NCBI RefSeq assembly: GCF_029360775.1
Contig: NZ_JARKMZ010000020.1
Coordinates: forward strand, 1 to 64,000
DNA: 64,000 nt
Origin: Daejeonella sp. H1SJ63
GTDB taxonomy: Bacteria > Bacteroidota > Bacteroidia > Sphingobacteriales > Sphingobacteriaceae
Reading direction: 5' to 3'
Below, in pieces: positions 1 through 64,000 of this stretch (its first letter is position 1; the number at the start of each line of letters is the position of its first letter). The notes below the pieces were generated by a model. It ran no database searches, was not told the origin of the DNA, and saw only the letters and a list, made by a program, of their open reading frames with translations. The position numbers were made by a program, and so were the translations under genes.

Positions 1-36
1 AGTAAGATAATTCCTGCTTGATCGTTTCATTAAAGT

Positions 37-59
37 ACTCCCAAAAGGAGTGGCTTTTT
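37..59 (+). terminator. weak hairpin terminator of an upstream gene
   Basis: A 5-bp stem ACTCC/GGAGT (37-41 with 47-51) is followed by GGC and five T. It probably ends a gene lying left of the window. The rest of 1-200 is AT-rich leader for the next gene, with a second, weaker GCCC/GGGC pairing at 64-85 also followed by T-rich sequence. Confidence 0.35.
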
Positions 60-200
60 CAGTGCCCTCGTATTAATCTGCGGGCCTTTTGTCTTTTCAA
101 GGGATTTATTTCTTTCCCGTTAATACTGAATTGAATGAATAAAAATTCGAAATTGGATTTTTCTATTGCATCTTTAATTAACGTTTAAATAAAATATTTC

Positions 201-1655
201 ATGAACAAATTGAACAATGATGCAGTCAATAAATCAAGTTTGAAGATTGGCCTTTTCGGCATCGGACTGGATACGTACTGGCCTCAGTTTGAAGGTTTGA
301 AAGAACGTCTGGAAGGCTATTTAAATACGGTAGGGCAAAAGCTTTCCGACATTCATCCCTCTGTGGTTAACGCCGGACTGGTAGACAGTCCTGATAAAGC
401 TTTTCTGGCAGGAAAATTATTTAAAACAGAAGATGTCGATCTGATCTTTTTATATGTCACCACATATGCCCTGTCATCAACCGTACTACCTGTAGTGCAA
501 CGGGCAAAGGTTCCTGTCATTATTTTAAACCTGGCACCTGAAGCTGCAATTGATTATGCCTCGTTTAATGCAATGAGTGATCGAACCAAAATGACAGGCG
601 AATGGCTCTCTTACTGTTCTGCATGCCCGGTTCCTGAAATAGCAAATGTTTTTAAGCGCGTCGGTATCAGATTCCAGCAGATTACAGGTATGCTAAATGA
701 TGATCCTGAATGCTGGAACGAAGTTACTGAGTGGGTGGAAGCAGCAAAAGTTGCAAATATCATGGCCTTTAACCGACTGGGGTGCATGGGCCATTATTAC
801 AGCGGCATGCTCGATATCTATACTGACCTTACTCAGCAATATGCAAGCTTCGGCGGACACATTGAACTGCTGGAGGTTGAGGAACTTGCCAAATTAAGAA
901 AAGAAGTAAGTGAGCAGGAAACTCAGGAAAGATTGAAATTATTCTATGAAACATTCGATGTACAACCTGATTGCCCTGAAAATGACATGGAAAAAGCAGC
1001 AATCACATCTGTTGCCCTTGATAAACTGGTAGAAAAACATCAGTTGGGTTCTATGGCTTATTATTACAAAGGGACCGGAAATCCTGAAAATGAAGAGGCT
1101 ATTGCTTCCATCATTCTGGGAAATTCATTACTCACTGCCAATGGTATTCCGGTGGCAGGTGAGTATGAAATAAAAAATGTTCAGGCGATGAAAATTATGG
1201 ATTCATTTGGCGCAGGAGGATCCTTTACTGAGTATTATGCCATGGATTTTAAAGATGATGTTGTTTTAATGGGCCATGATGGTCCCGGACATATTGCCAT
1301 TGCAGAGGGGAAAACCAAAGTAAGGCCTTTGCATGTTTATCATGGTAAGGTTGGCAAGGGTGTTTCGGTAGAGATGATGGTTAAGAATGGTCCGGTTACA
1401 TTACTTTCAGTTGTTGAAAAACAGGGCGGCGGACTAATGCTGCTGCTGGCTGAAGGCGAATCAGTTCCGGGTACAGTACTACAGATTGGAAATACAAATA
1501 GTCGTTACAAGTTTGAACCCGGCGCAAGAAAATTTGTAAATATGTGGAACAGTCATGGCCCGGCACATCATTGTGCTGTTGGCGTGGGACATATCGGCTC
1601 AAAAATTGAGAAACTGGGGCAGTTGTTAAATCTGGATGTTATCAAGGTATGCTAA
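201..1655 (+). CDS. L-fucose/L-arabinose isomerase family protein
   Basis: This 484-residue cytosolic protein has the layout of the L-fucose/L-arabinose isomerase fold: Rossmann-like N-terminal domains and a C-terminal isomerase domain from about residue 310. Recognisable segments are LFGIGLDTYWPQF near the N-terminus, GNPENEEAIASIILGNSL mid-protein, a HDGPGH motif near residue 358 and a His-rich HGPAHHCAVGVGH near the C-terminus. Family members interconvert aldoses and ketoses using a divalent metal, but the sugar cannot be read from sequence and no sugar kinase or transporter lies nearby. The ATG at 201 is preceded by an AT-rich leader. It is a single-gene unit ending in a strong bidirectional hairpin. 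I am sure of the family and unsure of the substrate. Confidence 0.8.
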   Translation: MNKLNNDAVNKSSLKIGLFGIGLDTYWPQFEGLKERLEGYLNTVGQKLSDIHPSVVNAGLVDSPDKAFLAGKLFKTEDVDLIFLYVTTYALSSTVLPVVQRAKVPVIILNLAPEAAIDYASFNAMSDRTKMTGEWLSYCSACPVPEIANVFKRVGIRFQQITGMLNDDPECWNEVTEWVEAAKVANIMAFNRLGCMGHYYSGMLDIYTDLTQQYASFGGHIELLEVEELAKLRKEVSEQETQERLKLFYETFDVQPDCPENDMEKAAITSVALDKLVEKHQLGSMAYYYKGTGNPENEEAIASIILGNSLLTANGIPVAGEYEIKNVQAMKIMDSFGAGGSFTEYYAMDFKDDVVLMGHDGPGHIAIAEGKTKVRPLHVYHGKVGKGVSVEMMVKNGPVTLLSVVEKQGGGLMLLLAEGESVPGTVLQIGNTNSRYKFEPGARKFVNMWNSHGPAHHCAVGVGHIGSKIEKLGQLLNLDVIKVC

Positions 1656-1661
1656 ACATCT

Positions 1662-1703
1662 TTTTAAAGAGAGAACTCTAAATTCAGAACTCTCTCTTTA
1701 AAA
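1662..1703. terminator. bidirectional hairpin terminator
   Basis: A perfect 13-bp inverted repeat (TTTTAAAGAGAGA at 1662-1674 with its complement at 1691-1703) lies between two convergent genes. T-runs at both ends of the stem let it serve both strands. Confidence 0.8.
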
Positions 1704-1711
1704 TCAAATAA

Positions 1712-2200
1712 TCAGTTCATTACAACCACACCCTTAGCTTCATAAGCAAGCTGTACTTTAGGACTGGTTATTGCCGCTATCTCAACTTCAGATTTACCTG
1801 CATCTTTAGCATAATGCTGAAGACTTTCAACCGATGTGGTATCCAGATATGCAAACCCATCCAGTATAACTTGCCTTCCTCCCAGATCCTTTGGAACAAA
1901 TATCTTGTAATCTTTAAAAGTAACACGAACAGTTTCACCGTTTCCCAAATCCATAGTCATCCAGCAGCCTTTACTCTGACATACTTCCTTTACCTGTCCT
2001 TTAATCTTCAGATTTTTTTTGGTCTCTCCATTCATTGCTGACTGAAGTGAAGCCAGCTGAATAATATTATCGTTCCTTACTGAATCACCATAAATGGCCG
2101 TACCTTTTATAATTTCCGGTGTATCATTTTGAGTTTTTGACTGATTGTTGCATGCAGCTAAAAATCCAATTGAAATAAGTAAAAGCGCAATTCTTTTCAT
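1712..2200 (-). CDS. DUF4920 lipoprotein
   Basis: A 162-residue exported protein. The N-terminus carries a lipoprotein signal with lipobox FLAAC, so Cys17 should be lipidated. The mature part matches the DUF4920 family, an OB-fold-like domain of unknown function common in Bacteroidota. It has the typical segment GQVKEVCQSKGCWMTMDLG with two cysteines spaced CxxxxC, which suggests metal binding or redox chemistry (inference). It lies 50 bp downstream of radA on the same strand and could be co-transcribed with it, though the functions appear unrelated. Confidence 0.85.
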   Translation of the reverse strand: MKRIALLLISIGFLAACNNQSKTQNDTPEIIKGTAIYGDSVRNDNIIQLASLQSAMNGETKKNLKIKGQVKEVCQSKGCWMTMDLGNGETVRVTFKDYKIFVPKDLGGRQVILDGFAYLDTTSVESLQHYAKDAGKSEVEIAAITSPKVQLAYEAKGVVVMN

Positions 2201-2250
2201 TTTATATTGGTTAATTGTTCAAAGTTCGTCAAAAATTAGTTAACCATATA

Positions 2251-3657
2251 TCAGCCAAATAAAGCATTGAACACCTCTTCAACCTTTGCAACTGTATTAA
2301 TTTCAATATTAAATCTCTGCCATTCAGGTGCAGATTTAATTCCTTTACCAGCAGGCAAATTGTACTTGGAAATAAATATTCGTTCAAAACCCAATTTTTC
2401 TGCTTCGGCAATACGCTGTTCAATACGGTTAACCGCCCTGATCTCGCCCGATAAACCAACCTCTGCGGCAAAGCAGGTTTTGCTGTCAACCGGCATATCC
2501 TCATGAGAAGAAATAATAGCAACAACTACCCCAAGATCAATTGCAGGGTCTTCAACTCTTAAACCACCTGCTATATTCAAAAAGACATCCTTTGCACTTA
2601 GTTTAAATCCGCAACGCTTCTCCAGCACGGCAAGGAGCATATTCATCCTCTTCGTATCAAAGCCCGTTGCAGAACGCTGAGGGGTTCCGTATGCCGAAAC
2701 GCTCACCAATGCCTGCGACTCGATTAACATCGGTCTGAGGCCCTCCATCATAGCAGAAATCGTAATTCCGCTCAGAGGTTCATCCCTTTGCGACAGCAAT
2801 ATCTCTGAGGGGTTGGAAACTTCTCTTAATCCGCTGCCCTGCATTTCATAAATACCAAGTTCAGATGCCGAACCAAAACGGTTCTTCACAGCACGTAAAA
2901 TACGGTAGACATGATGCCTGTCGCCCTCAAACTGCAATACCGTGTCGACCATATGTTCCAGAATCTTTGGCCCGGCAATCATTCCATCCTTTGTGATGTG
3001 CCCGATAAGAAATACCGGAGTACCGCTTTCCTTGGCAAAACGCAGTAGTTCAGCTGTACATTCCCTGACCTGCGATACACTGCCGGGAGTTGATTCAATA
3101 TGTGCAGAATATAAAGTTTGAATGGAATCTACTACCAGCAGATCGGGTTGTAAGATTTCAATCTGCTTGAAGATATTCTGGGTAGATGTTTCAGTAAGAA
3201 TATAGGTATCTGTCTTCTTTCCCGGCACATTAAGCAAACGTTCAGCACGCATTTTAATCTGCTGTTCACTTTCTTCACCCGATACATATAATACTTTGAG
3301 GCCCGGAAGATTTAATGCCACCTGCAGCATCAGTGTAGATTTACCAATCCCTGGTTCACCACCGATCAGAATAATAGAACCACTGACAATACCCCCCCCA
3401 AGAACACGGTTTAGTTCCTTATCAGGAGTAATCAGCCGATGCTCTTCACTGTAAACTATTTCATGAATTGCTGAAGGTTTATTGGCACGCTGAGTACTTG
3501 CAGAAGCAGCTTTCCAGTCGGGAACCGACTGATTTCCCTTCTCAATAATTTCTTCTACAAATGTGTTCCATTGATTACATGAGGGGCATTTACCAAGCCA
3601 TTTGGCAGATTCGTATCCGCAACTCTGACAGAAATAAGCGGAACGTGTTTTTGCCAT
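2251..3657 (-). CDS. radA: DNA repair protein RadA
   Basis: RadA (Sms) is a RecA-related ATPase that drives branch migration of recombination intermediates. All family hallmarks are visible in this 468-residue protein: an N-terminal C4 zinc finger (Cys10, 13, 24, 27), Walker A GEPGIGKST at 100-108, Walker B LLVVDS near 173-178, the RadA-specific KNRFG motif at 258-262, and a C-terminal Lon-like domain ending near the stop. Length is normal for the family. The ATG at 3655-3657 places the zinc finger at the usual distance. It stands between rng and a DUF4920 lipoprotein gene on the same strand. Confidence 0.97.
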   Translation of the reverse strand: MAKTRSAYFCQSCGYESAKWLGKCPSCNQWNTFVEEIIEKGNQSVPDWKAASASTQRANKPSAIHEIVYSEEHRLITPDKELNRVLGGGIVSGSIILIGGEPGIGKSTLMLQVALNLPGLKVLYVSGEESEQQIKMRAERLLNVPGKKTDTYILTETSTQNIFKQIEILQPDLLVVDSIQTLYSAHIESTPGSVSQVRECTAELLRFAKESGTPVFLIGHITKDGMIAGPKILEHMVDTVLQFEGDRHHVYRILRAVKNRFGSASELGIYEMQGSGLREVSNPSEILLSQRDEPLSGITISAMMEGLRPMLIESQALVSVSAYGTPQRSATGFDTKRMNMLLAVLEKRCGFKLSAKDVFLNIAGGLRVEDPAIDLGVVVAIISSHEDMPVDSKTCFAAEVGLSGEIRAVNRIEQRIAEAEKLGFERIFISKYNLPAGKGIKSAPEWQRFNIEINTVAKVEEVFNALFG

Positions 3658-3733
3658 TGTTTTTTAGATTTAGAGATTGCTAATTTATCGAAAAGATAGC
3701 TATCAAATACAAAACAGGATATTCGTAAATAAA

Positions 3734-3768
3734 AAATGTGCAAACGGGTTAGTATCATTTGCACATTT
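3734..3768 (-). terminator. terminator of rng
   Basis: An 11-bp perfect stem (AAATGTGCAAA at 3734-3744 with 3758-3768) lies just downstream of the rng stop. Read on the minus strand it runs into a TTTTTT tract. Confidence 0.8.
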
Positions 3769-3786
3769 CTTATTTTGATAAGAGCT

Positions 3787-5337
3787 TTACAGCTTAATTT
3801 CTTCTTCCTTTGAATTTAGAAAGTGGAATTCTGTAAGGTAGTAGGACGGAACCGCCTTAACCTTGATCCACTTACTGAATTTAAAGAACCATTTCCATTG
3901 AATGGATATCAGCCCCTTTTTAATATAGGCTTCAATATACGGATGAACACATAAAGTGATGCTGCGCTCATTCTGCTCGTTAAGAATGTAATTCAGATTA
4001 CTTTCGATATCATCCATTAAAATGATACTGGCCTTTATTTCTCCTGTACCATTACAGGCCGGGCATTTCTCATTGGTTATGATATTCATCTCAGGCCTTA
4101 CACGCTGACGGGTAAGCTGAACAAGTCCGAATTTACTTGGAGGCAAAATGGTGTGTTTCGCACGATCAAGCAACATCAGATCCTTAAGATGATCAAAAAG
4201 TTCTTTACGGTTCTGAGGTTTGTGCATATCGATGAAATCGATAACCACGATACCACCCATATCACGCAGACGCAGCTGCCTGGCGATCTCCTTTGCAGCT
4301 TCCATATTGATCATCAGCGCATTTTGCTCCTGATTTTCAGTATTGGCTGTACGGTTACCACTATTTACATCAATAACATGAAGAGCTTCTGTATGTTCAA
4401 TAACAAGGTAAGCACCACCCGGAAGGTTTACTGTACGTCCGAAAGCAGCTTTAATCTGCTTTTCAATACCAAAATGTTCAAAGATTGGTTCTTTGCCTCT
4501 GTAAAGCTTTACAATCTTCTCCATTTCAGGCGAGATCTCATGAACATAGGATCTGATCTCCTCATATAAAGCAGGATCTCCGATATGTATGTTTGTGAAA
4601 TCGGTATTCAAAATATCCCTGAGGATAGTTGAAGTACGTCCCATTTCACCTAAAATCTTTTTTGACGGCTCTGTAAGCGGTAAACGGGTTGTGAATTTTT
4701 CCCATTTATCGATCAGGTCGAGAAGATCCTTCTGTAACTCTGCAACACCCTTACCTTCAGAAACTGTACGGATGATCACACCAAAGTTTTTCGGTTTGAT
4801 GCTTTCTACTATTTTCTTAAGCCGGTTACGCTCTGTATTACTCTTAATTTTTTTGGATATAGAAATAACATCCGAAAAAGGAACAAGCACAGCAAAGCGG
4901 CCTGCAATAGAAATATCTGAGCTTAAACGCGGACCTTTTGTTGAGATCGGCTCTTTAGCGATCTGTACAGGAAGCAACATATTCCGGTTCAGAATCTCTG
5001 AGATCTTACCGGTTTTGTTAATATCCGTTTCCAGCCTGAAACTATTGAGCAGTTTATCTTTGTAACTGCCACTTTTTACAATCTTGGTAAGCTTTAACAG
5101 GGATTGAACCTGAGGCCCAAGGTCAAGATAATGCAGAAAAGCATCTTTTTCATAGCCCACATCAACAAAGGCAGCATTCAGCCCGGGCATGATCTTCTTA
5201 ATCTTACCGAGATAAATATCGCCAACAGCATAATTGTTGCTGACCTGCTCTGTGTTTAATTCTACGAGTTGCTTGTCTTGCAGTAAAGCAATAGTAACCC
5301 CGCTGGGGGATGAATTGATAATTAATTCTTTTACCAA
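3787..5337 (-). CDS. rng: ribonuclease G (RNase E/G family)
   Basis: An endoribonuclease of the RNase E/G family involved in rRNA maturation and mRNA decay. The 516-residue protein has an N-terminal S1-like RNA-binding domain (about 35-130), the catalytic region with metal-binding aspartates in HVIDVNSGN (about 321) and VVIDFIDM (about 366), and the zinc-link CPACNGTG near residue 424. It lacks the long C-terminal scaffold of E. coli RNase E, so RNase G is the better name. The start codon is TTG: an in-frame TAG lies two codons upstream and no ATG lies close. In the same orientation upstream are the small basic protein, TPR and HU genes, separated by a terminator, so rng probably has its own promoter. 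Confidence 0.95.
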   Translation of the reverse strand: MVKELIINSSPSGVTIALLQDKQLVELNTEQVSNNYAVGDIYLGKIKKIMPGLNAAFVDVGYEKDAFLHYLDLGPQVQSLLKLTKIVKSGSYKDKLLNSFRLETDINKTGKISEILNRNMLLPVQIAKEPISTKGPRLSSDISIAGRFAVLVPFSDVISISKKIKSNTERNRLKKIVESIKPKNFGVIIRTVSEGKGVAELQKDLLDLIDKWEKFTTRLPLTEPSKKILGEMGRTSTILRDILNTDFTNIHIGDPALYEEIRSYVHEISPEMEKIVKLYRGKEPIFEHFGIEKQIKAAFGRTVNLPGGAYLVIEHTEALHVIDVNSGNRTANTENQEQNALMINMEAAKEIARQLRLRDMGGIVVIDFIDMHKPQNRKELFDHLKDLMLLDRAKHTILPPSKFGLVQLTRQRVRPEMNIITNEKCPACNGTGEIKASIILMDDIESNLNYILNEQNERSITLCVHPYIEAYIKKGLISIQWKWFFKFSKWIKVKAVPSYYLTEFHFLNSKEEEIKL

Positions 5338-5410
5338 TGGCTAAATTTAAGACACCGGTTGGGTAACCGGTATACGTTTAAAACAAGAGAAAAATAAAAA
5401 CAAAGAAATA

Positions 5411-5448
5411 AATTTAACCTCCAACGCAAAACTGCGGGAGGTTAAATT
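5411..5448 (-). terminator. strong hairpin terminator upstream of rng
   Basis: A perfect 12-bp stem (AATTTAACCTCC at 5411-5422 with 5437-5448) is followed on the minus strand by T-rich sequence. It should end the HU - TPR - small basic protein transcript before rng. A second, smaller hairpin, TGATCC/GGATCA, lies at 5473-5487. Confidence 0.75.
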
Positions 5449-5500
5449 ATTTTATAAGTCTTTTAAGAAACCTGATCCGGAGGATCAAATCCGTATAAGA

Positions 5501-5590
5501 CTATTTTTTCTTATGTCTGTTTTTTCTTAAGCGCTTTTTACGCTTGTGAGTAGCCATTTTATGTCTTTTTCTTTTTTTACCGCTTGGCAT
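5501..5590 (-). CDS. 29-residue basic protein, COX24/mS38-like
   Basis: A 29-codon ORF starting ATG at 5588-5590 and ending TAG at 5501-5503. Thirteen of 29 residues are Lys and five are Arg; the sequence opens MPSGKKRKRHKM and closes LRKNRHKKK. This composition, and the paired KRKRHKMATHKRKKR pattern, match the AURKAIP1/COX24 C-terminal family (mitochondrial mS38; a related tiny bacterial small-subunit protein is known in mycobacteria). A ribosomal role is inferred from the family. It lies 28 bp downstream of the TPR gene in the HU operon orientation and is followed by a terminator. Such ORFs are often skipped because of their size. The position next to rng, an rRNA-processing enzyme, fits. 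Confidence 0.85.
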   Translation of the reverse strand: MPSGKKRKRHKMATHKRKKRLRKNRHKKK

Positions 5591-5618
5591 AATGTTGTTT
5601 TTTAAAATGTTTTATAAT

Positions 5619-6464
5619 CTAATTACTTAATTCAGTCACTTTTCGATCAACAAACTGACTCATATTTGGGTCAGCCGCAATCTCTTTTGTTTTCAAATAG
5701 GCTGCAATAGCTTCAGTTTTCATGTCCATGTTCTCATAGCTGGACGCCAGATAGAACCATGCCTCAGCACTGGGTGCTATTGCAATTACTGTTTTAAAAC
5801 GCTCAACAGCCTTATCAAACTGACCTGATTTCATCGAAAACAAGCCCAGATTCAGGTTAGCCTTTAAGTTTTTCGGGTCCTGCTTTACTACGTCAAGCAA
5901 TAAAGTAATTCCCTGCATTGGATTCGGTGTTCCTGTTACGTAGGCAATACCCAATCCGGTTTTAACTTCCGGAGTATTTGGTTTAATCTTATCAGCTTTT
6001 TGATAAGAGCTGATAGCCTTTTGAACCAATGCCGGTTGAACAATAGTATCCATACTTTGCTGATAAGCATCCGTAAATTTATCACCTGCTTTTAACCATG
6101 AATCAAAATCAGGCTCTTTCTCAGCAATTAATTCATAGTAAAACGCTGCAGGAGTGGGCTGATTAACATCATCCCATTGCTGAGCAAGTTGCTTTTGAAT
6201 ATTTAGCTTTTCACCTTCCGACGCACTTTTAAGCATTGCCTCCAGATCAGAAACCTGCTTCTTCAGACTAGCATTTAAAGTTTTCTTTGCCGTCTCTGAA
6301 ACCTCCTCAACACTTACTGCCTTTACAGGCGCTGCTGCAGGAACTGCACTGGATGCCGAAGCATTTTCTTCAGGCTTAACCAAACCCTGGATATCTAAAG
6401 AAAGCAGTATTCCCATCAGTATTACTACTGAACCAATGACTACAATTTGCTTTCTGTTCAACAT
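5619..6464 (-). CDS. TPR-repeat membrane-anchored protein
   Basis: A 281-residue protein with one N-terminal transmembrane helix (about residues 8-25, IVVIGSVVILMGILLSLDI), an Ala/Pro-rich linker with a predicted coiled coil (about 50-95), and a C-terminal helical region of three to four tetratricopeptide repeats (about 145-275; for example LKANLNLGLFSMKSGQFDKAVERFK). TPR proteins are protein-interaction scaffolds and this one should face the periplasm or cytosol from the inner membrane. It starts 15 bp downstream of the HU gene, so co-transcription is likely. In many Bacteroidota the same order HU - TPR - RNase G occurs. The partner is unknown. Confidence 0.8.
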   Translation of the reverse strand: MLNRKQIVVIGSVVILMGILLSLDIQGLVKPEENASASSAVPAAAPVKAVSVEEVSETAKKTLNASLKKQVSDLEAMLKSASEGEKLNIQKQLAQQWDDVNQPTPAAFYYELIAEKEPDFDSWLKAGDKFTDAYQQSMDTIVQPALVQKAISSYQKADKIKPNTPEVKTGLGIAYVTGTPNPMQGITLLLDVVKQDPKNLKANLNLGLFSMKSGQFDKAVERFKTVIAIAPSAEAWFYLASSYENMDMKTEAIAAYLKTKEIAADPNMSQFVDRKVTELSN

Positions 6465-6479
6465 TCGGGAGATTTTATA

Positions 6480-6764
6480 TTATTTATTACCGGTTTTTAC
6501 CTTTTCAACAAAAACCTTGGCAGGCTTAAAACTTGGAACAAAATGCTCAGGAATAATGATAGCCGTATTTTTTGAAATATTTCTTGCTGTTTTCTTCGCT
6601 CTCTTCTTCACTACAAAGCTGCCAAAACCTCTAACGTAAACGTTTTCACCATTTACCATTGAATTTTTTACAACTTTGAAAAATGCTTCAACTGCTTCCT
6701 GTACATCTACCTTCTCAATTCCGGTTTTATTAGAGATCTCTGTAATGATTTCTGCCTTGGTCAT
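6480..6764 (-). CDS. HU/IHF-family DNA-binding protein
   Basis: A 94-residue nucleoid protein of the HU/IHF family, which binds and bends DNA as a dimer. The N-terminal helical dimerisation part (MTKAEIITEISNKTGIE) is followed by the signature VRGFGSFVVKKR near residues 44-55 and the beta-arm region (residues 56-75) with a conserved IPEHFVPSFKPAK. The PROSITE-type HU signature GSF..KKR is intact. It is the first gene of a short operon with the TPR and small basic protein genes and is transcribed from a TACTTTTG box divergent from mutY. Whether it acts as HU or IHF subunit cannot be decided from sequence. Confidence 0.95.
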   Translation of the reverse strand: MTKAEIITEISNKTGIEKVDVQEAVEAFFKVVKNSMVNGENVYVRGFGSFVVKKRAKKTARNISKNTAIIIPEHFVPSFKPAKVFVEKVKTGNK

Positions 6765-6814
6765 ATCTATTTTCTTTAATTTTTGACTCTAAATACTTAA
6801 CTTATTTGGGGTTG

Positions 6815-6822
6815 CAAAAGTA
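6815..6822 (-). promoter_or_regulatory. -7 box TACTTTTG for the HU operon
   Basis: The minus-strand sequence TACTTTTG matches the Bacteroidota -7 consensus TAnnTTTG and lies about 50 bp upstream of the HU start. No clear TTTG -33 element is visible at the expected distance. Confidence 0.55.
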
Positions 6823-6894
6823 TTGGTTTTAATTGAATTGGGGAAATAAATTTGCTTTTTTTTAAACCAAGTAACTATAAAACAAATAGTAAGA

Positions 6895-6902
6895 TACTTT
6901 TG
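6895..6902 (+). promoter_or_regulatory. -7 box TACTTTTG for mutY
   Basis: TACTTTTG, identical to the box of the divergent HU gene, lies 33 bp upstream of the mutY ATG. The two boxes face away from each other 72 bp apart. Confidence 0.55.
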
Positions 6903-6934
6903 CATCCATAAATACGCATATATTAAAGATCTAA

Positions 6935-7993
6935 ATGAATTTTGCCGGACTAATAATTGATTGGTACAAATCCCATAAACGGGATCTTCCATGGAGAAAA
7001 ACATCAGATCCTTACATCATATGGTTATCAGAAATTATCATGCAGCAAACCCGTGTAGAACAGGGTACACCTTATTTTAACCGCTTTGCAGAAAATTTTC
7101 CTACTGTAAAAGATTTTGCTTCAGCAGGGGAAGATGAGATACTGAAACTCTGGCAGGGATTAGGCTATTATTCCAGAGGAAGGAATATGCACTATACTGC
7201 CCGCATGGTTATGGAAGACTATGCCGGATATTTTCCATCTGACTATGATTCACTGATCCGGCTAAAGGGGATTGGTGAATATACCGCCGCTGCTATAGCA
7301 TCATTTGCAGCAAATGAACCAAGGGCTGTCGTAGACGGAAATGTATTCAGACTTCTTTCCAGATATTTTGGTATTGAAACACCCATCAATTCCGGAAAAG
7401 GCAAAAAATTATTCACCGAACTGGCGAATGAACTGATGGATAAAGACCGGGCCGGCGAATTTAATCAGGCTATTATGGAGTTTGGCTCACTTCAATGTAA
7501 ACCCAAAAGTCCGGATTGCTCAATTTGCCCGCTACAGTTGGGTTGTGTTGCCAGAAAGACCGCAAAAATCAATGAGCTACCGGTAAAAATCAAAACATTA
7601 AAAGTCAGAGACCGTTATTTCAATTATTTCATTGCAATCAAAAATGATCAGATACTAATTAACAAACGATTATCAGGTGATATCTGGGAGAATCTTCATG
7701 ATCTACCTCTGTTTGAGACTAATGAACCTACAGCTCCGGAAGAATTACTCAGATCAAAGCATTTCATAAACTGTTTTGGGAAGAATTCGAAAATATGTTC
7801 AGTTTCTGCACCGGTAAAACATATTTTAAGTCATCAGAGACTGCATACCCGGTTTATACAAATCGATAATTTCAGTGAAGATTTTACTTCAATAAAATCA
7901 TGGTTTTATGTAAATCCCGACGATCTGGAAAAATTTGCACAGCCAAAACTAATTTTCCAATTCTTCGAAAATTTCCTTAGATTAACTAAATGA
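6935..7993 (+). CDS. mutY: A/G-specific adenine glycosylase MutY
   Basis: MutY removes adenine mispaired with 8-oxoguanine in base-excision repair. Seen in the 352-residue sequence: the SEIIMQQTRVEQ segment with the catalytic Glu, the helix-hairpin-helix LKGIGEYTAAAI near 110-121, the catalytic Asp in VVDGNVFRLLSR (about 136), a [4Fe-4S] loop with spacing C-x6-C-x2-C-x5-C (about 188-205), and a C-terminal Nudix-like domain that recognises 8-oxoG. Length is normal. ssb starts 19 bp after the stop, a linkage common in Bacteroidota, which suggests a repair/replication transcript. Confidence 0.97.
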   Translation: MNFAGLIIDWYKSHKRDLPWRKTSDPYIIWLSEIIMQQTRVEQGTPYFNRFAENFPTVKDFASAGEDEILKLWQGLGYYSRGRNMHYTARMVMEDYAGYFPSDYDSLIRLKGIGEYTAAAIASFAANEPRAVVDGNVFRLLSRYFGIETPINSGKGKKLFTELANELMDKDRAGEFNQAIMEFGSLQCKPKSPDCSICPLQLGCVARKTAKINELPVKIKTLKVRDRYFNYFIAIKNDQILINKRLSGDIWENLHDLPLFETNEPTAPEELLRSKHFINCFGKNSKICSVSAPVKHILSHQRLHTRFIQIDNFSEDFTSIKSWFYVNPDDLEKFAQPKLIFQFFENFLRLTK

Positions 7994-8012
7994 ATTATGT
8001 CAAATCAGCACT

Positions 8013-8465
8013 ATGTCGGGAATTAACAAAGTCATTTTAGTTGGACATTTAGGCAAGGATCCTGAAGTCCGGCACCTTGATGGAGGGGTTACTGTTGCCA
8101 GTTTCCCTTTAGCTACATCAGAGTCTTACAATAAAGATGGTCGGAAAATTGAACAAACCGAATGGCATAATATCGTCATGTGGCGGGGTTTAGCCGATAT
8201 CGCCTCCAAATATCTCCAAAAAGGGAAACTGGTGTATATTGAGGGGAAACTCAGAACACGCTCATTTGAAGATAAAGAAGGGCATAAAAAATATACTACA
8301 GAAGTTGTGGCCGAAAACTTTACGATGCTTGGCCGAAAGAGTGATTTCGAAAATGAAAATGGCGAAGGTTCACATCAGTCAAAACCTGAAAATGGAATAG
8401 CTAAAGAGGATTTGCCAATGAACTATGACAAAGATACTGCGGCAGATGATGATCTTCCGTTCTAA
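8013..8465 (+). CDS. ssb: single-stranded DNA-binding protein SSB
   Basis: A 150-residue SSB. The OB fold occupies about residues 1-110 (opening INKVILVGHLGKDPEVRH, with TEWHNIVMW and a KGKLVYIEGKLRTRS strand). A flexible acidic linker follows, ending in DDDLPF, the C-terminal tip that recruits DNA-repair and replication partners in this family. It is the second gene after mutY and is closed by a strong terminator. The ATG at 8013 is chosen because INKVILVGHLG aligns with the usual family start. Confidence 0.97.
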   Translation: MSGINKVILVGHLGKDPEVRHLDGGVTVASFPLATSESYNKDGRKIEQTEWHNIVMWRGLADIASKYLQKGKLVYIEGKLRTRSFEDKEGHKKYTTEVVAENFTMLGRKSDFENENGEGSHQSKPENGIAKEDLPMNYDKDTAADDDLPF

Positions 8466-8500
8466 AACAAAAAACCCGGTACATGCCGGGTTTTTTGTTT
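8465..8500. terminator. bidirectional terminator after ssb
   Basis: A perfect 15-bp stem, AAACAAAAAACCCGG with its complement, encloses a TACATG loop. Flanking A/T runs serve both ssb (+) and the convergent amidohydrolase (-). Confidence 0.92.
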
Positions 8501-8507
8501 GAATTAA

Positions 8508-9815
8508 TTATTTGGATTTCATCTCCATATAGTCCAGCGTCAATCCTGACAAGGCCTTAACTCCAAGTTTAAATGAACTTTCATCGATCATAAAATCAGG
8601 TGTATGATGTGAAGGAGCTAATTTGGGATCCATTCCTTTCGGCATTCCTCCGAGGAAGAAAAATAAACCCGGTACCTTTTCCTGAAAGAATGAAAAATCT
8701 TCTGCACCGGTAATTGGCGGTATCAGTTTAACATTCCCGGCACCGGCAACTTTTGCTAAACTTGGAAGCATTTTTTCAGTCAGTGCAGGGTCGTTAAAAG
8801 TTACAGGATAATGATTGCTGTATGGAATTTTTATTTCTACGGTAGCACCACCTGCCTCTGCAGTTTTAGTTGCTATGGTTTTAATTCTGCTGATCAGCAG
8901 CTTTTCATCCTCAACGCTTAGAGCCCTGATTGTACCCAGCATTTCAGCCTGCTCAGGAATAATGTTGGAACGTACACCCGCATGCAGGGATCCAATGGTA
9001 ACCACACCTGCATTTTCAGTAATATTCAGATTACGGCTCACAATAGTCTGTAAATTATTGATGATCTGCGCAGAGATCACGATCGGATCAACCGATGCCC
9101 AAGGAGCAGCTCCATGTGCCTGTCTTCCTTTCACAATAATCTGCATATCATTTACTCCGGCCATCATTCCACCCGGACGGTAAGTAATCTTTCCGGCTTC
9201 GGTCTGAGCCCAGATATGCAGGCCGAAAGCCACATCAACTTTAGGGTTTTCGAGTACTCCTTCCTTAACCATTAATTCAGCACCTCCTTCAACTCCCGGA
9301 GCAGAACCCTCTTCAGCCGGCTGAAATATAAATTTCACACTGCCCTTCAGGTCAGCTTTCATTCCCGCCAGAACCTCTGCAACACCCATGAGTATGGCAA
9401 CATGCGAATCGTGGCCACAGGCATGCATAACACCTACTTCCTGACCATTGTATTGTGTCCTAACCTTTGAAGCAAAAGGAAGAGCATTTCTCTCTGTCAC
9501 AGGCAGGCCATCCATATCTGCCCTCAATGCAACAACTGGTCCGGGTTTGCCTCCTTTTAATAATCCTACTACACCTGTTCTGGCAACACCGGTCTTCACT
9601 TCAATGCCTAAGCTTTCCAAATGTTTAGCAATAATTCCGGCGGTTCTGACTTCATTATTACCCAATTCAGGATGCGCATGAAAATCACGGCGCCATTCTA
9701 TAACCTTTGCTTCAATTTTATCGGCTGCAGTATTCAGTTTTGATTTAACAGCTACAGTTTGTGAGAATGCAGGTACAGAAAACAGAAATAAGCCTGCAAA
9801 AAATAATTTGTTCAT
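8508..9815 (-). CDS. exported M20D amidohydrolase
   Basis: A 435-residue metal-dependent amidohydrolase of the M20D group (hippurate hydrolase / N-acyl-amino-acid deacylase / IAA-amino-acid hydrolase type). A cleavable signal peptide (MNKLFFAGLFLFSVPAFSQ) predicts export. Metal-site motifs are present: MHACGHDSH near residue 136, PAEEG near 168, and a late His in PSHHTPDF near 405. The insert dimerisation domain is about residues 215-330. The family cleaves acyl groups from amino acids or small peptides; the substrate is not readable. It stands alone between convergent ssb and cutC, 54 bp downstream of the latter. Confidence 0.9.
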   Translation of the reverse strand: MNKLFFAGLFLFSVPAFSQTVAVKSKLNTAADKIEAKVIEWRRDFHAHPELGNNEVRTAGIIAKHLESLGIEVKTGVARTGVVGLLKGGKPGPVVALRADMDGLPVTERNALPFASKVRTQYNGQEVGVMHACGHDSHVAILMGVAEVLAGMKADLKGSVKFIFQPAEEGSAPGVEGGAELMVKEGVLENPKVDVAFGLHIWAQTEAGKITYRPGGMMAGVNDMQIIVKGRQAHGAAPWASVDPIVISAQIINNLQTIVSRNLNITENAGVVTIGSLHAGVRSNIIPEQAEMLGTIRALSVEDEKLLISRIKTIATKTAEAGGATVEIKIPYSNHYPVTFNDPALTEKMLPSLAKVAGAGNVKLIPPITGAEDFSFFQEKVPGLFFFLGGMPKGMDPKLAPSHHTPDFMIDESSFKLGVKALSGLTLDYMEMKSK

Positions 9816-9869
9816 AATAAATGATTAGAGACTAAAAGTAATGAAAAGAATAGGAAATTCAAGTGCTCA

Positions 9870-10598
9870 TCAGGCCCCCTGAAGAACCTCTTTAAGTAGC
9901 CTGACATTTTCGGGATCGGTTTCATAGTAAGCACAGGGATCCATACCGTTCGGATAAATGGAATCAGGAATTGCAGCTAAATGCGTCTTTGCTGTTGTAT
10001 GAAATTCATGCGCACCTGTTTCCCTGAGAATTTCATTTAAATTAAAATTGGTAATCCCGGATCCGGGCATAATACTGATCCTTGAACCTGCCTGTTCAAC
10101 AAGCGATTTTAGCTTATCCAATGCATCAATTGCATGTACTTTCCCTCCCGAAGTCAGAATACGGCGGCAGCCCAGCTGAATAATATCTTCCAGGCCAACT
10201 TCCATATCTTTACAGCGGTCAAAAGCCCGATGAAAAGTTATCTGCATTGATCCGGCAAGCGAAATCAACTCTGAACATCTTTCTGTATCAATACTTCCGT
10301 CCCTTTTGAGCATTCCGATAACAACTCCATCACATTTCAGTTTACGACACAAGATTACATCTTCCTTCATCACCTCAAACTCGTCCTGAGAATAGACGAA
10401 ATCACCACCACGTGGTCTGATAATCGGGAAAAAAGGAATATGAAGCAGCTTCTTACATTGAGAAATCATGCCTGCAGAGGGAGTTGTCCCACCTTCAGCA
10501 AGATTATCACAAAGTTCCACCCTATCTGCACCATTGGCTTGTGCAATCAGAGCTGAATTTAATGTTCCTGCACAGATTTCAAGAGTATAATTTGGCAT
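9870..10598 (-). CDS. cutC: copper homeostasis protein CutC
   Basis: A 242-residue TIM-barrel protein of the CutC family, linked to copper tolerance in bacteria, although its molecular role is debated. The family opening is intact (LEICAGTLNSALIAQANGAD, then VELCDNLAEGGTTPS), followed by IIRPRGGDFVYS, the FHRAFD motif and LTSGG. Length is typical. It starts one base after the stop of the glycosylasparaginase gene, so the two are translationally adjacent. No copper transporter lies nearby. Confidence 0.95.
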   Translation of the reverse strand: MPNYTLEICAGTLNSALIAQANGADRVELCDNLAEGGTTPSAGMISQCKKLLHIPFFPIIRPRGGDFVYSQDEFEVMKEDVILCRKLKCDGVVIGMLKRDGSIDTERCSELISLAGSMQITFHRAFDRCKDMEVGLEDIIQLGCRRILTSGGKVHAIDALDKLKSLVEQAGSRISIMPGSGITNFNLNEILRETGAHEFHTTAKTHLAAIPDSIYPNGMDPCAYYETDPENVRLLKEVLQGA

Positions 10599-10599
10599 C

Positions 10600-11616
10600 C
10601 TAATAATAGCTCGGGGATTTTACCAGCTGTTTCTGGTCATTTTGATCGCAAACAGCAAAACTGAATCCTTTCTGAATAGCAAAACCACCATACTGCCCCT
10701 TTTTATTCAGTGCCAGAAAACCAACCTGGATCTGCTTTGCCGTATCAGGTTTTTTTCTGATGATTCGCATCACCGCCTCTTTACAAGCTTCCTCCGGAGA
10801 ATAACCCTGACGCATCAGTTCAACAACCAGAAAGCTTCCTACATTACGGATTACCTCTTCGCCTACACCCGTTGAAGTAGCCCCTCCAACTTCATTATCA
10901 ATGTAAAGTCCGGCTCCAATGATCGGCGAATCGCCAACACGCCCATGCATTTTATAAGCCATACCACTCGTTGTGCAGGCTCCTGAAAGGTTTCCTGCAG
11001 CATCAAGGGCAATCATTCCAATGGTATCGTGATTATATTGATTCCCGGGTAGTTTTGCCGGACTGAAAAGTCTGTTCTCAACATTTATCTCGGGATTATA
11101 TTTTGCAGTTTTAAGCCATTCTTTCCAGGCTTTTTCTGATTCGGGAGTCAGCAGATTTTCTTTTTTAAAACCCTGATCAAGAGCAAACTGCAATGCTCCT
11201 GCACCTACCAGCATGACATGCGGGGTTTTTTCCATTACCCTTCTGGCAACAGAAATGGGATGCAGAATATGCTCTAAAGCTGCAACGCTTCCACAATTGC
11301 CGAAATCATCCATGATGCAGGCATCAACAGTTACACGCCCATCACGGTCAGGCAATCCGCCATAACCTACTGATTGATTATTTGGATCAGCTTCAGGAAC
11401 ATGAACTCCTTTTTCTACCGCATCCAATGCCCTGCCCTTATCTTTTAATACCTGCCATGCTGCTGCATTTGCGGCAATTCCAAAATCCCAGGTTGAAATT
11501 ACAATTGGAGAATTTTTAATTGGGGTACCCGGAAATTCGGCCATAACTTTGCTTCCGCTGAGTACTGAAGCGCCGGCAAGTGAGGTGGCGGCTATGAATT
11601 TACGTCGATTGATCAT
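10600..11616 (-). CDS. glycosylasparaginase, Tat-type signal
   Basis: An N4-(beta-N-acetylglucosaminyl)-L-asparaginase-family enzyme of the Ntn-hydrolase class. It would cleave the GlcNAc-Asn bond left after degradation of N-glycoproteins. The 338-residue precursor starts with a Tat-like signal (NRRKFIAATSLAGA). Autocatalytic cleavage should occur before Thr198 in HDTIGM, giving alpha and beta chains. The beta-chain segments CTTSGMAYKMHGRVGDSP and the later GGATSTGVGEE carry substrate-binding residues. cutC follows after one base. Export plus substrate type suggest scavenging of host or environmental glycopeptides. Confidence 0.92.
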   Translation of the reverse strand: MINRRKFIAATSLAGASVLSGSKVMAEFPGTPIKNSPIVISTWDFGIAANAAAWQVLKDKGRALDAVEKGVHVPEADPNNQSVGYGGLPDRDGRVTVDACIMDDFGNCGSVAALEHILHPISVARRVMEKTPHVMLVGAGALQFALDQGFKKENLLTPESEKAWKEWLKTAKYNPEINVENRLFSPAKLPGNQYNHDTIGMIALDAAGNLSGACTTSGMAYKMHGRVGDSPIIGAGLYIDNEVGGATSTGVGEEVIRNVGSFLVVELMRQGYSPEEACKEAVMRIIRKKPDTAKQIQVGFLALNKKGQYGGFAIQKGFSFAVCDQNDQKQLVKSPSYY

Positions 11617-11657
11617 AATTAAAGGTAGTATTTAAGACAGACAAGCTAAAACAAAAA

Positions 11658-11685
11658 ATCCCCTTAATCGTGAAATTAAGAGGAT
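11658..11685 (-). terminator. terminator of aspS
   Basis: An 11-bp stem with one G-U pair (11658-11668 with 11675-11685) lies 20 bp after the aspS stop. On the minus strand it runs into TTTTTTGTTTT. Confidence 0.8.
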
Positions 11686-11704
11686 CTTTTAAGGACTATT
11701 AACC

Positions 11705-13450
11705 TTAGATTGTGGTATTGATCCTCAACTCTTTTAACTGCTCATCAGCAATTGTTGAAGGTGAATCGATCATTACATCTCTTCCTGAATTATTCTTAGG
11801 GAAAGCAATCACATCGCGAATTGAATCCAGCCCGGCGAAAATTGAAACCAACCTGTCGAATCCAAAGGCGATACCACCATGGGGAGGAGCACCATATTCA
11901 AACGCATCCAGCAAGAATCCGAATTGTTTCTGTGCTTCTTCAACACTAAATCCAAGGTGTTTGAACATCAGCGACTGTAATTCTCTGTCGTGGATACGAA
12001 TAGAGCCCCCGCCAATTTCTGTACCATTGACAACCATATCATAGGCATTTGCCCTTACCTGTCCCGGATTGGTATCAAGCATGGCAATATCTTCGGGTTT
12101 AGGTGAAGTAAACGGGTGGTGCATTGCATGGTACCTGCCACTTTCTTCGTCCCACTCCAGGAGAGGAAAATCGAGTACCCAAAGTGGAGCAAATGTATCT
12201 TTATTGCGTAAGCCAAGACGGTTACCCATTTCCAGACGAAGTTCATTTAACTGCTTGCGTACTTTGTCTGTTTGACCTGCCATTATCAGAATCAAATCGC
12301 CAGGCTCAGAATTAAATGCTGCAGACCATTTCTTCAGTTCATCTTCACTGTAGAATTTATCTACAGAAGATTTTAAGCTGCCATCAGCACCATGACGCAA
12401 ATAGATCAGTCCGGTAGCACCAATCTGCGGACGTTTTATAAAATCGGTCAATTCATCAATCTGCTTTCTGGTGTATTCTGCACAACCTTTTGCATTTATA
12501 CCAACAACCAGCTCTGCATTATCAAAAACAGGAAAATCTTTCCCCTTTACAATATCATTAAGCTCAACGAACTTCATGTCGAAACGGGTGTCCGGTTTAT
12601 CAGAACCATATAAACGCATTGCATCAGCATACTGCATTCTTGGAACTTCAGCCAGATCAATACCTTTTATGTTTTTGAATAAAGTACGGATCAAGCCTTC
12701 AAAAACATTTAAAATATCTTCCTGCTCAATAAAAGCCATTTCACAGTCAATCTGAGTAAACTCCGGCTGTCTGTCGGCACGAAGATCCTCATCACGGAAA
12801 CATTTTACGATCTGGAAGTATCTGTCGAAACCTGAAACCATAAGCAATTGCTTAAAGGTTTGAGGTGACTGTGGTAAAGCATAAAATTCGCCCGGATTCA
12901 TACGACTTGGAACAACGAAATCGCGTGCACCTTCAGGAGTTGACTTAATCAGAACAGGGGTTTCGACCTCAATAAAATCTAATCCGTCAAGATAACGCCT
13001 CACTTCCTGCGCCATTTTATGGCGAAGAACCAGATTACTTCTAACCGGATTACGACGAAGATCAAGATAGCGATACTTCATACGCAGATCATCACCACCA
13101 TCGGTTTCGTCTTCAATCAGGAAAGGAGGCAATTTTGCGGCATTGAGCAGTTCAAGTTTCGAAACCTTGATCTCAATCTCTCCGGTAGGCATTTTCTGAT
13201 TTTTATTGGAACGCTCAATAACCCTTCCGCTAACTTTTATCACAAACTCTCTTCCCAGTTCACGTGCCTGTGCTCTCATTTCAGCATTATCATCAGAATT
13301 GAATGTTAACTGTGTGATACCGTAACGGTCGCGCATGTCAATAAAAGTCATTCCTCCCAGATCGCGCGATTTCTGCACCCATCCGGTTAGAGTTACTTCC
13401 TTATTCAAATCAGCTATGGTTAATTCGCCGCAAGTATGTGTTCTTAGCAT
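11705..13450 (-). CDS. aspS: aspartyl-tRNA synthetase
   Basis: A class II aminoacyl-tRNA synthetase that charges tRNA-Asp. The 581 residues hold an N-terminal OB anticodon-binding domain (1-105), motif 2 ([18 protein letters not shown], about 215-235), a bacterial GAD insertion (about 285-415) and motif 3 ([15 protein letters not shown], about 530-545). Full length and intact. The ATG at 13448-13450 gives the usual [10 protein letters not shown] opening. Monocistronic, with its own -7 box and terminator. Confidence 0.98.
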
Positions 13451-13467
13451 AATTTTGTTCTAATCCG

Positions 13468-13475
13468 CAAAAGTA
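13468..13475 (-). promoter_or_regulatory. -7 box TACTTTTG for aspS
   Basis: A minus-strand TACTTTTG lies 17 bp upstream of the aspS start, implying a leader of roughly 10 nt. Confidence 0.55.
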
Positions 13476-14030
13476 CAGTTTTTAGAAAAACGATAAGTAA
13501 TTTATTGAATTTTTGTAAAATCAATTAAAATTATCGTTGCAGGTATGGATTTCAGGATGTTTTTTCTAAAATATTTGAGAAAAACATAAAATCTTAACCA
13601 GATCATCGCAGGTACGAGATTATTGCAGGTATCGAAACCTCCATCTTAGCACACTCATAAATTTCATTGAATCGCATCTGAAAACTTCTTGCCTTTTCAA
13701 TATCCCGTTCAAATTAAATATCATATCCCGGAGGGATCAAGCTTGTAAGACCTGTATACTCTATGAGCTTTTTGGACGTCTATTGGTCGTCTGTTAGTCG
13801 TATATTGGTCGTAGTTATGACAATTACAGACGACTAAAATACGTGCCAGATACGAATTACATATATAGAACAAAGAATAACAAGTAAAGTCTTACATGAC
13901 TTAGAGATAATCATTTATTGAGCTGAACAGATAGATTTATTAGTAACCTGCGGAACAAATTATGTTTATTCATTCATCATGAGACTTTAGCCAGAGAATA
14001 TTGTTTAATTCAAATTGTTTAATTTTTCTA
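13476..14030. other. 555-bp non-coding stretch with repeats
   Basis: No convincing ORF is visible on either strand. The stretch holds three scattered copies of GCAGGTA in similar contexts (13539, 13608, 13625), the 11-bp tandem array listed separately, and otherwise AT-rich sequence leading to the thiamine promoter. Confidence 0.6.
13772..13834. repeat. four 11-bp direct repeats plus inverted copy
   Basis: Four head-to-tail 11-mers lie at 13772-13815: TTGGACGTCTA, TTGGTCGTCTG, TTAGTCGTATA and TTGGTCGTAGT. After 10 bp, ACAGACGAC (13826-13834) is the exact inverse of GTCGTCTGT at 13786-13794. A period of 11 places each unit on the same face of the helix, which suggests cooperative protein binding. 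The inverted copy could also form a hairpin if transcribed. Confidence 0.75.
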
Positions 14031-14038
14031 TATCTTTG
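14031..14038 (+). promoter_or_regulatory. -7 box TATCTTTG for the thiamine cluster
   Basis: TATCTTTG matches TAnnTTTG and lies just upstream of the riboswitch, so transcription would begin about where the aptamer begins. TTG triplets upstream at 14001 and 14015 are not at the ideal -33 spacing. Confidence 0.6.
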
Positions 14039-14044
14039 TTGCAT

Positions 14045-14219
14045 CAACAGGGGTGCCTTGTTTGCGATATCAAACACAAAAACAGGCTGAGAATATACCC
14101 ATCGATGGAGTTGTAAGTTATAAGTTTTTAGGTTATAAGTTTCGCGAATACTTAATAATCAATGCTCAAAACCCAAACTTCTGAGAGCACCTGATCCGGA
14201 TAATGCCGGCGTAGGGAGG
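14045..14219 (+). promoter_or_regulatory. TPP riboswitch (THI element) with insertion
   Basis: The conserved aptamer parts appear in order: GGGGTGCC (14050-14057), a P3 hairpin with TGTTTG/CAAACA, GGCTGAGA then TACCC (14085-14100), GAGCACCTGATCCGGATAAT (14185-14204) and GCCGGCGTAGGGA (14205-14217). P2 can form as GGTGC/GCACC. The unusual part is about 84 nt between TACCC and GAGCACC, where model aptamers such as E. coli thiM have only a few nucleotides. The ligand is thiamine pyrophosphate, and the element should repress the downstream TonB receptor and thiE-like gene when TPP is abundant. Confidence 0.93.
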
Positions 14220-14233
14220 CACAAGTTAATTGG

Positions 14234-14256
14234 CTGCATATTACCCCATTATGCAG
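14234..14256 (+). terminator. putative riboswitch expression-platform hairpin
   Basis: A CTGCATA/TATGCAG stem with a 9-nt loop follows the aptamer and is followed by GGTCTTT, ending 26 nt before the TTG start. It could act as an attenuator or affect translation. The U-run is short. Confidence 0.45.
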
Positions 14257-14282
14257 GGTCTTTAACGAATTAAACATTTAAA

Positions 14283-16649
14283 TTGAAAAAGCTATTATTC
14301 ATTGCTGCGGTGATACTGATGCCTTTTATGGTATCGGCTCAGTTTTCCATTACTGGAAAAATCTCGGACAAAAGTACAGGATCAGCATTGGCAGGAGCCT
14401 CTGTTAACCTGGAAAATTCATTTTCTTCTACCCGGACTGATGCTTCGGGGAATTATTCTATAAAAAATTTGAAAGCAGGTAATTATCTGATCAGGGTAAC
14501 TTATCTGGGTTATCTTTCTGTTCAGCACCATATCAACCTGAACGGAAACATCACTCTTGATCTGGAGCTTATTACAAACAGCTTACCGGCCGATGAAGTT
14601 TTAGTCAGGTCCACCCGCGCATCTGAAAATTCAGCAAGCACATACAGCAATATCAGTAAAGAGGATCTGGAAAAGAATAATCTTGGGCAGGATCTGCCTT
14701 TTCTTCTGAATCAAAGTCCATCAGTTGTTGTAAGCTCAGATGCAGGAAATGGTGTAGGTTATACGGGTATCCGCATCCGCGGAAGTGATCCAACCCGACT
14801 AAATGTTACAATTAACGGCATTCCCTACAATGATCCCGAAAGTCAGGGAACCTATTGGGTAAATCTGCCTGATTTTGCATCATCGGTTGATAATATTCAG
14901 ATACAGAGGGGAGTAGGTTCCTCTACTAACGGTGCAGGAGCATTCGGGGGAAGTTTAAACATCCAAACCACTACCCGGAACGACTCGGCCTATGCAGAAC
15001 TTAATAATACCATCGGTTCATACCAGACCGCTAAGAATACTATTAACATAGGAACCGGATTGATTGCGAATAAATTCAGCTTAGACGGCCGTTTGTCAAG
15101 AATACAATCTGATGGATACATGGACCGTGCATCCTCAATGCTAAAATCTTATTTCATGAGTGCGGCATGGTACGGCAAGAAAGATTTACTCCGTGCCAAT
15201 GTATTTTCAGGTTCAGAAAAAACTTACCAGGCATGGAATGGCGTACCTGAAAATCTGCTGAAAACAAACCGCACATTTAACGGTTTTACCTACGACGACC
15301 AGACAGATAATTATATTCAGGATCACTATCAGCTCTTGTATTCGCACACTTTCTCTTCTGCTTTTTCTGCAAACGCTGCTCTGCATTATACTCATGGTAG
15401 AGGGTATTATGAGGAATTTAAAGAAGACCAGAATCTTTCTAATTACGGAATAGCGCCATATACTTCAGGTGGGATAAGTATCAGCAGAAGCGATCTGGTG
15501 AGACGGCGCTGGCTGGATAACGATTTTTATGGTATGACTTATTCCCTTAACTACACTCCTTCAAAGGCATTTAACTTCACATTAGGTGGAGCATACAATG
15601 AATACGATGGCGATCATTTCGGAGAAGTAATCAGAGGCCAGTTTATTCCTATCGGCAACAGTTTACCGCGTTACTATAATGGAAATGGTTTTAAAACAGA
15701 TTTTAATACTTATGCTAAAGCTGAGTATGGAATTGGTAAATTAAATCTTTTCGCTGACCTGCAATTGAGAAGTATTGACTATAAAATAAGCGGAACCGAT
15801 AAAAACAGAATGGATCTGAATCAGTCAGACAAGCTGAATTTTTTCAATCCGAAAATTGGATTCAGTTATGATCTTGAACAGGGTAGCAGTCTGTATGCTT
15901 CGGCCGCAGTTGCAAACAAAGAACCAAACCGCGACGATTATATCAATTCAAATCCTGCAAACCGCCCTTCATCAGAAAACCTGACGGATATTGAAGCCGG
16001 CTACCGTCTCAGAAGAGGCAGATTTACTGCGGGTTTGAATGGCTATGCCATGTTTTACAAAGATCAGCTGGTTCTAACCGGAAAAGTGAATGATGTGGGT
16101 GAATATATCCGTCAGAATGTAGACAAGAGTAATCGACTCGGACTTGAGATTGATAGTAAATTACAGATTAACAATCAGTTATCATGGGCATTTACCGCAG
16201 CAATCAGTAAAAATAAAATCAAAAATTTCACAGAATATGTGGATGATTATGACAATGGTGGCCAGATCGTCAATAATTACACAAATACGGATCTTGCATT
16301 CTCACCAAAGTTTGTCGGATCATCAGAACTCAGCTTTCTGCCATTCAAAAAAACTGAGATTGCCCTCATCAGCAAATACGTGAGCGATCAGTATCTGGAT
16401 AATACTTCCAATTCGGAACGTATGCTCGATGCATTCTTTGTAAATGATCTGCGTCTCAGGTACAATACATCGATTAAAGGAGTAAAGAATATTGGTGTGA
16501 CCCTTCTGTTTAATAATATTTTCTCAGAGCTGTATGAAGCCAACGGGTATACATTCAGTTATCTATATGGTGGTACATTTACAACCGAAAACTATTATTA
16601 CCCGCAGGCACCACGTAATTTTTTACTTTCACTTAGTTTGAAATTTTAA
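14283..16649 (+). CDS. TonB-dependent receptor, probable thiamine uptake
   Basis: A 788-residue outer-membrane receptor. A signal peptide (residues 1-19) is followed by a CarboxypepD_reg-like domain (about 20-100), a plug domain (about 115-225, with GYTGIRIRGSDPTRLNVTIN) and a 22-strand-type barrel ending in the C-terminal aromatic LSLKF. The TPP riboswitch upstream points to thiamine or a precursor as the ligand; thiamine-regulated TonB receptors (omr1) have been predicted in Bacteroidota. The start is TTG: an in-frame TAA lies three codons upstream and the signal peptide begins at this codon. The gene leads a cluster with thiE-like and pyrophosphokinase-like genes, separated from them by a nested palindrome. 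Confidence 0.88.
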   Translation: MKKLLFIAAVILMPFMVSAQFSITGKISDKSTGSALAGASVNLENSFSSTRTDASGNYSIKNLKAGNYLIRVTYLGYLSVQHHINLNGNITLDLELITNSLPADEVLVRSTRASENSASTYSNISKEDLEKNNLGQDLPFLLNQSPSVVVSSDAGNGVGYTGIRIRGSDPTRLNVTINGIPYNDPESQGTYWVNLPDFASSVDNIQIQRGVGSSTNGAGAFGGSLNIQTTTRNDSAYAELNNTIGSYQTAKNTINIGTGLIANKFSLDGRLSRIQSDGYMDRASSMLKSYFMSAAWYGKKDLLRANVFSGSEKTYQAWNGVPENLLKTNRTFNGFTYDDQTDNYIQDHYQLLYSHTFSSAFSANAALHYTHGRGYYEEFKEDQNLSNYGIAPYTSGGISISRSDLVRRRWLDNDFYGMTYSLNYTPSKAFNFTLGGAYNEYDGDHFGEVIRGQFIPIGNSLPRYYNGNGFKTDFNTYAKAEYGIGKLNLFADLQLRSIDYKISGTDKNRMDLNQSDKLNFFNPKIGFSYDLEQGSSLYASAAVANKEPNRDDYINSNPANRPSSENLTDIEAGYRLRRGRFTAGLNGYAMFYKDQLVLTGKVNDVGEYIRQNVDKSNRLGLEIDSKLQINNQLSWAFTAAISKNKIKNFTEYVDDYDNGGQIVNNYTNTDLAFSPKFVGSSELSFLPFKKTEIALISKYVSDQYLDNTSNSERMLDAFFVNDLRLRYNTSIKGVKNIGVTLLFNNIFSELYEANGYTFSYLYGGTFTTENYYYPQAPRNFLLSLSLKF

Positions 16650-16652
16650 TCA

Positions 16653-16702
16653 TAAGGCTGACAGTCCCGGACTTGATCCGGGATTGAACCCTGTCAGCCT
16701 TA
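16653..16702. repeat. nested palindrome, REP-like
   Basis: An outer perfect 12-bp stem (16653-16664 with 16691-16702, TAAGGCTGACAG) encloses an inner perfect 7-bp hairpin (TCCCGGA at 16665-16671 with TCCGGGA at 16677-16683). It is GC-richer than its surroundings and has no following T-run. It lies between the receptor stop and the thiE-like start. It resembles bacterial repetitive extragenic palindromes, but only one copy is seen in this window. Confidence 0.8.
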
Positions 16703-16712
16703 AATAAACGAT

Positions 16713-17348
16713 ATGAAAAAGTATATCTCCAGATTTCATTACCTGACTCAGGATCTGCCTCATCGCAGTCATATTGAACAAACAGAAATTGCCTGTAAAG
16801 CAGGGGCAAACTGGGTACAATACCGTTGTTTTTCAAAACCGGATGAGGAAATGATTCAGGAGCTGCATCAGGTGGCTTCAATCTGTGATGACTGGGGTGC
16901 GACGCTTATTCTGACCGATCATTATCATTTGCTGGATAAAGTTGATGCTCAGGGTGTTCATATTGAAGACATGCAAGCTGATTTTGTGCAGATCCGGAAG
17001 ATCATCAGCGATGAAAAAACACTTGGTGCTTCTGCAAATACCATAGCAAACATAGAAAGGATCTCAAAATCAGGTGTGGTAGATTATGCCGGATGTGGTC
17101 CATTTGCCCATACCGATACCAAACCCAACGATCTCCCGTTACTGGAAACCGAAGGATACAGGGAGATCAGTACTAAAATGAAAGCTCTAAACATTGGCCT
17201 GCCGATTCTTGCAATTGGAGGAGTAAAATCAGAGGATACAGAAGCATTAATGCAAAGCGGAATTTATGGAATCGCTGTTTCATCAGCCATAAATCTGGCA
17301 GAAAACCCTGCTGAAGCCATTAAAGATTTTTATAAAAAGATCTATTAA
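16713..17348 (+). CDS. thiE: thiamine phosphate synthase-like protein
   Basis: A 211-residue TIM-barrel protein of the ThiE/TenI family. ThiE joins HMP-pyrophosphate and THZ-phosphate to thiamine phosphate. Matching features are GVHIEDMQAD (80-90), GASANTIANIERISK, DYAGCGPFAHTDTKPND with the conserved Lys137, and the phosphate-binding end GIAVSSAI. Two positions differ from the family active site as I remember it: the QxRxK motif reads QYRCF (36-40), losing the Lys, and the usual Asn-Asp pair reads Thr68-Asp69. It may therefore be a divergent paralogue. The location behind the TPP riboswitch and TonB receptor supports a thiamine role. ATG chosen at 16713, 11 bp after the palindrome. Confidence 0.8.
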   Translation: MKKYISRFHYLTQDLPHRSHIEQTEIACKAGANWVQYRCFSKPDEEMIQELHQVASICDDWGATLILTDHYHLLDKVDAQGVHIEDMQADFVQIRKIISDEKTLGASANTIANIERISKSGVVDYAGCGPFAHTDTKPNDLPLLETEGYREISTKMKALNIGLPILAIGGVKSEDTEALMQSGIYGIAVSSAINLAENPAEAIKDFYKKIY

Positions 17349-17384
17349 GGCTCTACTATTAAAAGCCTTTCCTATTTTTGAGGT

Positions 17385-17951
17385 ATGTCTTCACATCATA
17401 TCGTTCGCGAAAAGCAGGAACCGGCATTACTGATCATGAGCCTTGATGGCTTTGAGGATGAGAATCTGGGTCAGATTCTGGAATGGAGTCCGACGGTGAT
17501 TGTTCATGAAGATATTTATGAAGAAACCGATTCAATGGCCTTTAAAATTGATGCCGTTGTTACAAGTAATTCGCATTTCAGGACACAGGAAAACACACGT
17601 CTGATCATCACAGACACCGATCCGCTGGAAGATGCTTTTAAATTTCTGGTCGGAGAACAATACCCTGCAGTAAATGTAATCATCAATACCTTCGTGCTTA
17701 AAGATTATGCTCTTTTTGTTGATGAGATCAATATTGTAGTGTTTATAGGCAATAAAAAAATATTCCCTGTCAGATCAGGTTTCAGCAAATGGTTGCCGGC
17801 AGGTGAAAAAGTGGAGATTCTACATGAAGTACATCATCTGCAAACAAGCGGATTGATCCTGCTTGAAGATCATATTCTTGAAACAGAAAAAGATGGGTTT
17901 TATTCCCTCACATTTGAACAGCCTTTTATTTTCATAGCAGAAACTATTTAG
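17385..17951 (+). CDS. thiamine pyrophosphokinase-like, degenerate motifs
   Basis: A 188-residue protein whose opening (SSHHIVREKQEPALLI) and overall pattern resemble Bacteroidota thiamine pyrophosphokinases, enzymes that convert thiamine to TPP. The layout agrees: an LLEWSP-like LEWSPTVIV strand, then a position equivalent to GDFDS, then the D-x-x-D-x-E helix, then a C-terminal beta domain. The catalytic motifs are largely lost: the GDFD site reads VVTSNSHF (58-65) and the next motif reads TDTDPLEDAF (76-85). It may be an inactive TPP or thiamine sensor, or have another activity. The assignment rests on memory of the family and on position after thiE. A TATTTTTG box ends 4 bp before the ATG. 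Confidence 0.55.
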   Translation: MSSHHIVREKQEPALLIMSLDGFEDENLGQILEWSPTVIVHEDIYEETDSMAFKIDAVVTSNSHFRTQENTRLIITDTDPLEDAFKFLVGEQYPAVNVIINTFVLKDYALFVDEINIVVFIGNKKIFPVRSGFSKWLPAGEKVEILHEVHHLQTSGLILLEDHILETEKDGFYSLTFEQPFIFIAETI

Positions 17952-17952
17952 T

Positions 17953-18441
17953 ATGCCGATAAGAAAAGCAACAGATCGGGATATCCCACTTATCATGGAA
18001 CTTGCCCAAAAAACCTGGTGGTCAACTTATACCAATGTTATTCCGGATGAGCAGATAAATTTTATGCTTGAGGATATGTATTCGGAAGAAAGTCTGAAAA
18101 AACAAATGGAATCAGGTATTGAGTTTATAATCACCGAAAGGGAGAATATCCCCACCGGTTTCGCCGCCTTTTCACAAAATGATACCGATAAACAGGTTTT
18201 TAAGATCCACAAATTATATGTGTTGCCTTCAGAGCAGGGGAGAGGAACAGGAAAAGAATTAATCAATTACATTTCAGCTTCAGCAAAAAAACTGGGCGGA
18301 AATACTCTTGAATTAAATGTAAACCGTGGAAACAATGCACAGAATTTCTACCTGAAATCAGGTTTCAGCATCTTCCAGACTGTGGATATACCCTACCATC
18401 AGTTTGTTCTGAATGATTATGTAATGAGGAAGACAATTTAA
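17953..18441 (+). CDS. GNAT family N-acetyltransferase
   Basis: A 162-residue cytosolic acetyltransferase of the GNAT superfamily. The acetyl-CoA pyrophosphate-binding motif A is clear (KLYVLPSEQGRGTGKELI, about 88-105), followed by motif B with NRGNNAQNFYLKSGF (about 130-145). The substrate is unknown. It starts one base after the preceding stop, so it is very probably co-translated with the pyrophosphokinase-like gene. Its 3' end overlaps the convergent M28 peptidase gene by four bases. Confidence 0.9.
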   Translation: MPIRKATDRDIPLIMELAQKTWWSTYTNVIPDEQINFMLEDMYSEESLKKQMESGIEFIITERENIPTGFAAFSQNDTDKQVFKIHKLYVLPSEQGRGTGKELINYISASAKKLGGNTLELNVNRGNNAQNFYLKSGFSIFQTVDIPYHQFVLNDYVMRKTI

Positions 18442-19739
18442 GGCCTGCTATTAAGCTTAGGTATTCTTTTCGGAGTGTCTTTCCCTGCAACAATACTTCT
18501 TGCACTCAATGCAATAGCTTTAATTGTTGCATGAATATTTGCTACCTCCAGTGTTTCAAATTCATCATTCACCGTGTGATAGAATTTATCTGTATCGATC
18601 TGATCAGTTGATATGGTATGAGCCGGAACTCCCAGAGCTGCCAGTGTTGCATTATCACTGCGGTAAAATAGATTCTGGGTTGGATAGGGATCAGGGTGAA
18701 ACTTAAAATCCGTTCCGACCAGGTTTTTTTGAAGAATCTCTCCAAAATCAGATCTTTCATATCCGGTAATAAAAGCCGCATTTTTGCCGAACTTCGATTC
18801 TTTGCCAATCATCTCGATGTTGAACATTGCAGCAACATCATCCGGATTTAAGAGCGAAGAGAAATGACGGGCACCGAAACCTCCAACTTCTTCTGCTGTG
18901 AATGCAACAAATATCAGAGTCCTTTCATTATTATTCAGTTTCTTGTAGTATTTAGCAAGAGAAATTACGGCGGTAGTACCTGAAGCGTCATCATCTGCTC
19001 CGTTTGCAATGGCATCACCATCAACTTCTTCGACTATACCTAAATGATCGTAATGTGCTGAAATTAAAACCAGTTCTTTTGCTTTAGAGCTGCCGGGCAG
19101 CATCCCTGCTACGTTAAACAAGGGAAGTTCTTCAATCTTATTGCTGAAACTGACCTTATACGAAGCAGCATCTGATTCGCCAAGAATGAATACTGCAGCT
19201 GCAGTTTGATTCTGCTTTTCAACTATACGACCCCGGCTACTGTTATCCTTAAGGCGTTTAAACATCTGAGCATGCTGATTATCAACCAGTACCAGAACCG
19301 GTGATTTCATCGCTGTTATTTCCCTGTATTTCTGAATGAACTGATCTCCGGAGGCTATAAGTATTACCTTGTTCCCTGAGCTTTGATCAAAATCTGAAGA
19401 TGGCAGATCTGAAATAAGCAGTACATTTTGCTGATCAATTGTTTTTCCGTTTATCGTAGCCTGAATAGCTTCAGGCTTGATTCTCCTGACCATAAAGTCC
19501 TGTCTGAAATCATTATCACCGGCGAGTGGCTTAAGGCCAATCTGCTTAAATTCATTTTCTATGAACTTTGCAGCTCTGTCAATACCCGGGTTAAAAGTTC
19601 CTCTGCCTTCCATTTCATCAGAAGAAAGTGTCTTTATAATTCGGGCAACATCTGCTTGTTTAATAATCTGCCCGGGTTTCTGAGCATAAACGGCAGTAAC
19701 GAATAATATGGTGATAAATCCGGCTAAGACTTTTTTCAT
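18438..19739 (-). CDS. exported M28 family metallopeptidase
   Basis: A 433-residue zinc aminopeptidase-type enzyme. It has a cleavable signal (MKKVLAGFITILFVTAVYAQ), a PA-like insert (about 100-200) and an M28 catalytic domain with the zinc-ligand motifs AHYDHLG (about 227-233), NGADDDASGT (about 243-252), the catalytic EE in FTAEEVGGFGARH (about 282) and a late H in YHTVNDEFET. It should cleave N-terminal residues from peptides in the periplasm or outside. The C-terminus overlaps the convergent GNAT gene by four bases, and no terminator is visible between them. Confidence 0.92.
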   Translation of the reverse strand: MKKVLAGFITILFVTAVYAQKPGQIIKQADVARIIKTLSSDEMEGRGTFNPGIDRAAKFIENEFKQIGLKPLAGDNDFRQDFMVRRIKPEAIQATINGKTIDQQNVLLISDLPSSDFDQSSGNKVILIASGDQFIQKYREITAMKSPVLVLVDNQHAQMFKRLKDNSSRGRIVEKQNQTAAAVFILGESDAASYKVSFSNKIEELPLFNVAGMLPGSSKAKELVLISAHYDHLGIVEEVDGDAIANGADDDASGTTAVISLAKYYKKLNNNERTLIFVAFTAEEVGGFGARHFSSLLNPDDVAAMFNIEMIGKESKFGKNAAFITGYERSDFGEILQKNLVGTDFKFHPDPYPTQNLFYRSDNATLAALGVPAHTISTDQIDTDKFYHTVNDEFETLEVANIHATIKAIALSARSIVAGKDTPKRIPKLNSRP

Positions 19740-19801
19740 TTGTTTCTGATCTTAAGATTGGTTAGTGGCAGAGGCGAAGTTAAAAATTCAAATACATTTA
19801 A

Positions 19802-20920
19802 TTAATCCCAGTCGTATTTTTCTGAGTCGGGAGAAGGGTTTTCTGAAAGAATTTGTTTTTGCTGCTCCAGACTTCTGCTGACCCTGGTTTCATGAACTCC
19901 ATCAATTACTGAATAGTCCTTTTCTCTGGTTTTCCCCGATTGATAAATAGCAGTATCATCCCTATTCTGCAAGGCTACATCGTAAGGCCCTTTATTACTC
20001 ATCAGCTTCACTAAAACCGGCAGACATTCGAAAAGAATAAATAAAAAAGCGATGAATGATACGGCCAGCCAGTTATCAATGTCTCTTGTTCCGTCTTCTT
20101 TAATAGTCAACTGCCCTAATGCACGATTCCTGTCAGCAAATCCGGCCATATTTGCAAGACTATCGAGTTGTCCGGCACTATACATTTTCTGATCAAGTAA
20201 GCCTTCATGCAGTTTACGATTTATAAAAAAAGTATCCAGAGCAGCCATTTCCTGCCGGACTGTTTCCAGTCTTTGCTCCTTTTTCGAGAGTACACTCTCC
20301 TTTTGTTTGGCGTAAGTTCCATATCCGGTAATACCCGAAGTCTGGTTAGTTTTATCACCAAATACTTCCTGGTTAAGAATAAATCTTGAACGGTTTATAT
20401 CTTTCTCAAGCGAATCCTTTTCCTTTTTAAGATCCGCAGTTTTCTGCATTTCAGCCGAATATTTCAGTTCAAATGTATTCTTGAGCGTATCGATCTTTGC
20501 CCGCTGATCTTTCAGGTAAGTGGTTTTTAACTGCTGACGGATCTCCTTATCAAATATCTTCAGTTCCAGAGGTCTGGATATTACGATACCAATCAATACT
20601 GCAAGAACAATCCTTGGAGTAGCCTGTATAAATTGCTTAAGCCCCGATCCGCTTTTGCTGATCCCGGAAACAATATACCGGTCCATGTTAAAAATGGCCA
20701 ATCCCCATATTAGACCAAATGCTATGGCAAACCAAACTGCTGCCCCGGTGCCTGAAAAGACAAAATACATGGCATATCCACCCGATAAAGCAGCAAACAA
20801 TGCAGTGAAGAAAATGGTAGCACCTATACCCACGTATTTATTATGTTCTGTGGGGTATTTCTTTAAAGTACCGGTATGTGCTCCCGAACAGAACCAAAAA
20901 AAATCACTCAGATGCTTCAT
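19802..20920 (-). CDS. DUF4407 membrane protein
   Basis: A 372-residue inner-membrane protein matching DUF4407. The N-terminus (FFWFCSGAHTGTLKKYPTEHNKYVGIGA) is typical. Transmembrane helices lie at about 30-50, 57-78 and 98-118. A long coiled coil follows (about 125-235, rich in Lys/Glu), then a fourth helix (about 272-292, FIAFLFILFECLPVLVKLM) and an acidic/Ser-rich tail. No function is established for the family. It stands alone, 62 bp upstream of the M28 gene on the same strand. Confidence 0.88.
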   Translation of the reverse strand: MKHLSDFFWFCSGAHTGTLKKYPTEHNKYVGIGATIFFTALFAALSGGYAMYFVFSGTGAAVWFAIAFGLIWGLAIFNMDRYIVSGISKSGSGLKQFIQATPRIVLAVLIGIVISRPLELKIFDKEIRQQLKTTYLKDQRAKIDTLKNTFELKYSAEMQKTADLKKEKDSLEKDINRSRFILNQEVFGDKTNQTSGITGYGTYAKQKESVLSKKEQRLETVRQEMAALDTFFINRKLHEGLLDQKMYSAGQLDSLANMAGFADRNRALGQLTIKEDGTRDIDNWLAVSFIAFLFILFECLPVLVKLMSNKGPYDVALQNRDDTAIYQSGKTREKDYSVIDGVHETRVSRSLEQQKQILSENPSPDSEKYDWD

Positions 20921-21060
20921 CTAAAATAGATTACAGAGATTTAACTATGTATTAAACGCCCGTATATCCGACATGTTACAGTTCAGGCTGATGTTTCACA
21001 TATTTCAGAACTTTACTATTATTTAAGGAAAAGCGTACCTTTACATAATATATTAAAATC

Positions 21061-21378
21061 ATGAAAGAGATAACCGTACAGGAGCTAAAACAAAAGATCG
21101 ACAATAAAGAAGATTTTCAGATTATTGATGTTCGTGAACCGTTTGAATACGAAATGTCAAATATCAACGGACTAAACATTCCATTGGCAGGAGTTGTACT
21201 GGAGGCAGATAAGATCAGCAGAGACAAACCTGTAATCATGCAATGCCGCAGCGGTGCCAGAAGTGCAGCAGCACTAAACCAGCTTGAGCAGCAGTTTGGT
21301 TATACCAATCTTTACAATTTAAAAGGTGGTATTCTTGCCTGGGCAGCAGAATTTGAGCCTGGAATGAAGGTTTATTAA
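21061..21378 (+). CDS. rhodanese-like domain protein
   Basis: A single 105-residue rhodanese domain with the active-site loop QCRSGARS, whose Cys62 can carry a persulfide. The opening pattern VQELKQKIDNKEDFQIIDVREPFEYEM is standard. Single-domain rhodaneses transfer sulfur between carriers; no partner is evident here. A TACCTTTA sequence (close to TAnnTTTG) lies 18 bp upstream of the ATG. A small membrane protein gene starts six bases after its stop. Confidence 0.94.
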   Translation: MKEITVQELKQKIDNKEDFQIIDVREPFEYEMSNINGLNIPLAGVVLEADKISRDKPVIMQCRSGARSAAALNQLEQQFGYTNLYNLKGGILAWAAEFEPGMKVY

Positions 21379-21384
21379 TGCCAG

Positions 21385-21579
21385 ATGATTAAGAAGGTCT
21401 TATTTAATATTTTACTGAACCTGGCCATTATCGTGCTTGTCATGAGTTTAGCCTGGTCATACAAAAATGGATATTACCTGTATATTTTTGCAGGACTGCC
21501 ACCCTTAGCCATGATGATCTATCTGAAGATCAGACTGGTAAAAAGTGTGAAGGAACTGACAAAAAATAAACAGGGATAA
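21385..21579 (+). CDS. small two-helix membrane protein, DUF6358-like
   Basis: A 64-residue protein with two hydrophobic helices (about 4-24 and 31-49) and a Lys-rich C-terminal tail, which predicts both ends in the cytosol. It resembles small DUF6358-type proteins of Sphingobacteriaceae, though this is a tentative memory match. Six bases separate it from the rhodanese gene, so the two are probably co-expressed. Function unknown. Confidence 0.65.
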   Translation: MIKKVLFNILLNLAIIVLVMSLAWSYKNGYYLYIFAGLPPLAMMIYLKIRLVKSVKELTKNKQG

Positions 21580-21603
21580 TCCCTTTCTAAGCTTTCAAAG
21601 AGT

Positions 21604-22617
21604 TCAGGGCTTAATAAGGCCCAGACCCGGAGTTTCAGAAAGTACCCATTTCCCATCCCTGAACTCAGGATCCCGGTAAGGATTATTACTGGTAAGGAAT
21701 GGTCCGTCGAGATCTGCCCAGTCACATAGTGGCGCCAATGCCGCTGCTGCAAGCGTTCCGCAGCTGGTTTCACTCATACAGCCGATTAATGTTTTCAGGC
21801 CCAGCTCTTTGGCTTTCATGATCATCCGGTATCCTTCATGCATACCAGCACTCTTCATCAGTTTCATATTGATACCATGATAAACCCCTTTAGCCTTTTC
21901 AACATCAGCATAACGCTGAACTGACTCATCTCCAACTATGGCAATCGGACTTCTTTCTGTTATCCATGCGTTAGAGTCTACATCATCTTTTGCCATTGGC
22001 TGCTCTATCAGAACTACTCCCTGTTCATGTAACCAGAAAACCATATCCAAACCTTCCTGTTTATCATTCCAGCCCTGATTAGCATCCACATACAAAGGTT
22101 TATCAGTAACTGAACGGATCGTATTGATCAGCTCCTTATCATTGTCCCGGCCAAGTTTAACCTTAATAATATGGCAATCTTCGCCCTCCCTTATTTTCTG
22201 TAAAAGTACTTCAGGTGTATCAATTCCAAGAGTATAAGAAGTTGGCGGCATTTTATCCGGATCAGATCCAAAATATTTATAGCAGGCTTTCTGTTCAATT
22301 TTACCACGGAGATCATGAAGCGCAATATCTATTGCCGCTTTAATATTCGGGTTACCCGGCGCAATACTATCCAGATATTCTACAAGCTCATCAAAATTGA
22401 ATGGCGTTTTCAGCCATGAAAGATCAACTTTTTTCATGAAAGCTGTAGCTGTATCAATATTCTCACCCATATAAGGCACCATTGAAGCTTCCCCATAACC
22501 CGTAAACCCTTCATGGCTAATCTCCATTAACATGATCGGAGTTGAGGTACGCGAAAATTTAGCAATGGTAAAGGGATGTCTTAAATTAAGTTCAAAGGGT
22601 TTATAACTGATCTTCAT
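21604..22617 (-). CDS. dipeptide (L-Ala-D/L-Glu) epimerase
   Basis: An enolase-superfamily enzyme of the muconate-lactonising subgroup, most like L-Ala-D/L-Glu epimerases that recycle murein peptides. The catalytic set is visible: the KxK motif in IIKVKLGRDN, then metal ligands YVDANQGWND, IEQPM and VGDES, and the opposite-face Lys in NMKLMKSAG. I use the ATG at 22615-22617 (MKISYKPFELNL), giving 337 residues, because the extra 17 residues encoded upstream do not belong to the fold. It is convergent with the rhodanese pair. An LD-carboxypeptidase that could act in the same recycling route is encoded at 49253. Confidence 0.9.
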   Translation of the reverse strand: MKISYKPFELNLRHPFTIAKFSRTSTPIMLMEISHEGFTGYGEASMVPYMGENIDTATAFMKKVDLSWLKTPFNFDELVEYLDSIAPGNPNIKAAIDIALHDLRGKIEQKACYKYFGSDPDKMPPTSYTLGIDTPEVLLQKIREGEDCHIIKVKLGRDNDKELINTIRSVTDKPLYVDANQGWNDKQEGLDMVFWLHEQGVVLIEQPMAKDDVDSNAWITERSPIAIVGDESVQRYADVEKAKGVYHGINMKLMKSAGMHEGYRMIMKAKELGLKTLIGCMSETSCGTLAAAALAPLCDWADLDGPFLTSNNPYRDPEFRDGKWVLSETPGLGLIKP

Positions 22618-22750
22618 TTGAGTGGATTTGAGATACGAAATAACGAAATAAATAATTCCGGAAGCCAAACAATTGAATAAATGTCTGCAAATTTATATAA
22701 CAGAGCATCTAATGGTTAAATTTATGGCTTGATTTTGCGAACAGTATAAT

Positions 22751-23716
22751 ATGGAAAAACTAAAAATATCAACAGCGCAGTTTGAAAATAAAAGCGGCGA
22801 TAAGGAGTATAATTTATCTGTTATCGATAATCTGGCTGCCAAAGCTGCTGCAGAGGGTTCAAAAGTCATAGCATTTCATGAGTGTTCCATTACAGGTTAC
22901 ACCTTCGCAAGAAATCTTTCAAAAGAACAAATGCTTGATCTGGCTGAATATATTCCTGATGGCCCCAGCATCAGACAGCTGATACAGATCGCAGCTAAAC
23001 ATAACATAAGCATCTTAGCCGGGCTTTTTGAAAAAGATTTGGATGAAAATATCTATAAAGCTTATGTATGTGTTGATAAAAATGGCCTGATTGCCCGACA
23101 CAGAAAACTGCACCCCTTTATCAATTCCCATATAAAGGCCGGCAATTCTTACACTGTTTTTGATCTGAACGGCTGGAAATGCGGAATTCTGATCTGCTAT
23201 GATAATAATGTAATTGAAAACGTAAGAGCGACGGTGCTCCTCGGTGCGGATGTCATTTTTATGCCTCATGTAACTATGTGCACCCCTTCAACCCGTCCAG
23301 GAGCCGGCTTTGTGGATCCTGCTTTGTGGAAAAATCGCGAGAATGATCCTACCTCCCTGCGTCTCGAATTTGATGGAATGAAAGGAAGGGATTGGCTCAT
23401 GAAATGGCTTCCTTCAAGAGCCTACGATAATGGTATTTATGCAGTTTTTTCCAATCCAATTGGCATGGACGATGACCAGCTTAAAAATGGTTGTTCAATG
23501 ATTATTGATCCTTTCGGGGATATTCTGGAAGAATGCAGATCGTTTGACGATTCATTTGTAAGTACAACGCTCATACCTGAAAAATTGAAACAGGCAGGTG
23601 GTTACCGTTATACCAAAGCCAGAAGGCCTGAACTTTATAGAGAGATTATCGGGCAGCAGCATCAGTCTGAGCTGAATGTGGCCTGGCTTAATCAGGGAAA
23701 TAAAAAAAATAGTTAA
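22751..23716 (+). CDS. nitrilase/carbon-nitrogen hydrolase family protein
   Basis: A 321-residue member of the nitrilase superfamily, which hydrolyses C-N bonds of nitriles, amides or carbamoyl compounds. The Glu-Lys-Cys catalytic triad is in place: Glu44 (AFHECSITGY), Lys119 (HRKLHPF) and Cys149 (GILICYDNN). Length is typical. The substrate cannot be assigned. A TGATTTTG sequence 12 bp before the ATG is a possible -7 box. It converges on the tetR-type gene with four bases between the stops. Confidence 0.9.
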   Translation: MEKLKISTAQFENKSGDKEYNLSVIDNLAAKAAAEGSKVIAFHECSITGYTFARNLSKEQMLDLAEYIPDGPSIRQLIQIAAKHNISILAGLFEKDLDENIYKAYVCVDKNGLIARHRKLHPFINSHIKAGNSYTVFDLNGWKCGILICYDNNVIENVRATVLLGADVIFMPHVTMCTPSTRPGAGFVDPALWKNRENDPTSLRLEFDGMKGRDWLMKWLPSRAYDNGIYAVFSNPIGMDDDQLKNGCSMIIDPFGDILEECRSFDDSFVSTTLIPEKLKQAGGYRYTKARRPELYREIIGQQHQSELNVAWLNQGNKKNS

Positions 23717-23720
23717 CCAG

Positions 23721-24395
23721 TTATTTACGGATACTGCAAAAAACCAGATCCTCAAGATATTCCACAACTAACTGTTCGTCCCTGCTCTCGCCAAAATCTG
23801 TAAGAGAAGGTAAATGATTCATAAAAAACACCTGCAAATGTGCCATTTCAATTATTGTACTTGCAAGTGAGCGTGGGTGCGTATAATGCGGATTATATTC
23901 AAGTATAATTCCTGCAATTAAGGAACAAAGATCTTTATAGGGTTTGAATAACCTGTCCTTGTTATCATCCGATACATGTTTGGTCAGATATGCTTTTGAA
24001 CCTTCAGCAATAATTATCTGATGCAAAATACTTTCATTAACATAGATTGTACTGTCATCATCAATAACATTTGCGGCAAGCAGCTGAATAAGCTTCTTTA
24101 ACTTAATTGAGGGATCAGAAATATTATTCAGATGAAAGGTAACCCTGAACTCAAGCCAGCTCCAGTACCATGCAGTAAGATAGATCAGCAAACGATGTTT
24201 ATTTTCAAAATACCTGTAAATACCGGCCTCTGTTGAGCCAATCACTTCTGCCAGCTTCTTAAATGTAAATGCTTCAAAGCCATTTTCATAAATCAGTTGA
24301 ATACTGAATTGAATAATCTTTCTGCCGAGTTCTGTTTGTTCAGGATTACGAACAAACAATTTCTCATTCATCTTTATCTGAAGCTGTAATTCCAT
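23721..24395 (-). CDS. TetR/AcrR family transcriptional regulator
   Basis: A 224-residue regulator with an N-terminal TetR helix-turn-helix (about 25-72: IIQFSIQLIYENGFEAFTFKKLAE, then GSTEAGIYRYFENKHRLL). The C-terminal ligand domain has no recognisable specificity. It is divergent from the carbonic anhydrase gene, and the 198-bp space between them holds a palindrome suited to a dimeric repressor, so it may control that gene and itself. An internal ATG at codon 9 is an alternative start. Confidence 0.92.
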   Translation of the reverse strand: MELQLQIKMNEKLFVRNPEQTELGRKIIQFSIQLIYENGFEAFTFKKLAEVIGSTEAGIYRYFENKHRLLIYLTAWYWSWLEFRVTFHLNNISDPSIKLKKLIQLLAANVIDDDSTIYVNESILHQIIIAEGSKAYLTKHVSDDNKDRLFKPYKDLCSLIAGIILEYNPHYTHPRSLASTIIEMAHLQVFFMNHLPSLTDFGESRDEQLVVEYLEDLVFCSIRK

Positions 24396-24480
24396 AAATC
24401 TGATTATTGAACCATAAATACAAATTGCCTTCTGTTATTTCAGGTTTGTAAAGTTAAATAAAAGTTTTACAATTAAATTA

Positions 24481-24516
24481 GATAGTAATACTATCATTTG
24501 ATATGATAAAACTATC
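24481..24516. promoter_or_regulatory. candidate TetR operator palindrome
   Basis: GATAGTA-A-TACTATC (24481-24495) is a perfect 7+1+7 palindrome, and an extra half-site ACTATC follows at 24511-24516. It lies between the divergent tetR and carbonic anhydrase genes. Binding is inferred, not shown. Confidence 0.5.
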
Positions 24517-24593
24517 TTCGTATTATCAAACTAAACAGGAATTCAAGTAGAAACAATCAATTTTACAGACCCACAAATTATAAATTAAGAAAG

Positions 24594-25235
24594 ATGAAAA
24601 CATTAACTAAAGAATTACAGGATGCTATTTCTCCGGCCTTAGCTTTAGATCTCTTAACAGAAGGAAATAAGCGGTTTGTAAACAATCTTAAAATAAACCG
24701 GAATTTGCTGCAGCAGGCCAACGAGACTTCAGACGGACAGCATCCTTTCGCAGTTATTCTGAGCTGCATCGATTCAAGAACTTCTGCTGAACTGATTTTT
24801 GACCAGGGACTTGGAGATATATTCAGCGTTCGGATTGCCGGAAATATTCTGAACGAAGACATTCTGGGAAGCATGGAATTCGGATGTAAAATTGCCGGAT
24901 CAAAAATCATTGTTGTATTGGGACATACTAAATGCGGGGCGGTGAAGGGTGCCTGCGACCATGTAGAAATGGGAAATCTAACCTCATTATTAACTAAAAT
25001 CAGGCCGGCTGTTGATGATGAAGCCACTGTTAAATCAGATCGAAATTCATCCAATGCTGATTTTGTTGAAAAGGTATCGGTAATTAATGTGAAACGTACG
25101 GTAAAGGCTATAATGGAAAGAAGTCCGATACTTAAGGAAATGATTGAATCCGGACAGATTGGTATTGTTGGCGGAACTCATGATATTACTACCGGTATTG
25201 TTAAATTTTATGATGATGCTATGATCATTAAATAA
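24594..25235 (+). CDS. beta-class carbonic anhydrase
   Basis: A 213-residue zinc enzyme interconverting CO2 and bicarbonate. The beta-class ligands are present: Cys58-x-Asp60-x-Arg62 (SCIDSRTSAE) and His111-x2-Cys114 (GHTKCGAVKGA). Length is typical. No signal peptide, so cytosolic. A DUF2490 outer-membrane-type gene follows after 104 bp; that spacer holds an imperfect GGGTG...CACCC hairpin (25241-25269). The divergent TetR gene probably regulates it. Confidence 0.95.
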   Translation: MKTLTKELQDAISPALALDLLTEGNKRFVNNLKINRNLLQQANETSDGQHPFAVILSCIDSRTSAELIFDQGLGDIFSVRIAGNILNEDILGSMEFGCKIAGSKIIVVLGHTKCGAVKGACDHVEMGNLTSLLTKIRPAVDDEATVKSDRNSSNADFVEKVSVINVKRTVKAIMERSPILKEMIESGQIGIVGGTHDITTGIVKFYDDAMIIK

Positions 25236-25339
25236 TTCGGGGGTGGTTGCTGAGGCTTAGCCGACACCCTTGATATTCCTTAGAATCGGGCATGAAATAC
25301 TACCGACTCCTTTAAAAACAGTTTTCTAAAATTAGCCGC

Positions 25340-26095
25340 ATGTACAAATTAACCTTTATTGCCCTTTTAAGTCTTTTTACGATCACTTCCAATGCTCAGA
25401 ATACCAGAATATCTGACCGGAATACAATTGGCTGGATGGCTTATACCGGAACTATTAAATTAAATGAAAAATGGGGGTTGCACACAGAACTGCAGTTTCG
25501 ACGGGATAATCTGATTGCTGACCCGCAGCAAAATCTGTTTAGAACGGGAATCAACTATACTCTCAATAACAAGCTTAGTTTAAGAGCCGGTTATGCATTG
25601 GCAGAAACCTTTAACTACGGCAGCATACCTTTAAATAACCTTGGAAAACAGTTTACTGAACACCGGATCTATCAGATGGCAACTCTCAGTGATAAATCCG
25701 GAATATTCGAAATTAGCCATCGTTTCATGCTCGAGCAAAGATGGATTGGCAGATACACAAACACTTCATTAACAAAAGAGGATGATTTTGTGTTCTGGAA
25801 CAGAATGAGGTATATGCTCAGAACCAATATTCCATTAAAAGGAATAACTATCGCTGATAAAACCCCTTATCTGGCTCTTTATGATGAAATTCTCATCGGA
25901 TTTGGCAAAAATGTCAATGAAAATGTATTCGATCAGAACAGATTAGCCATACTGCTGGGTTATCGGTTTTCTCCCAAAGTACGTATCGAAAGTGGTTTCT
26001 TGAATCAAACCCTGCAATTTTCGCGGGAACTTAACGGAAGTAACGTTTTTCAATATAATAATGGTTTGATCTTAAACAGTGTGTTCAATTTTTAA
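25340..26095 (+). CDS. DUF2490 outer-membrane beta-barrel protein
   Basis: A 251-residue exported protein with signal peptide (MYKLTFIALLSLFTITSNAQ) and the DUF2490 pattern of alternating beta strands, for example GLHTELQFRRDN, LSLRAGYALAE, ISHRFMLEQRW and the final FQYNNGLILNSVFNF ending in Phe. A small outer-membrane barrel is likely, function unknown. It follows the carbonic anhydrase gene on the same strand and may share its transcript. Confidence 0.85.
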   Translation: MYKLTFIALLSLFTITSNAQNTRISDRNTIGWMAYTGTIKLNEKWGLHTELQFRRDNLIADPQQNLFRTGINYTLNNKLSLRAGYALAETFNYGSIPLNNLGKQFTEHRIYQMATLSDKSGIFEISHRFMLEQRWIGRYTNTSLTKEDDFVFWNRMRYMLRTNIPLKGITIADKTPYLALYDEILIGFGKNVNENVFDQNRLAILLGYRFSPKVRIESGFLNQTLQFSRELNGSNVFQYNNGLILNSVFNF

Positions 26096-26246
26096 ACAGC
26101 ACAGATCAGGGCCATTTCAATGGCTCAACGGTATCTGAAAACATTAAATAGTTTTTAAGCCTGAATTTCAATTATTTCCAATTAAATGATTAAATTTAAA
26201 TAGATCTGATCAAGATCTTATTTCAAACAGATCAAAGCCGGATATT

Positions 26247-26927
26247 ATGAAAAATTTCGGATGCATTTTATTGATACTGTTATCATTTACATTTGGATGT
26301 AAAACACGAAATACGCCAAAAACTCCCAAAAGAGATGTTACAATGGCGCTCAATATATCAGGCGAAAACAATACAGGAACAGCTTTCATCAGTATTGACT
26401 ACTATCGCCTGCAGTTACTGAATGAACTGGAAAATTTTCAGCCTGTGAACTTTGTATTGGTCGAAAATGATGAAAACCCGGAAGTAACTGTAAATATCAG
26501 GATTGATCATTTTATGCTTTGGCCCAGGGATGAGAGAATGTCAAGAAGAAGAGTGAGCCGGAATGTGCAGGTTGGAAACAACAGCAACGGCAAGCCGGTC
26601 TATCAGACTGTATATGCACTTGTTGATATTGTACAGGTGCAAAGACGATCAAATGCACGATTTACCGGTTCAATTACAATTAAGGGCGAAAAACCCCTGA
26701 AATTTCAAAGAGCATTCAATTCAAACTATAACTATGTAAATACTTATATCGATAATATTCAGGGTGATGCCAGAGCCGTTGACGGTTCACTGAACATGTT
26801 GCGGGGAATAGGCATAGAGCCCATGGAAAATGACTTCATCCTGCTGCTTTCAAAACAGGAAATGACAAGAACCTTGTCTTATGAGCTTAGAAAATATTAC
26901 GATACAGCGACGAAAATCAGGAAATAA
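26247..26927 (+). CDS. lipoprotein of unknown function
   Basis: A 226-residue predicted lipoprotein with a short hydrophobic signal and lipobox-like TFGCK (Cys18). The mature part is mixed alpha/beta with a basic run (ERMSRRRVSRNVQVG) and no family I recognise. It ends 29 bp before the next gene, which I also cannot identify. A transcript shared by the two is possible but a -7-like box lies between them. Confidence 0.75.
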   Translation: MKNFGCILLILLSFTFGCKTRNTPKTPKRDVTMALNISGENNTGTAFISIDYYRLQLLNELENFQPVNFVLVENDENPEVTVNIRIDHFMLWPRDERMSRRRVSRNVQVGNNSNGKPVYQTVYALVDIVQVQRRSNARFTGSITIKGEKPLKFQRAFNSNYNYVNTYIDNIQGDARAVDGSLNMLRGIGIEPMENDFILLLSKQEMTRTLSYELRKYYDTATKIRK

Positions 26928-26956
26928 GAAATCCCTGTTTACTACCTTTGCCTCCC

Positions 26957-27946
26957 ATGGCGGTTACACTTTACAAACCCTTCGAAAAGCTGAATTTCAG
27001 CAAACAATTCTGTTTCCTGAGCGGAGAAAAACTACAGTCGGCAGAAGAAGAGATCTCTGTTTTCCCCTTATGGCTGATGCAGGAATATGAATTGCAGGAT
27101 AAGCCATTCAAACTTCTTGACGAAAGTATTTCAACCTATAGCGATATGAAATTACCCTGTTCGGGAAATATCTTTGAACAGTACATCGAGCCGCTTGAAG
27201 AAGAGATCAAAGCTGCATTTCTCAGCGGATACGAGAGTGTTAAACAAGTGCCTGAGATCAGACTATTTCAATGGATTAGTAAAATGGTCTATGGCATTCT
27301 GTTCAATGAGATCCGTACTGGAATAATTCAGCAAAAAGCTAAAGGTGAAGAGTTCAGTTTTTCACAATCGCTTGTACATAAATTCGGCAATCTGCATCTG
27401 ATGCTGCAATCGTTGAATAAGCCATTGATCTTTGACGGGAATATGCCCTGGTCAATAAAAGTATTTAAGATTGAAGGCACCAAAGATCTCTTTAACTATC
27501 GTGATGAGATCAATACACTCACTTTTTCGCTGGCAATGAAAGATTTCGGGATCGTTGCCTGTCTTCAGGATAATGGAACAAATAGTATTTACCACAAGGA
27601 GATTCTTGACAAAATTATTGGCAAAGCTTTACATCCGGCTCAGTTTGAAGAGATCTGCGCGAAATTTTTCTATTCCAACTATCTTTTTAACCGCTTGCCC
27701 GAATATACAGTAATGCCGACTGAAGATGCCGTTTACATTGAAGCAATGCCGTTAAGAGGCATGAGCAGTAAACCACTTTTCGATTTCTGGCAGAACAAAA
27801 CCTATGCACAAGTACTTGAAAATTTCTGGAAGCCATGGGGTATACTCATGTTTGAAATTATCAAAGACCCTGAGAGTCCGATGAGCTGGCTGTTGGATAA
27901 AGAACAGGAGTTCATTCCGGCATCATCGGTTGAATTACCTTCCTGA
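26957..27946 (+). CDS. unknown protein, HNH-like N-terminus
   Basis: A cytosolic protein of 329 residues counted from ATG 26957 (MAVTLYKPFEKL); a TTG nine bases upstream is in frame but less likely. Residues about 15-65 (CFLSGEKLQSAEEEISVFP, LWLM, then DMKLPCSG) resemble the Cys-x2-Cys and P.WL pattern of HNH-type treble clefs, but one Cys of the first pair is Ser and the histidines are absent, so nuclease activity is unlikely. The rest is helical without a known motif. TACCTTTG lies six bases upstream of the ATG, so the message may be nearly leaderless. It is a real gene by length and codon pattern, of unknown function. Confidence 0.75.
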   Translation: MAVTLYKPFEKLNFSKQFCFLSGEKLQSAEEEISVFPLWLMQEYELQDKPFKLLDESISTYSDMKLPCSGNIFEQYIEPLEEEIKAAFLSGYESVKQVPEIRLFQWISKMVYGILFNEIRTGIIQQKAKGEEFSFSQSLVHKFGNLHLMLQSLNKPLIFDGNMPWSIKVFKIEGTKDLFNYRDEINTLTFSLAMKDFGIVACLQDNGTNSIYHKEILDKIIGKALHPAQFEEICAKFFYSNYLFNRLPEYTVMPTEDAVYIEAMPLRGMSSKPLFDFWQNKTYAQVLENFWKPWGILMFEIIKDPESPMSWLLDKEQEFIPASSVELPS

Positions 27947-27955
27947 TCGGAAATT

Positions 27956-28588
27956 CTATCTTCCTGTAAGCTGATTCACAAAATACCCCGCAATATCCGG
28001 GTAATAAATTATTGTGAACAGAATTCCGGTCAATGCCCCGTAAAAGTGAGCATCATGATTGATACCATCCTGAGAGTTACGGGATGAATACCAGCAATAA
28101 CCCAGAAAAAGAAATCCATAAAGTACGGCTGGAATTGGCAATGGGATTGGGAAAATCATCATTTTATTCATTGGGTAGAACAAAATATAGCTGAAAACCA
28201 CTGCACAAACCGCTCCGGAGGCCCCCAAACTGTTAAACCAAAAATGTTCTTTATGTTTAAAAACTGAGGTCAGATCACTTAAAACAATGCTTGCAATGTA
28301 CAATACTCCAAACTGAACATGCCCCCAACTGCTTAATGATACAAAAGTCTTTTCCAGGGTAAATGCAAAGAAATAGAAAGAAAGCATATTTACAAGTAAA
28401 TGGCCCCAGTCTTTATGAATCAGACCACTGGTAATCATGCTGTAAAGACGACGGCCCCTGCTTACACTATAAGGATGAAGCATAAACTTACCGTAAACCT
28501 CTGCATTTGAGAAGGCATAAATACTGGTAACTATCGTGAAAATAAAAATTATAGTGGCAATTGGTGTTTCGTTAATAAAGCTTTCCAT
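27956..28588 (-). CDS. rhomboid family intramembrane serine protease
   Basis: A six-helix membrane protease. The catalytic Ser lies in LGASGAVCA, the catalytic His in NHDAHFYGALTG, and the helix-2 His-rich motif reads HKDWGHLLVNMLSF. I use the ATG at 28586-28588 (MESFINETP, 210 residues), because TAGATTTG, a -7-type box, lies six bases upstream within the longer reading frame that starts at 28627. The substrate is unknown. It is convergent with the unknown gene at 26957, with nine bases between the stops. Confidence 0.9.
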   Translation of the reverse strand: MESFINETPIATIIFIFTIVTSIYAFSNAEVYGKFMLHPYSVSRGRRLYSMITSGLIHKDWGHLLVNMLSFYFFAFTLEKTFVSLSSWGHVQFGVLYIASIVLSDLTSVFKHKEHFWFNSLGASGAVCAVVFSYILFYPMNKMMIFPIPLPIPAVLYGFLFLGYCWYSSRNSQDGINHDAHFYGALTGILFTIIYYPDIAGYFVNQLTGR

Positions 28589-28728
28589 ATATCTCAAATC
28601 TAATTTTGCAGGCCGCATGAAAAACATGCATACTCTCTCACAATAATCTCATTTTACACTGAGAAGTGCAGCAAATATATAAGCCTTATTCAACTTCAAC
28701 GATAATCATCCTGATTTAATATCATGAT

Positions 28729-29073
28729 TTAAATTAAATCTCTTTTACTCTTCGGCAAACTGTCAAAGATCAATTCATAAGAATGATCGATCATTTCCTT
28801 TAACTGAGCATCACTTAATCTGCCATTCATAAAGACTGTATTCCAGTGGGTTTTATTCATATGAAAACCCGGCTGCACCTCTTCATATTCTTCTCTCAGT
28901 AAAACGGCTCTTTCCGGATCACATTTTACATTAAAACGATCGGGCTGATCAAGTCCGCAAAGCAAAAAGATCTTCCCCATCAGCTTAAATACAAGAGTGT
29001 CCTCACCGAAGGGAAAGGATTCGTCCACATGGTTTTTGGACAAACAATAATCTCTTAAAATTTCAACATTCAT
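28729..29073 (-). CDS. MmcQ/YjbR family protein
   Basis: A 114-residue protein of the MmcQ/YjbR family, a small double-wing/CyaY-like fold that may bind DNA. Typical segments are MNVEILRDYCLSKNHVDESFPF, then FKLMGKIFLL and HMNKTHWNTV. The start at 29071-29073 is chosen because the family begins with this MN.E.LR.YC pattern; the reading frame upstream encodes no conserved sequence. Divergent from pepT. Confidence 0.9.
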   Translation of the reverse strand: MNVEILRDYCLSKNHVDESFPFGEDTLVFKLMGKIFLLCGLDQPDRFNVKCDPERAVLLREEYEEVQPGFHMNKTHWNTVFMNGRLSDAQLKEMIDHSYELIFDSLPKSKRDLI

Positions 29074-29121
29074 CCGAAAAACTAATTGGTTCAGTATATC
29101 AGTCATGCAACAGGATTGATG

Positions 29122-29129
29122 TAATTTTG
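29122..29129 (+). promoter_or_regulatory. -7 box TAATTTTG for pepT
   Basis: TAATTTTG matches TAnnTTTG and lies 25 bp upstream of the pepT ATG. Confidence 0.55.
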
Positions 29130-29154
29130 CAAGCCTGAATAAATTTAAAAAAAA

Positions 29155-30405
29155 ATGACCTATCCCGAAAATATACGCCATACCGTTACCGGGCGATTTT
29201 TACGATACACAGCAATAGATACGCAATCTGATGATTCTTCAGATAGCTGTCCTTCGACCCTAAAACAAAAAGATCTGGGAAGATTGCTCGTGTCAGAATT
29301 ACTTGAGATGGGGCTTACAGATGCCCATATAGATGATAACGGATATGTTTATGCAACGATTCCGGGAAATACAGACAAAAAAGTGCCGGTAATTTGCTTT
29401 TGCTCTCACATGGATACGTCTCCCGATTGCAGTGGTAAGAACGTAAAAGCCATCATTCATAAAAATTATCAGGGCGAGGATATTGTCCTTCCCGACGACA
29501 GGAATCAGGTAATCAGAATGAATGAGCATCCTGATTTAAAGAATCAGATTGGCAATGACCTGATCACAGCCAGTGGAACAACACTTTTAGGTGCTGATAA
29601 TAAAGCCGGAATTGCTGAAATAATGGATGCTGTTAATTTCCTGGTATCGAATCCTCAGTACAGGCATGGGGAAATAAAGATTCTTTTCACACCTGATGAA
29701 GAAATCGGGAGAGGAGTGGATAAGGTTGATCTGAAAAAATTAGCAGCAGATTTTGCGTATACGATTGATGGAGAAAGTGCAGGAACTATTGAAAACGAAA
29801 CATTTTCAGCCGACGGCGTAAAGGTAATCATCCATGGACTAAGTGCACACCCCGGCTTTGCAAAAGATAAAATGGAAAGCGCTATAAAAATTGCTTCAGA
29901 GATTGTAGCTGCACTACCTAAAGAACTATCCCCTGAACGTACCTCTGATGATAAGGGTTTTGTACATCCGGTCTCCATCAGCGGGACAGTTGAAAAAGCC
30001 TCGATCGAATTTATTATCCGCGATTTTGATACCCGAATGCTCAATGAACATGAACAGATTCTGGAGGAGATAGTTTCGAAAATTCTTAAAGCCTATCCGA
30101 GCAGCCGTTATGAATTCATTATTGAAGAACAATATCGCAATATGAGGTCTGTTATTGAGCAATATCCCCAACTCACCGCTTTTGGAATAGAGGCAATCGG
30201 GCGAGCCGGGATGCGTGCAAAACTGCAGCGCATCAGAGGCGGAACGGATGGATCGAGGCTCTCTTTCATGGGTCTTCCCTGCCCGAATATATTTGCAGGT
30301 GAGCATGCGTTTCATAGCAAACAGGAATGGATATCGGTGCAGGATATGCAGAAAGCGGTTCAAACTATCATTAATCTGGCGTTGATCTGGGAGGAAAAAA
30401 GCTGA
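29155..30405 (+). CDS. pepT: peptidase T (tripeptide aminopeptidase)
   Basis: A 416-residue M20B zinc peptidase that removes the N-terminal residue of tripeptides in the cytosol. Family motifs are clear: FCSHMDTSPD, then GADNKAGIAEIMDA, the catalytic FTPDEEIGRG, the insert-domain FIIRDFD and a closing AGEHAFHSKQEW. Length is normal and there is no signal peptide. Single gene with its own -7 box. Confidence 0.97.
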   Translation: MTYPENIRHTVTGRFLRYTAIDTQSDDSSDSCPSTLKQKDLGRLLVSELLEMGLTDAHIDDNGYVYATIPGNTDKKVPVICFCSHMDTSPDCSGKNVKAIIHKNYQGEDIVLPDDRNQVIRMNEHPDLKNQIGNDLITASGTTLLGADNKAGIAEIMDAVNFLVSNPQYRHGEIKILFTPDEEIGRGVDKVDLKKLAADFAYTIDGESAGTIENETFSADGVKVIIHGLSAHPGFAKDKMESAIKIASEIVAALPKELSPERTSDDKGFVHPVSISGTVEKASIEFIIRDFDTRMLNEHEQILEEIVSKILKAYPSSRYEFIIEEQYRNMRSVIEQYPQLTAFGIEAIGRAGMRAKLQRIRGGTDGSRLSFMGLPCPNIFAGEHAFHSKQEWISVQDMQKAVQTIINLALIWEEKS

Positions 30406-30588
30406 AGCAATTCTCTCACAGAAAATTACTCTTAACATTTTTTAACTAAAAGGCAGAAACAGTCAAGGTATATTTAATGATCAATAAAGACTAACCAATT
30501 CTCATGAAATCATTTAGAATACTATGTAATGAAATCATTACGAAACAGCCTTTTAAACCTTTATCTGAAACACAGTCTAAAAACTCGT

Positions 30589-31398
30589 ATGATGACCAAA
30601 AAAAGTAAATTCTTAGTTTTCTTAACATCATTATTTCTGCTTACAGGTCAAATAGCCTGGGCACAAAAAAAAGCAGAAATGATCCTGACCAAATGGGCAG
30701 ATCAGGCTCCTGTAATTGATGGTCAGTTAAATGACTGGAAAGATAGTCTTGAACTGTATAATAATACAGCCAGGCTTTATTACAGTCTGTCAAATGACAA
30801 CGAAAATATTTATCTGGCTATAAAAAATAATTCCAGAGAAAATTTAATGACGATACTGGCCACAGGTATCAGCTTTTCAGCAAATATTGAAAGCAATAAA
30901 AAGAATCCACCAAAAATTACATTTCCGGTAGTAGACCGTACTCCGGGTAAAAAACGTAATACCACAGAACAGCCTGAACCGGAAGAGATGCAGAAGGAAA
31001 TACTGTCCAGAATTAAAGAAGTTCGGGTGAGTGGCTTCAAAGAGATCATTGACGGAGGAATTTCCCTTTACAATACCTATGGAATTAAGGCAGCCACCGG
31101 TTTCGATTCAAAGAATAATCTGGTTCAGGAAATTGCCATTCCGCTTAGTTTACTTGGCTTACAAACAGGAAATAATGAACCGGTAAGCTACAGTATCCGG
31201 ATTAATGGATTTCAGGGTCCGGCGGTAAAACAGGAACGCGATAGGTACAATGATATGTATGGAGGAAGATATGGCAGAAACTATGGCGGAATGTACAGAG
31301 GTATGTACGGCGGAATGCCGGGAGGAAATTATACCACGAGGCCACAATCAACAGCAATTGAATTTTTTATAAAAAGTCCGCTGGCAGTAAAAAAATAA
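30589..31398 (+). CDS. secreted CBM9-like protein with Gly/Met/Tyr-rich tail
   Basis: A roughly 270-residue exported protein. From ATG 30589 (or 30592) it has a clean signal peptide (MTKKSKFLVFLTSLFLLTGQIAWAQ); an ATG 60 bp upstream would bury the signal. Residues about 28-85 (ADQAPVIDGQLNDWKDS) resemble a CBM9/DOMON-type beta-sandwich as found in sugar- or haem-binding exported domains. Residues about 215-250 are a low-complexity run of Gly, Tyr, Met and Arg. It lies 45 bp upstream of a large outer-membrane barrel gene with similar Gly/Met-rich stretches, so the two products may cooperate at the surface (inference). Confidence 0.75.
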   Translation: MMTKKSKFLVFLTSLFLLTGQIAWAQKKAEMILTKWADQAPVIDGQLNDWKDSLELYNNTARLYYSLSNDNENIYLAIKNNSRENLMTILATGISFSANIESNKKNPPKITFPVVDRTPGKKRNTTEQPEPEEMQKEILSRIKEVRVSGFKEIIDGGISLYNTYGIKAATGFDSKNNLVQEIAIPLSLLGLQTGNNEPVSYSIRINGFQGPAVKQERDRYNDMYGGRYGRNYGGMYRGMYGGMPGGNYTTRPQSTAIEFFIKSPLAVKK

Positions 31399-31443
31399 GC
31401 CGGTCAGATTAATTCAAATACTACCAATTATAAATTAACAAAA

Positions 31444-34302
31444 ATGAAAAAAATTTTACCCTTAGTTATCGGCTTTCTGATCAGTTTCGGAGCTTTTGCA
31501 CAAACTAGTCGTGATATAAGCGGGGTGGTCAAAGACTCAACCGGCACCGGTATTATTGCAGCAACCGTAAAATACATTGCAGGTAAGGATACTTCCTTTA
31601 CCAGAACCAATGTAGATGGAAATTTTATTTTCAAAGGGGTAAAATCATCCACATTCCTCCTCACTGTTACAAGTCTGGGGTATGAAGGTTTGAATAAGCG
31701 TTTCCTTTACAGAGATGGGGATACACCAATTCAGCTTGAGCCAATAACCCTGAAATCAATGAACCGGATGCTCAATGAGGTAGTTATTTCTGGCACACCG
31801 GCGGTTTCAATCAAGGAAGACACTGTTGTATATCGTGCATCCGATTATCCATTAAGGGAGAATGCATTAGCAGAAGATTTGCTGAAAAAGCTTCCTGGCG
31901 TTGAAGTAGATAAAGATGGCAATGTAACAGCTCAGGGTAAATCTGTAACACGTGTAAGAATTAATGGCAAAGACTTTTTTGGCGGTGATGTAAAGACCGC
32001 TACACAGCAGCTTCCTGCAGATATCCTTGAATCTGCTCAGATCATCGACGACTATGGCGATCAGGCCAATCTGACCGGAATCAGAAATGGTGATCCTGAA
32101 AAAATACTGAACTTTACAATCAGGGCAGATAAAAACAAGGGATATTTTGCACGCGGAACTGTTGGCGGAGGTGATAAAGAACGATATCAGGCATCATTAA
32201 CAACTAATACCTACAATAACTCAGAACAATTTTCATTCATCGGAAACCTGAACAATACCAATAGCTCTGTATTTAACTTTGGTGGTGGGGGCGGCTTCGG
32301 AGGCGGTGGTGGTGCTGCCCGTGTACAAATGGCCGGCGGAACAACCGGTGGCGGTGGCATGCGATTTATGGGTGGTGGTGGATTTGGAGGTGGAGGCTTC
32401 CAGGGTTTTGGAAACAATGATGGATTAACCTCTGTTGGCTCCATTGGCATGAACTACCGTAAAGATTATGGTAAAAAAGTAAGTTCATACGGAAACTATA
32501 GTTATTCTAACCGAAATAACGATGTGATCAGTGATCAGCTTCAGCAAAACAACTTTCAAAATTCTATGGTATCAACAGATCAGAACACTTTAAGAAACCT
32601 GATTAATGATAATCATCGCTTTAGCTGGAATGTGGAATACCGCCCGGATAGTTTAAGTTTTATCAAATTTAGTCCTTCGTTCAGTTATGGAAAAACTCAG
32701 GATGCAACAAGCTCAGATTATATTCAGTATGACAATGGGCGTCTTAACTCTGATGGAAGCAGCAAAAGCTATACAGACTCAAAAAATCCAAACTTTGGTG
32801 CTAACCTTCTTTTAAACCGCCGGCTTCAGAAACGTGGTCGGAATATTTCTCTTTACGTTTCAGCCAATAATGCAAAAACCAAACAGGAAGATGATCAACT
32901 CACTCAATATATCAATTATCTTGTCAATGGTGGCACTTCAAACGTATACCGGAATCAGGAGTTATACGATAATAACAGAAATTACAACATAAGTACCAAC
33001 CTGTCTTATAATGAACCACTTAGCGCAACAAGTAATCTGGAATTTAATTATAATCACAGTACCACCAATTATAAAAATACCAGGGAAACGTATGATATCA
33101 GTCTGACAGGAGCATCAGCTTACAATAATACCTTAAGTAATGATTATGACTACTCTTTCATTACAAACCGCTTCGGAATGAACTACAGGGTAAACCAGAA
33201 AAAATACAATTATTCATTGGGTATCAGCGCTCAGCCAACTTTGCTTGAAGGTAATTCGGTAGTAATGGGAGTGAGCACCAGAAACAAAAATACAGGCTTT
33301 AATATTATTCCTTCTGCACGCTATTCTTACAACTTCTCAAGAACAAGAGCATTTAATGCCATGTACTTTGGAAGAGCAAATGAGCCGACTTACATACAGT
33401 TACAGCCAACACCTGATATTTCAAACCCGCAATATCCGGTATATGGTAACCCTAATCTGGGTGCAGAATTCATGCATCTCCTGAATTTCAGATACAATAA
33501 TTTCAACTTTAATTCTGGAGATGTTTTATTCTTCAACTTATCGGGTAACTATACTGAAAATAAGATCGTTTCCAATATCGTGCGTTCAATGGATCCTGCT
33601 GTCGGGTTGGTTCAGGAAACAAGATATTTAAATACAGATGGATATTATACTGCAAATGCTTTTTATAACTTCTCAAAACCATTTCAGGAGAAGAAATATG
33701 TATTCTCATTTAACGGTTCGGCAAACTATATCAATAATATTTCCTATACTGATAATATCAAAAACAGAGGTAAGAACTGGATATTTTCACAGGGTCTGAA
33801 TATGCAAATCAACCCAAACAAAAACCTTGAGCTTAACCCGGGCCTGAGATATAGCTTCAACAGTAACTCAAATGATGCTATCACCAATAATAATACAAAA
33901 GTTTCTACTTATACCCTGAATTTCAACAGTAAGGTCTATTTCCTTAAAACCTGGCTGATAGGTTCAGATTTGGGCAAATCATTTAATAATGGCTACAGCA
34001 GTTCACTTGCGGTAAATCCGTTTATTATTAACACCTACCTTGAAAAACAGTTTTTCAAAGATAAACGTGCTACTTTAAGATTACAGGGCTATGATCTGCT
34101 GAATGAGAATACCAGCGTATCCCGTTCAGTAACTGCCAATGCAATTACTGATAGTCAGAGTAACCGTCTGTCAAGATATTTCATGCTGAGCTTCACCATG
34201 AGAATTCAAAAATTCAGTGGAAAGCAACCTCAGCAACAGCAACAAATGATGGGTCCGGGTATGAGACCCGGAATGGGTGGCCATGGGCCGGGAAACTTCT
34301 GA
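31444..34302 (+). CDS. TonB-receptor-like outer-membrane beta-barrel protein
   Basis: A 952-residue outer-membrane protein: signal peptide (1-20), CarboxypepD_reg-like domain (about 22-105), plug-like domain (about 115-215, with LKKLPGVEVDKDGNVTAQGK and VRINGKDFFGGD) and an outer-membrane barrel. Its plug differs from canonical TonB receptors and is typical of the large Bacteroidota 'outer membrane beta-barrel' family. Two features stand out: a Gly-rich loop of about 45 residues at 277-325 (GGGGGFGGGGG and similar), and a C-terminal extension after the last strand rich in Gln, Met, Gly and Pro (QQQQQMMGPGMRPGMGG), so the usual terminal aromatic strand is not at the end. The ligand is unknown. 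Confidence 0.85.
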   Translation: MKKILPLVIGFLISFGAFAQTSRDISGVVKDSTGTGIIAATVKYIAGKDTSFTRTNVDGNFIFKGVKSSTFLLTVTSLGYEGLNKRFLYRDGDTPIQLEPITLKSMNRMLNEVVISGTPAVSIKEDTVVYRASDYPLRENALAEDLLKKLPGVEVDKDGNVTAQGKSVTRVRINGKDFFGGDVKTATQQLPADILESAQIIDDYGDQANLTGIRNGDPEKILNFTIRADKNKGYFARGTVGGGDKERYQASLTTNTYNNSEQFSFIGNLNNTNSSVFNFGGGGGFGGGGGAARVQMAGGTTGGGGMRFMGGGGFGGGGFQGFGNNDGLTSVGSIGMNYRKDYGKKVSSYGNYSYSNRNNDVISDQLQQNNFQNSMVSTDQNTLRNLINDNHRFSWNVEYRPDSLSFIKFSPSFSYGKTQDATSSDYIQYDNGRLNSDGSSKSYTDSKNPNFGANLLLNRRLQKRGRNISLYVSANNAKTKQEDDQLTQYINYLVNGGTSNVYRNQELYDNNRNYNISTNLSYNEPLSATSNLEFNYNHSTTNYKNTRETYDISLTGASAYNNTLSNDYDYSFITNRFGMNYRVNQKKYNYSLGISAQPTLLEGNSVVMGVSTRNKNTGFNIIPSARYSYNFSRTRAFNAMYFGRANEPTYIQLQPTPDISNPQYPVYGNPNLGAEFMHLLNFRYNNFNFNSGDVLFFNLSGNYTENKIVSNIVRSMDPAVGLVQETRYLNTDGYYTANAFYNFSKPFQEKKYVFSFNGSANYINNISYTDNIKNRGKNWIFSQGLNMQINPNKNLELNPGLRYSFNSNSNDAITNNNTKVSTYTLNFNSKVYFLKTWLIGSDLGKSFNNGYSSSLAVNPFIINTYLEKQFFKDKRATLRLQGYDLLNENTSVSRSVTANAITDSQSNRLSRYFMLSFTMRIQKFSGKQPQQQQQMMGPGMRPGMGGHGPGNF

Positions 34303-34323
34303 TAAACTATTTTAAAACCACTT

Positions 34324-34352
34324 AAAGCTACTCCCTGAAGAGTAGCTTTTTT
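34324..34352 (+). terminator. terminator after the beta-barrel gene
   Basis: A perfect 10-bp stem AAAGCTACTC/GAGTAGCTTT (34324-34333 with 34340-34349) is followed by a T-run. Confidence 0.85.
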
Positions 34353-34393
34353 GTTAAGACACTTTTATTAAAGACAGGAATATCTATATTAGA

Positions 34394-35434
34394 ATGAGAA
34401 AACATTCGAATATGGAAAGAAGAAAATTTATATCCAAAGGATTGGCAGCAGGCGCAATATTGCCTGCAACCTATGCTACTCTATTAAGTTCAGAGGCTCA
34501 GGCAGCTGAAACTACTCCAAAATCAGAGGCTGAAGCAAATAAACTGGCTGAAGAAGATGGGATAATCATCGAAAGAAGTGTATCCGGCAGACCGCATGAG
34601 GGTAAAGTACTTGCAGTAATACAACCCCATGTTGATGATTCGACCTTATTTGCCGGTGGCACTATCGCCAAACTGATTAGCGAAGGCTATACCGGCTACC
34701 TGATAAGAACTACCAATGATGATGCCGCTGGTGGCGGAACAGATGGTGACAGGGTTCTAAATAATGAAAGAGACAATGATAAAGTTGCCAAAATATTAGG
34801 ACTGAAAAAAGTATATAATCTGGGATATCGTAATCACCGTATGGATGAATACAATACGCAGGAAATTAAAGGAAGATTAATCTTTTTATTCAGACTATTA
34901 AAAGTTGATACAATTTTCAGTTATGATCCATGGGGTCACTATGAAGAAAACCCTGATCATTATGTAACTGCACAATGTGTTGAAGCAGCCAGATGGATGT
35001 CGGGAAGTGTTGACTACCCTGAGCAGCTGGAAGTAGTGAAACCTCATTCAGTAAAGGAGCGTTATTATTTTGCAAGAGGCCCGCAGTTGGTAAACAGAAT
35101 TGTGGATATCACGAAGCATATTGATACCAAAGTTGAAAGTAACGCGGTAATTACTACTCAGGGACCCGGAGGTAATGCAGGATCAAGAATCAAAAAGAGC
35201 CTGGCTGAAAAGGGTAAAAAATTACCAATACTTGGTGATACAGATGCCTCTGCAGATGCAAATTATATTAAACACTTCGTTCTGGATAAAGACTCCCTAA
35301 CTCAAAGAGGAACTCCTTCAGATCGTGAAGTAGGCAAGAAATATGGTCTGGAGTGGGCAGAAGCATTTCACTATATTGGAGATACCCCTTCTGTTCTGCC
35401 AGATTATATTGAGAAAAACGCGGTTTCGAAATAA
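34394..35434 (+). CDS. exported PIG-L family deacetylase
   Basis: A zinc-dependent N-acetylglucosamine deacetylase-type protein (PIG-L/LmbE). The metal motif PHVDDSTLFAGG lies near residues 80-91, with later FSYDPWGHYEENPDHYVTA containing the HxxH-type ligand region. The N-terminus is a Tat-like signal (MERRKFISKGLAAGAILPA); the ATG at 34412 would start exactly there, while the ATG at 34394 adds six residues. Substrates range from GlcNAc conjugates to antibiotics and cannot be called. Monocistronic between two terminators. Confidence 0.88.
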   Translation: MRKHSNMERRKFISKGLAAGAILPATYATLLSSEAQAAETTPKSEAEANKLAEEDGIIIERSVSGRPHEGKVLAVIQPHVDDSTLFAGGTIAKLISEGYTGYLIRTTNDDAAGGGTDGDRVLNNERDNDKVAKILGLKKVYNLGYRNHRMDEYNTQEIKGRLIFLFRLLKVDTIFSYDPWGHYEENPDHYVTAQCVEAARWMSGSVDYPEQLEVVKPHSVKERYYFARGPQLVNRIVDITKHIDTKVESNAVITTQGPGGNAGSRIKKSLAEKGKKLPILGDTDASADANYIKHFVLDKDSLTQRGTPSDREVGKKYGLEWAEAFHYIGDTPSVLPDYIEKNAVSK

Positions 35435-35449
35435 AATCAATATACAATT

Positions 35450-35491
35450 AAAGAAAGGGCCCCGGTGATGAATCACCGGGGCCCTTTCTTT
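35450..35491. terminator. very strong bidirectional terminator
   Basis: A perfect 19-bp stem (35450-35468 with 35473-35491) with a TGAA loop has a GC-rich centre flanked by A and T runs. It separates the convergent PIG-L and M1 peptidase genes. Confidence 0.95.
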
Positions 35492-35501
35492 ATTAACTAT
35501 T

Positions 35502-37829
35502 TTAGTTCTTTTTGGCTTTTTTCATTGGATTATCACCTGTGGATACGCCTCTGGTACTTCTGCTACCTTTAAAAAGCTCAAATCTGCTTGGCAGAAACTG
35601 CCTTGGCCAATAGTTATTTTCCTCATCAATATCTGCTGTTTCGCGTAATGGATCAAGTACAATGCTTTTTACTTCCTTCTTCCTGGCAAACACTTTAGAC
35701 ACTTCTGATTCATTCAATCTCCAGATCTCAGCAGGAATCCTTTCAATTTCCGAAGTTCCGTCAGTAAAGTTAAACTGAATGATCAGAGGCATAACCTGAC
35801 CTCCGACATTTTTGAATCTGAGTTCGTAAAAGTTTAGATTGTTGTTCAGCAATTCCTTTTCCTGCGCACTTAACCCGGCAATAAACTCAGAATATGCCTT
35901 TTCATCTTCAGGAGTAACACTGAATGGATTATAGGAGTTGTAAAAATCGCGGGTAGCCGGATCTGATTCCACAATTGTTTTCGGAGTATCCTTAAGGTTA
36001 TTATTCTTGCTGATATAGCTTTCTTCCCGGTCAAACACCTTCTTTGCATCAGCTTTCTTTTCTGCCGGGCTGCGATTATCAAGTTTAAACCAGCTGGCTG
36101 ACTCGAGTGAAATATCAACAGGTTCTGTTTTGAAGAACCAACCCCTCCAAAACCAGTCAAGATCAACTGCTGATGCATCTTCCATAGTTCTGAAAAAGTC
36201 GTCAGGAGTAGGATGTTTGAACATCCAGCGCTGAGCATATTGCTTAAAAGCATAATCAAACAATTCCCTTCCCATAACCGTTTCTCTGAGAATATTTAAT
36301 GCAGTTGCAGGCTTGGCATAAGCATTCGGTCCAAACTGAATGATATTTTCAGAATTAGTCATGATCGGCTCAAGCAAATGCTTCTCACTTCTCATATATG
36401 GCACTATTTTATGTGCAGGACCCCTTCTTGATGGATAATTTCTATCCCACTCCTGTTCAGCCATAAACTGCATGAAAGTATTTAAGCCCTCATCCATCCA
36501 GGTCCACTGACGCTCATCCGAATTGACGATCATCGGAAAGAAATTATGTCCAACCTCATGTATAATCACAGAAATCATTCCGTATTTGACGGCATCTGTA
36601 TAAGTACCATCAGAATCCGGGCGACCGTAATTGAAACAGATCATAGGGTATTCCATACCATTGGAAGCCTCTACAGAAATAGCAACCGGATAAGGATAAT
36701 CAAAGGTTTTTGATCCGTAAGATTTAATGGTATGTGCAACAACCTTGGTAGAGTATTGCTCCCAGAGTGGATTTCCTTCCTTAGCATAATAAGACATGGC
36801 CATTACATCCTTATTCTGCTGTTTCACTGCCATCGCATCCCAAATAAATTTGCGTGATGAAGTCCAGGCAAAATCCCTAACATTTTCTGCATGATAAATC
36901 CAGGTTTTCTTATCCTTAGATCTGCCTTTCTCCAGCTTCTCGGCTTCTGCCTGCGTACGGATGATTACAGGTTTGTCATAACTTTTCTTTGCCTCTTCCC
37001 ATCTTTTCAACTCAACCTGACTTAAAACCGACTCAGGATTTTGCAATACTCCGGTGGCACCAACCATATGATCTGCCGGAACAGTAATTTTAACTTTATA
37101 ATCACCGAAAGTCAGTGCAAATTCACCTTTGCCCAGGAATTGCTTATTCTGCCATCCCTGAAAATCGGAATAAACTGCCATTCTCGGAAACCATTCTGCC
37201 ATGGTATACAAATAGTTACCATCCTTAGCAAAATACTCGTAACCCGGACGACCACCGATAAAACTCATTCTGTCATGAATATTGAAAGTCCAGTCCATGG
37301 TGAACTCAATTTTAGCTCCCGGTTTAAGTGGCTCAGGCAGATTAAGCCGCATCATTGTTTTATTAATCGTCACAGGAATATCCCTGCCCGACATGTCTTT
37401 AACTGAGATGATCTTGTATCCAAGATCCTGATCATGCCATAAAATCCCCTGAAGCTGGGTCATTGACATGTTCGGAGAAATTTTACTCTCGGCAACTTTA
37501 GGGGTATTTGAGTCCTTAGCCCTTTCATTCTGATCAAGCTGGATCCATAAATAAGAAAGCGGATCAGGAGAATAATTATGATAAGTAACTTTCTGCCATC
37601 CTTTTATAGATTGCTTCTCGTCATTCAACTCAACCACAATTTCATGGTCAGCTTTTTGCTGCCAGTACATATGACCTGGTGCTCCGGATGCCGTCCGGTA
37701 AACATTTGGAGAGCGAAGACTGCTTCCTAATTGTTCAAATCTTTCAGCATGGTTTTGCCCGGTTTGTTGAGCAATGCCTGTAAATCCGCAAAGCAATAAA
37801 ATTGCTAAAGCAATTGATATTCTTTTCAT
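35502..37829 (-). CDS. exported M1 family metallopeptidase
   Basis: A 775-residue gluzincin aminopeptidase. The signal peptide is MKRISIALAILLLCGFTGIAQ. The exopeptidase motif reads GMEYP (family form GxMEN) and the zinc site is HEVGH at 424-428 with Glu447 after 18 residues (HExxH-x18-E). It should trim N-termini of peptides in the periplasm. Upstream on the same strand, 119 bp away, is a HupE/UreJ-type permease gene; the gap has a perfect TTTTATCC/GGATAAAA hairpin (37885-37903) without a T-run. Confidence 0.94.
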   Translation of the reverse strand: MKRISIALAILLLCGFTGIAQQTGQNHAERFEQLGSSLRSPNVYRTASGAPGHMYWQQKADHEIVVELNDEKQSIKGWQKVTYHNYSPDPLSYLWIQLDQNERAKDSNTPKVAESKISPNMSMTQLQGILWHDQDLGYKIISVKDMSGRDIPVTINKTMMRLNLPEPLKPGAKIEFTMDWTFNIHDRMSFIGGRPGYEYFAKDGNYLYTMAEWFPRMAVYSDFQGWQNKQFLGKGEFALTFGDYKVKITVPADHMVGATGVLQNPESVLSQVELKRWEEAKKSYDKPVIIRTQAEAEKLEKGRSKDKKTWIYHAENVRDFAWTSSRKFIWDAMAVKQQNKDVMAMSYYAKEGNPLWEQYSTKVVAHTIKSYGSKTFDYPYPVAISVEASNGMEYPMICFNYGRPDSDGTYTDAVKYGMISVIIHEVGHNFFPMIVNSDERQWTWMDEGLNTFMQFMAEQEWDRNYPSRRGPAHKIVPYMRSEKHLLEPIMTNSENIIQFGPNAYAKPATALNILRETVMGRELFDYAFKQYAQRWMFKHPTPDDFFRTMEDASAVDLDWFWRGWFFKTEPVDISLESASWFKLDNRSPAEKKADAKKVFDREESYISKNNNLKDTPKTIVESDPATRDFYNSYNPFSVTPEDEKAYSEFIAGLSAQEKELLNNNLNFYELRFKNVGGQVMPLIIQFNFTDGTSEIERIPAEIWRLNESEVSKVFARKKEVKSIVLDPLRETADIDEENNYWPRQFLPSRFELFKGSRSTRGVSTGDNPMKKAKKN

Positions 37830-37948
37830 TGTCTTAAAAAGGGAGTTAATACAATTGGTAATTTGAGTCAGGATATAGACCCGTTTTTATCCAGAGGATA
37901 AAATCTTCACTAAGATAATCAGCAGGAGTAGAATTCAAAGAAAAATAC

Positions 37949-38524
37949 TCACCAAAATTTCGTTTCAATCATCATCATAACTGCCATTCCAAGAATTATT
38001 GCGGAAACCACAATTGTCCATTGCTTTCGGTTTACCCTGAAGATCTTAAATGCTATCAATGAGGAAAGTAGAAAAATCAGAACTATAAATAACTGGCCGG
38101 CCTCAAGCCCGACATTAAATGCAAAAAGAGGATTTAAGACGGACTCTTCATTCCCCAGCAATGCCTTCAGATAATTGGAAAACCCAAGCCCGTGAATCAG
38201 CCCAAAGAAAATTGCAAAAAAATAATTAATCTGTACTCCTTTAGCTGTTTTAGGATTCAGTACATTTCCTGCTGCTGTAATTGCAATAGTTACAGGAATC
38301 AGAAACTCTACCAGATCTGAGCTGACACTTACCAATTGAAACGTTGCTAAAGCCAGAGTTACCGAATGCCCTATTGTAAAAGCTGTAATTAATATGATGA
38401 TTCTTTTCCAGTCTGCAATAGAATACAAACTGCACAGAACCACAACAAATATTATATGATCAAAACCGGCAAGATCAAGAATATGATTTATTCCAAGCCG
38501 GAAATAAAGTTCAAACTGCCCCAT
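37949..38524 (-). CDS. HupE/UreJ family membrane protein
   Basis: A 191-residue integral membrane protein with about six helices. The family pattern is visible: a first segment ending GFDHIIFVVVL, an ITAFTIGHSVTLALA helix and a FFGLIHGLGFSNYL helix with conserved His. HupE/UreJ proteins are linked to nickel or cobalt uptake for metalloenzymes. No hydrogenase or urease is present in the window. It is placed so that it would be co-transcribed with the M1 zinc peptidase and lies divergent from a DUF6702 gene, a grouping I recall from other Bacteroidota. Confidence 0.88.
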   Translation of the reverse strand: MGQFELYFRLGINHILDLAGFDHIIFVVVLCSLYSIADWKRIIILITAFTIGHSVTLALATFQLVSVSSDLVEFLIPVTIAITAAGNVLNPKTAKGVQINYFFAIFFGLIHGLGFSNYLKALLGNEESVLNPLFAFNVGLEAGQLFIVLIFLLSSLIAFKIFRVNRKQWTIVVSAIILGMAVMMMIETKFW

Positions 38525-38595
38525 AAAAATCAGATTGTTAAATAATCTCTGAGCTTAATCAGATAATCTATAATTTGCAGCAAATATCAAACATT

Positions 38596-39084
38596 ATGCT
38601 CTATAATTGTATCTTTTCAGTATTTCTGCTCATTCAAAGCTTATTTCATCCCTTTTATATAAGCCTGACTGAAATTAAATACAAGGCCAGGGAAAGCACT
38701 CTTGAGATCTCTCAAAAAGTTTTCCGGGATGACCTTGAGGTTGAATTAACAGATCTTTATAAAAGCAAAATAGATTTTTTAAACCCAAAAGATAAAGCCG
38801 ATCTCGATAGAAAATTAAAGCAATACGTTCTTCTGAATAATGAGATTTTCGTGAACGGAAAAAAAGCAGAATTAAACTATTTGGGTTACGAAATTGAAGA
38901 AGATGCGGTCTGGTTTTACCTTGAAGCAAAACAAATACCCTTACCTCAGAAAGTAGAAATCAGAAACAGTATTCTTCATAAGCATTTTGACAGCCAGCAA
39001 AATATTATCAATTTCTATCGGGATAAAAATCCGAGAAGCCTGATTCTGATTAAGGGAAAAGATCGCGGACAACTCATATTTTAA
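38596..39084 (+). CDS. DUF6702 family protein
   Basis: A roughly 162-residue exported protein. Its start (MLYNCIFSVFLLIQSLFHPFYISLTEI) has a hydrophobic signal running into the family pattern HPFYxSxTEI. The remainder is beta-rich, with FRDDLEVELTDLY and the closing NFYRDKNPRSLILIKGKDRGQLIF. I use the ATG at 38596; a TTG 21 bases upstream is in frame but weaker. Function unknown. It is divergent from the HupE/UreJ and M1 genes. Confidence 0.85.
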   Translation: MLYNCIFSVFLLIQSLFHPFYISLTEIKYKARESTLEISQKVFRDDLEVELTDLYKSKIDFLNPKDKADLDRKLKQYVLLNNEIFVNGKKAELNYLGYEIEEDAVWFYLEAKQIPLPQKVEIRNSILHKHFDSQQNIINFYRDKNPRSLILIKGKDRGQLIF

Positions 39085-39114
39085 AAATAAATTATTGATT
39101 TAAACTTTATTCAA

Positions 39115-40521
39115 ATGCAGATTAAACTGATTTTATTAAGCTTATTCTTGTTAGCCACGGCATCAATTAACGCTCAAAGTAAAACCCCCAATATTATTCT
39201 TGTGTACATTGATGACATGGGTTACGGCGATATTGGAATCGCAGGTGCAAACGCTTACAACACACCGAACTTTAATCAGATGCAAAAGGAGGGTATTTTT
39301 TTTACCCAATTTTATTCACCACAGGCAGTTTGTACCGCATCACGTGCAGGTGTTCTGACCGGAACTTATCCAAACAGAATTGGTTTTGCCGGAGCACTGG
39401 ACCATATGTCGAAAATGGGATTGAATCCGGATGAACAAACGATCCCGGAATTATTAAAGAGTAAAGGCTATAAAACCGCAGCCTACGGCAAATGGCACCT
39501 TGGGCATTTACCCGAGTTTCTACCCTTAAAACATGGATTTGACGAATTCTTTGGAATTCCTTACTCAAATGATATGTGGCCAAATCATCCAACCGGCAAA
39601 AACTATTATCCGCCCTTACCGCTTATCGAAAATGAAACAACGGTGCAAACCAATCCTGACCAGACTCAGTTTACCACACGATTCACTGAAAAGAGTTTAA
39701 GTTTTATTGAAAAGAATAAGGCAAATCCGTTTTTCCTTTATCTGGCTCATCCTATGCCCCATGTACCCCTGTTTGTTTCTGATAAATTTAAGGGCAAATC
39801 AAAACAGGGTCTTTATGGCGATGTGATGATGGAACTCGACTGGAGCATCGGCCAGATCAGAAATAAGCTGAAGGAACTTAAAATAGAGGAAAATACGCTG
39901 CTCATAGTTACTTCAGACAATGGGCCCTGGATTAATTACGGTAATCACGCTGGAAGCACCGCCGGACTGAGGGAGGGCAAAGGAACATCATTTGAGGGTG
40001 GTCAGAAAGTCCCTTGTCTAATGGTGTGGAAAGGAGTTATTCAGGGAGGAACTATATGCAATAACCTGGCATCTTCCATTGATATCCTGCCTACAATTGC
40101 TGCAATAACCGGTGCAGAATTATCAGGAAGAAAGATTGACGGGGTGAATATTTACGAACTGATGAAAGGCGATTTCAGCCAGAACCCACGGGATCACTTT
40201 TTATATTATTACAGAAAGAATAGTCTGGAGGCAATCAGAAAAGGTACATGGAAATTGGTATTCCCGCATCATAGCAGAACTTATGAAGGATTTAAGCCGG
40301 GAATTGATGGTATGCCCGGTCAGGTTAATGAAAATTATTTTGTTGAAGGCGGATTATATGATCTCAGAAGAGACCCCGGCGAAAGATATAATGTAAGAGG
40401 AGATTATCCTGAAATTGAAGCCGAACTGCTTAAAATAGCTAAGGAAGCACGGGAAGATCTTGGTGATGATCTGACCGGAAATCCGGGAAAAAACAGAAGA
40501 CCTGCCAAAGTGCTGAATTAA
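39115..40521 (+). CDS. exported sulfatase
   Basis: A 468-residue arylsulfatase-type enzyme with signal peptide (MQIKLILLSLFLLATASINAQ). Cys73 in VCTASRAGVLTG is the residue to be oxidised to formylglycine; the C-x-A-S-R form, rather than C-x-P-S-R, is accepted by Bacteroidota maturases. Metal ligands are in ILVYIDDMGYGDIG and VTSDNGPW, and the substrate-site Lys in YGKWHLGHLP. It would remove sulfate from sugars or other esters outside the inner membrane. No maturase gene is present. It lies 30 bp after the DUF6702 gene. A CCTGCCA/TGGCAGG pairing spans the stop. Confidence 0.92.
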   Translation: MQIKLILLSLFLLATASINAQSKTPNIILVYIDDMGYGDIGIAGANAYNTPNFNQMQKEGIFFTQFYSPQAVCTASRAGVLTGTYPNRIGFAGALDHMSKMGLNPDEQTIPELLKSKGYKTAAYGKWHLGHLPEFLPLKHGFDEFFGIPYSNDMWPNHPTGKNYYPPLPLIENETTVQTNPDQTQFTTRFTEKSLSFIEKNKANPFFLYLAHPMPHVPLFVSDKFKGKSKQGLYGDVMMELDWSIGQIRNKLKELKIEENTLLIVTSDNGPWINYGNHAGSTAGLREGKGTSFEGGQKVPCLMVWKGVIQGGTICNNLASSIDILPTIAAITGAELSGRKIDGVNIYELMKGDFSQNPRDHFLYYYRKNSLEAIRKGTWKLVFPHHSRTYEGFKPGIDGMPGQVNENYFVEGGLYDLRRDPGERYNVRGDYPEIEAELLKIAKEAREDLGDDLTGNPGKNRRPAKVLN

Positions 40522-40558
40522 ATCCGGCAAGTGGCAGGTCTGCTGTATTAAATGGATA

Positions 40559-41305
40559 TTATTTTATTTTAGAAAATTCGGCCGGCTTCATATATACCGA
40601 CTCCACTTTTGCTACCAGCTTACCATTTACTTCAGATGCTGTACTGGCTTTTATCCAATCAGGATCCTTACGGAAATTTTCCCAGGATAATCTGCCTGCT
40701 GCCTCATCTTTGTATGCAAGAAAATACAGAAGTTTAGGCTGCTCTGCCGGATCTTTTTCAATAGTTGTAAAATAAGCCACATTCTGCATGCCATTATTCT
40801 TAAAGATCTTCATGGTATGATCTCTGAATCGGTTTTCAAGATTATGAAGTTTCTCAGGCATTGCAGTATAGATACGCATTTCAAAAGTGCGCATTTCACC
40901 TGCTTTTGAAGGCTTAATTTTAGGTGAAAAATCTGCAGCTTTCAGGAAATAAATATTGGCTCTGGCAATAATCTTTCCGTTTTCTTCTGATTTTTTTGCA
41001 GCTGCCTGCCATTGAGGATCTTGACCGAATTCTTTCCAGGATGCATCTCTCGCTTCCTTGCTTGGATAAGCCATTAAATAATAGAAAGCATTATCGGGAT
41101 TATTGGTAGGAATCCAGTAACCCAGACCATCAATACCATGTTTCTTAAACAAAGGCACGGCATGGTCTCTGAACCTGTCAACCAGGGCATCCAGTTTACC
41201 GGGATTACAATAATAAACTCTGAGTTCAAAATAACGATTGTCTGCTTTTTGAGCAAAGCTTAACTGGGAAACCAGAAGCAGGCATAGGAATAGTAGTTTT
41301 TTCAT
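40559..41305 (-). CDS. exported NIPSNAP family protein, two domains
   Basis: A 248-residue exported protein with two NIPSNAP (dimeric ferredoxin-like) domains, about 24-125 and 145-245. Each opens with a FELRVYYCNPGKLDAL- or FEMRIYTAMPEKLHNL-like strand and has a RFRDH helix. The start is set at 41303-41305, which gives a perfect signal peptide (MKKLLFLCLLLVSQLSFAQ); the reading frame upstream encodes 57 residues without conserved features. Function unknown. Convergent with the sulfatase gene. Confidence 0.88.
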   Translation of the reverse strand: MKKLLFLCLLLVSQLSFAQKADNRYFELRVYYCNPGKLDALVDRFRDHAVPLFKKHGIDGLGYWIPTNNPDNAFYYLMAYPSKEARDASWKEFGQDPQWQAAAKKSEENGKIIARANIYFLKAADFSPKIKPSKAGEMRTFEMRIYTAMPEKLHNLENRFRDHTMKIFKNNGMQNVAYFTTIEKDPAEQPKLLYFLAYKDEAAGRLSWENFRKDPDWIKASTASEVNGKLVAKVESVYMKPAEFSKIK

Positions 41306-41976
41306 ATTTGATAAAGAAACAAGGATTGTCATAAATCCATAAGATAAAAGTTTGCGTTCGCCGCAGGAAACACCGCCTAAGTTAAGGAAACTTCTATTTA
41401 ACGCAATAAAAAATGATAATTCACAATTACTGTGCCTTCTTATTTTTGCTTTTAAATACCTTCGACCCACTGACATCTTGAAATACTTCTCTTTTTTAAC
41501 GCTTCAGACCTGGTTTTGCATCTTTCAAAATAACCCAATTTAAAAGGAATGTATAATCGTATTGATTGGGTTTTCCCCCTTAATTATATCGTTTGAGTCA
41601 TAAATTCAGATGTTCAGGACAAATTCATAAAAATTAATTTTAAATCTAATTCCCTATCCGGGTTCCGCACAAAAGAAAAATTTTCATCCGTTTATTTTTT
41701 TGTTTTTTAAATCATACCCCTGCGGGTTTTGGCAAAATCATGATGGTTTCTACTGCTTAAAGAAGAGCCCCTCATAAAATAACCGAACACCTTTACTCTC
41801 TTAATAATATTTTTCATACTATTATTTTCCGCCCTTAGTATAGTAGTTTTTTTATATTTGACAAATAGAGTGATATGCTTTATATAAGTGTTAAAATATC
41901 TCTGGATTTTATTTTTTTACCATAAATTCTTAATCAATTCCAAATCTGCAATTCAGCAGTAAACCAAATTATTTTC
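41306..41976. other. 671-bp intergenic leader region
   Basis: AT-rich, with no ORF I can support. TATATTTG at 41853-41860 is a -7-type box (TAnnTTTG) reading towards the SusC gene, implying a leader of about 110 nt. No -33 element, riboswitch or clear dyad seen. Confidence 0.5.
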
Positions 41977-44900
41977 ATGAAAAAAAATTTACTAATGTGT
42001 TTTTTGAGCATTTTGATATTAGCTACACATGCTTATGCTCAGGAAGTAACAGTAACAGGTCAGGTGACCTCAGCGGAAGACGGTCTGCCGCTTCCGGGTG
42101 TTTCTGTTAAAATCAAGGGATCGAATGTCTTTGATTTAACTAATCAGAATGGAATGTATTCCATTAAAGCAGGTCAGGAAAGTGTATTGATATTCAATTA
42201 TATTGGTTCGCTTCCGGAAGAAAGAAAAGTTGGTTCCTTAAGGGTAATCAATGTTCAACTTAAAGCAGACTCTAAGGTTTTAAACGAAGTGGTGGTAACA
42301 GCATTTGGTGTGAAACAGGAGGTTAGGGGTTTGGGCTTTTCTACACAAAGTGTAAAAGCCAAAGAAATTGTTGACTCTAAACAACCAAATCTTGTAAATG
42401 CCCTGCAGGGAAAAGTTGCCGGTGTGCAAATTACTAATTCCAGTGGCTCTGCAGGTGCCTCATCAAATATTATGATCCGTGGTGGAAGTTCTTTAAGCGG
42501 AAATAATCAACCATTATTTGTTGTGGATGGTATTCCTGTAGATAATACTACCCCACTGAGTCAGGGAGGTTTGGGTGCAGGTACTGCTCCGGCTTCGAAC
42601 AGGGCAATAGATATCAATCCGGACGATATAGAGAGTATCACAATCTTAAAAGGACCTGCTGCTGCTGCTTTGTATGGTATACGGGCCGCATCCGGTGCTA
42701 TTGTGGTTACAACAAAAAAGGGTTCCGGTGGTTCAGCAAGAGTTAATTATCAAAACACATTTTCATTGGATAATGTTAACAGATTACCTACTCTGCAAGA
42801 TAAATACAAACAGGGTGATCAAGGTGTTTATAATACCACAGCTTCCGATTCATGGGGACCAGCCTTTGCTCCCGGCGAACAAATTTATGACAATCTTGGT
42901 AATTTCTTCAGCACAGCTTTTGCTCAGAACCATGATATCTCAGTAAGTGGCAGCTCAGAACAAACCCGATATTTTACTTCAGCTTCTTTATTGGATCAGG
43001 GTTCAATTGTTGATAATTCTGATTTTAAAAGGAAATCTTTCAGGTTAAATGCTGACACCAAAATAGGTGAAAAACTAACTGTTGGCGGATCTGCAAATTA
43101 CGTTCGTACTGACAGGAGTTATGTTCCACAAGGCAGCGCCAACGGAGTGATGGGTGCTTTATACTGGCCGCGAAATGAGGATATGAAAAACTATCTGAAT
43201 CCAAATGGTACTCAAAGGGTGTTTAATGTTGCCGACAATGATAATCCATACTGGACTATTCAAAATAAGCCGATCATCAACAATATCAACAGGGTAATTG
43301 CTATCGGAAATATTGACTATAACCCTTACAGTTTTTTAAATATTTCATACAGGTTAGGAACAGACTACTACAGTGAGAATTTCAAGTCCATCACAATGCC
43401 CGGAACTCTTGAATCAACTGCAGTAAGAGGTGCTATTGCACAAACTTCCGGAGACAATCAGATAACTACCTCTACAATTATTGTTACCGGAAAGAAAACT
43501 ATTGCAAAGGATTTTAAACTTAGTCTTGCATTGGGTCAAAACCTAGAGAGTGCCAGCAATAGAAACACCACATCCAGTGCAGTCCGTTTTATAGATCCTA
43601 CTTTCCCAAGTATCAACAATACTGTAGCTGCCGATCGTACAGTTTCTGAGAGATTGTACAGAAGAAGAATATTTGGATTATTCGGTGATTTTACCGCAGA
43701 TTGGAAAGGCATGGCTTATATCAATCTTAGAGCAAGGAACGACTGGTCATCTACGCTACCGGTTACCGACAACTCCTTTTTCTACCCTTCGGTTAGTGGA
43801 GCCCTGATCATTACTGATATTTTGAGGGAGTGGGGCCTGAAGCCTAATGACAACACATTTTCTTATGGTAAGATCAGAGCAGCATATTCTGAAGTTGGAA
43901 AAGATGCACCTGCACACGTAACTACAACATCACTTGCATCCGTAACCAATACTTTTACTATCAATCCCAGAGGATTTATCACCAATGCGAATAATCCTTT
44001 CGGTAACCCTACTCTGGTACCTGAGTTTACAAAGGCATTTGAAATTGGTACTGATCTGAGATTTCTAAAAAACCGTATTGGCATTGATGTTACTTATTAT
44101 AACAGCAAATCAAGCAATCAGATACTTGCTACAAGAGTACCTCCATCTTCAGGTGCTTTCCTTACCTATCTGAACGGAGGATCAATAAAAAATGAAGGAG
44201 TGGAGTTTGTTTTCAATGCACAGGCTATTACTAATCCGAATTTCAAATGGTCTGTCGATCTTAACTTCGCAAAGAATACTTCAATTGTAAAAGGCCTTCC
44301 GGGAACATTGGACCGTATCGAGTTGTCTGATGCATGGGTTTCTGCAAATGCAGCTCAGGGCGCAGCTTTCTTAAATGGAAGTTTATTCGGAATTAATGGA
44401 AATGTCTGGAAGCGTAACTCAGGCGGACAACTGCTATTAGCAAACAACGGCTATCCACAGGTTCAAACTGCATTAACAAATATAGGAGACAGAAATCCTG
44501 ATTTTACTACCGGCATTACCAATACATTTACTTATAAAAAATTATCTTTTGCTTTTATGGTTGATGTTCGTGTTGGCGGAAAGGTATATAATGCAACAGA
44601 GAACTCTCTTGTGCGGTCTGGTTTAAGTACCAAAACACTCGACAGAGGTACAAAAGTATTTGATGGAGTGATCGAATCAACCGGTGTTAAGAACACTATT
44701 GCTGTGCCATTGAATCAGAATTACTACCAGACCATCTATGCCAATCATGGATATGATTTTGTTGAGGATGGCGGATGGTACAGACTTCGCTATGCAACAT
44801 TAAACTATAAAATGCCGGCTAAGCTTCTGGAGAAGATCAAGGTTAAAGGATTAGACTTCACTGTAACAGGAAGAAACCTGCTATTAATCACCAACTATTC

Positions 44901-45024
44901 AGGTGTTGATCCTGAGGTTTCAGGCAGTGGTGCCGGTGTGGGTGGTTCAGGATCCTTTGGTTTCGATAACCTGGGCATTCCGGCAACTCGCGGTGTAGAT
45001 TTTGGCTTGAGATTAACGCTTTAA
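41977..45024 (+). CDS. SusC/RagA family TonB-linked outer-membrane protein
   Basis: A 1015-residue transporter barrel. It has a signal peptide (1-21), CarboxypepD_reg-like domain (about 24-98), TonB-box-like VLNEVVVTAFG (about 100-110) and plug (about 120-235, with SGSAGASSNIMIRGGSS and PAAAALYGIRAASGAIVVTTKKG), then the barrel, ending ATRGVDFGLRLTL. SusC proteins import oligosaccharides or peptides together with a SusD lipoprotein lid, here the next gene 101 bp downstream. No STN domain, so no sign of signalling through an anti-sigma factor. The ligand is not inferable. The sulfatase upstream could belong to the same use of sulfated compounds (weak inference). Confidence 0.95.
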   Translation: MKKNLLMCFLSILILATHAYAQEVTVTGQVTSAEDGLPLPGVSVKIKGSNVFDLTNQNGMYSIKAGQESVLIFNYIGSLPEERKVGSLRVINVQLKADSKVLNEVVVTAFGVKQEVRGLGFSTQSVKAKEIVDSKQPNLVNALQGKVAGVQITNSSGSAGASSNIMIRGGSSLSGNNQPLFVVDGIPVDNTTPLSQGGLGAGTAPASNRAIDINPDDIESITILKGPAAAALYGIRAASGAIVVTTKKGSGGSARVNYQNTFSLDNVNRLPTLQDKYKQGDQGVYNTTASDSWGPAFAPGEQIYDNLGNFFSTAFAQNHDISVSGSSEQTRYFTSASLLDQGSIVDNSDFKRKSFRLNADTKIGEKLTVGGSANYVRTDRSYVPQGSANGVMGALYWPRNEDMKNYLNPNGTQRVFNVADNDNPYWTIQNKPIINNINRVIAIGNIDYNPYSFLNISYRLGTDYYSENFKSITMPGTLESTAVRGAIAQTSGDNQITTSTIIVTGKKTIAKDFKLSLALGQNLESASNRNTTSSAVRFIDPTFPSINNTVAADRTVSERLYRRRIFGLFGDFTADWKGMAYINLRARNDWSSTLPVTDNSFFYPSVSGALIITDILREWGLKPNDNTFSYGKIRAAYSEVGKDAPAHVTTTSLASVTNTFTINPRGFITNANNPFGNPTLVPEFTKAFEIGTDLRFLKNRIGIDVTYYNSKSSNQILATRVPPSSGAFLTYLNGGSIKNEGVEFVFNAQAITNPNFKWSVDLNFAKNTSIVKGLPGTLDRIELSDAWVSANAAQGAAFLNGSLFGINGNVWKRNSGGQLLLANNGYPQVQTALTNIGDRNPDFTTGITNTFTYKKLSFAFMVDVRVGGKVYNATENSLVRSGLSTKTLDRGTKVFDGVIESTGVKNTIAVPLNQNYYQTIYANHGYDFVEDGGWYRLRYATLNYKMPAKLLEKIKVKGLDFTVTGRNLLLITNYSGVDPEVSGSGAGVGGSGSFGFDNLGIPATRGVDFGLRLTL

Positions 45025-45125
45025 CAGAAAATTGATTGACATCTGCAGGAATAACTAATGTATCAAAGCTTATGTTCCAGAAACAATGGCCTATACAAGT
45101 TTCCTGCGTTTAAATACAAAATAAT

Positions 45126-46733
45126 ATGAAAATTAAATATAAAAAAATCACTTACGTCTTATTAAGTATGCTCTTGCTGAGTACCTCATGCGAGAAATAC
45201 CTGGATGTAAATAAGGATCCGAATAATCCATCAAAAATTTCTGCTGCAAGTCGTTTAGTAGGTGCAATAACTACCTCTAACGGTTCAGCGATGTGGAGAG
45301 GGAGCCGGGAAGTAGCCGGCCTGACCCAATATGGAGTAACAAAGCTTACTACAGGTAGTAATATGGCGGCAGAAACCTGGCGTTTTACCTCCTCCTATTT
45401 CCTTTGGCAAAATGCATATGTTTTTACTATGCCTAACTGTGTGGATCTGATTGTCCTTGGTCAGGAAGAAGGGAGCCCTCATTTTGTTGGTGTCGGAAAA
45501 ACTTTACTGGCTATGAACTTCGGTCTGCTAGCCGATCAGTACGGTTCAATTATCGTAGATGATTTTTATGATGGTAAGTCGCAACTGAACCTGACGCCTA
45601 AAATGCAGGATCAGGAGACAGCATATAAGCGTATTGATCAACTACTTGATGAGGCTATTCTGGCATTCAACAGTACAACGAATGCAACCTCTTTAAATGC
45701 AAATGGCGGAGACATTATGTTTCAGGGAGACATTAATAAATGGAAGCGTTTTGCCTGGGCATTAAAGGCAAGATATCTGAACCACCTCTCGAAAAAGACA
45801 GGCATTTATAATCCCGCAAAAATTATTGAGGCTTGCGGAAATGCATTTAATGGCGACGGTATGGATGCGGAATTTGCTTATTTAGGTGGCGGTATGGAAA
45901 CAGACCAAAACCCATGGTACAGTTGGGGAGGATTCGTGCTTCCGGTAGGGATAACTGACCCTAATAGTGCTTTATATAATCCAAGATATTTTGCCTGGAG
46001 CCAATTCTTTGTGAATATGCTTACCAGTCTTCCGGTTACAAATGCTGCTTATCAGGATCCACGGATCAGTAAGATTATGAAGCCTGCTGCATCAGATGGA
46101 CAATATAGAGGTCTAAGATCAGGGGGCGCTTTAGCCGGAGGTCAGGGAATTCTTGCAAACGGACAAGCAGGAGATGCAACAAAGAAAAATGGCAATGATT
46201 ATGGAAGATTCAGTAACAGCGGTTTTTATACAAGTGAAAAATCTCCAATGCCTTTTATAACTTACTCTGAGGTAAAATTAATTGAAGCAGAGGCCAGATT
46301 AAGAAGTAATGATGTTAGTGGTGCAATTACTGCCTATACAGAAGGTGTAAAAGCAAATATGCGTAAACTTGGCGTTGCCCCTGCAGAAATAAATGCTTAT
46401 TGGGATGCTATTCAGGCTAATGGCTTAAATGCTCAGTTTAGCAATCTTACACAAGGATTAAGTCATATCATGAGACAAAAATATATTACACTGTGCTTAA
46501 ATCCTGAAACCTGGGTTGATATGCGCAGATCTGATTTTAGCCAGGCTATTTATGGCCCGTCTCTGGTACGTCCGTTAAACTTAAATTCTGTTGTATTTGA
46601 TGTAAATAATTCCAGTCAATGGATCAGAGCAATGGTTTACGAAGGCAATGAGCAGACCCGTAATCCGCAAGCCGTAGGTGATAACTCTGAAAAATACCGT
46701 TTATTAACTCCTTTATGGTGGGATAAGAATTAA
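45126..46733 (+). CDS. SusD/RagB outer-membrane lipoprotein (SusD-like_2 type)
   Basis: A 535-residue lipoprotein with lipobox STSC (Cys22) followed by EKYLDVNKDPNNPSKIS, characteristic of the SusD-like_2 subgroup. The rest is the usual TPR-like helical fold, closing with a W-rich LLTPLWWDKN. It should cap the SusC barrel encoded immediately upstream and bind the same ligand at the cell surface. A strong hairpin terminator follows the stop. Confidence 0.94.
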   Translation: MKIKYKKITYVLLSMLLLSTSCEKYLDVNKDPNNPSKISAASRLVGAITTSNGSAMWRGSREVAGLTQYGVTKLTTGSNMAAETWRFTSSYFLWQNAYVFTMPNCVDLIVLGQEEGSPHFVGVGKTLLAMNFGLLADQYGSIIVDDFYDGKSQLNLTPKMQDQETAYKRIDQLLDEAILAFNSTTNATSLNANGGDIMFQGDINKWKRFAWALKARYLNHLSKKTGIYNPAKIIEACGNAFNGDGMDAEFAYLGGGMETDQNPWYSWGGFVLPVGITDPNSALYNPRYFAWSQFFVNMLTSLPVTNAAYQDPRISKIMKPAASDGQYRGLRSGGALAGGQGILANGQAGDATKKNGNDYGRFSNSGFYTSEKSPMPFITYSEVKLIEAEARLRSNDVSGAITAYTEGVKANMRKLGVAPAEINAYWDAIQANGLNAQFSNLTQGLSHIMRQKYITLCLNPETWVDMRRSDFSQAIYGPSLVRPLNLNSVVFDVNNSSQWIRAMVYEGNEQTRNPQAVGDNSEKYRLLTPLWWDKN

Positions 46734-46750
46734 ACATCATTCCGGATATG

Positions 46751-46791
46751 AACAGGAAAGCCTCTGAAATCAAATCAGAGGCTTTTCTGTT
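46751..46791 (+). terminator. terminator of the first SusC-SusD pair
   Basis: A 17-bp stem with a single G-U pair (46751-46767 with 46775-46791) encloses an AATCAAA loop; the descending arm is T-rich. It lies 18 bp after the SusD stop. Confidence 0.88.
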
Positions 46792-46892
46792 TAAAACCCA
46801 TTCTGCTTTAATAAAGCAAATCTATAGTGCTATAAAATACCCTTTTACAAGTGGGACATGCCACTCTAAAAATATTAACAATCAATTAAAAG

Positions 46893-46964
46893 TGGTCTCA
46901 GCGGGAATCGAACCCACATCTAAAGTTTAGGAAACTTCTATTCTATCCGTTGAACTATGAGACC
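46893..46964 (-). tRNA. tRNA-Arg (anticodon CCU)
   Basis: The minus strand folds as a full cloverleaf: acceptor GGTCTCA/TGAGACC, D-stem GTTC/GAAT, anticodon stem GAAGT/ACTTT with loop TTCCTAA (anticodon CCU, reading AGG), T-arm GTGGG-TTCGATT-CCCGC and discriminator A. The 3' CCA is not encoded. It begins five bases after the metG stop on the same strand, so it may be cut from the metG transcript. Confidence 0.96.
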
Positions 46965-46969
46965 TGATG

Positions 46970-49069
46970 TTATCTAATCACGCTGCCATTATTGATAGCA
47001 GCGGGAGGCGCAACAAAACTAAGATTTCCATCTGAATTTTCAGCCATAAGAATCATTCCCTGTGATAAAATACCTTTGATCTCTCTTGGCTCAAGATTAA
47101 TCAAAACAGAAACCTGCTTCCCAATAATCTGTTCAGGTTCAAAATATTCTGCAATACCCGAAACAATAGTACGCTGATCCAGTCCGGTATCAATCTTTAA
47201 CTTAAGTAGTTTCTTTGTTTTTGCTACTTTCTCTGCTTCCAGAATTGTACCCACTCTGATATCCATTGATGCAAACTGATCAAAATTCACATTTGGCTTT
47301 GCATCTTCAGGTTTTATTGCTGCCTGAGCATTTGCCGCCTTACTGTCTGTCAGCTTTTTGATCTGTTCTTCAATCAGTGAATCTTCAATCTTTTCAAATA
47401 AGAGCGCTGCCTCATTAAGCTGATGCCCTGCTGAAAGAATATCGGTACTTCCTGCCTTGTCCCAGGTCTGAGTACCCATATTCAACATGTCTGCTAATTT
47501 TTTGGCGCTGAAAGGAAGAAAAGGACCGGCTAAAACGGCAAGATTTGCCGCAATCTGCAATCCGACATTAAGTACTGTTTTGACTCTGTCTTCATCTGTT
47601 TTGATCAGCTTCCAGGGCTCTTCATCAGCAAGATATTTATTTCCAAGGCGAGCCAGATTCATAAACTCAGAAAGTGCTTCCCTGAATCTGTACTGCTCAA
47701 TAGAAGCAGCAATCTTTGCAGGATATAATTTCATTTCCTCCATTACTTTTTGATCTGTTTCGGTAAACGGAGAACCCATCATAACCTTGCCACCGAAATA
47801 CTTGTGCGACAGAACCAAAACCCTGTTTACAAAATTTCCGAAGATTGCTACCAGCTCATTATTATTTCTTGCCTGAAAATCCCTCCAGGTAAAATCATTG
47901 TCTTTGGTTTCAGGCGCTGTTGATGTCAGCACATATCTGAGTACGTCCTGCTTGCCCGGAAATTCATGAAGGTATTCATGAAGCCATACCGCCCAGTTTC
48001 TTGAAGTGGAAATCTTATCACCCTCAAGATTGAGGAATTCATTTGCCGGTACATTATCTGCAAGAGTAAACTGTCCGTGAGCCATTAGCATGGCAGGGAA
48101 TATGATGCAATGAAAAACAATATTATCCTTACCGATAAAGTGGACAAGCTTGGTTTCCTTGTCATACCAATACTTCTCCCAGCTCTCAGTTGGTCTCAGC
48201 TCTTCATTTAAATAATATTCCGACTTTTTTTCAGCACCAAGTTGCTGATTACAAAGGTCTTTTGTACCCGAAATATAGCCGATAGGGGCATCAAACCAAA
48301 CATAAAGAACTTTACCATCAGCACCTTCCACTGGAACTTTTACTCCCCAATCAAGATCACGCGTCATGGCGCGTGGATTTAACCCGCCACTAAGCCATGA
48401 TTTACATTGACCATAAACATTTGGCTTCCATTCTTTATGTGAATCAATATAAGCTTCAATCTGAGGCTGCATTTTATCCAATGGAAGGAACCAGTTCCTT
48501 GTTTTCTTCAGAATAGGTTGTGCTCCCGATAAAGTTGAATGAGGATTGATCAGTTCTGTCGGGCTTAATGAGGTACCGCACTTTTCGCATTGATCTCCAT
48601 ACGCTTCTTCATTACCGCATTTAGGACATGTCCCAACAATATATCTGTCAGCTAAAAACTGCCCTGCTTTCTCATCATAATACTGTTCAGTTTCCTCTTC
48701 ATCAAATACCCCCTTATCATAGAGTGTTCTGAAAAATCCGGAAGCGGTTTCATGATGAGTTGGCGATGAAGTTCTATGATAAATATTAAATGATACACCA
48801 AAATCGCGGAAAGAATCGCCGATAATCTTATGATATTTATCAACCACCTGCTGTGGATCTACACCTTCTTTTCTCGCCTTCAGTGTAATTGGAACTCCGT
48901 GCTCATCTGATCCGCAAACAAAGATCACATCCTTTCCTGTCGATCTGAGAAATCTCACATAGATATCAGCAGGAATGTATACACCTGCCAAATGGCCAAT
49001 ATGAACCGGTCCGTTAGTGTATGGAAGAGCCGCTGTAACCGTATACCTCTTGAATTTATCGTTTCCCAA
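46970..49069 (-). CDS. metG: methionyl-tRNA synthetase
   Basis: A 699-residue class I synthetase charging tRNA-Met. HIGH lies at 23-26, a four-Cys zinc knuckle ([18 protein letters not shown]) near 147-164, the KMSKS loop in the form DKISTS near residue 351, and a C-terminal Trbp111-like tRNA-binding domain from about 590 ([20 protein letters not shown]). The start is TTG (49067-49069); no ATG lies in frame between it and the promoter box, and the family's NFKRYTVT-like opening falls here. tRNA-Arg follows five bases after the stop. Confidence 0.97.
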
Positions 49070-49110
49070 AATCTTAATATTTGCGTGAATGAGCCTGTTT
49101 TTACCTTTTG

Positions 49111-49118
49111 CAAAGATA
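49111..49118 (-). promoter_or_regulatory. -7 box TATCTTTG for metG
   Basis: A minus-strand TATCTTTG lies 41 bp upstream of the TTG start, limiting where translation can begin. Confidence 0.55.
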
Positions 49119-49252
49119 AGGGCTAATGTGTTAAATTACTAATCAGTTAGTTTGACAATTTACTTATCAGGCATTTTGTAAATTTGTCTGTTCATCAATA
49201 ACATCCGGGCAAAACATTCTGTATTACAAAATTCAAAATAACACAGCTAAAA

Positions 49253-50185
49253 TTGACTAATCAGCTAAATCATCCATTCAAAACGCCCCCTTACCTGAAA
49301 AAGGGAGATACCGTAGCGATTACCTGCCCGGCAAAAAAATTGCCTTCCGGTATCGGTGAAGCCGTACGTTTACTCGAATCATGGGGGCTCAGAGTATTAC
49401 TTGGTGATACTGTGGAAGCCTCATGGCATCAATTTGCCGGAAATGATGAACTCCGGACTGGTGATTTCCAGCGTTTTCTGGATGATGAGAATGTAAAAGC
49501 CATATTTGCTGCGCGTGGAGGCTATGGAACAATCCGGATAATAGACCGGCTTGATTTTAGCGGCTTCAGAGATCATCCAAAATGGATTATAGGCTTCAGT
49601 GATATTACCGTACTGCATAGCCATATTCAGGCTTTGTATAAAACCGAGAGCATTCACGGGCAAATGCCGATAAGCATTCCTGAAGGATCAAAGTTTTCAC
49701 TGGAAATCCTGAGAAAGGCGCTATTCGATGAGTCAATTGAATACAGCTATAAAAGCATCCTTAAAAACAGACCGGGCAACAGCACAGGAATTCTGACAGG
49801 AGGTAACCTTACACTTCTGGTAATGATGTCGGGATCTGTATCTGAGCAGGACTATACCGATAAGATTCTGTTTATTGAGGATGTTGGCGAATATTTGTAC
49901 TCCCTCGACAGGATGATGTGGAATCTAAAGCGTTCAGGCAAGTTAAATAATCTTAAGGGACTGATTGCAGGCTCATTCACAGAAATGAAAGACAATGATA
50001 TTCCATTCGGACAAAATGCCGAACAAATCATTATGGATCATGTTAAAGAGTTTGATTATCCGGTATGTTTCAATTTCCCGGCCGGACACATTGCAGATAA
50101 CCGGGCCTTAATTTTAGGAAGAACAGTGTCACTTCAGGCAGAAGATTATGCAGTAAGAATGATTTATAAAACCGATCATTTGTAG
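49253..50185 (+). CDS. LD-carboxypeptidase (S66 family)
   Basis: A 310-residue serine peptidase of the S66 family. It removes the terminal D-Ala from murein tetrapeptides during cell-wall recycling. The nucleophile is Ser116 in GFSDIT, preceded by FAARGGYGTIR; the Glu and His partners are in LFIEDVGEYLYSLDRMM and FPAGHIADN. There is no signal peptide, consistent with a cytosolic recycling enzyme. The start is TTG at 49253, as no ATG occurs before the conserved KKGDTVAITCPA segment. A dipeptide epimerase that could act in the same pathway is encoded at 21604. Confidence 0.93.
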   Translation: MTNQLNHPFKTPPYLKKGDTVAITCPAKKLPSGIGEAVRLLESWGLRVLLGDTVEASWHQFAGNDELRTGDFQRFLDDENVKAIFAARGGYGTIRIIDRLDFSGFRDHPKWIIGFSDITVLHSHIQALYKTESIHGQMPISIPEGSKFSLEILRKALFDESIEYSYKSILKNRPGNSTGILTGGNLTLLVMMSGSVSEQDYTDKILFIEDVGEYLYSLDRMMWNLKRSGKLNNLKGLIAGSFTEMKDNDIPFGQNAEQIIMDHVKEFDYPVCFNFPAGHIADNRALILGRTVSLQAEDYAVRMIYKTDHL

Positions 50186-50262
50186 TAATATCCGTAACTG
50201 TGGTAAGTAAAGGGTATTGGATACAGGCCAGAGAATAAATCACCCCATCAGGAACAATTTAA

Positions 50263-50297
50263 AACAGAAAAAGCGAACAATGTCCGCTTTTTCTGTT
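50263..50297. terminator. terminator between convergent genes
   Basis: A perfect 13-bp stem AACAGAAAAAGCG with its complement (50263-50275 with 50285-50297) ends 19 bp from the SusD stop and also serves the LD-carboxypeptidase side. Confidence 0.85.
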
Positions 50298-50316
50298 AAT
50301 TAAGGATCAGAGAATA

Positions 50317-51813
50317 TTATCTCCAGCCTCCGTTAGAAGTATTGGTACCATCTGCTTTTGCAACAGTTCCAAAAGTATAGAATGGTTCAGTTAAGCCCAT
50401 AGTCTGCTGAGTTTTAGCAGGAATTGGCAAGTGCAAAGGCGTACCTTTCTGTAAAAGATCCCTTTTTCTCATTTCAAAGAACTGCAAGCCAAGACCGGTT
50501 GTATACATCTCAACATGACGCTCATGATGAATTGCCTGAACTATGTCTGCAGACACTGCAGCAACATCAGCCATCTGACCACGGGTCTTACGGGTACTTG
50601 CATTGATAATTGCAGCAGCACCTGCAAGATCAGTTGTATATGCTCTTGCTTCAGCTTTCAGCATATCATTTTCAGCTTTCATTACCTGCGCTTTTGGACC
50701 AACACCGGCAACATACAGATCATCATATCGCTTATTTCTGTATGGAGAATAGTGATAATAACCTCTGGCAGCCTGAAACCATTGTGAACCAACATATTCA
50801 AAATCAGTCTTTAAACGCTGATCAACCGGATTTGTAGATGCAGTTGGATAAGGGAAAGTTGGACTGTCAGTCCAGTGCTGAGGCTTGGTAGGATCCATCA
50901 TGTTCACAACATAATTGTCTGTTACACCCCATCCCTGATAAACAAGATAGTCACCAGCTTCATCATACCACTTAGCATATCCATCCTGCACTACAATAAA
51001 ATCAGATGTAATTCCTGCATCAGCATAGGTCTTTACTTTAGCCCAGTTTACAGCCGCCAGCTGGCTTTTGTTACGGGGAGTATAAGACATGATTCTTGCA
51101 GCAAATGTACTTGCCAGTTTTTTGAATTCAGCACTTGTATAATCTTTATCAGTACCCAACCATTCTTTTGGAATAGTGAAGGTATTTGCCCCAGCCAGAG
51201 CAATTGCTTCGTCAAGATAAATTAAAGCCTGTGCAGATACTGCGGTATAAGAATCTGCAGCATCAACAGTTGATCCTTTTGCCGGAGTTTTTTCATCTAC
51301 AATAAACGCTCTGTCAAAAACCATTGCAAGGTTGCCGTAACCAAGCCCCTGTGCAAATTTACACATAGCCTTAGTTCTTGGATTTCCTGCACCTGCAGCT
51401 CCAATATTCACACCTTCATTTATTGCTTTCAACACATCAGAAGCTGTATTGATGGCAGAATACATATTATTCCATAAATGAAGCGTGGAAACCTGATAGC
51501 TGTAAGTAGGAGCGTTATTCCATGCGTTGTTGCGGGGCTCCCATGACATATCCCTCATGGCTTGATTACCCCATGAACATGATACGTTATCTGCAGCAGT
51601 TGCAAGCATCATCTTTGATCCGCTAAATGCATTCTCGCCAACATAAATAGTGTTATATAAACCCGAGGTTAAGTTTTCAAGTGCAATACCATTGGAGAAT
51701 ACTTTATCAAAATCGGGCTGATTTAAGTTTTCTACCTGCAGCAAATCTTTTTTACAACCCTGTACTAAAAACAAGGTCAGTGCGATTGCATATATATATT
51801 TAATTTTTTTCAT
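50317..51813 (-). CDS. SusD/RagB family outer-membrane lipoprotein
   Basis: A 498-residue SusD-family protein. The lipobox VQGC (Cys20) is followed by KKDLLQVENLNQPD. The helical TPR-like core and the C-terminal RHVEMYTTGLGLQFFEMRKRDLL segment (family form ER..E...EG.R..DL.R) are present. It pairs with the SusC gene whose stop lies 24 bp upstream on the minus strand, and should form the lid of that transporter. Ligand unknown. Confidence 0.93.
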   Translation of the reverse strand: MKKIKYIYAIALTLFLVQGCKKDLLQVENLNQPDFDKVFSNGIALENLTSGLYNTIYVGENAFSGSKMMLATAADNVSCSWGNQAMRDMSWEPRNNAWNNAPTYSYQVSTLHLWNNMYSAINTASDVLKAINEGVNIGAAGAGNPRTKAMCKFAQGLGYGNLAMVFDRAFIVDEKTPAKGSTVDAADSYTAVSAQALIYLDEAIALAGANTFTIPKEWLGTDKDYTSAEFKKLASTFAARIMSYTPRNKSQLAAVNWAKVKTYADAGITSDFIVVQDGYAKWYDEAGDYLVYQGWGVTDNYVVNMMDPTKPQHWTDSPTFPYPTASTNPVDQRLKTDFEYVGSQWFQAARGYYHYSPYRNKRYDDLYVAGVGPKAQVMKAENDMLKAEARAYTTDLAGAAAIINASTRKTRGQMADVAAVSADIVQAIHHERHVEMYTTGLGLQFFEMRKRDLLQKGTPLHLPIPAKTQQTMGLTEPFYTFGTVAKADGTNTSNGGWR

Positions 51814-51837
51814 AATTCTTTTTATTTAACTGATGTC

Positions 51838-54800
51838 TTAGAAATCCATTGATAATGAGAATGCATAATTTCTGAAGTTTGGATATTTATAAGTTCCATC
51901 GTATGGTTGTCTTAAACTTCCAACTTCAGGATCATATCCACTATAGTCTGTAAATGTAAGCAGGTTACGTCCAACAACTTTTGCTGTAATACTTTTAACC
52001 ACGCCACCAAATACATTTAAGCTCTTCAATGGGAATGTATAACCTAAAGCAACTTCTCTTAATTTCAAATATGTACCGTCTTCAACCCAATAGCTGTTCG
52101 GGGTATTTACATCATAGAAATTAAGGAAATAATCGTATGCTTTCTTTTCTCCCTGAGGCACACCAGCCATATCCATTTCAGGGTTTCTAAGATCTCTTGT
52201 TAACCACTGGCCTTTTGCATTGTAGATGTCCCCGCCTTTCTTAAGGTCAAGCAGGAAATAAAGGGTAGCTCCTTTGTAGTTGAAGGTATTTGATAATCCC
52301 ATATTGAAATCAGCATTACCATCGCCAATCTTAGTAAATAAGTTAGCACCTTTTGAATCTAATTGTTTAATAGCTTTCTCGGCGGTTGTACCCTGTGTAC
52401 CCTTAGCTATAACAAATCCTCTTGAATTTATTTCATAGTCTGCAATTGTTTTACCTGCAGGTAACTGCTTCGCCATCTGATCCAGTGATTTTACCCAGGT
52501 ATGACCATACATTGCTCCATAGGTTTCATTTTCTTTAACATAGAACATCTGCTGCCCGCCACCATCAGTATCACCGAAGGTATAGGCCGGAATTGGAAGA
52601 CTGGTAATTTTTTGTCTGATTCTTGAGAACACGAGATTAGAACTCCATGAAAAATCTTTCTTTTTCATCCAGTTAGCTCCAAGGCTAAACTCAAAAGTCT
52701 TACTCTCAACAGAACCTGCATTCTGGAACTGACTTGTAAAACCATTATTCAGAAATCCTAATAATGGAGCATTAAGGAACTGATCATTTGTTGTAGACTG
52801 AGCATAAACAGCTTCGAAAGTAAAGTTCTTCAGGAAGTCAACATTTAAACCAATTTCAGTTTCTGCAGTTTTTGAAGGCTTCAGGTTTACGTTACCTTTC
52901 TGAACAGCTGAAGCAGAACCATTGCTCAATGTAAAGGTCTCATATTGCCATGCAAAACCCGGACGAATACCTGCAGTTCCATAAGCAGCTCTGATTTTTA
53001 ATTCATCAATACCTTTGATCTTAAAATCTTCAGAGATACGATATGCTCCTGAAGCTCTGAAATATGGGTTCCATCTTTCTTCTGACCCGAATAGGGATGA
53101 ACCATCATAACGGAACATTCCGTCGAACAAGAACTTATCTTTATAATCAAGACCTAAAATTGCAAAGTAGTTCTGAGCTCTTTCAGTTTCATCATATGAT
53201 TCAGCATCATTGATCACAGCGAAGTTGTCATAGGTTGGAATGCCCTCTACACCAAACTGTGATGAGGATACCTCATAATTTTCAAATCTGCGGTTTTCAT
53301 ACAGGTAAGAAAGTTTTCCTTTAACTGTAAGATCACCAAAGGTCTTAGCCATGTTAATGGTAGCCTGAGTATTCTGGCTGTTTCCGGCTTCTGAATAATC
53401 CTGAAGACCTCCGTTAGTGTAAGACATTCCATTAGTTGCTGCAGTACCTCCTGTTGGAGTCCAGGTATCTTTTGGATTGTATAAACGGTAACGGTAGTTA
53501 CTTCTTTCAATAGAATGAGACAGATCAATATTAGCCCATGAAGTAACTCTTGCATTCAATGCAAAGTTTCCTACCCAATTAAACTTCTTGTTATTTCTAT
53601 CTGTTTTATAAAGGGTGTACAATGGGTTAACTGTTTCACCACTCCAGTGGTTCATACGTAAATAGTATGGCTGACCATCCGGATTGAACTGGTTAAGGTT
53701 AACATCTGGTTCAGCTAAAGCAACGTTGAAGAAAACCGCTCCGGTTGATCCGGGATATTCAGTTTTAGTGTTGATCAATAAATTGGAAGTGCTGAACTTT
53801 AACCAGGGAGCAATTTGCTGATCTACGTTAAAACGGAAATTTTGTCTTTTGTATCCATCAGTCATTGCGATTACACCCTGCTGAGCATTATTCTCAAATG
53901 AAGCATAAACTCCAGTCCTTTCAGTTCTGGAAGCCATTGATACGAAGTTCGAATAGTTAACTCCGGTATTAAAGAAATCATTTTGCTGATTACGGGTTAC
54001 ACCGTAAGGATTATCCATATAATGATCGGCTTTGGGAGTCCTGTTTCCGGTAATTAACGGACTGTGACCCGCATCGCGATATCCTGCCGGATATGTAACA
54101 CCCTGGTACTTGGTGAAAGTACCCGCATACTGCTGATAATCTGCAGCAAGAGCGAATGGATGGTGAGTAGCAAGATCAAGGGTATTTGCAATATCCTGAA
54201 CACCGGCTTCATTTCTTATATTGATTTTTACAGCATTCATTCCAATGCTGTTACCCCTTTTAGTGGCTATTGCAATCACACCATTACCTGCTCTTGAACC
54301 ATAAAGAGCTGATGCAGCAGCACCTTTTACAACCTCCATTGAGGAAACGTCATCTGCGTTAATATCTGAAAGAGACCCTGTAAAAATAACTCCATCAATC
54401 AGGATAAGAGGTCCGGATCCTACATTATTCAGGTTATTATCAGCTCTTAACTGAATATCAACACCGCCACCCGGAGTTCCGCTTGGAGCGCTTGCCTTAA
54501 TACCGGCAACTTTACCTGACAGAGCACCGGCCAGTGATGTACCGGTTACAGCGTTTAATCTTTCCTCACCCACCTTGGTTACAGATACTGTCATCTTTTC
54601 TTTGGTAGTAGCACCAGCAACACCGGTAACAATTACTTCAGACAACTGTTTGGCATCAGTTGATAGTTGTACATTAGCTGTATTATTTGCACTGATTGTA
54701 ACTTCTTGTGAAGAGTAGCCTATATAGGTAATCACAAGAGTATTATTTGCCCCTGGTACACGAAGGCTGAATTTACCGTCGCCACCTGTAGAGGTTCCGA

Positions 54801-54948
54801 TATTAGTTCCTTTAACTTTAATACTAACTCCCGGTAATGGTAAACCATCCGTTTTGTCAGTTACTGTTCCTGTAACAGTACGTTCCTGTGCTATAGCCTG
54901 AAAAGCTATAAATAGCAGCAAGAACAAACTTTGTAGAAGTTTTTTCAT
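51838..54948 (-). CDS. SusC/RagA family TonB-linked outer-membrane protein
   Basis: A 1036-residue SusC barrel. Signal peptide MKKLLQSLFLLLFIAFQAIAQ, CarboxypepD_reg-like domain (about 23-100), TonB-box-like LSEVIVTGVAG, plug (about 115-235, with GAAASALYGSRAGNGVIAIATKRG) and barrel ending FRNYAFSLSMDF. Its first 44 codons and leader are almost identical at DNA level to those of the SusC gene at 59935, while the remainder differs, so the two are fed by different plug/barrel modules behind one shared expression cassette. Paired with the SusD gene downstream. Confidence 0.95.
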   Translation of the reverse strand: MKKLLQSLFLLLFIAFQAIAQERTVTGTVTDKTDGLPLPGVSIKVKGTNIGTSTGGDGKFSLRVPGANNTLVITYIGYSSQEVTISANNTANVQLSTDAKQLSEVIVTGVAGATTKEKMTVSVTKVGEERLNAVTGTSLAGALSGKVAGIKASAPSGTPGGGVDIQLRADNNLNNVGSGPLILIDGVIFTGSLSDINADDVSSMEVVKGAAASALYGSRAGNGVIAIATKRGNSIGMNAVKINIRNEAGVQDIANTLDLATHHPFALAADYQQYAGTFTKYQGVTYPAGYRDAGHSPLITGNRTPKADHYMDNPYGVTRNQQNDFFNTGVNYSNFVSMASRTERTGVYASFENNAQQGVIAMTDGYKRQNFRFNVDQQIAPWLKFSTSNLLINTKTEYPGSTGAVFFNVALAEPDVNLNQFNPDGQPYYLRMNHWSGETVNPLYTLYKTDRNNKKFNWVGNFALNARVTSWANIDLSHSIERSNYRYRLYNPKDTWTPTGGTAATNGMSYTNGGLQDYSEAGNSQNTQATINMAKTFGDLTVKGKLSYLYENRRFENYEVSSSQFGVEGIPTYDNFAVINDAESYDETERAQNYFAILGLDYKDKFLFDGMFRYDGSSLFGSEERWNPYFRASGAYRISEDFKIKGIDELKIRAAYGTAGIRPGFAWQYETFTLSNGSASAVQKGNVNLKPSKTAETEIGLNVDFLKNFTFEAVYAQSTTNDQFLNAPLLGFLNNGFTSQFQNAGSVESKTFEFSLGANWMKKKDFSWSSNLVFSRIRQKITSLPIPAYTFGDTDGGGQQMFYVKENETYGAMYGHTWVKSLDQMAKQLPAGKTIADYEINSRGFVIAKGTQGTTAEKAIKQLDSKGANLFTKIGDGNADFNMGLSNTFNYKGATLYFLLDLKKGGDIYNAKGQWLTRDLRNPEMDMAGVPQGEKKAYDYFLNFYDVNTPNSYWVEDGTYLKLREVALGYTFPLKSLNVFGGVVKSITAKVVGRNLLTFTDYSGYDPEVGSLRQPYDGTYKYPNFRNYAFSLSMDF

Positions 54949-55039
54949 ACTTAATTGGTTTTGAAATGTTTAAAAAGAGGGTTGAATTATTTGGTTACTT
55001 TAATATCAAAGTTGAGCAACATAAATGTTACAACAAAAT
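54823..55039 (-). repeat. 217-bp SusC leader repeat, copy 1
   Basis: Covers promoter, untranslated leader, signal peptide and first part of the CarboxypepD_reg domain of the SusC gene. About eight mismatches to copy 2 at 59810-60026 (constant offset 4987). Similarity falls sharply outside both ends. Confidence 0.9.
55007..55038 (-). promoter_or_regulatory. promoter of the SusC gene ending at 51838
   Basis: On the minus strand, TTTTG (55038-55034) and CAACTTTG (55014-55007) are separated by 19 bp, close to the Bacteroidota arrangement TTTG-N19-TAnnTTTG. The first base of the -7 box deviates (C for T). Confidence 0.6.
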
Positions 55040-55245
55040 TATATTATTACTATTTTTAAAATAATAATATAAATGCCTGATAATCAATTGATTAAATTTG
55101 ATTGGATTCAAATATTCAACGTAGTATTTTAAAATAATACCCGGAATTGCGACAAGTAAACCGGAATGTTAAGCATCATTCATTAAAATATAGTATATAA
55201 ACAGCCAATAATTCCATAATATTTTTGCGGTAAAAATCCTTTAAA
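55040..55245. other. AT-rich spacer upstream of SusC
   Basis: No ORF. Two TATTTTAAAATA-like palindromes (55051-55063 and 55125-55136) occur in otherwise AT-rich sequence; I attach no function to them. Confidence 0.4.
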
Positions 55246-55287
55246 TATAAAAGAGCCCCAATAGATATCCATTGGGGCTCTTTTATA
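55246..55287 (-). terminator. terminator of the second minus-strand SusC-SusD pair
   Basis: A perfect 17-bp stem (55246-55262 with 55271-55287), GC-rich in the middle with A/T-rich ends, lies 12 bp after the SusD stop. Confidence 0.9.
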
Positions 55288-55298
55288 TTAAAACCGAA

Positions 55299-56783
55299 TT
55301 AATTTGGTGTCATCAATTTATTATTAGCAAGCTCCTGAGCTGAAATAGGCCAGATATATGCCGGTGAACTGGATGCCACTGCCTGGGCAACATTGGTAGC
55401 ATCTGACTTTGCAGGAATTGTTGCCCCTAATCTCAATAGATCAGTTGAGCGGAATCCTTCACAAATTAATTCTATTCTGCGTTCTGTCAGAATAGTATTT
55501 ATTAAAGCAGCTTGTGTACCAATATCAGCTAATGGGAAAACATAGTTTGCATCAGACCTTTTTCTAACTTCAGATAATAAGGCAAGGCCCCGAACAATAT
55601 TGCCACTTCTGGCATGTGCTTCAGCCGCATTAAGTAATACTTCCGCGTAACGAATTACAGGTACATAATCTGTATACGGAGACGGCTTTTTGAACTTAGA
55701 AACAAAGTTCTTGGTTCCATTAGCTATAATAAAGGCTTTACGGGCATCTGTTGAACCTGCAGCATAAACAGGATTTGCAAAAATACCCGCAGGATTCAGG
55801 TAATATTCTTCAAATCCACCTACTGATTGTGCAGTATAATAATGTGCTAATTGATTCTGGGTTCCCGGAGGGCTCAGATCAGTCATAGGTAAGAAAAATA
55901 CAGCTTCAGAACCGGTATAGGTACCACCATATACGGTTGCAATATTTGCCTCTAACTGCATGGTTACACCAGAGGTTGATTTAAACGGCGCTGTAGCACT
56001 AATGATCTTATTTGACTCTTCAATAACTTTAGGATAATTACCCATTGCAAGATAAACCCTTGTTTTCAAAGCTATTACGGTATTTTTATGAGCCCTTGAA
56101 CTGTTCAAAGCTGCATTCGAATAAGTAGCAGGCAAGCCGGTTTCAGCCTCATCAAGATCTTTCAGGATCTGGGTATAAACCTGTGCAACTGTACTTCTGG
56201 CCAGATCATTGTTAGCCGAAGTGGTTTCAGCCTGTATACGCAACGGAAGGCCGGGATTAGCTCCATTACCCATAGTATATGGCTTAGCATACAATTGTAA
56301 AAGATTAAAGTAACAGAATGCTCTTACAAATTTTGCTTCAGCACGATATTGGTCTGCAAGGGCAGTACTCACTACGCCTGCGCTTCCATCAATACCTTTT
56401 AGAAACACGTTTGCCTGATTGATCGTAGAGTAAGCAGTATTCCAAAAGTTTACCACCTCATTGGTAGCAGAATTCAAATTATGTCTCCAGGTATCCAAAC
56501 CGGTAACCCCGTTTGGTTTATTGACTATAAAGTCTTCCCCTCTGATATCCTGATAAATTAAAAATCTTCCGCCTAAATGTTGTCCGCTTTTTAAACCGCC
56601 ATAAAGTCCGTTTACCTGTCCGAGGATCCGATCAGGAGTGGCAAATGCAGTAGCATCAGAAAGACTGGTTTCGGGAAAGGTCTCCAAAAAGTCTTTCTTA
56701 CACGATACGGAAACCGTACTTAACAGTAAGACAATAAAGAACAATCTTAGTGCCTTCACTTTATTTATTTTCATATTTTCCAT
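55299..56783 (-). CDS. SusD/RagB family outer-membrane lipoprotein
   Basis: A 494-residue SusD-family lipoprotein with lipobox SVSC (Cys28) and the common KKDFLETFPETSLSDATAF opening. The SusD core segment FVRAFCYFNLLQLYAKPYT (about 130-150) and the C-terminal ILTERRIELICEGFRSTDLLR are textbook for the family. An ATG three codons in (56774) is an alternative start. It lies 17 bp after the SusC stop. Ligand unknown. Confidence 0.95.
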   Translation of the reverse strand: MENMKINKVKALRLFFIVLLLSTVSVSCKKDFLETFPETSLSDATAFATPDRILGQVNGLYGGLKSGQHLGGRFLIYQDIRGEDFIVNKPNGVTGLDTWRHNLNSATNEVVNFWNTAYSTINQANVFLKGIDGSAGVVSTALADQYRAEAKFVRAFCYFNLLQLYAKPYTMGNGANPGLPLRIQAETTSANNDLARSTVAQVYTQILKDLDEAETGLPATYSNAALNSSRAHKNTVIALKTRVYLAMGNYPKVIEESNKIISATAPFKSTSGVTMQLEANIATVYGGTYTGSEAVFFLPMTDLSPPGTQNQLAHYYTAQSVGGFEEYYLNPAGIFANPVYAAGSTDARKAFIIANGTKNFVSKFKKPSPYTDYVPVIRYAEVLLNAAEAHARSGNIVRGLALLSEVRKRSDANYVFPLADIGTQAALINTILTERRIELICEGFRSTDLLRLGATIPAKSDATNVAQAVASSSPAYIWPISAQELANNKLMTPN

Positions 56784-56800
56784 TTCGAATTCATTAATAA

Positions 56801-59800
56801 TTAAAATCCAACATTTAAACCAAATGTAATTGTTCTGCCCAATGGCACTGAGTTCCTGTCAACACCTGGTGCCAGGTTAGAGTTTCCATTAACAGATACT
56901 TCAGGGTCTGCACCAGCGTAATTTGTGAATACCAGAAGATTAGTAGCCTGAGCATACATTCTCAGGTTAGATATACCGGTTCTGCCAAGATATTTTGCAG
57001 GAATAGTATAACCTAAAGAAACATTTCTCAATTTCAAAAAGTCTCCCTTGTAAACGTTCGCTGACATTGGAACAGCAGAACCATTAGATGTATTATCTCC
57101 GTAAACTACACGGGGTATATCGGTTACCTGTCCTGCAGTGGTCCATCTTCTCAACATTCCGGCTTCATTATTCCAGAAACGCTGATCTCTCAAACCTGCC
57201 TGAGTACCATAATAGATATAATTTCCACCAGAGTATGTAATTCCCAGATTTAGATCAAATGCTTTGTATTTAAAGTTGTTATCAAATCCGCCGTAAAAAG
57301 TAGGAATTGAGTTACCCCAGATCCTTGCATCTGCAACTGCATCAATTGCAGGAGCAACTTGTCCGGCATTTGCACCATCGAGGTATAAATAACGGCTTGC
57401 AGCCGGCCTCTGGAAACTAAAGCGGACCTTTTGTCCGTTTCTGTTTACAAAAACACGCTCGCCGGTTGCAGGGTCAACACCTGCTGTTTCTACCACAAAT
57501 ATCTGACCTAAAGAATAGCCGACTCTGGTCCTGTTTGCAGTTTCAAGAGATGTAACACCCGGAAGATCTGCATTGTTATTTGCCAGTGAAGTCACTTCAT
57601 TTTTGATGAATGAAATATTAAAGTTTGAAGACCAGCGGAAATTACCTTTTTCAATATTGGTTGAATTAATTGAGAACTCCCATCCTTTGTTAAACATTCT
57701 TCCAATATTGGTAGTGATCTGATTACCCGGAATACCTTTTGAAGGCGATTGAGGAGCTGCCTGAATTAACTGATCGATATCGTTATAAAAGTAGTCGGCA
57801 TCAAACTCGATACGACCATTTAAGAACGCCATGTTAATACCAATATCCGTTTTTGTACTTGTTTCCCATCTTAAATCTGCGTTACCCGCCTGGCTGTATC
57901 CAAGACTTGGAACAGCACCATAAAGACCGGTACCATACAATGACAATGCAGGGAAATCACCAATATTGATATTGCCAACCACACCATAACTGCCTCTTAA
58001 TTTAAACTGAGACATGATATCAGCTAGCTTTGAATTCTGGAAGAAATTCTCCTGAGATATATCCCATCCAACAGATGCACCTCCAAAGTTACCCCACTTC
58101 TGTCCGGCAGCTAAACCCGAATAACCATCCCGTCTGAAACTACCGGCAAGGAAATACTTCTTTTTAAAATCATAGTTCGCACTTCCAAAAACCGACCTGA
58201 ATGCATTTATCCCACGTCCATTACCTGCAGGTATGATCGTGCCAAACCCTCCCTGATATACTTCAATGAACGGATCTGAAACATTCTGCCTTGTAGCACC
58301 CCAGGATGAGCCAATTGAGCTTTGCTCTTCATAACCTCCGAGGGCAGATACATTATGTGAAGAGGCTATTGTTGTATTGTAACTAAGTGTATTAACCCAG
58401 TTCCATCTGTTATTTCTTGAATAGGTATTTGTTGCACTACCATTTGGCGAAAAACCATCACCCTGGTACTTGTTCGCAAAAGCAATGTTTTCTGTAAGCA
58501 AATTATCCATACCATAACTGGTTTTCAGAACCATTCCCTTTATAAGATCAACTGAGGCATAAACATTTCCTATTAGCCTGTTATTCTCAGAAGTGAATTT
58601 ATCTTCTTTTAGCAGTACTTCGGCATTCGGATAATTAGAAGCTACCGCCGAATTGTTGGCACCAAAACCAATTGCTCCGCCATTCATATGATAGGTTCCA
58701 TCCGGATTATAAGCAGGTACGTTAGGAGGCAATACAATTGCCAAACGGCCTAAACCTACAGTAGAGAAAGCCTGACCTGGTAATGAGCCGGTATTTGGCG
58801 CTTTATTGTAAGTATTAGTAAATGAGAAATTAGAACCAACTTTGATCCTGTTTGTCAATTTATGATCCAGGTTAACCCTTCCTATTTTACGCTGAAAATC
58901 ATTGTTTCTGATAAACCCTTCCTGATCACTGAAACCAACAGAAACATAGTGTGATGTTTTATCAGTTGCACCTGAAAAATTCAATGCATGATTTTGTGAA
59001 ACTCCGGTACGATATGCTACTTTATACCAATCTGTGTTTACTGTACTGCCATCTGCCAGTGTTTGCAAAAAGAATCTGGCAGGTGTACCTATATTAGCCA
59101 GGGCCTCGTTTTTCATGGTTACATAACCCTGAGCATCCAGCAATTCAGGCAAATTACTGGCTTCATTAAAGCCTGCCCAGGCTTCATAATTTACTTTAGT
59201 CGAACCTTGTTTACCTTTTTTTGTAGTGATAACCACTACTCCGTTTGATGCTCTCGAACCATAGATAGCTGATGCGGCAGCATCTTTTAAAATATCTATT
59301 GACTCAATGTCGGAAGGGTTGATATCACCTAAAGCATTTCCCGCAGCATTTGTACCGGATGCATCCCCGGTGTAAACAGGAATACCATCAACTACGATCA
59401 AAGGATAAGAACTCAAAGAAATTGAATTAAACCCTCGAATGCGGAATACCGGAGGATTGTTCAGAACCCCATTGGGCATCACAATATTTACACCTGCAGC
59501 CTTGCCAGCAAGGGCCTGCTCAAAACTTTGAACCGGCTGATTTTTAAGTTTGTCGCCGCTTACACTCACAACTGAGCCGGTTACATCCTTTCTGGATTGT
59601 GTACCGTAACCCATAACAACAACTTCGCCCAGTTGCTGCTGGTCAGAAGTTAATGTAACATTAATTGTTTTCGAAGAACCAATGTTTATAGTTTGCCTGA
59701 CATAACCCACAAACGCAAATTCGAGCTGAGTTCTGCCTTCGGGAACATTAATAGAATACGTGCCATTGGCAGAAGTTTGTGTACCAAGGTTAGAACCTTT

Positions 59801-59935
59801 TACTATAACACTAACTCCAGGCAATGGTAAACCATCCGTTTTGTCAGTTACTGTTCCTGTCACAGTACGTTCCTGTGCTACAGCCTGAAAAGCTATAAAT
59901 AGCAGCAGGAACAAACTTTGTAGAAGTTTTTTCAT
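56801..59935 (-). CDS. SusC/RagA family TonB-linked outer-membrane protein
   Basis: A 1044-residue SusC barrel: signal peptide MKKLLQSLFLLLFIAFQAVAQ, CarboxypepD_reg-like domain (about 23-98), TonB-box-like LGEVVVMGYGTQ, plug (about 115-240, with IDILKDAAASAIYGSRASNGV) and barrel ending RTITFGLNVGF. The plug has the standard SusC pattern, so this is a conventional glycan- or peptide-type importer. The leader and first 42 codons are shared with the SusC gene at 54948. Paired with the SusD gene 17 bp downstream. Confidence 0.96.
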   Translation of the reverse strand: MKKLLQSLFLLLFIAFQAVAQERTVTGTVTDKTDGLPLPGVSVIVKGSNLGTQTSANGTYSINVPEGRTQLEFAFVGYVRQTINIGSSKTINVTLTSDQQQLGEVVVMGYGTQSRKDVTGSVVSVSGDKLKNQPVQSFEQALAGKAAGVNIVMPNGVLNNPPVFRIRGFNSISLSSYPLIVVDGIPVYTGDASGTNAAGNALGDINPSDIESIDILKDAAASAIYGSRASNGVVVITTKKGKQGSTKVNYEAWAGFNEASNLPELLDAQGYVTMKNEALANIGTPARFFLQTLADGSTVNTDWYKVAYRTGVSQNHALNFSGATDKTSHYVSVGFSDQEGFIRNNDFQRKIGRVNLDHKLTNRIKVGSNFSFTNTYNKAPNTGSLPGQAFSTVGLGRLAIVLPPNVPAYNPDGTYHMNGGAIGFGANNSAVASNYPNAEVLLKEDKFTSENNRLIGNVYASVDLIKGMVLKTSYGMDNLLTENIAFANKYQGDGFSPNGSATNTYSRNNRWNWVNTLSYNTTIASSHNVSALGGYEEQSSIGSSWGATRQNVSDPFIEVYQGGFGTIIPAGNGRGINAFRSVFGSANYDFKKKYFLAGSFRRDGYSGLAAGQKWGNFGGASVGWDISQENFFQNSKLADIMSQFKLRGSYGVVGNINIGDFPALSLYGTGLYGAVPSLGYSQAGNADLRWETSTKTDIGINMAFLNGRIEFDADYFYNDIDQLIQAAPQSPSKGIPGNQITTNIGRMFNKGWEFSINSTNIEKGNFRWSSNFNISFIKNEVTSLANNNADLPGVTSLETANRTRVGYSLGQIFVVETAGVDPATGERVFVNRNGQKVRFSFQRPAASRYLYLDGANAGQVAPAIDAVADARIWGNSIPTFYGGFDNNFKYKAFDLNLGITYSGGNYIYYGTQAGLRDQRFWNNEAGMLRRWTTAGQVTDIPRVVYGDNTSNGSAVPMSANVYKGDFLKLRNVSLGYTIPAKYLGRTGISNLRMYAQATNLLVFTNYAGADPEVSVNGNSNLAPGVDRNSVPLGRTITFGLNVGF

Positions 59936-60026
59936 ACTTAATTGATTTTGAAATGTTTAAAAAGAGGGTTGAATTATTTGGTTACTTTAATATCAAAGTT
60001 GGGCAACATAAATGTTACGACAAAAT
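59810..60026 (-). repeat. 217-bp SusC leader repeat, copy 2
   Basis: Second copy of the block described at 54823-55039, with about 96% identity by eye. Both non-coding and coding parts are conserved to the same degree. Confidence 0.9.
59994..60025 (-). promoter_or_regulatory. promoter of the SusC gene ending at 56801
   Basis: TTTTG (60025-60021), a 19-bp spacer and CAACTTTG (60001-59994) on the minus strand, the same arrangement as in copy 1. Confidence 0.6.
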
Positions 60027-60577
60027 ATATTTATTATTATTTTAACATAAACCATATAACTAACTGAAGATCAGTATTTTAATTTATACTGCGGCATAGC
60101 AGATAAAAATATTATGCATGCATTGTGAAATGTTGCATCTGACCCTTAAAAAGGAAGAGAGGAGGTAAAAATAATTTCTCTGATTCTTTATGAAAACACC
60201 AATCTGTCTGTCTCTGGATTCAAGACCATTTTCTGATTTTCGACCTTAAGCAGGGCTTTGAATGAAAATTCAACTTCCATCTACTTTTGAGAGGTTCCCT
60301 GTGACCATCCGGCGTATTTACGAATATGCAGCTATGCCCCTGTCATAATGCTGAAGTCCATCCGCCTTTCCTTCTTCCTCAGTCTCTCCCTTTTACAGGA
60401 TCTTTCATATCTGGCTGAAATAGCAGGATCCAATACTTTGCATACCTCCTGAGCAAATACAAGTACAATAAAGAATATTACAAGCAGGCAGGTATAAAAC
60501 TAATTTCAAAAATTTCGCTTTCATATCCATTTTATTACAATGTGCCGAAAATTTGTTTCTTAAAATAAGATGAAAAC
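60027..60577. other. 551-bp intergenic region with gene remnant
   Basis: Apart from the decayed reading frame at 60332-60530 I see no intact ORF or RNA gene. Sequence at 60150-60330 carries several stops in every frame. Confidence 0.5.
60332..60530 (-). pseudogene. frameshifted small secreted-protein remnant
   Basis: From ATG 60528-60530 the frame reads MDMKAKFLKLVLY, then loses sense. Shifting by one base gives TCLLVIFFIVLVFAQEVCKV, which completes a typical signal peptide, and continues about 35 basic residues to a TAG at 60332-60334. One frameshift thus joins a charged start to a hydrophobic core and an AQE cleavage-like site. The homologue is not recognised. It could be chance, but the signal-peptide architecture is suggestive. 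Confidence 0.4.
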
Positions 60578-60619
60578 AAAAGAGACCGCATTGATTAAGT
60601 ATCAGATACGGTCTCTTTT
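60578..60619 (-). terminator. terminator of the last SusC-SusD pair
   Basis: A perfect 11-bp stem AAAAGAGACCG with its complement (60578-60588 with 60609-60619) and 20-nt loop lies 25 bp after the SusD stop; its descending arm ends in T's on the minus strand. Confidence 0.8.
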
Positions 60620-60643
60620 AATAGAAACTTAAAAAATAAAGTA

Positions 60644-62089
60644 TTATTTATCCCACCAGATTCTGGTAGTCAGATTATCTGCACCCTGACGAGTTACCGC
60701 CTCTGCGTAACTCTTTCCATTAATAGAACCTTCGTTGGTAGGGTAACCCTGCCTGCGCGGAATGGTTGGCTGGTTACCATTTGGAGCTGCTGCCAGTACC
60801 GGGAATCCGGTCCTCCTCCAATCGGCCCATGATTCATATCCATTCAGATAAAGATGAACCCATTTTTGGGTCATAATCTGCTCCAAACCTTTGGCTGTAT
60901 CATAAGCAACAGCTGTCTGTGCCATATAAGCAGCATAGGTACCCGCATTATAAACACCGTAGGTTTCCATTGAAGCCTTAATAGCATTTGCATAATGGGT
61001 AGCTGCTAACACTTCTCCACCTGCAATCCAGCCTTGTTTAGCTGCTTCTGCCTGGGTAAATAATACCTGAGCATAGGAATAAATTAATGCAGGGGATCCG
61101 GCACCGCGGAATTTATCACCTATTCGACTGTATGCACCCGGAATATTAACGGCTGTGTTCGATCCATAAGGCAAGCCTATAACCTTACCGGCCAATACTT
61201 CACCATAAACAGGTAAACGCGGATCATTCTTGGGCTCCATATAGTCTGTCATCACCTTACTGATAGCATAATCATTACGTAAACTTGTGGTATAGTTATC
61301 AAACCATGGGTTAAAATTGTTGGGATCACCGGACAGGAATTTATAGAACATGTTTTCGGAATTGTTGCTAATTACACCACTTGCGATGGCATCAGCCATT
61401 TCAGCTTTACCTTTTGCATTATCTACCTTCATTAAACGCAACGACATGAAAAGTCGCGTTGTATTAGCAAATTTTTTCCATGCAGCCATATCCCCTTCAA
61501 ATAACTGGTCACCCCTTACTCCTGTCTCAGCAGTTTTAATCTGGGCTGCAGCCTCCTTAAGTTCTTTAAAAAGATCAGTATAAATACTTTGTTGAGTATC
61601 ATACTTCGGACTAAAATTACCATCACCTTTTAAAGCTTCTGAATAAGGAATATCTCCAAACCGATCTGTTAACCACCAATAATAATAAGCTTTCAAAATT
61701 CTTGCAACTGCGATCTGATTGTCTTTTGATCCATTCACACCGACTTCTGCCAATGGGCTTCCTGAGTTGGCATTATTAATGATGCTCTTCAGGTTATACA
61801 AAGGTCCGGTATAATGTGGAGCCCATTCAAAATTGCGGACAGAGTACAACGAAGCACCAGGGTACGGGCCTTCAGAAATGTGCTGTATGTACATATTTGC
61901 CGAATGGCGACTTCCTGCAGTTCCGGGAAAAGCAGTTCCAGGCAATGACTGCAAAGCATTAGTCAGCAGTGCTTTATTCGGAACAGTACTTACGGCCGTC
62001 GGGTTAATATTGGTATCTCCGAAGTCGCTTGGATCACATGCTGTTAACAGCATGACGGATCCTATGATTAAACTAAATATTTTTTTCAT
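60644..62089 (-). CDS. SusD/RagB outer-membrane lipoprotein (SusD-like_2 type)
   Basis: A 481-residue lipoprotein with lipobox LTAC (Cys18) followed by DPSDFGDTNINPTAVS, the SusD-like_2 opening, like the SusD at 45126 and unlike the two between. The closing segment YLNGYESWADWRRTGFPVL is characteristic, and the C-terminus TRIWWDK matches the LWWDKN ending of the first SusD. It pairs with the SusC gene 17 bp upstream. Confidence 0.94.
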   Translation of the reverse strand: MKKIFSLIIGSVMLLTACDPSDFGDTNINPTAVSTVPNKALLTNALQSLPGTAFPGTAGSRHSANMYIQHISEGPYPGASLYSVRNFEWAPHYTGPLYNLKSIINNANSGSPLAEVGVNGSKDNQIAVARILKAYYYWWLTDRFGDIPYSEALKGDGNFSPKYDTQQSIYTDLFKELKEAAAQIKTAETGVRGDQLFEGDMAAWKKFANTTRLFMSLRLMKVDNAKGKAEMADAIASGVISNNSENMFYKFLSGDPNNFNPWFDNYTTSLRNDYAISKVMTDYMEPKNDPRLPVYGEVLAGKVIGLPYGSNTAVNIPGAYSRIGDKFRGAGSPALIYSYAQVLFTQAEAAKQGWIAGGEVLAATHYANAIKASMETYGVYNAGTYAAYMAQTAVAYDTAKGLEQIMTQKWVHLYLNGYESWADWRRTGFPVLAAAPNGNQPTIPRRQGYPTNEGSINGKSYAEAVTRQGADNLTTRIWWDK

Positions 62090-62106
62090 TTTCTTTTTCT
62101 ACTAAA

Positions 62107-64000
62107 TTAAAATCCAACTCTCAAATTCAAACCAATCGACCTGGTTGAAGCCAACTGGCCACCTTCCTTACCGAAGCCTTCCAGCTCTGATGGATCCAAT
62201 CCGAATTCTTTTGCAGGGGCTGAGATCAACCATGCATTATTCACAATTGCCCCTAAAGTAACCCTGCTAACAGGAATATTCCCCAGGTATTTTTTGGGTA
62301 TAGTATATCCTAAACGAACTTCACGAAGTTTCATATAAGAAGCACTTAAAAGATAGTTTCTGGTATCACGCTGATTGTTCGTATAGAAATGTCTCCTTGC
62401 TGCAATATAGGTATCAAGTGGTGCACCTGCTGAGGTTACACCAGTGATGTGAACACCGCCACCTAAAGAAGGAAATGTACGAACATTATTTCCTTTATCA
62501 TTTAATCCAACAGTAGCTTCTGTTAAACCTGTTCCGTCGCCATACATTTTAGTCAGTGAATAAAACTGACCACCTTTCTGGAAATCTAAAGAGAATGAAA
62601 GATCTACTCCTTTGTACTTTAAACTGTTGTAAAAACCACCTGTAAAATCAGGCATCATTGAACCCAGGTTATTATTGATCGTATAATCAACAGTACCTGC
62701 AGAACTTGTATAAACAGTCTTTCCATTAGCATCCAGCTTATGCATCCGGCCAACCATTTGTCCCCATGGTTTGCCAACCTGGTTTTCTATGCGGAAGTCG
62801 TTACGCTGAGTATCATATAAGTAAGTGTTCAGACCTTCAGCAAGTTCTTTAACAATAGATTTAGCTTTTGCAAAATTCAAAGCCGCAGTCCAGGTAAAAT
62901 TGTTCTTGGTAACAGGTGTTCCGCTAATACTTAATTCCCAACCTTTACGCTGGATATTACCTGCATTGATTTGGGCTGTTGTAAATCCGGATGCAGGAGC
63001 TACGTTTAGTCCGAGGATCTGATTAGTATTATTATCTAGATAATAAGTCAGATCAAAACCTATTCTGTCTTTTAAGAAACGCATCTCTGTACCTAATTCA
63101 AATGATTTGGTTAAAGATGGCAATACCTTTCCTGTCCTGAATTGGTCACCAATTGAAGCAGATGGGTTACTGCCATAAATTGAACCGTTATTAATCGCAA
63201 CATCAACCTGGTATGGATCTAAATCAGAACCAACCTGGGCAAAACCCCCTCTTATTTTACCGAATGATAAAACATTTGAAATTCCGCCTTTCAGCAGTTC
63301 ACTGAAAACTATGCTTGTTGATACAGATGGGTACAGGTATGAATTATTTGCAGCCGGTAATGCAGAAGACCAGTCGTTTCTTAAGGTAGCATCTAAATAG
63401 AAAAATGCTTTATAACCAAATGAAGCCTTACCATAAATACTTCTTACTTCTTTTGCAGAATATCTAGTAATAGTATTGGGACGTGTAACTGATGCTGCAA
63501 TATCAAAATAGTTAGGGAATGTTAATCCACCGGTAGTTTGATTATCCAGACGATCATTTTTATTGGTACGAATATTTCCCCCAACAAATCCATCAACTGT
63601 GATGTTGCCAAATCCTTTTCTGAAATTCAGATTAGTTTCATAGTTCATTTCATTATTAACCAACTGATAGGTTGAATAGCCCGGCTGCTGCAAACCGCCT
63701 GAAGCAATTCTAAAATTGCCCTTGCCATTGTCATAATCCATACGAACAAAAGAGGTGACATTGAAAATATCATTGATCTTATATTTGAAACCCATGTTAC
63801 CAACAATCCTGTTTCCGATATCAGTTCCATAATTCTCTTTTACAATAAAATATGGGCTGTCCCAATATTGAGGCTGCAGATATAATGTTGGATCACCTGT
63901 TGAGTTAGGATCACCTATATTCCAGGAATTCAGTGTACCATCTGCATTCCTGTAATTTTTCAGGCGCTTCATATCCAATTGCCTTTGAAACCACTGGTTG
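62107..64000 (-). CDS. SusC/RagA family protein, 5' part outside window
   Basis: The C-terminal part (about 630 residues) of a SusC barrel. The reading frame stays open to the window edge (residues NQWFQRQLDMKRL read from 64000 inward), so the gene continues beyond it and the methionine near 63970 is internal. Barrel features include WELSISGTPVTKNNFTWTAALNF and a closing LASTRSIGLNLRVGF ending in Phe. Its partner SusD is of the SusD-like_2 subgroup, so it should resemble the plus-strand pair at 41977. Confidence 0.95.
   Translation of the reverse strand, partial: NQWFQRQLDMKRLKNYRNADGTLNSWNIGDPNSTGDPTLYLQPQYWDSPYFIVKENYGTDIGNRIVGNMGFKYKINDIFNVTSFVRMDYDNGKGNFRIASGGLQQPGYSTYQLVNNEMNYETNLNFRKGFGNITVDGFVGGNIRTNKNDRLDNQTTGGLTFPNYFDIAASVTRPNTITRYSAKEVRSIYGKASFGYKAFFYLDATLRNDWSSALPAANNSYLYPSVSTSIVFSELLKGGISNVLSFGKIRGGFAQVGSDLDPYQVDVAINNGSIYGSNPSASIGDQFRTGKVLPSLTKSFELGTEMRFLKDRIGFDLTYYLDNNTNQILGLNVAPASGFTTAQINAGNIQRKGWELSISGTPVTKNNFTWTAALNFAKAKSIVKELAEGLNTYLYDTQRNDFRIENQVGKPWGQMVGRMHKLDANGKTVYTSSAGTVDYTINNNLGSMMPDFTGGFYNSLKYKGVDLSFSLDFQKGGQFYSLTKMYGDGTGLTEATVGLNDKGNNVRTFPSLGGGVHITGVTSAGAPLDTYIAARRHFYTNNQRDTRNYLLSASYMKLREVRLGYTIPKKYLGNIPVSRVTLGAIVNNAWLISAPAKEFGLDPSELEGFGKEGGQLASTRSIGLNLRVGF

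Follow-up and report, generated by a model that had tools for sequence, protein, structure and literature searches.

The analysed window, the first 64,000 nucleotides of contig NZ_JARKMZ010000020.1 of Daejeonella sp. H1SJ63, contained susC-susD pairs arranged in tandem on the minus strand in the order susC3-susD3, susC2-susD2 and susC1-susD1. In this genome, the three pairs occupied a slot between an LD-carboxypeptidase gene and a PspC gene. Beyond the LD-carboxypeptidase gene lay a gene which we take to be metG, and beyond the PspC edge lay an M14 peptidase-like gene followed by another that is presumably murF. Pfam analysis revealed CarbopepD_reg and Plug domains in all three SusC proteins, and SusD2 and SusD3 matched different SusD families. 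SusD1 had no Pfam match at 1e-4 and is possibly a member of a divergent SusD family. The promoter consensus of the Bacteroidota is TTG/TAnnTTTG, and putative promoters close to it were located in front of both susC1 and susC2. Another SusC start was present in the window at 41983-42126 on the plus strand; it was 58% identical to the leader peptide, the N-terminal peptide encoded at the front end of the susC genes, and it was absent from the DNA matches of the block described below. The features were as follows.

46970..49069, minus strand: gene past the slot edge (presumed metG), with homologs near the slot in relatives
49253..50185, plus strand: LD-carboxypeptidase gene (Peptidase_S66), slot edge
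50317..51813, minus strand: susD1, 498 aa, assigned as SusD by position only
51838..54948, minus strand: susC1, 1036 aa, CarbopepD_reg_2 and Plug, 87% amino-acid identity to genes of G009 and G019
54823..55039, minus strand: shared block, copy 1, with promoter-like boxes, 5' UTR and the first 42 codons of susC1
54922..54944, minus strand: 23-nt start element, copy 1, nt +5 to +27 of susC1, 0 mismatches
55007..55036, minus strand: putative promoter-like TTG-N19-CAACTTTG, copy 1, the best consensus fit (8/9 positions)
55240..55293, no strand assigned: probable terminator located between leader copy 1 and susD2, an inverted repeat with abutting 27-nt arms that are 93% complementary
55299..56783, minus strand: susD2, SusD_RagB and SusD-like_3
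56801..59935, minus strand: susC2, 1044 aa, CarbopepD_reg_2, Plug and beta-barrel
59810..60026, minus strand: shared block, copy 2, on susC2
59909..59931, minus strand: 23-nt start element, copy 2, on susC2, 0 mismatches
59994..60023, minus strand: putative promoter-like boxes, copy 2 (8/9 positions)
60644..62089, minus strand: susD3, SusD-like_2
62107..64000, continuing past the window to C13:65301, minus strand: susC3, leader 79% identical over 141 bp

Comparison of the two block copies (54823-55039 and 59810-60026) revealed that 209/217 bases were equal, with no gaps. With the start codons at 54948 and 59935 on the minus strand, the block ran from -91 to +126, and 91/217 of its bases were non-coding, so the original prediction of two SusC genes sharing a 217-bp block of about 96% identity was borne out. 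The BLASTN alignment of the two copies covered 284 bp at 91% identity (E 7.2e-108). The abrupt divergence that had been described at both ends was also seen: the equal bases of susC1 and susC2 fell to 32/48 at -140 to -92 and 12/30 at -170 to -140 upstream of the block, and to 26/44 at 126 to 170 and 39/90 at 170 to 260 downstream of it. The two SusC bodies shared 27-30% amino-acid identity, and the similarity therefore did not extend over the full genes as in a plain duplication. The proposed genome search for further copies yielded a weaker third one at C13:65161-65301, just beyond the end of the window (79% over 141 bp), where the start element of susC3 was degenerate (6/21 mismatches); beyond these three copies, the DNA matches were of at most 45 bases (best E 2.8e-4). 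The leader peptide matched 33 places in the genome at E<=10, mostly inside long open frames, and the DNA block matched three, which showed that most SusC-like genes of this genome did not carry the block. All three copies were on the minus strand. The inversion suggested for examination was not seen in the window, where the copies were direct repeats only.

The front ends and the bodies were each compared with those of relatives. The body of susC1 was closest to the 87% identical genes of G009 and G019, and that of susC2 had its best match in another genus (65%, G032; 68% to locus L149, also of another genus). The body of susC3 was 81% identical to a D. oryzae gene located outside the slot. 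In the 5' UTR (-50 to -1), susC1 and susC2 agreed at 49/50 positions, and susC1 and its G019 ortholog at 35/50. Over nt 0-63, the values were 61/63 for susC1-susC2, 61/63 for susC1-G019 and 63/63 for susC2-G019; the coding start was thus about equally alike in all three genes, and the excess likeness of susC1 and susC2 lay mainly in the UTR. Phylogenetic analysis of the bodies (residues 111-560 of the leader genes and the last 440 of the frames for other SusC, with models without mixture) rejected a single clade of leader-bearing bodies with an AU p of 3.4e-5 (38 rows vs 19; the 38 comprised the slot genes plus one on contig C4 of G015, all labelled as leader genes, some of which lacked the start element). 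It was rejected again with an AU p of 3.75e-6 when the 27 leader genes with at most 4 element mismatches were set against the 19 rows. Eight long-branch SusC of the own genome were left out of both constrained trees. In the tree that kept all 65 rows, a leader-bearing slot gene of D. oryzae (G015) was sister, with an SH-aLRT of 100, to a SusC of the H1SJ63 genome that was located on another contig and had a different 5' end.

The slot was variable among relatives. A search for the edge genes in 20 genomes of the genus Daejeonella revealed 13 occupied and 5 empty slots. There were three pairs in the own genome (G000), four each in G012 (under the name Flavihumibacter soli) and G015, two each in G001, G004 and G018 (Daejeonella lutea), and one each in G002, G003, G009 and G019 (G003 and G019 being Daejeonella sp.). 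G005, where the contig ended, and G016, where the contigs were broken and a second leader gene had no place, each held at least one pair, and the single pair of G014 was seen from one edge. No SusC was found within 20 kb around the edge gene of G013, and neither edge was found in G008. In three of the empty slots (G007, G011, and G017), a decayed leader was left without susC, as a signal-peptide remnant that had lost its start codon; in the other two (G006 and G010), no decayed leader was found when the slot was read. Beside the relic leaders (L108, L110, and L113) was a stretch that we take to resemble the gene of a DoxX-type membrane protein, and it was also recognised by eye in the empty slot of G010 (L109). 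The PspC edge gene had no match (E<=1e-40) in 9/20 genomes of the genus, including four of the five with empty slots. The second slot SusC of G001 (L089, about 14740-17841) contained a stop codon inside the conserved start of the signal peptide, and judging from its sequence, it may be non-functional or use a start further downstream.

Outside the genus, at least one clear edge gene was present in 31/80 named loci with leader-like SusC (Pedobacter, Hufsiella, Mucilaginibacter, and others) and in 15/20 loci retrieved by the start element. In Hufsiella, the array adjoined the PspC/M14 edge only, and the LD-carboxypeptidase gene was at another location. Leader-bearing SusC genes were also found outside the slot, on contig C4 of G015 and on contig C20 of G129, where no edge gene lay within the 10 kb read. 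In locus L241 (G109), two leader-bearing susCD pairs were in facing orientation on either side of metG and the LD-carboxypeptidase gene, as if one end of the slot had been inverted near a leader. The bodies of the 102 leader genes, for part of which the slot location was established, fell into 35 clusters (>=50% amino-acid identity), and arrays, including those of this one genus, contained different combinations of them. One body type (c0) was the last or last-but-one unit in most arrays, which implied that part of the array was inherited vertically.

The likeness of leaders within a genome was analysed with a set of 142 genes, reduced to 132 and then to the 102 with the element within 6/23 mismatches, under 49 genome labels; the labels of the named loci were set by hand, and an organism with two loci may have been counted under two labels. 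Nt 1-27 were excluded from the comparisons, and bodies below 45% identity were regarded as unrelated. Among the 79 genes that qualified, the closest leader attached to an unrelated body was in the same genome for 22, against a permuted mean of 2.4% and maximum of 8%, whereas the same nearest-neighbour test on the control stretch 391-690 gave 4/79. Of the 63 genes that qualified for the comparison with orthologs (body identity of the best ortholog 55-95%), 37 had a leader nearer to that of a paralog in the same genome and 26 had one nearer to that of the ortholog. An equal number of unrelated leaders drawn at random from other genomes won in 23.4/63 cases on average (maximum 31 in 300 draws); the 0/63 obtained with the body control stretch therefore overstates the contrast. 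The wins of the paralog were spread over 19/25 genome labels, and with a margin of at least 0.10, 19 leaders favoured the paralog and 11 the ortholog. The wins numbered 17/20 at an ortholog body identity of 55-70%, 12/16 at 70-80% and 8/27 at 80-95%. This pattern implied that leaders drift away from the history of their bodies over genus-scale time, and the few wins among the closest orthologs implied that homogenisation is slow or intermittent. The gap in mean leader likeness was modest (0.567 within a genome vs 0.522 between genomes). In a first set of 28 genes, the combined count was 11/28 (reached in 0/2000 permutations) and the control count was 4/28 (p 0.14), and the likeness of the signal peptides was 0.70 within vs 0.69 between genomes; this set included one row (G001.b) that was aligned 6 nt off its start, had a stop in the signal peptide and was excluded from the 102. 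The start of G020.b was placed at the first MKK. Ten pairs were profiled, and the clearest tracts ran from about -100 to +120-150. They were clear in the own genome (susC1-susC2), G124 and L137, which were recent cases of strong homogenisation, and weaker elsewhere. The peak of the between-genus profile was raised, as this profile was ungapped and its genes were prefiltered for the element. One genome per species was compared, and no exchange of leaders was observed within a species.

Allowing at most 2 mismatches, the 23-mer of the start element was found at 66 places in 33/121 genomes of the family, and the reversed control was found at none; a 21-mer at 3 mismatches was unspecific in the genus (26 matches vs 19 of the reversed control). 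In the 20 retrieved loci, all 42 element matches (41 distinct) were located at an ATG that opened a frame of at least 366 codons, some of these frames ending at the locus boundary. Codon analysis of 55 leaders of the LLQSLF type, gathered by DNA search or peptide patterns, showed that Ser7 was AGT in 55/55 (19% in the bodies), Leu8 was TTG in 52/53 (19%), Leu4 was CTT in 48/55 (16%), and Leu5 was CTA in 40/54 (6%). The codons of Ala15, Ala20 and Gln21 were mixed in the same leaders. Some later codons were skewed too (Ile19 ATA 17/18, Leu12 CTA 17/36, and Leu11 TTG 26/47), partly because the 55 rows are related. The near invariance of synonymous sites in codons 4-9 across genera points to a role of the nucleotides themselves at the gene start. 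In four Mucilaginibacter loci (L153, L157, L167, and L174), most of the element was kept with a three-base insertion (AAACTTCTACTAGTAAGTTTGT type), a genus-specific version. Initiation by Shine-Dalgarno pairing is mostly lacking in the phylum Bacteroidota. By analogy, we would guess that the element serves RNA-level control at the start codon, for example as the target of a small RNA or a protein, or as a weak hairpin. A target in the RNA is the preferred role because, in the part of the literature consulted, small RNAs of B. thetaiotaomicron are described as binding near the start codon of SusC.

A hairpin over the start codon (GAA-A-AAACTT/AAGTTT-G-TTC) could be folded in many leaders. Synonymous recoding of 57 genes of the LLQSLF type usually destabilised it (mean z -2.33), and in 36/57 at most 5% of the recodings were as stable as the native sequence, although these genes were near-identical at the hairpin and thus not independent. 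The effect was not seen in the other groups, with z of -0.26 in 10 Mucilaginibacter-type genes, -0.64 in 7 of Hufsiella/G031 and -0.61 in 26 other SusC genes. In the arms, 84.3% of the cells could pair, against 37-47.5% in slid versions, but 355/500 shuffles also reached 84.3%. RNAalifold showed 0/8 pairs changed on both sides and no compensatory changes. The hairpin is therefore not claimed, since its covariation failed the shuffle control. As candidates for a known RNA family, four Rfam hits were obtained in 54000-61000; all were under the gathering score and were taken as chance.

We consider it likely that recombination intermittently homogenises the promoter-UTR-signal-peptide block among the tandem susCD pairs of one slot. 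The slot is a tandem array of units, each made of a leader, susC and susD, with the leader comprising the promoter region, the 5' UTR, the start element, the signal peptide and the start of the CarboxypepD_reg domain. Since the leader is the main stretch common to the units, neighbouring leaders would recombine homologously, by gene conversion or by crossovers through which units are gained, lost or grafted, presumably through RecA-type recombination. From time to time, the leaders of one genome would grow alike, while the bodies would remain unrelated and their set would turn over. Such sharing may be selected because all units would gain one mode of expression and export, with the start element acting in the RNA at the start codon. 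The original prediction had offered copying of the block onto different transporter bodies or ongoing gene conversion, and the grouping of leaders by genome, the similar tract limits and the polyphyletic bodies agreed with it. Since the promoter region and the 5' UTR are nearly identical, it is plausible that the uptake systems are under joint control.

Several other explanations were weighed. The susC genes could be old tandem duplicates whose leader was held by purifying selection while the bodies diverged, and the strong constraint on codons 4-9, the conservation of the CarboxypepD_reg start in many SusC proteins and the about equal likeness of susC1, susC2 and the G019 gene in the coding block would fit. 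Outside the element, however, leaders clustered by genome above chance, the 5' UTR was far closer between susC1 and susC2 than between susC1 and its ortholog, and the leader-bearing bodies were not one clade, which makes this explanation very improbable. It is also quite improbable that a site-specific recombinase moves or excises units at the start element in the manner of the B. fragilis SusC/SusD shufflon. The element does overlap the start codon and contain an inverted repeat, but the copies in the window lay in direct orientation, each with its own promoter-like site, the tract extended about 100 nt beyond the element toward the body, and none of the 7 Phage_integrase matches (E<=1e-5) of the own genome was on this contig. 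The reading as an inversion system or shufflon was rejected on the direct orientation of the repeats in the window and the lack of an integrase on the contig. Selection on the element alone, with a small RNA or an RNA-binding protein acting on it in trans to co-regulate these transporters, would account for the fixed codons 4-9, and the FopS RNAs of B. thetaiotaomicron offer a precedent in the relevant passages of PMC11697453. It would leave the within-genome likeness of the UTR and codons 10-42 unaccounted for, and the covariation controls gave the hairpin no support; as the whole explanation, it is unlikely.

The capture of cassettes, in which the leader would be the site where susCD bodies newly acquired from other species are recombined into the slot, instead of conversion among long-resident units, is a possibility of some weight, if a doubtful one. 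The mixing of the 35 body clusters among arrays, even within the genus, and the existence of empty and relic slots favoured it, as did the nearest bodies of susC2, which lay in other genera. The neighbouring core genes, however, had similar identities to those of G032 (metG 69%, LD-carboxypeptidase 60%), and since the 65-68% of the susC2 body is about the level of core genes, vertical descent fits as well.

By appearance, the closest known system was the shufflon of B. fragilis (Tsr0667; region EE). Passages of PMC5729914 and PMC11852207 describe it as clustered susC/susD pairs with repeats that overlap the susC start codon and a content that varies among strains. The system has inverted repeats, an invertible promoter and a site-specific invertase. 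The arrays studied here were likewise clustered susC/susD pairs with a common sequence at the susC start. In contrast, the repeats were direct here, both 96% identical copies had a promoter-like site of their own and the contig was free of integrases; the orientation and the missing integrase argue against membership. As in concerted evolution by gene conversion, paralogs within a genome were alike above chance over a bounded tract and not outside it, but here only the 5' end was affected and the attached bodies were unrelated (about 25-35% amino-acid identity). The vsa/vlp surface-protein arrays of Mycoplasma combine a common promoter and signal peptide with differing bodies and switch expression by site-specific recombination. 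The common front end and different bodies resembled these arrays, and no silent units were identified here. The vsa system is named in part of PMC11852207. As to control at the start codon, PMC11697453 describes, in the passages concerned, repression of SusC translation in B. thetaiotaomicron by FopS RNAs that bind near the start codon. Such control would be consistent with the conservation seen around the start codon of susC; the agreement is one of position only, in another bacterial family, and the element here covered codons 2-9. As regards an integron-like array, there was no Phage_integrase match on the contig. No treatment of leader homogenisation among susCD arrays was recognised in searches of the open-licence PMC literature, where the term 'susc' also retrieved 'susceptibility'.

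Four findings went beyond the original prediction: a third susCD pair, variation of the slot among relatives, leaders surviving as relics, and a constraint that acts on the nucleotides of the first codons. SusCD pairs determine which substrates a Bacteroidota cell imports. The 23-nt element, with synonymous sites nearly fixed across genera, is a concrete candidate for a control site at the start codon. Tentatively, the slot could be a recombinase-free cassette platform in several genera of the Sphingobacteriaceae that gains, loses and swaps units from about 35 types, in which the leader would serve both as homology arm and as expression and export module, and the start element as a new site of post-transcriptional control shared by all units. 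If homogenisation proceeds as proposed, a fixed slot with a re-copied front end would explain how unlike transporters come to have the same mode of expression and export with no recombinase involved.
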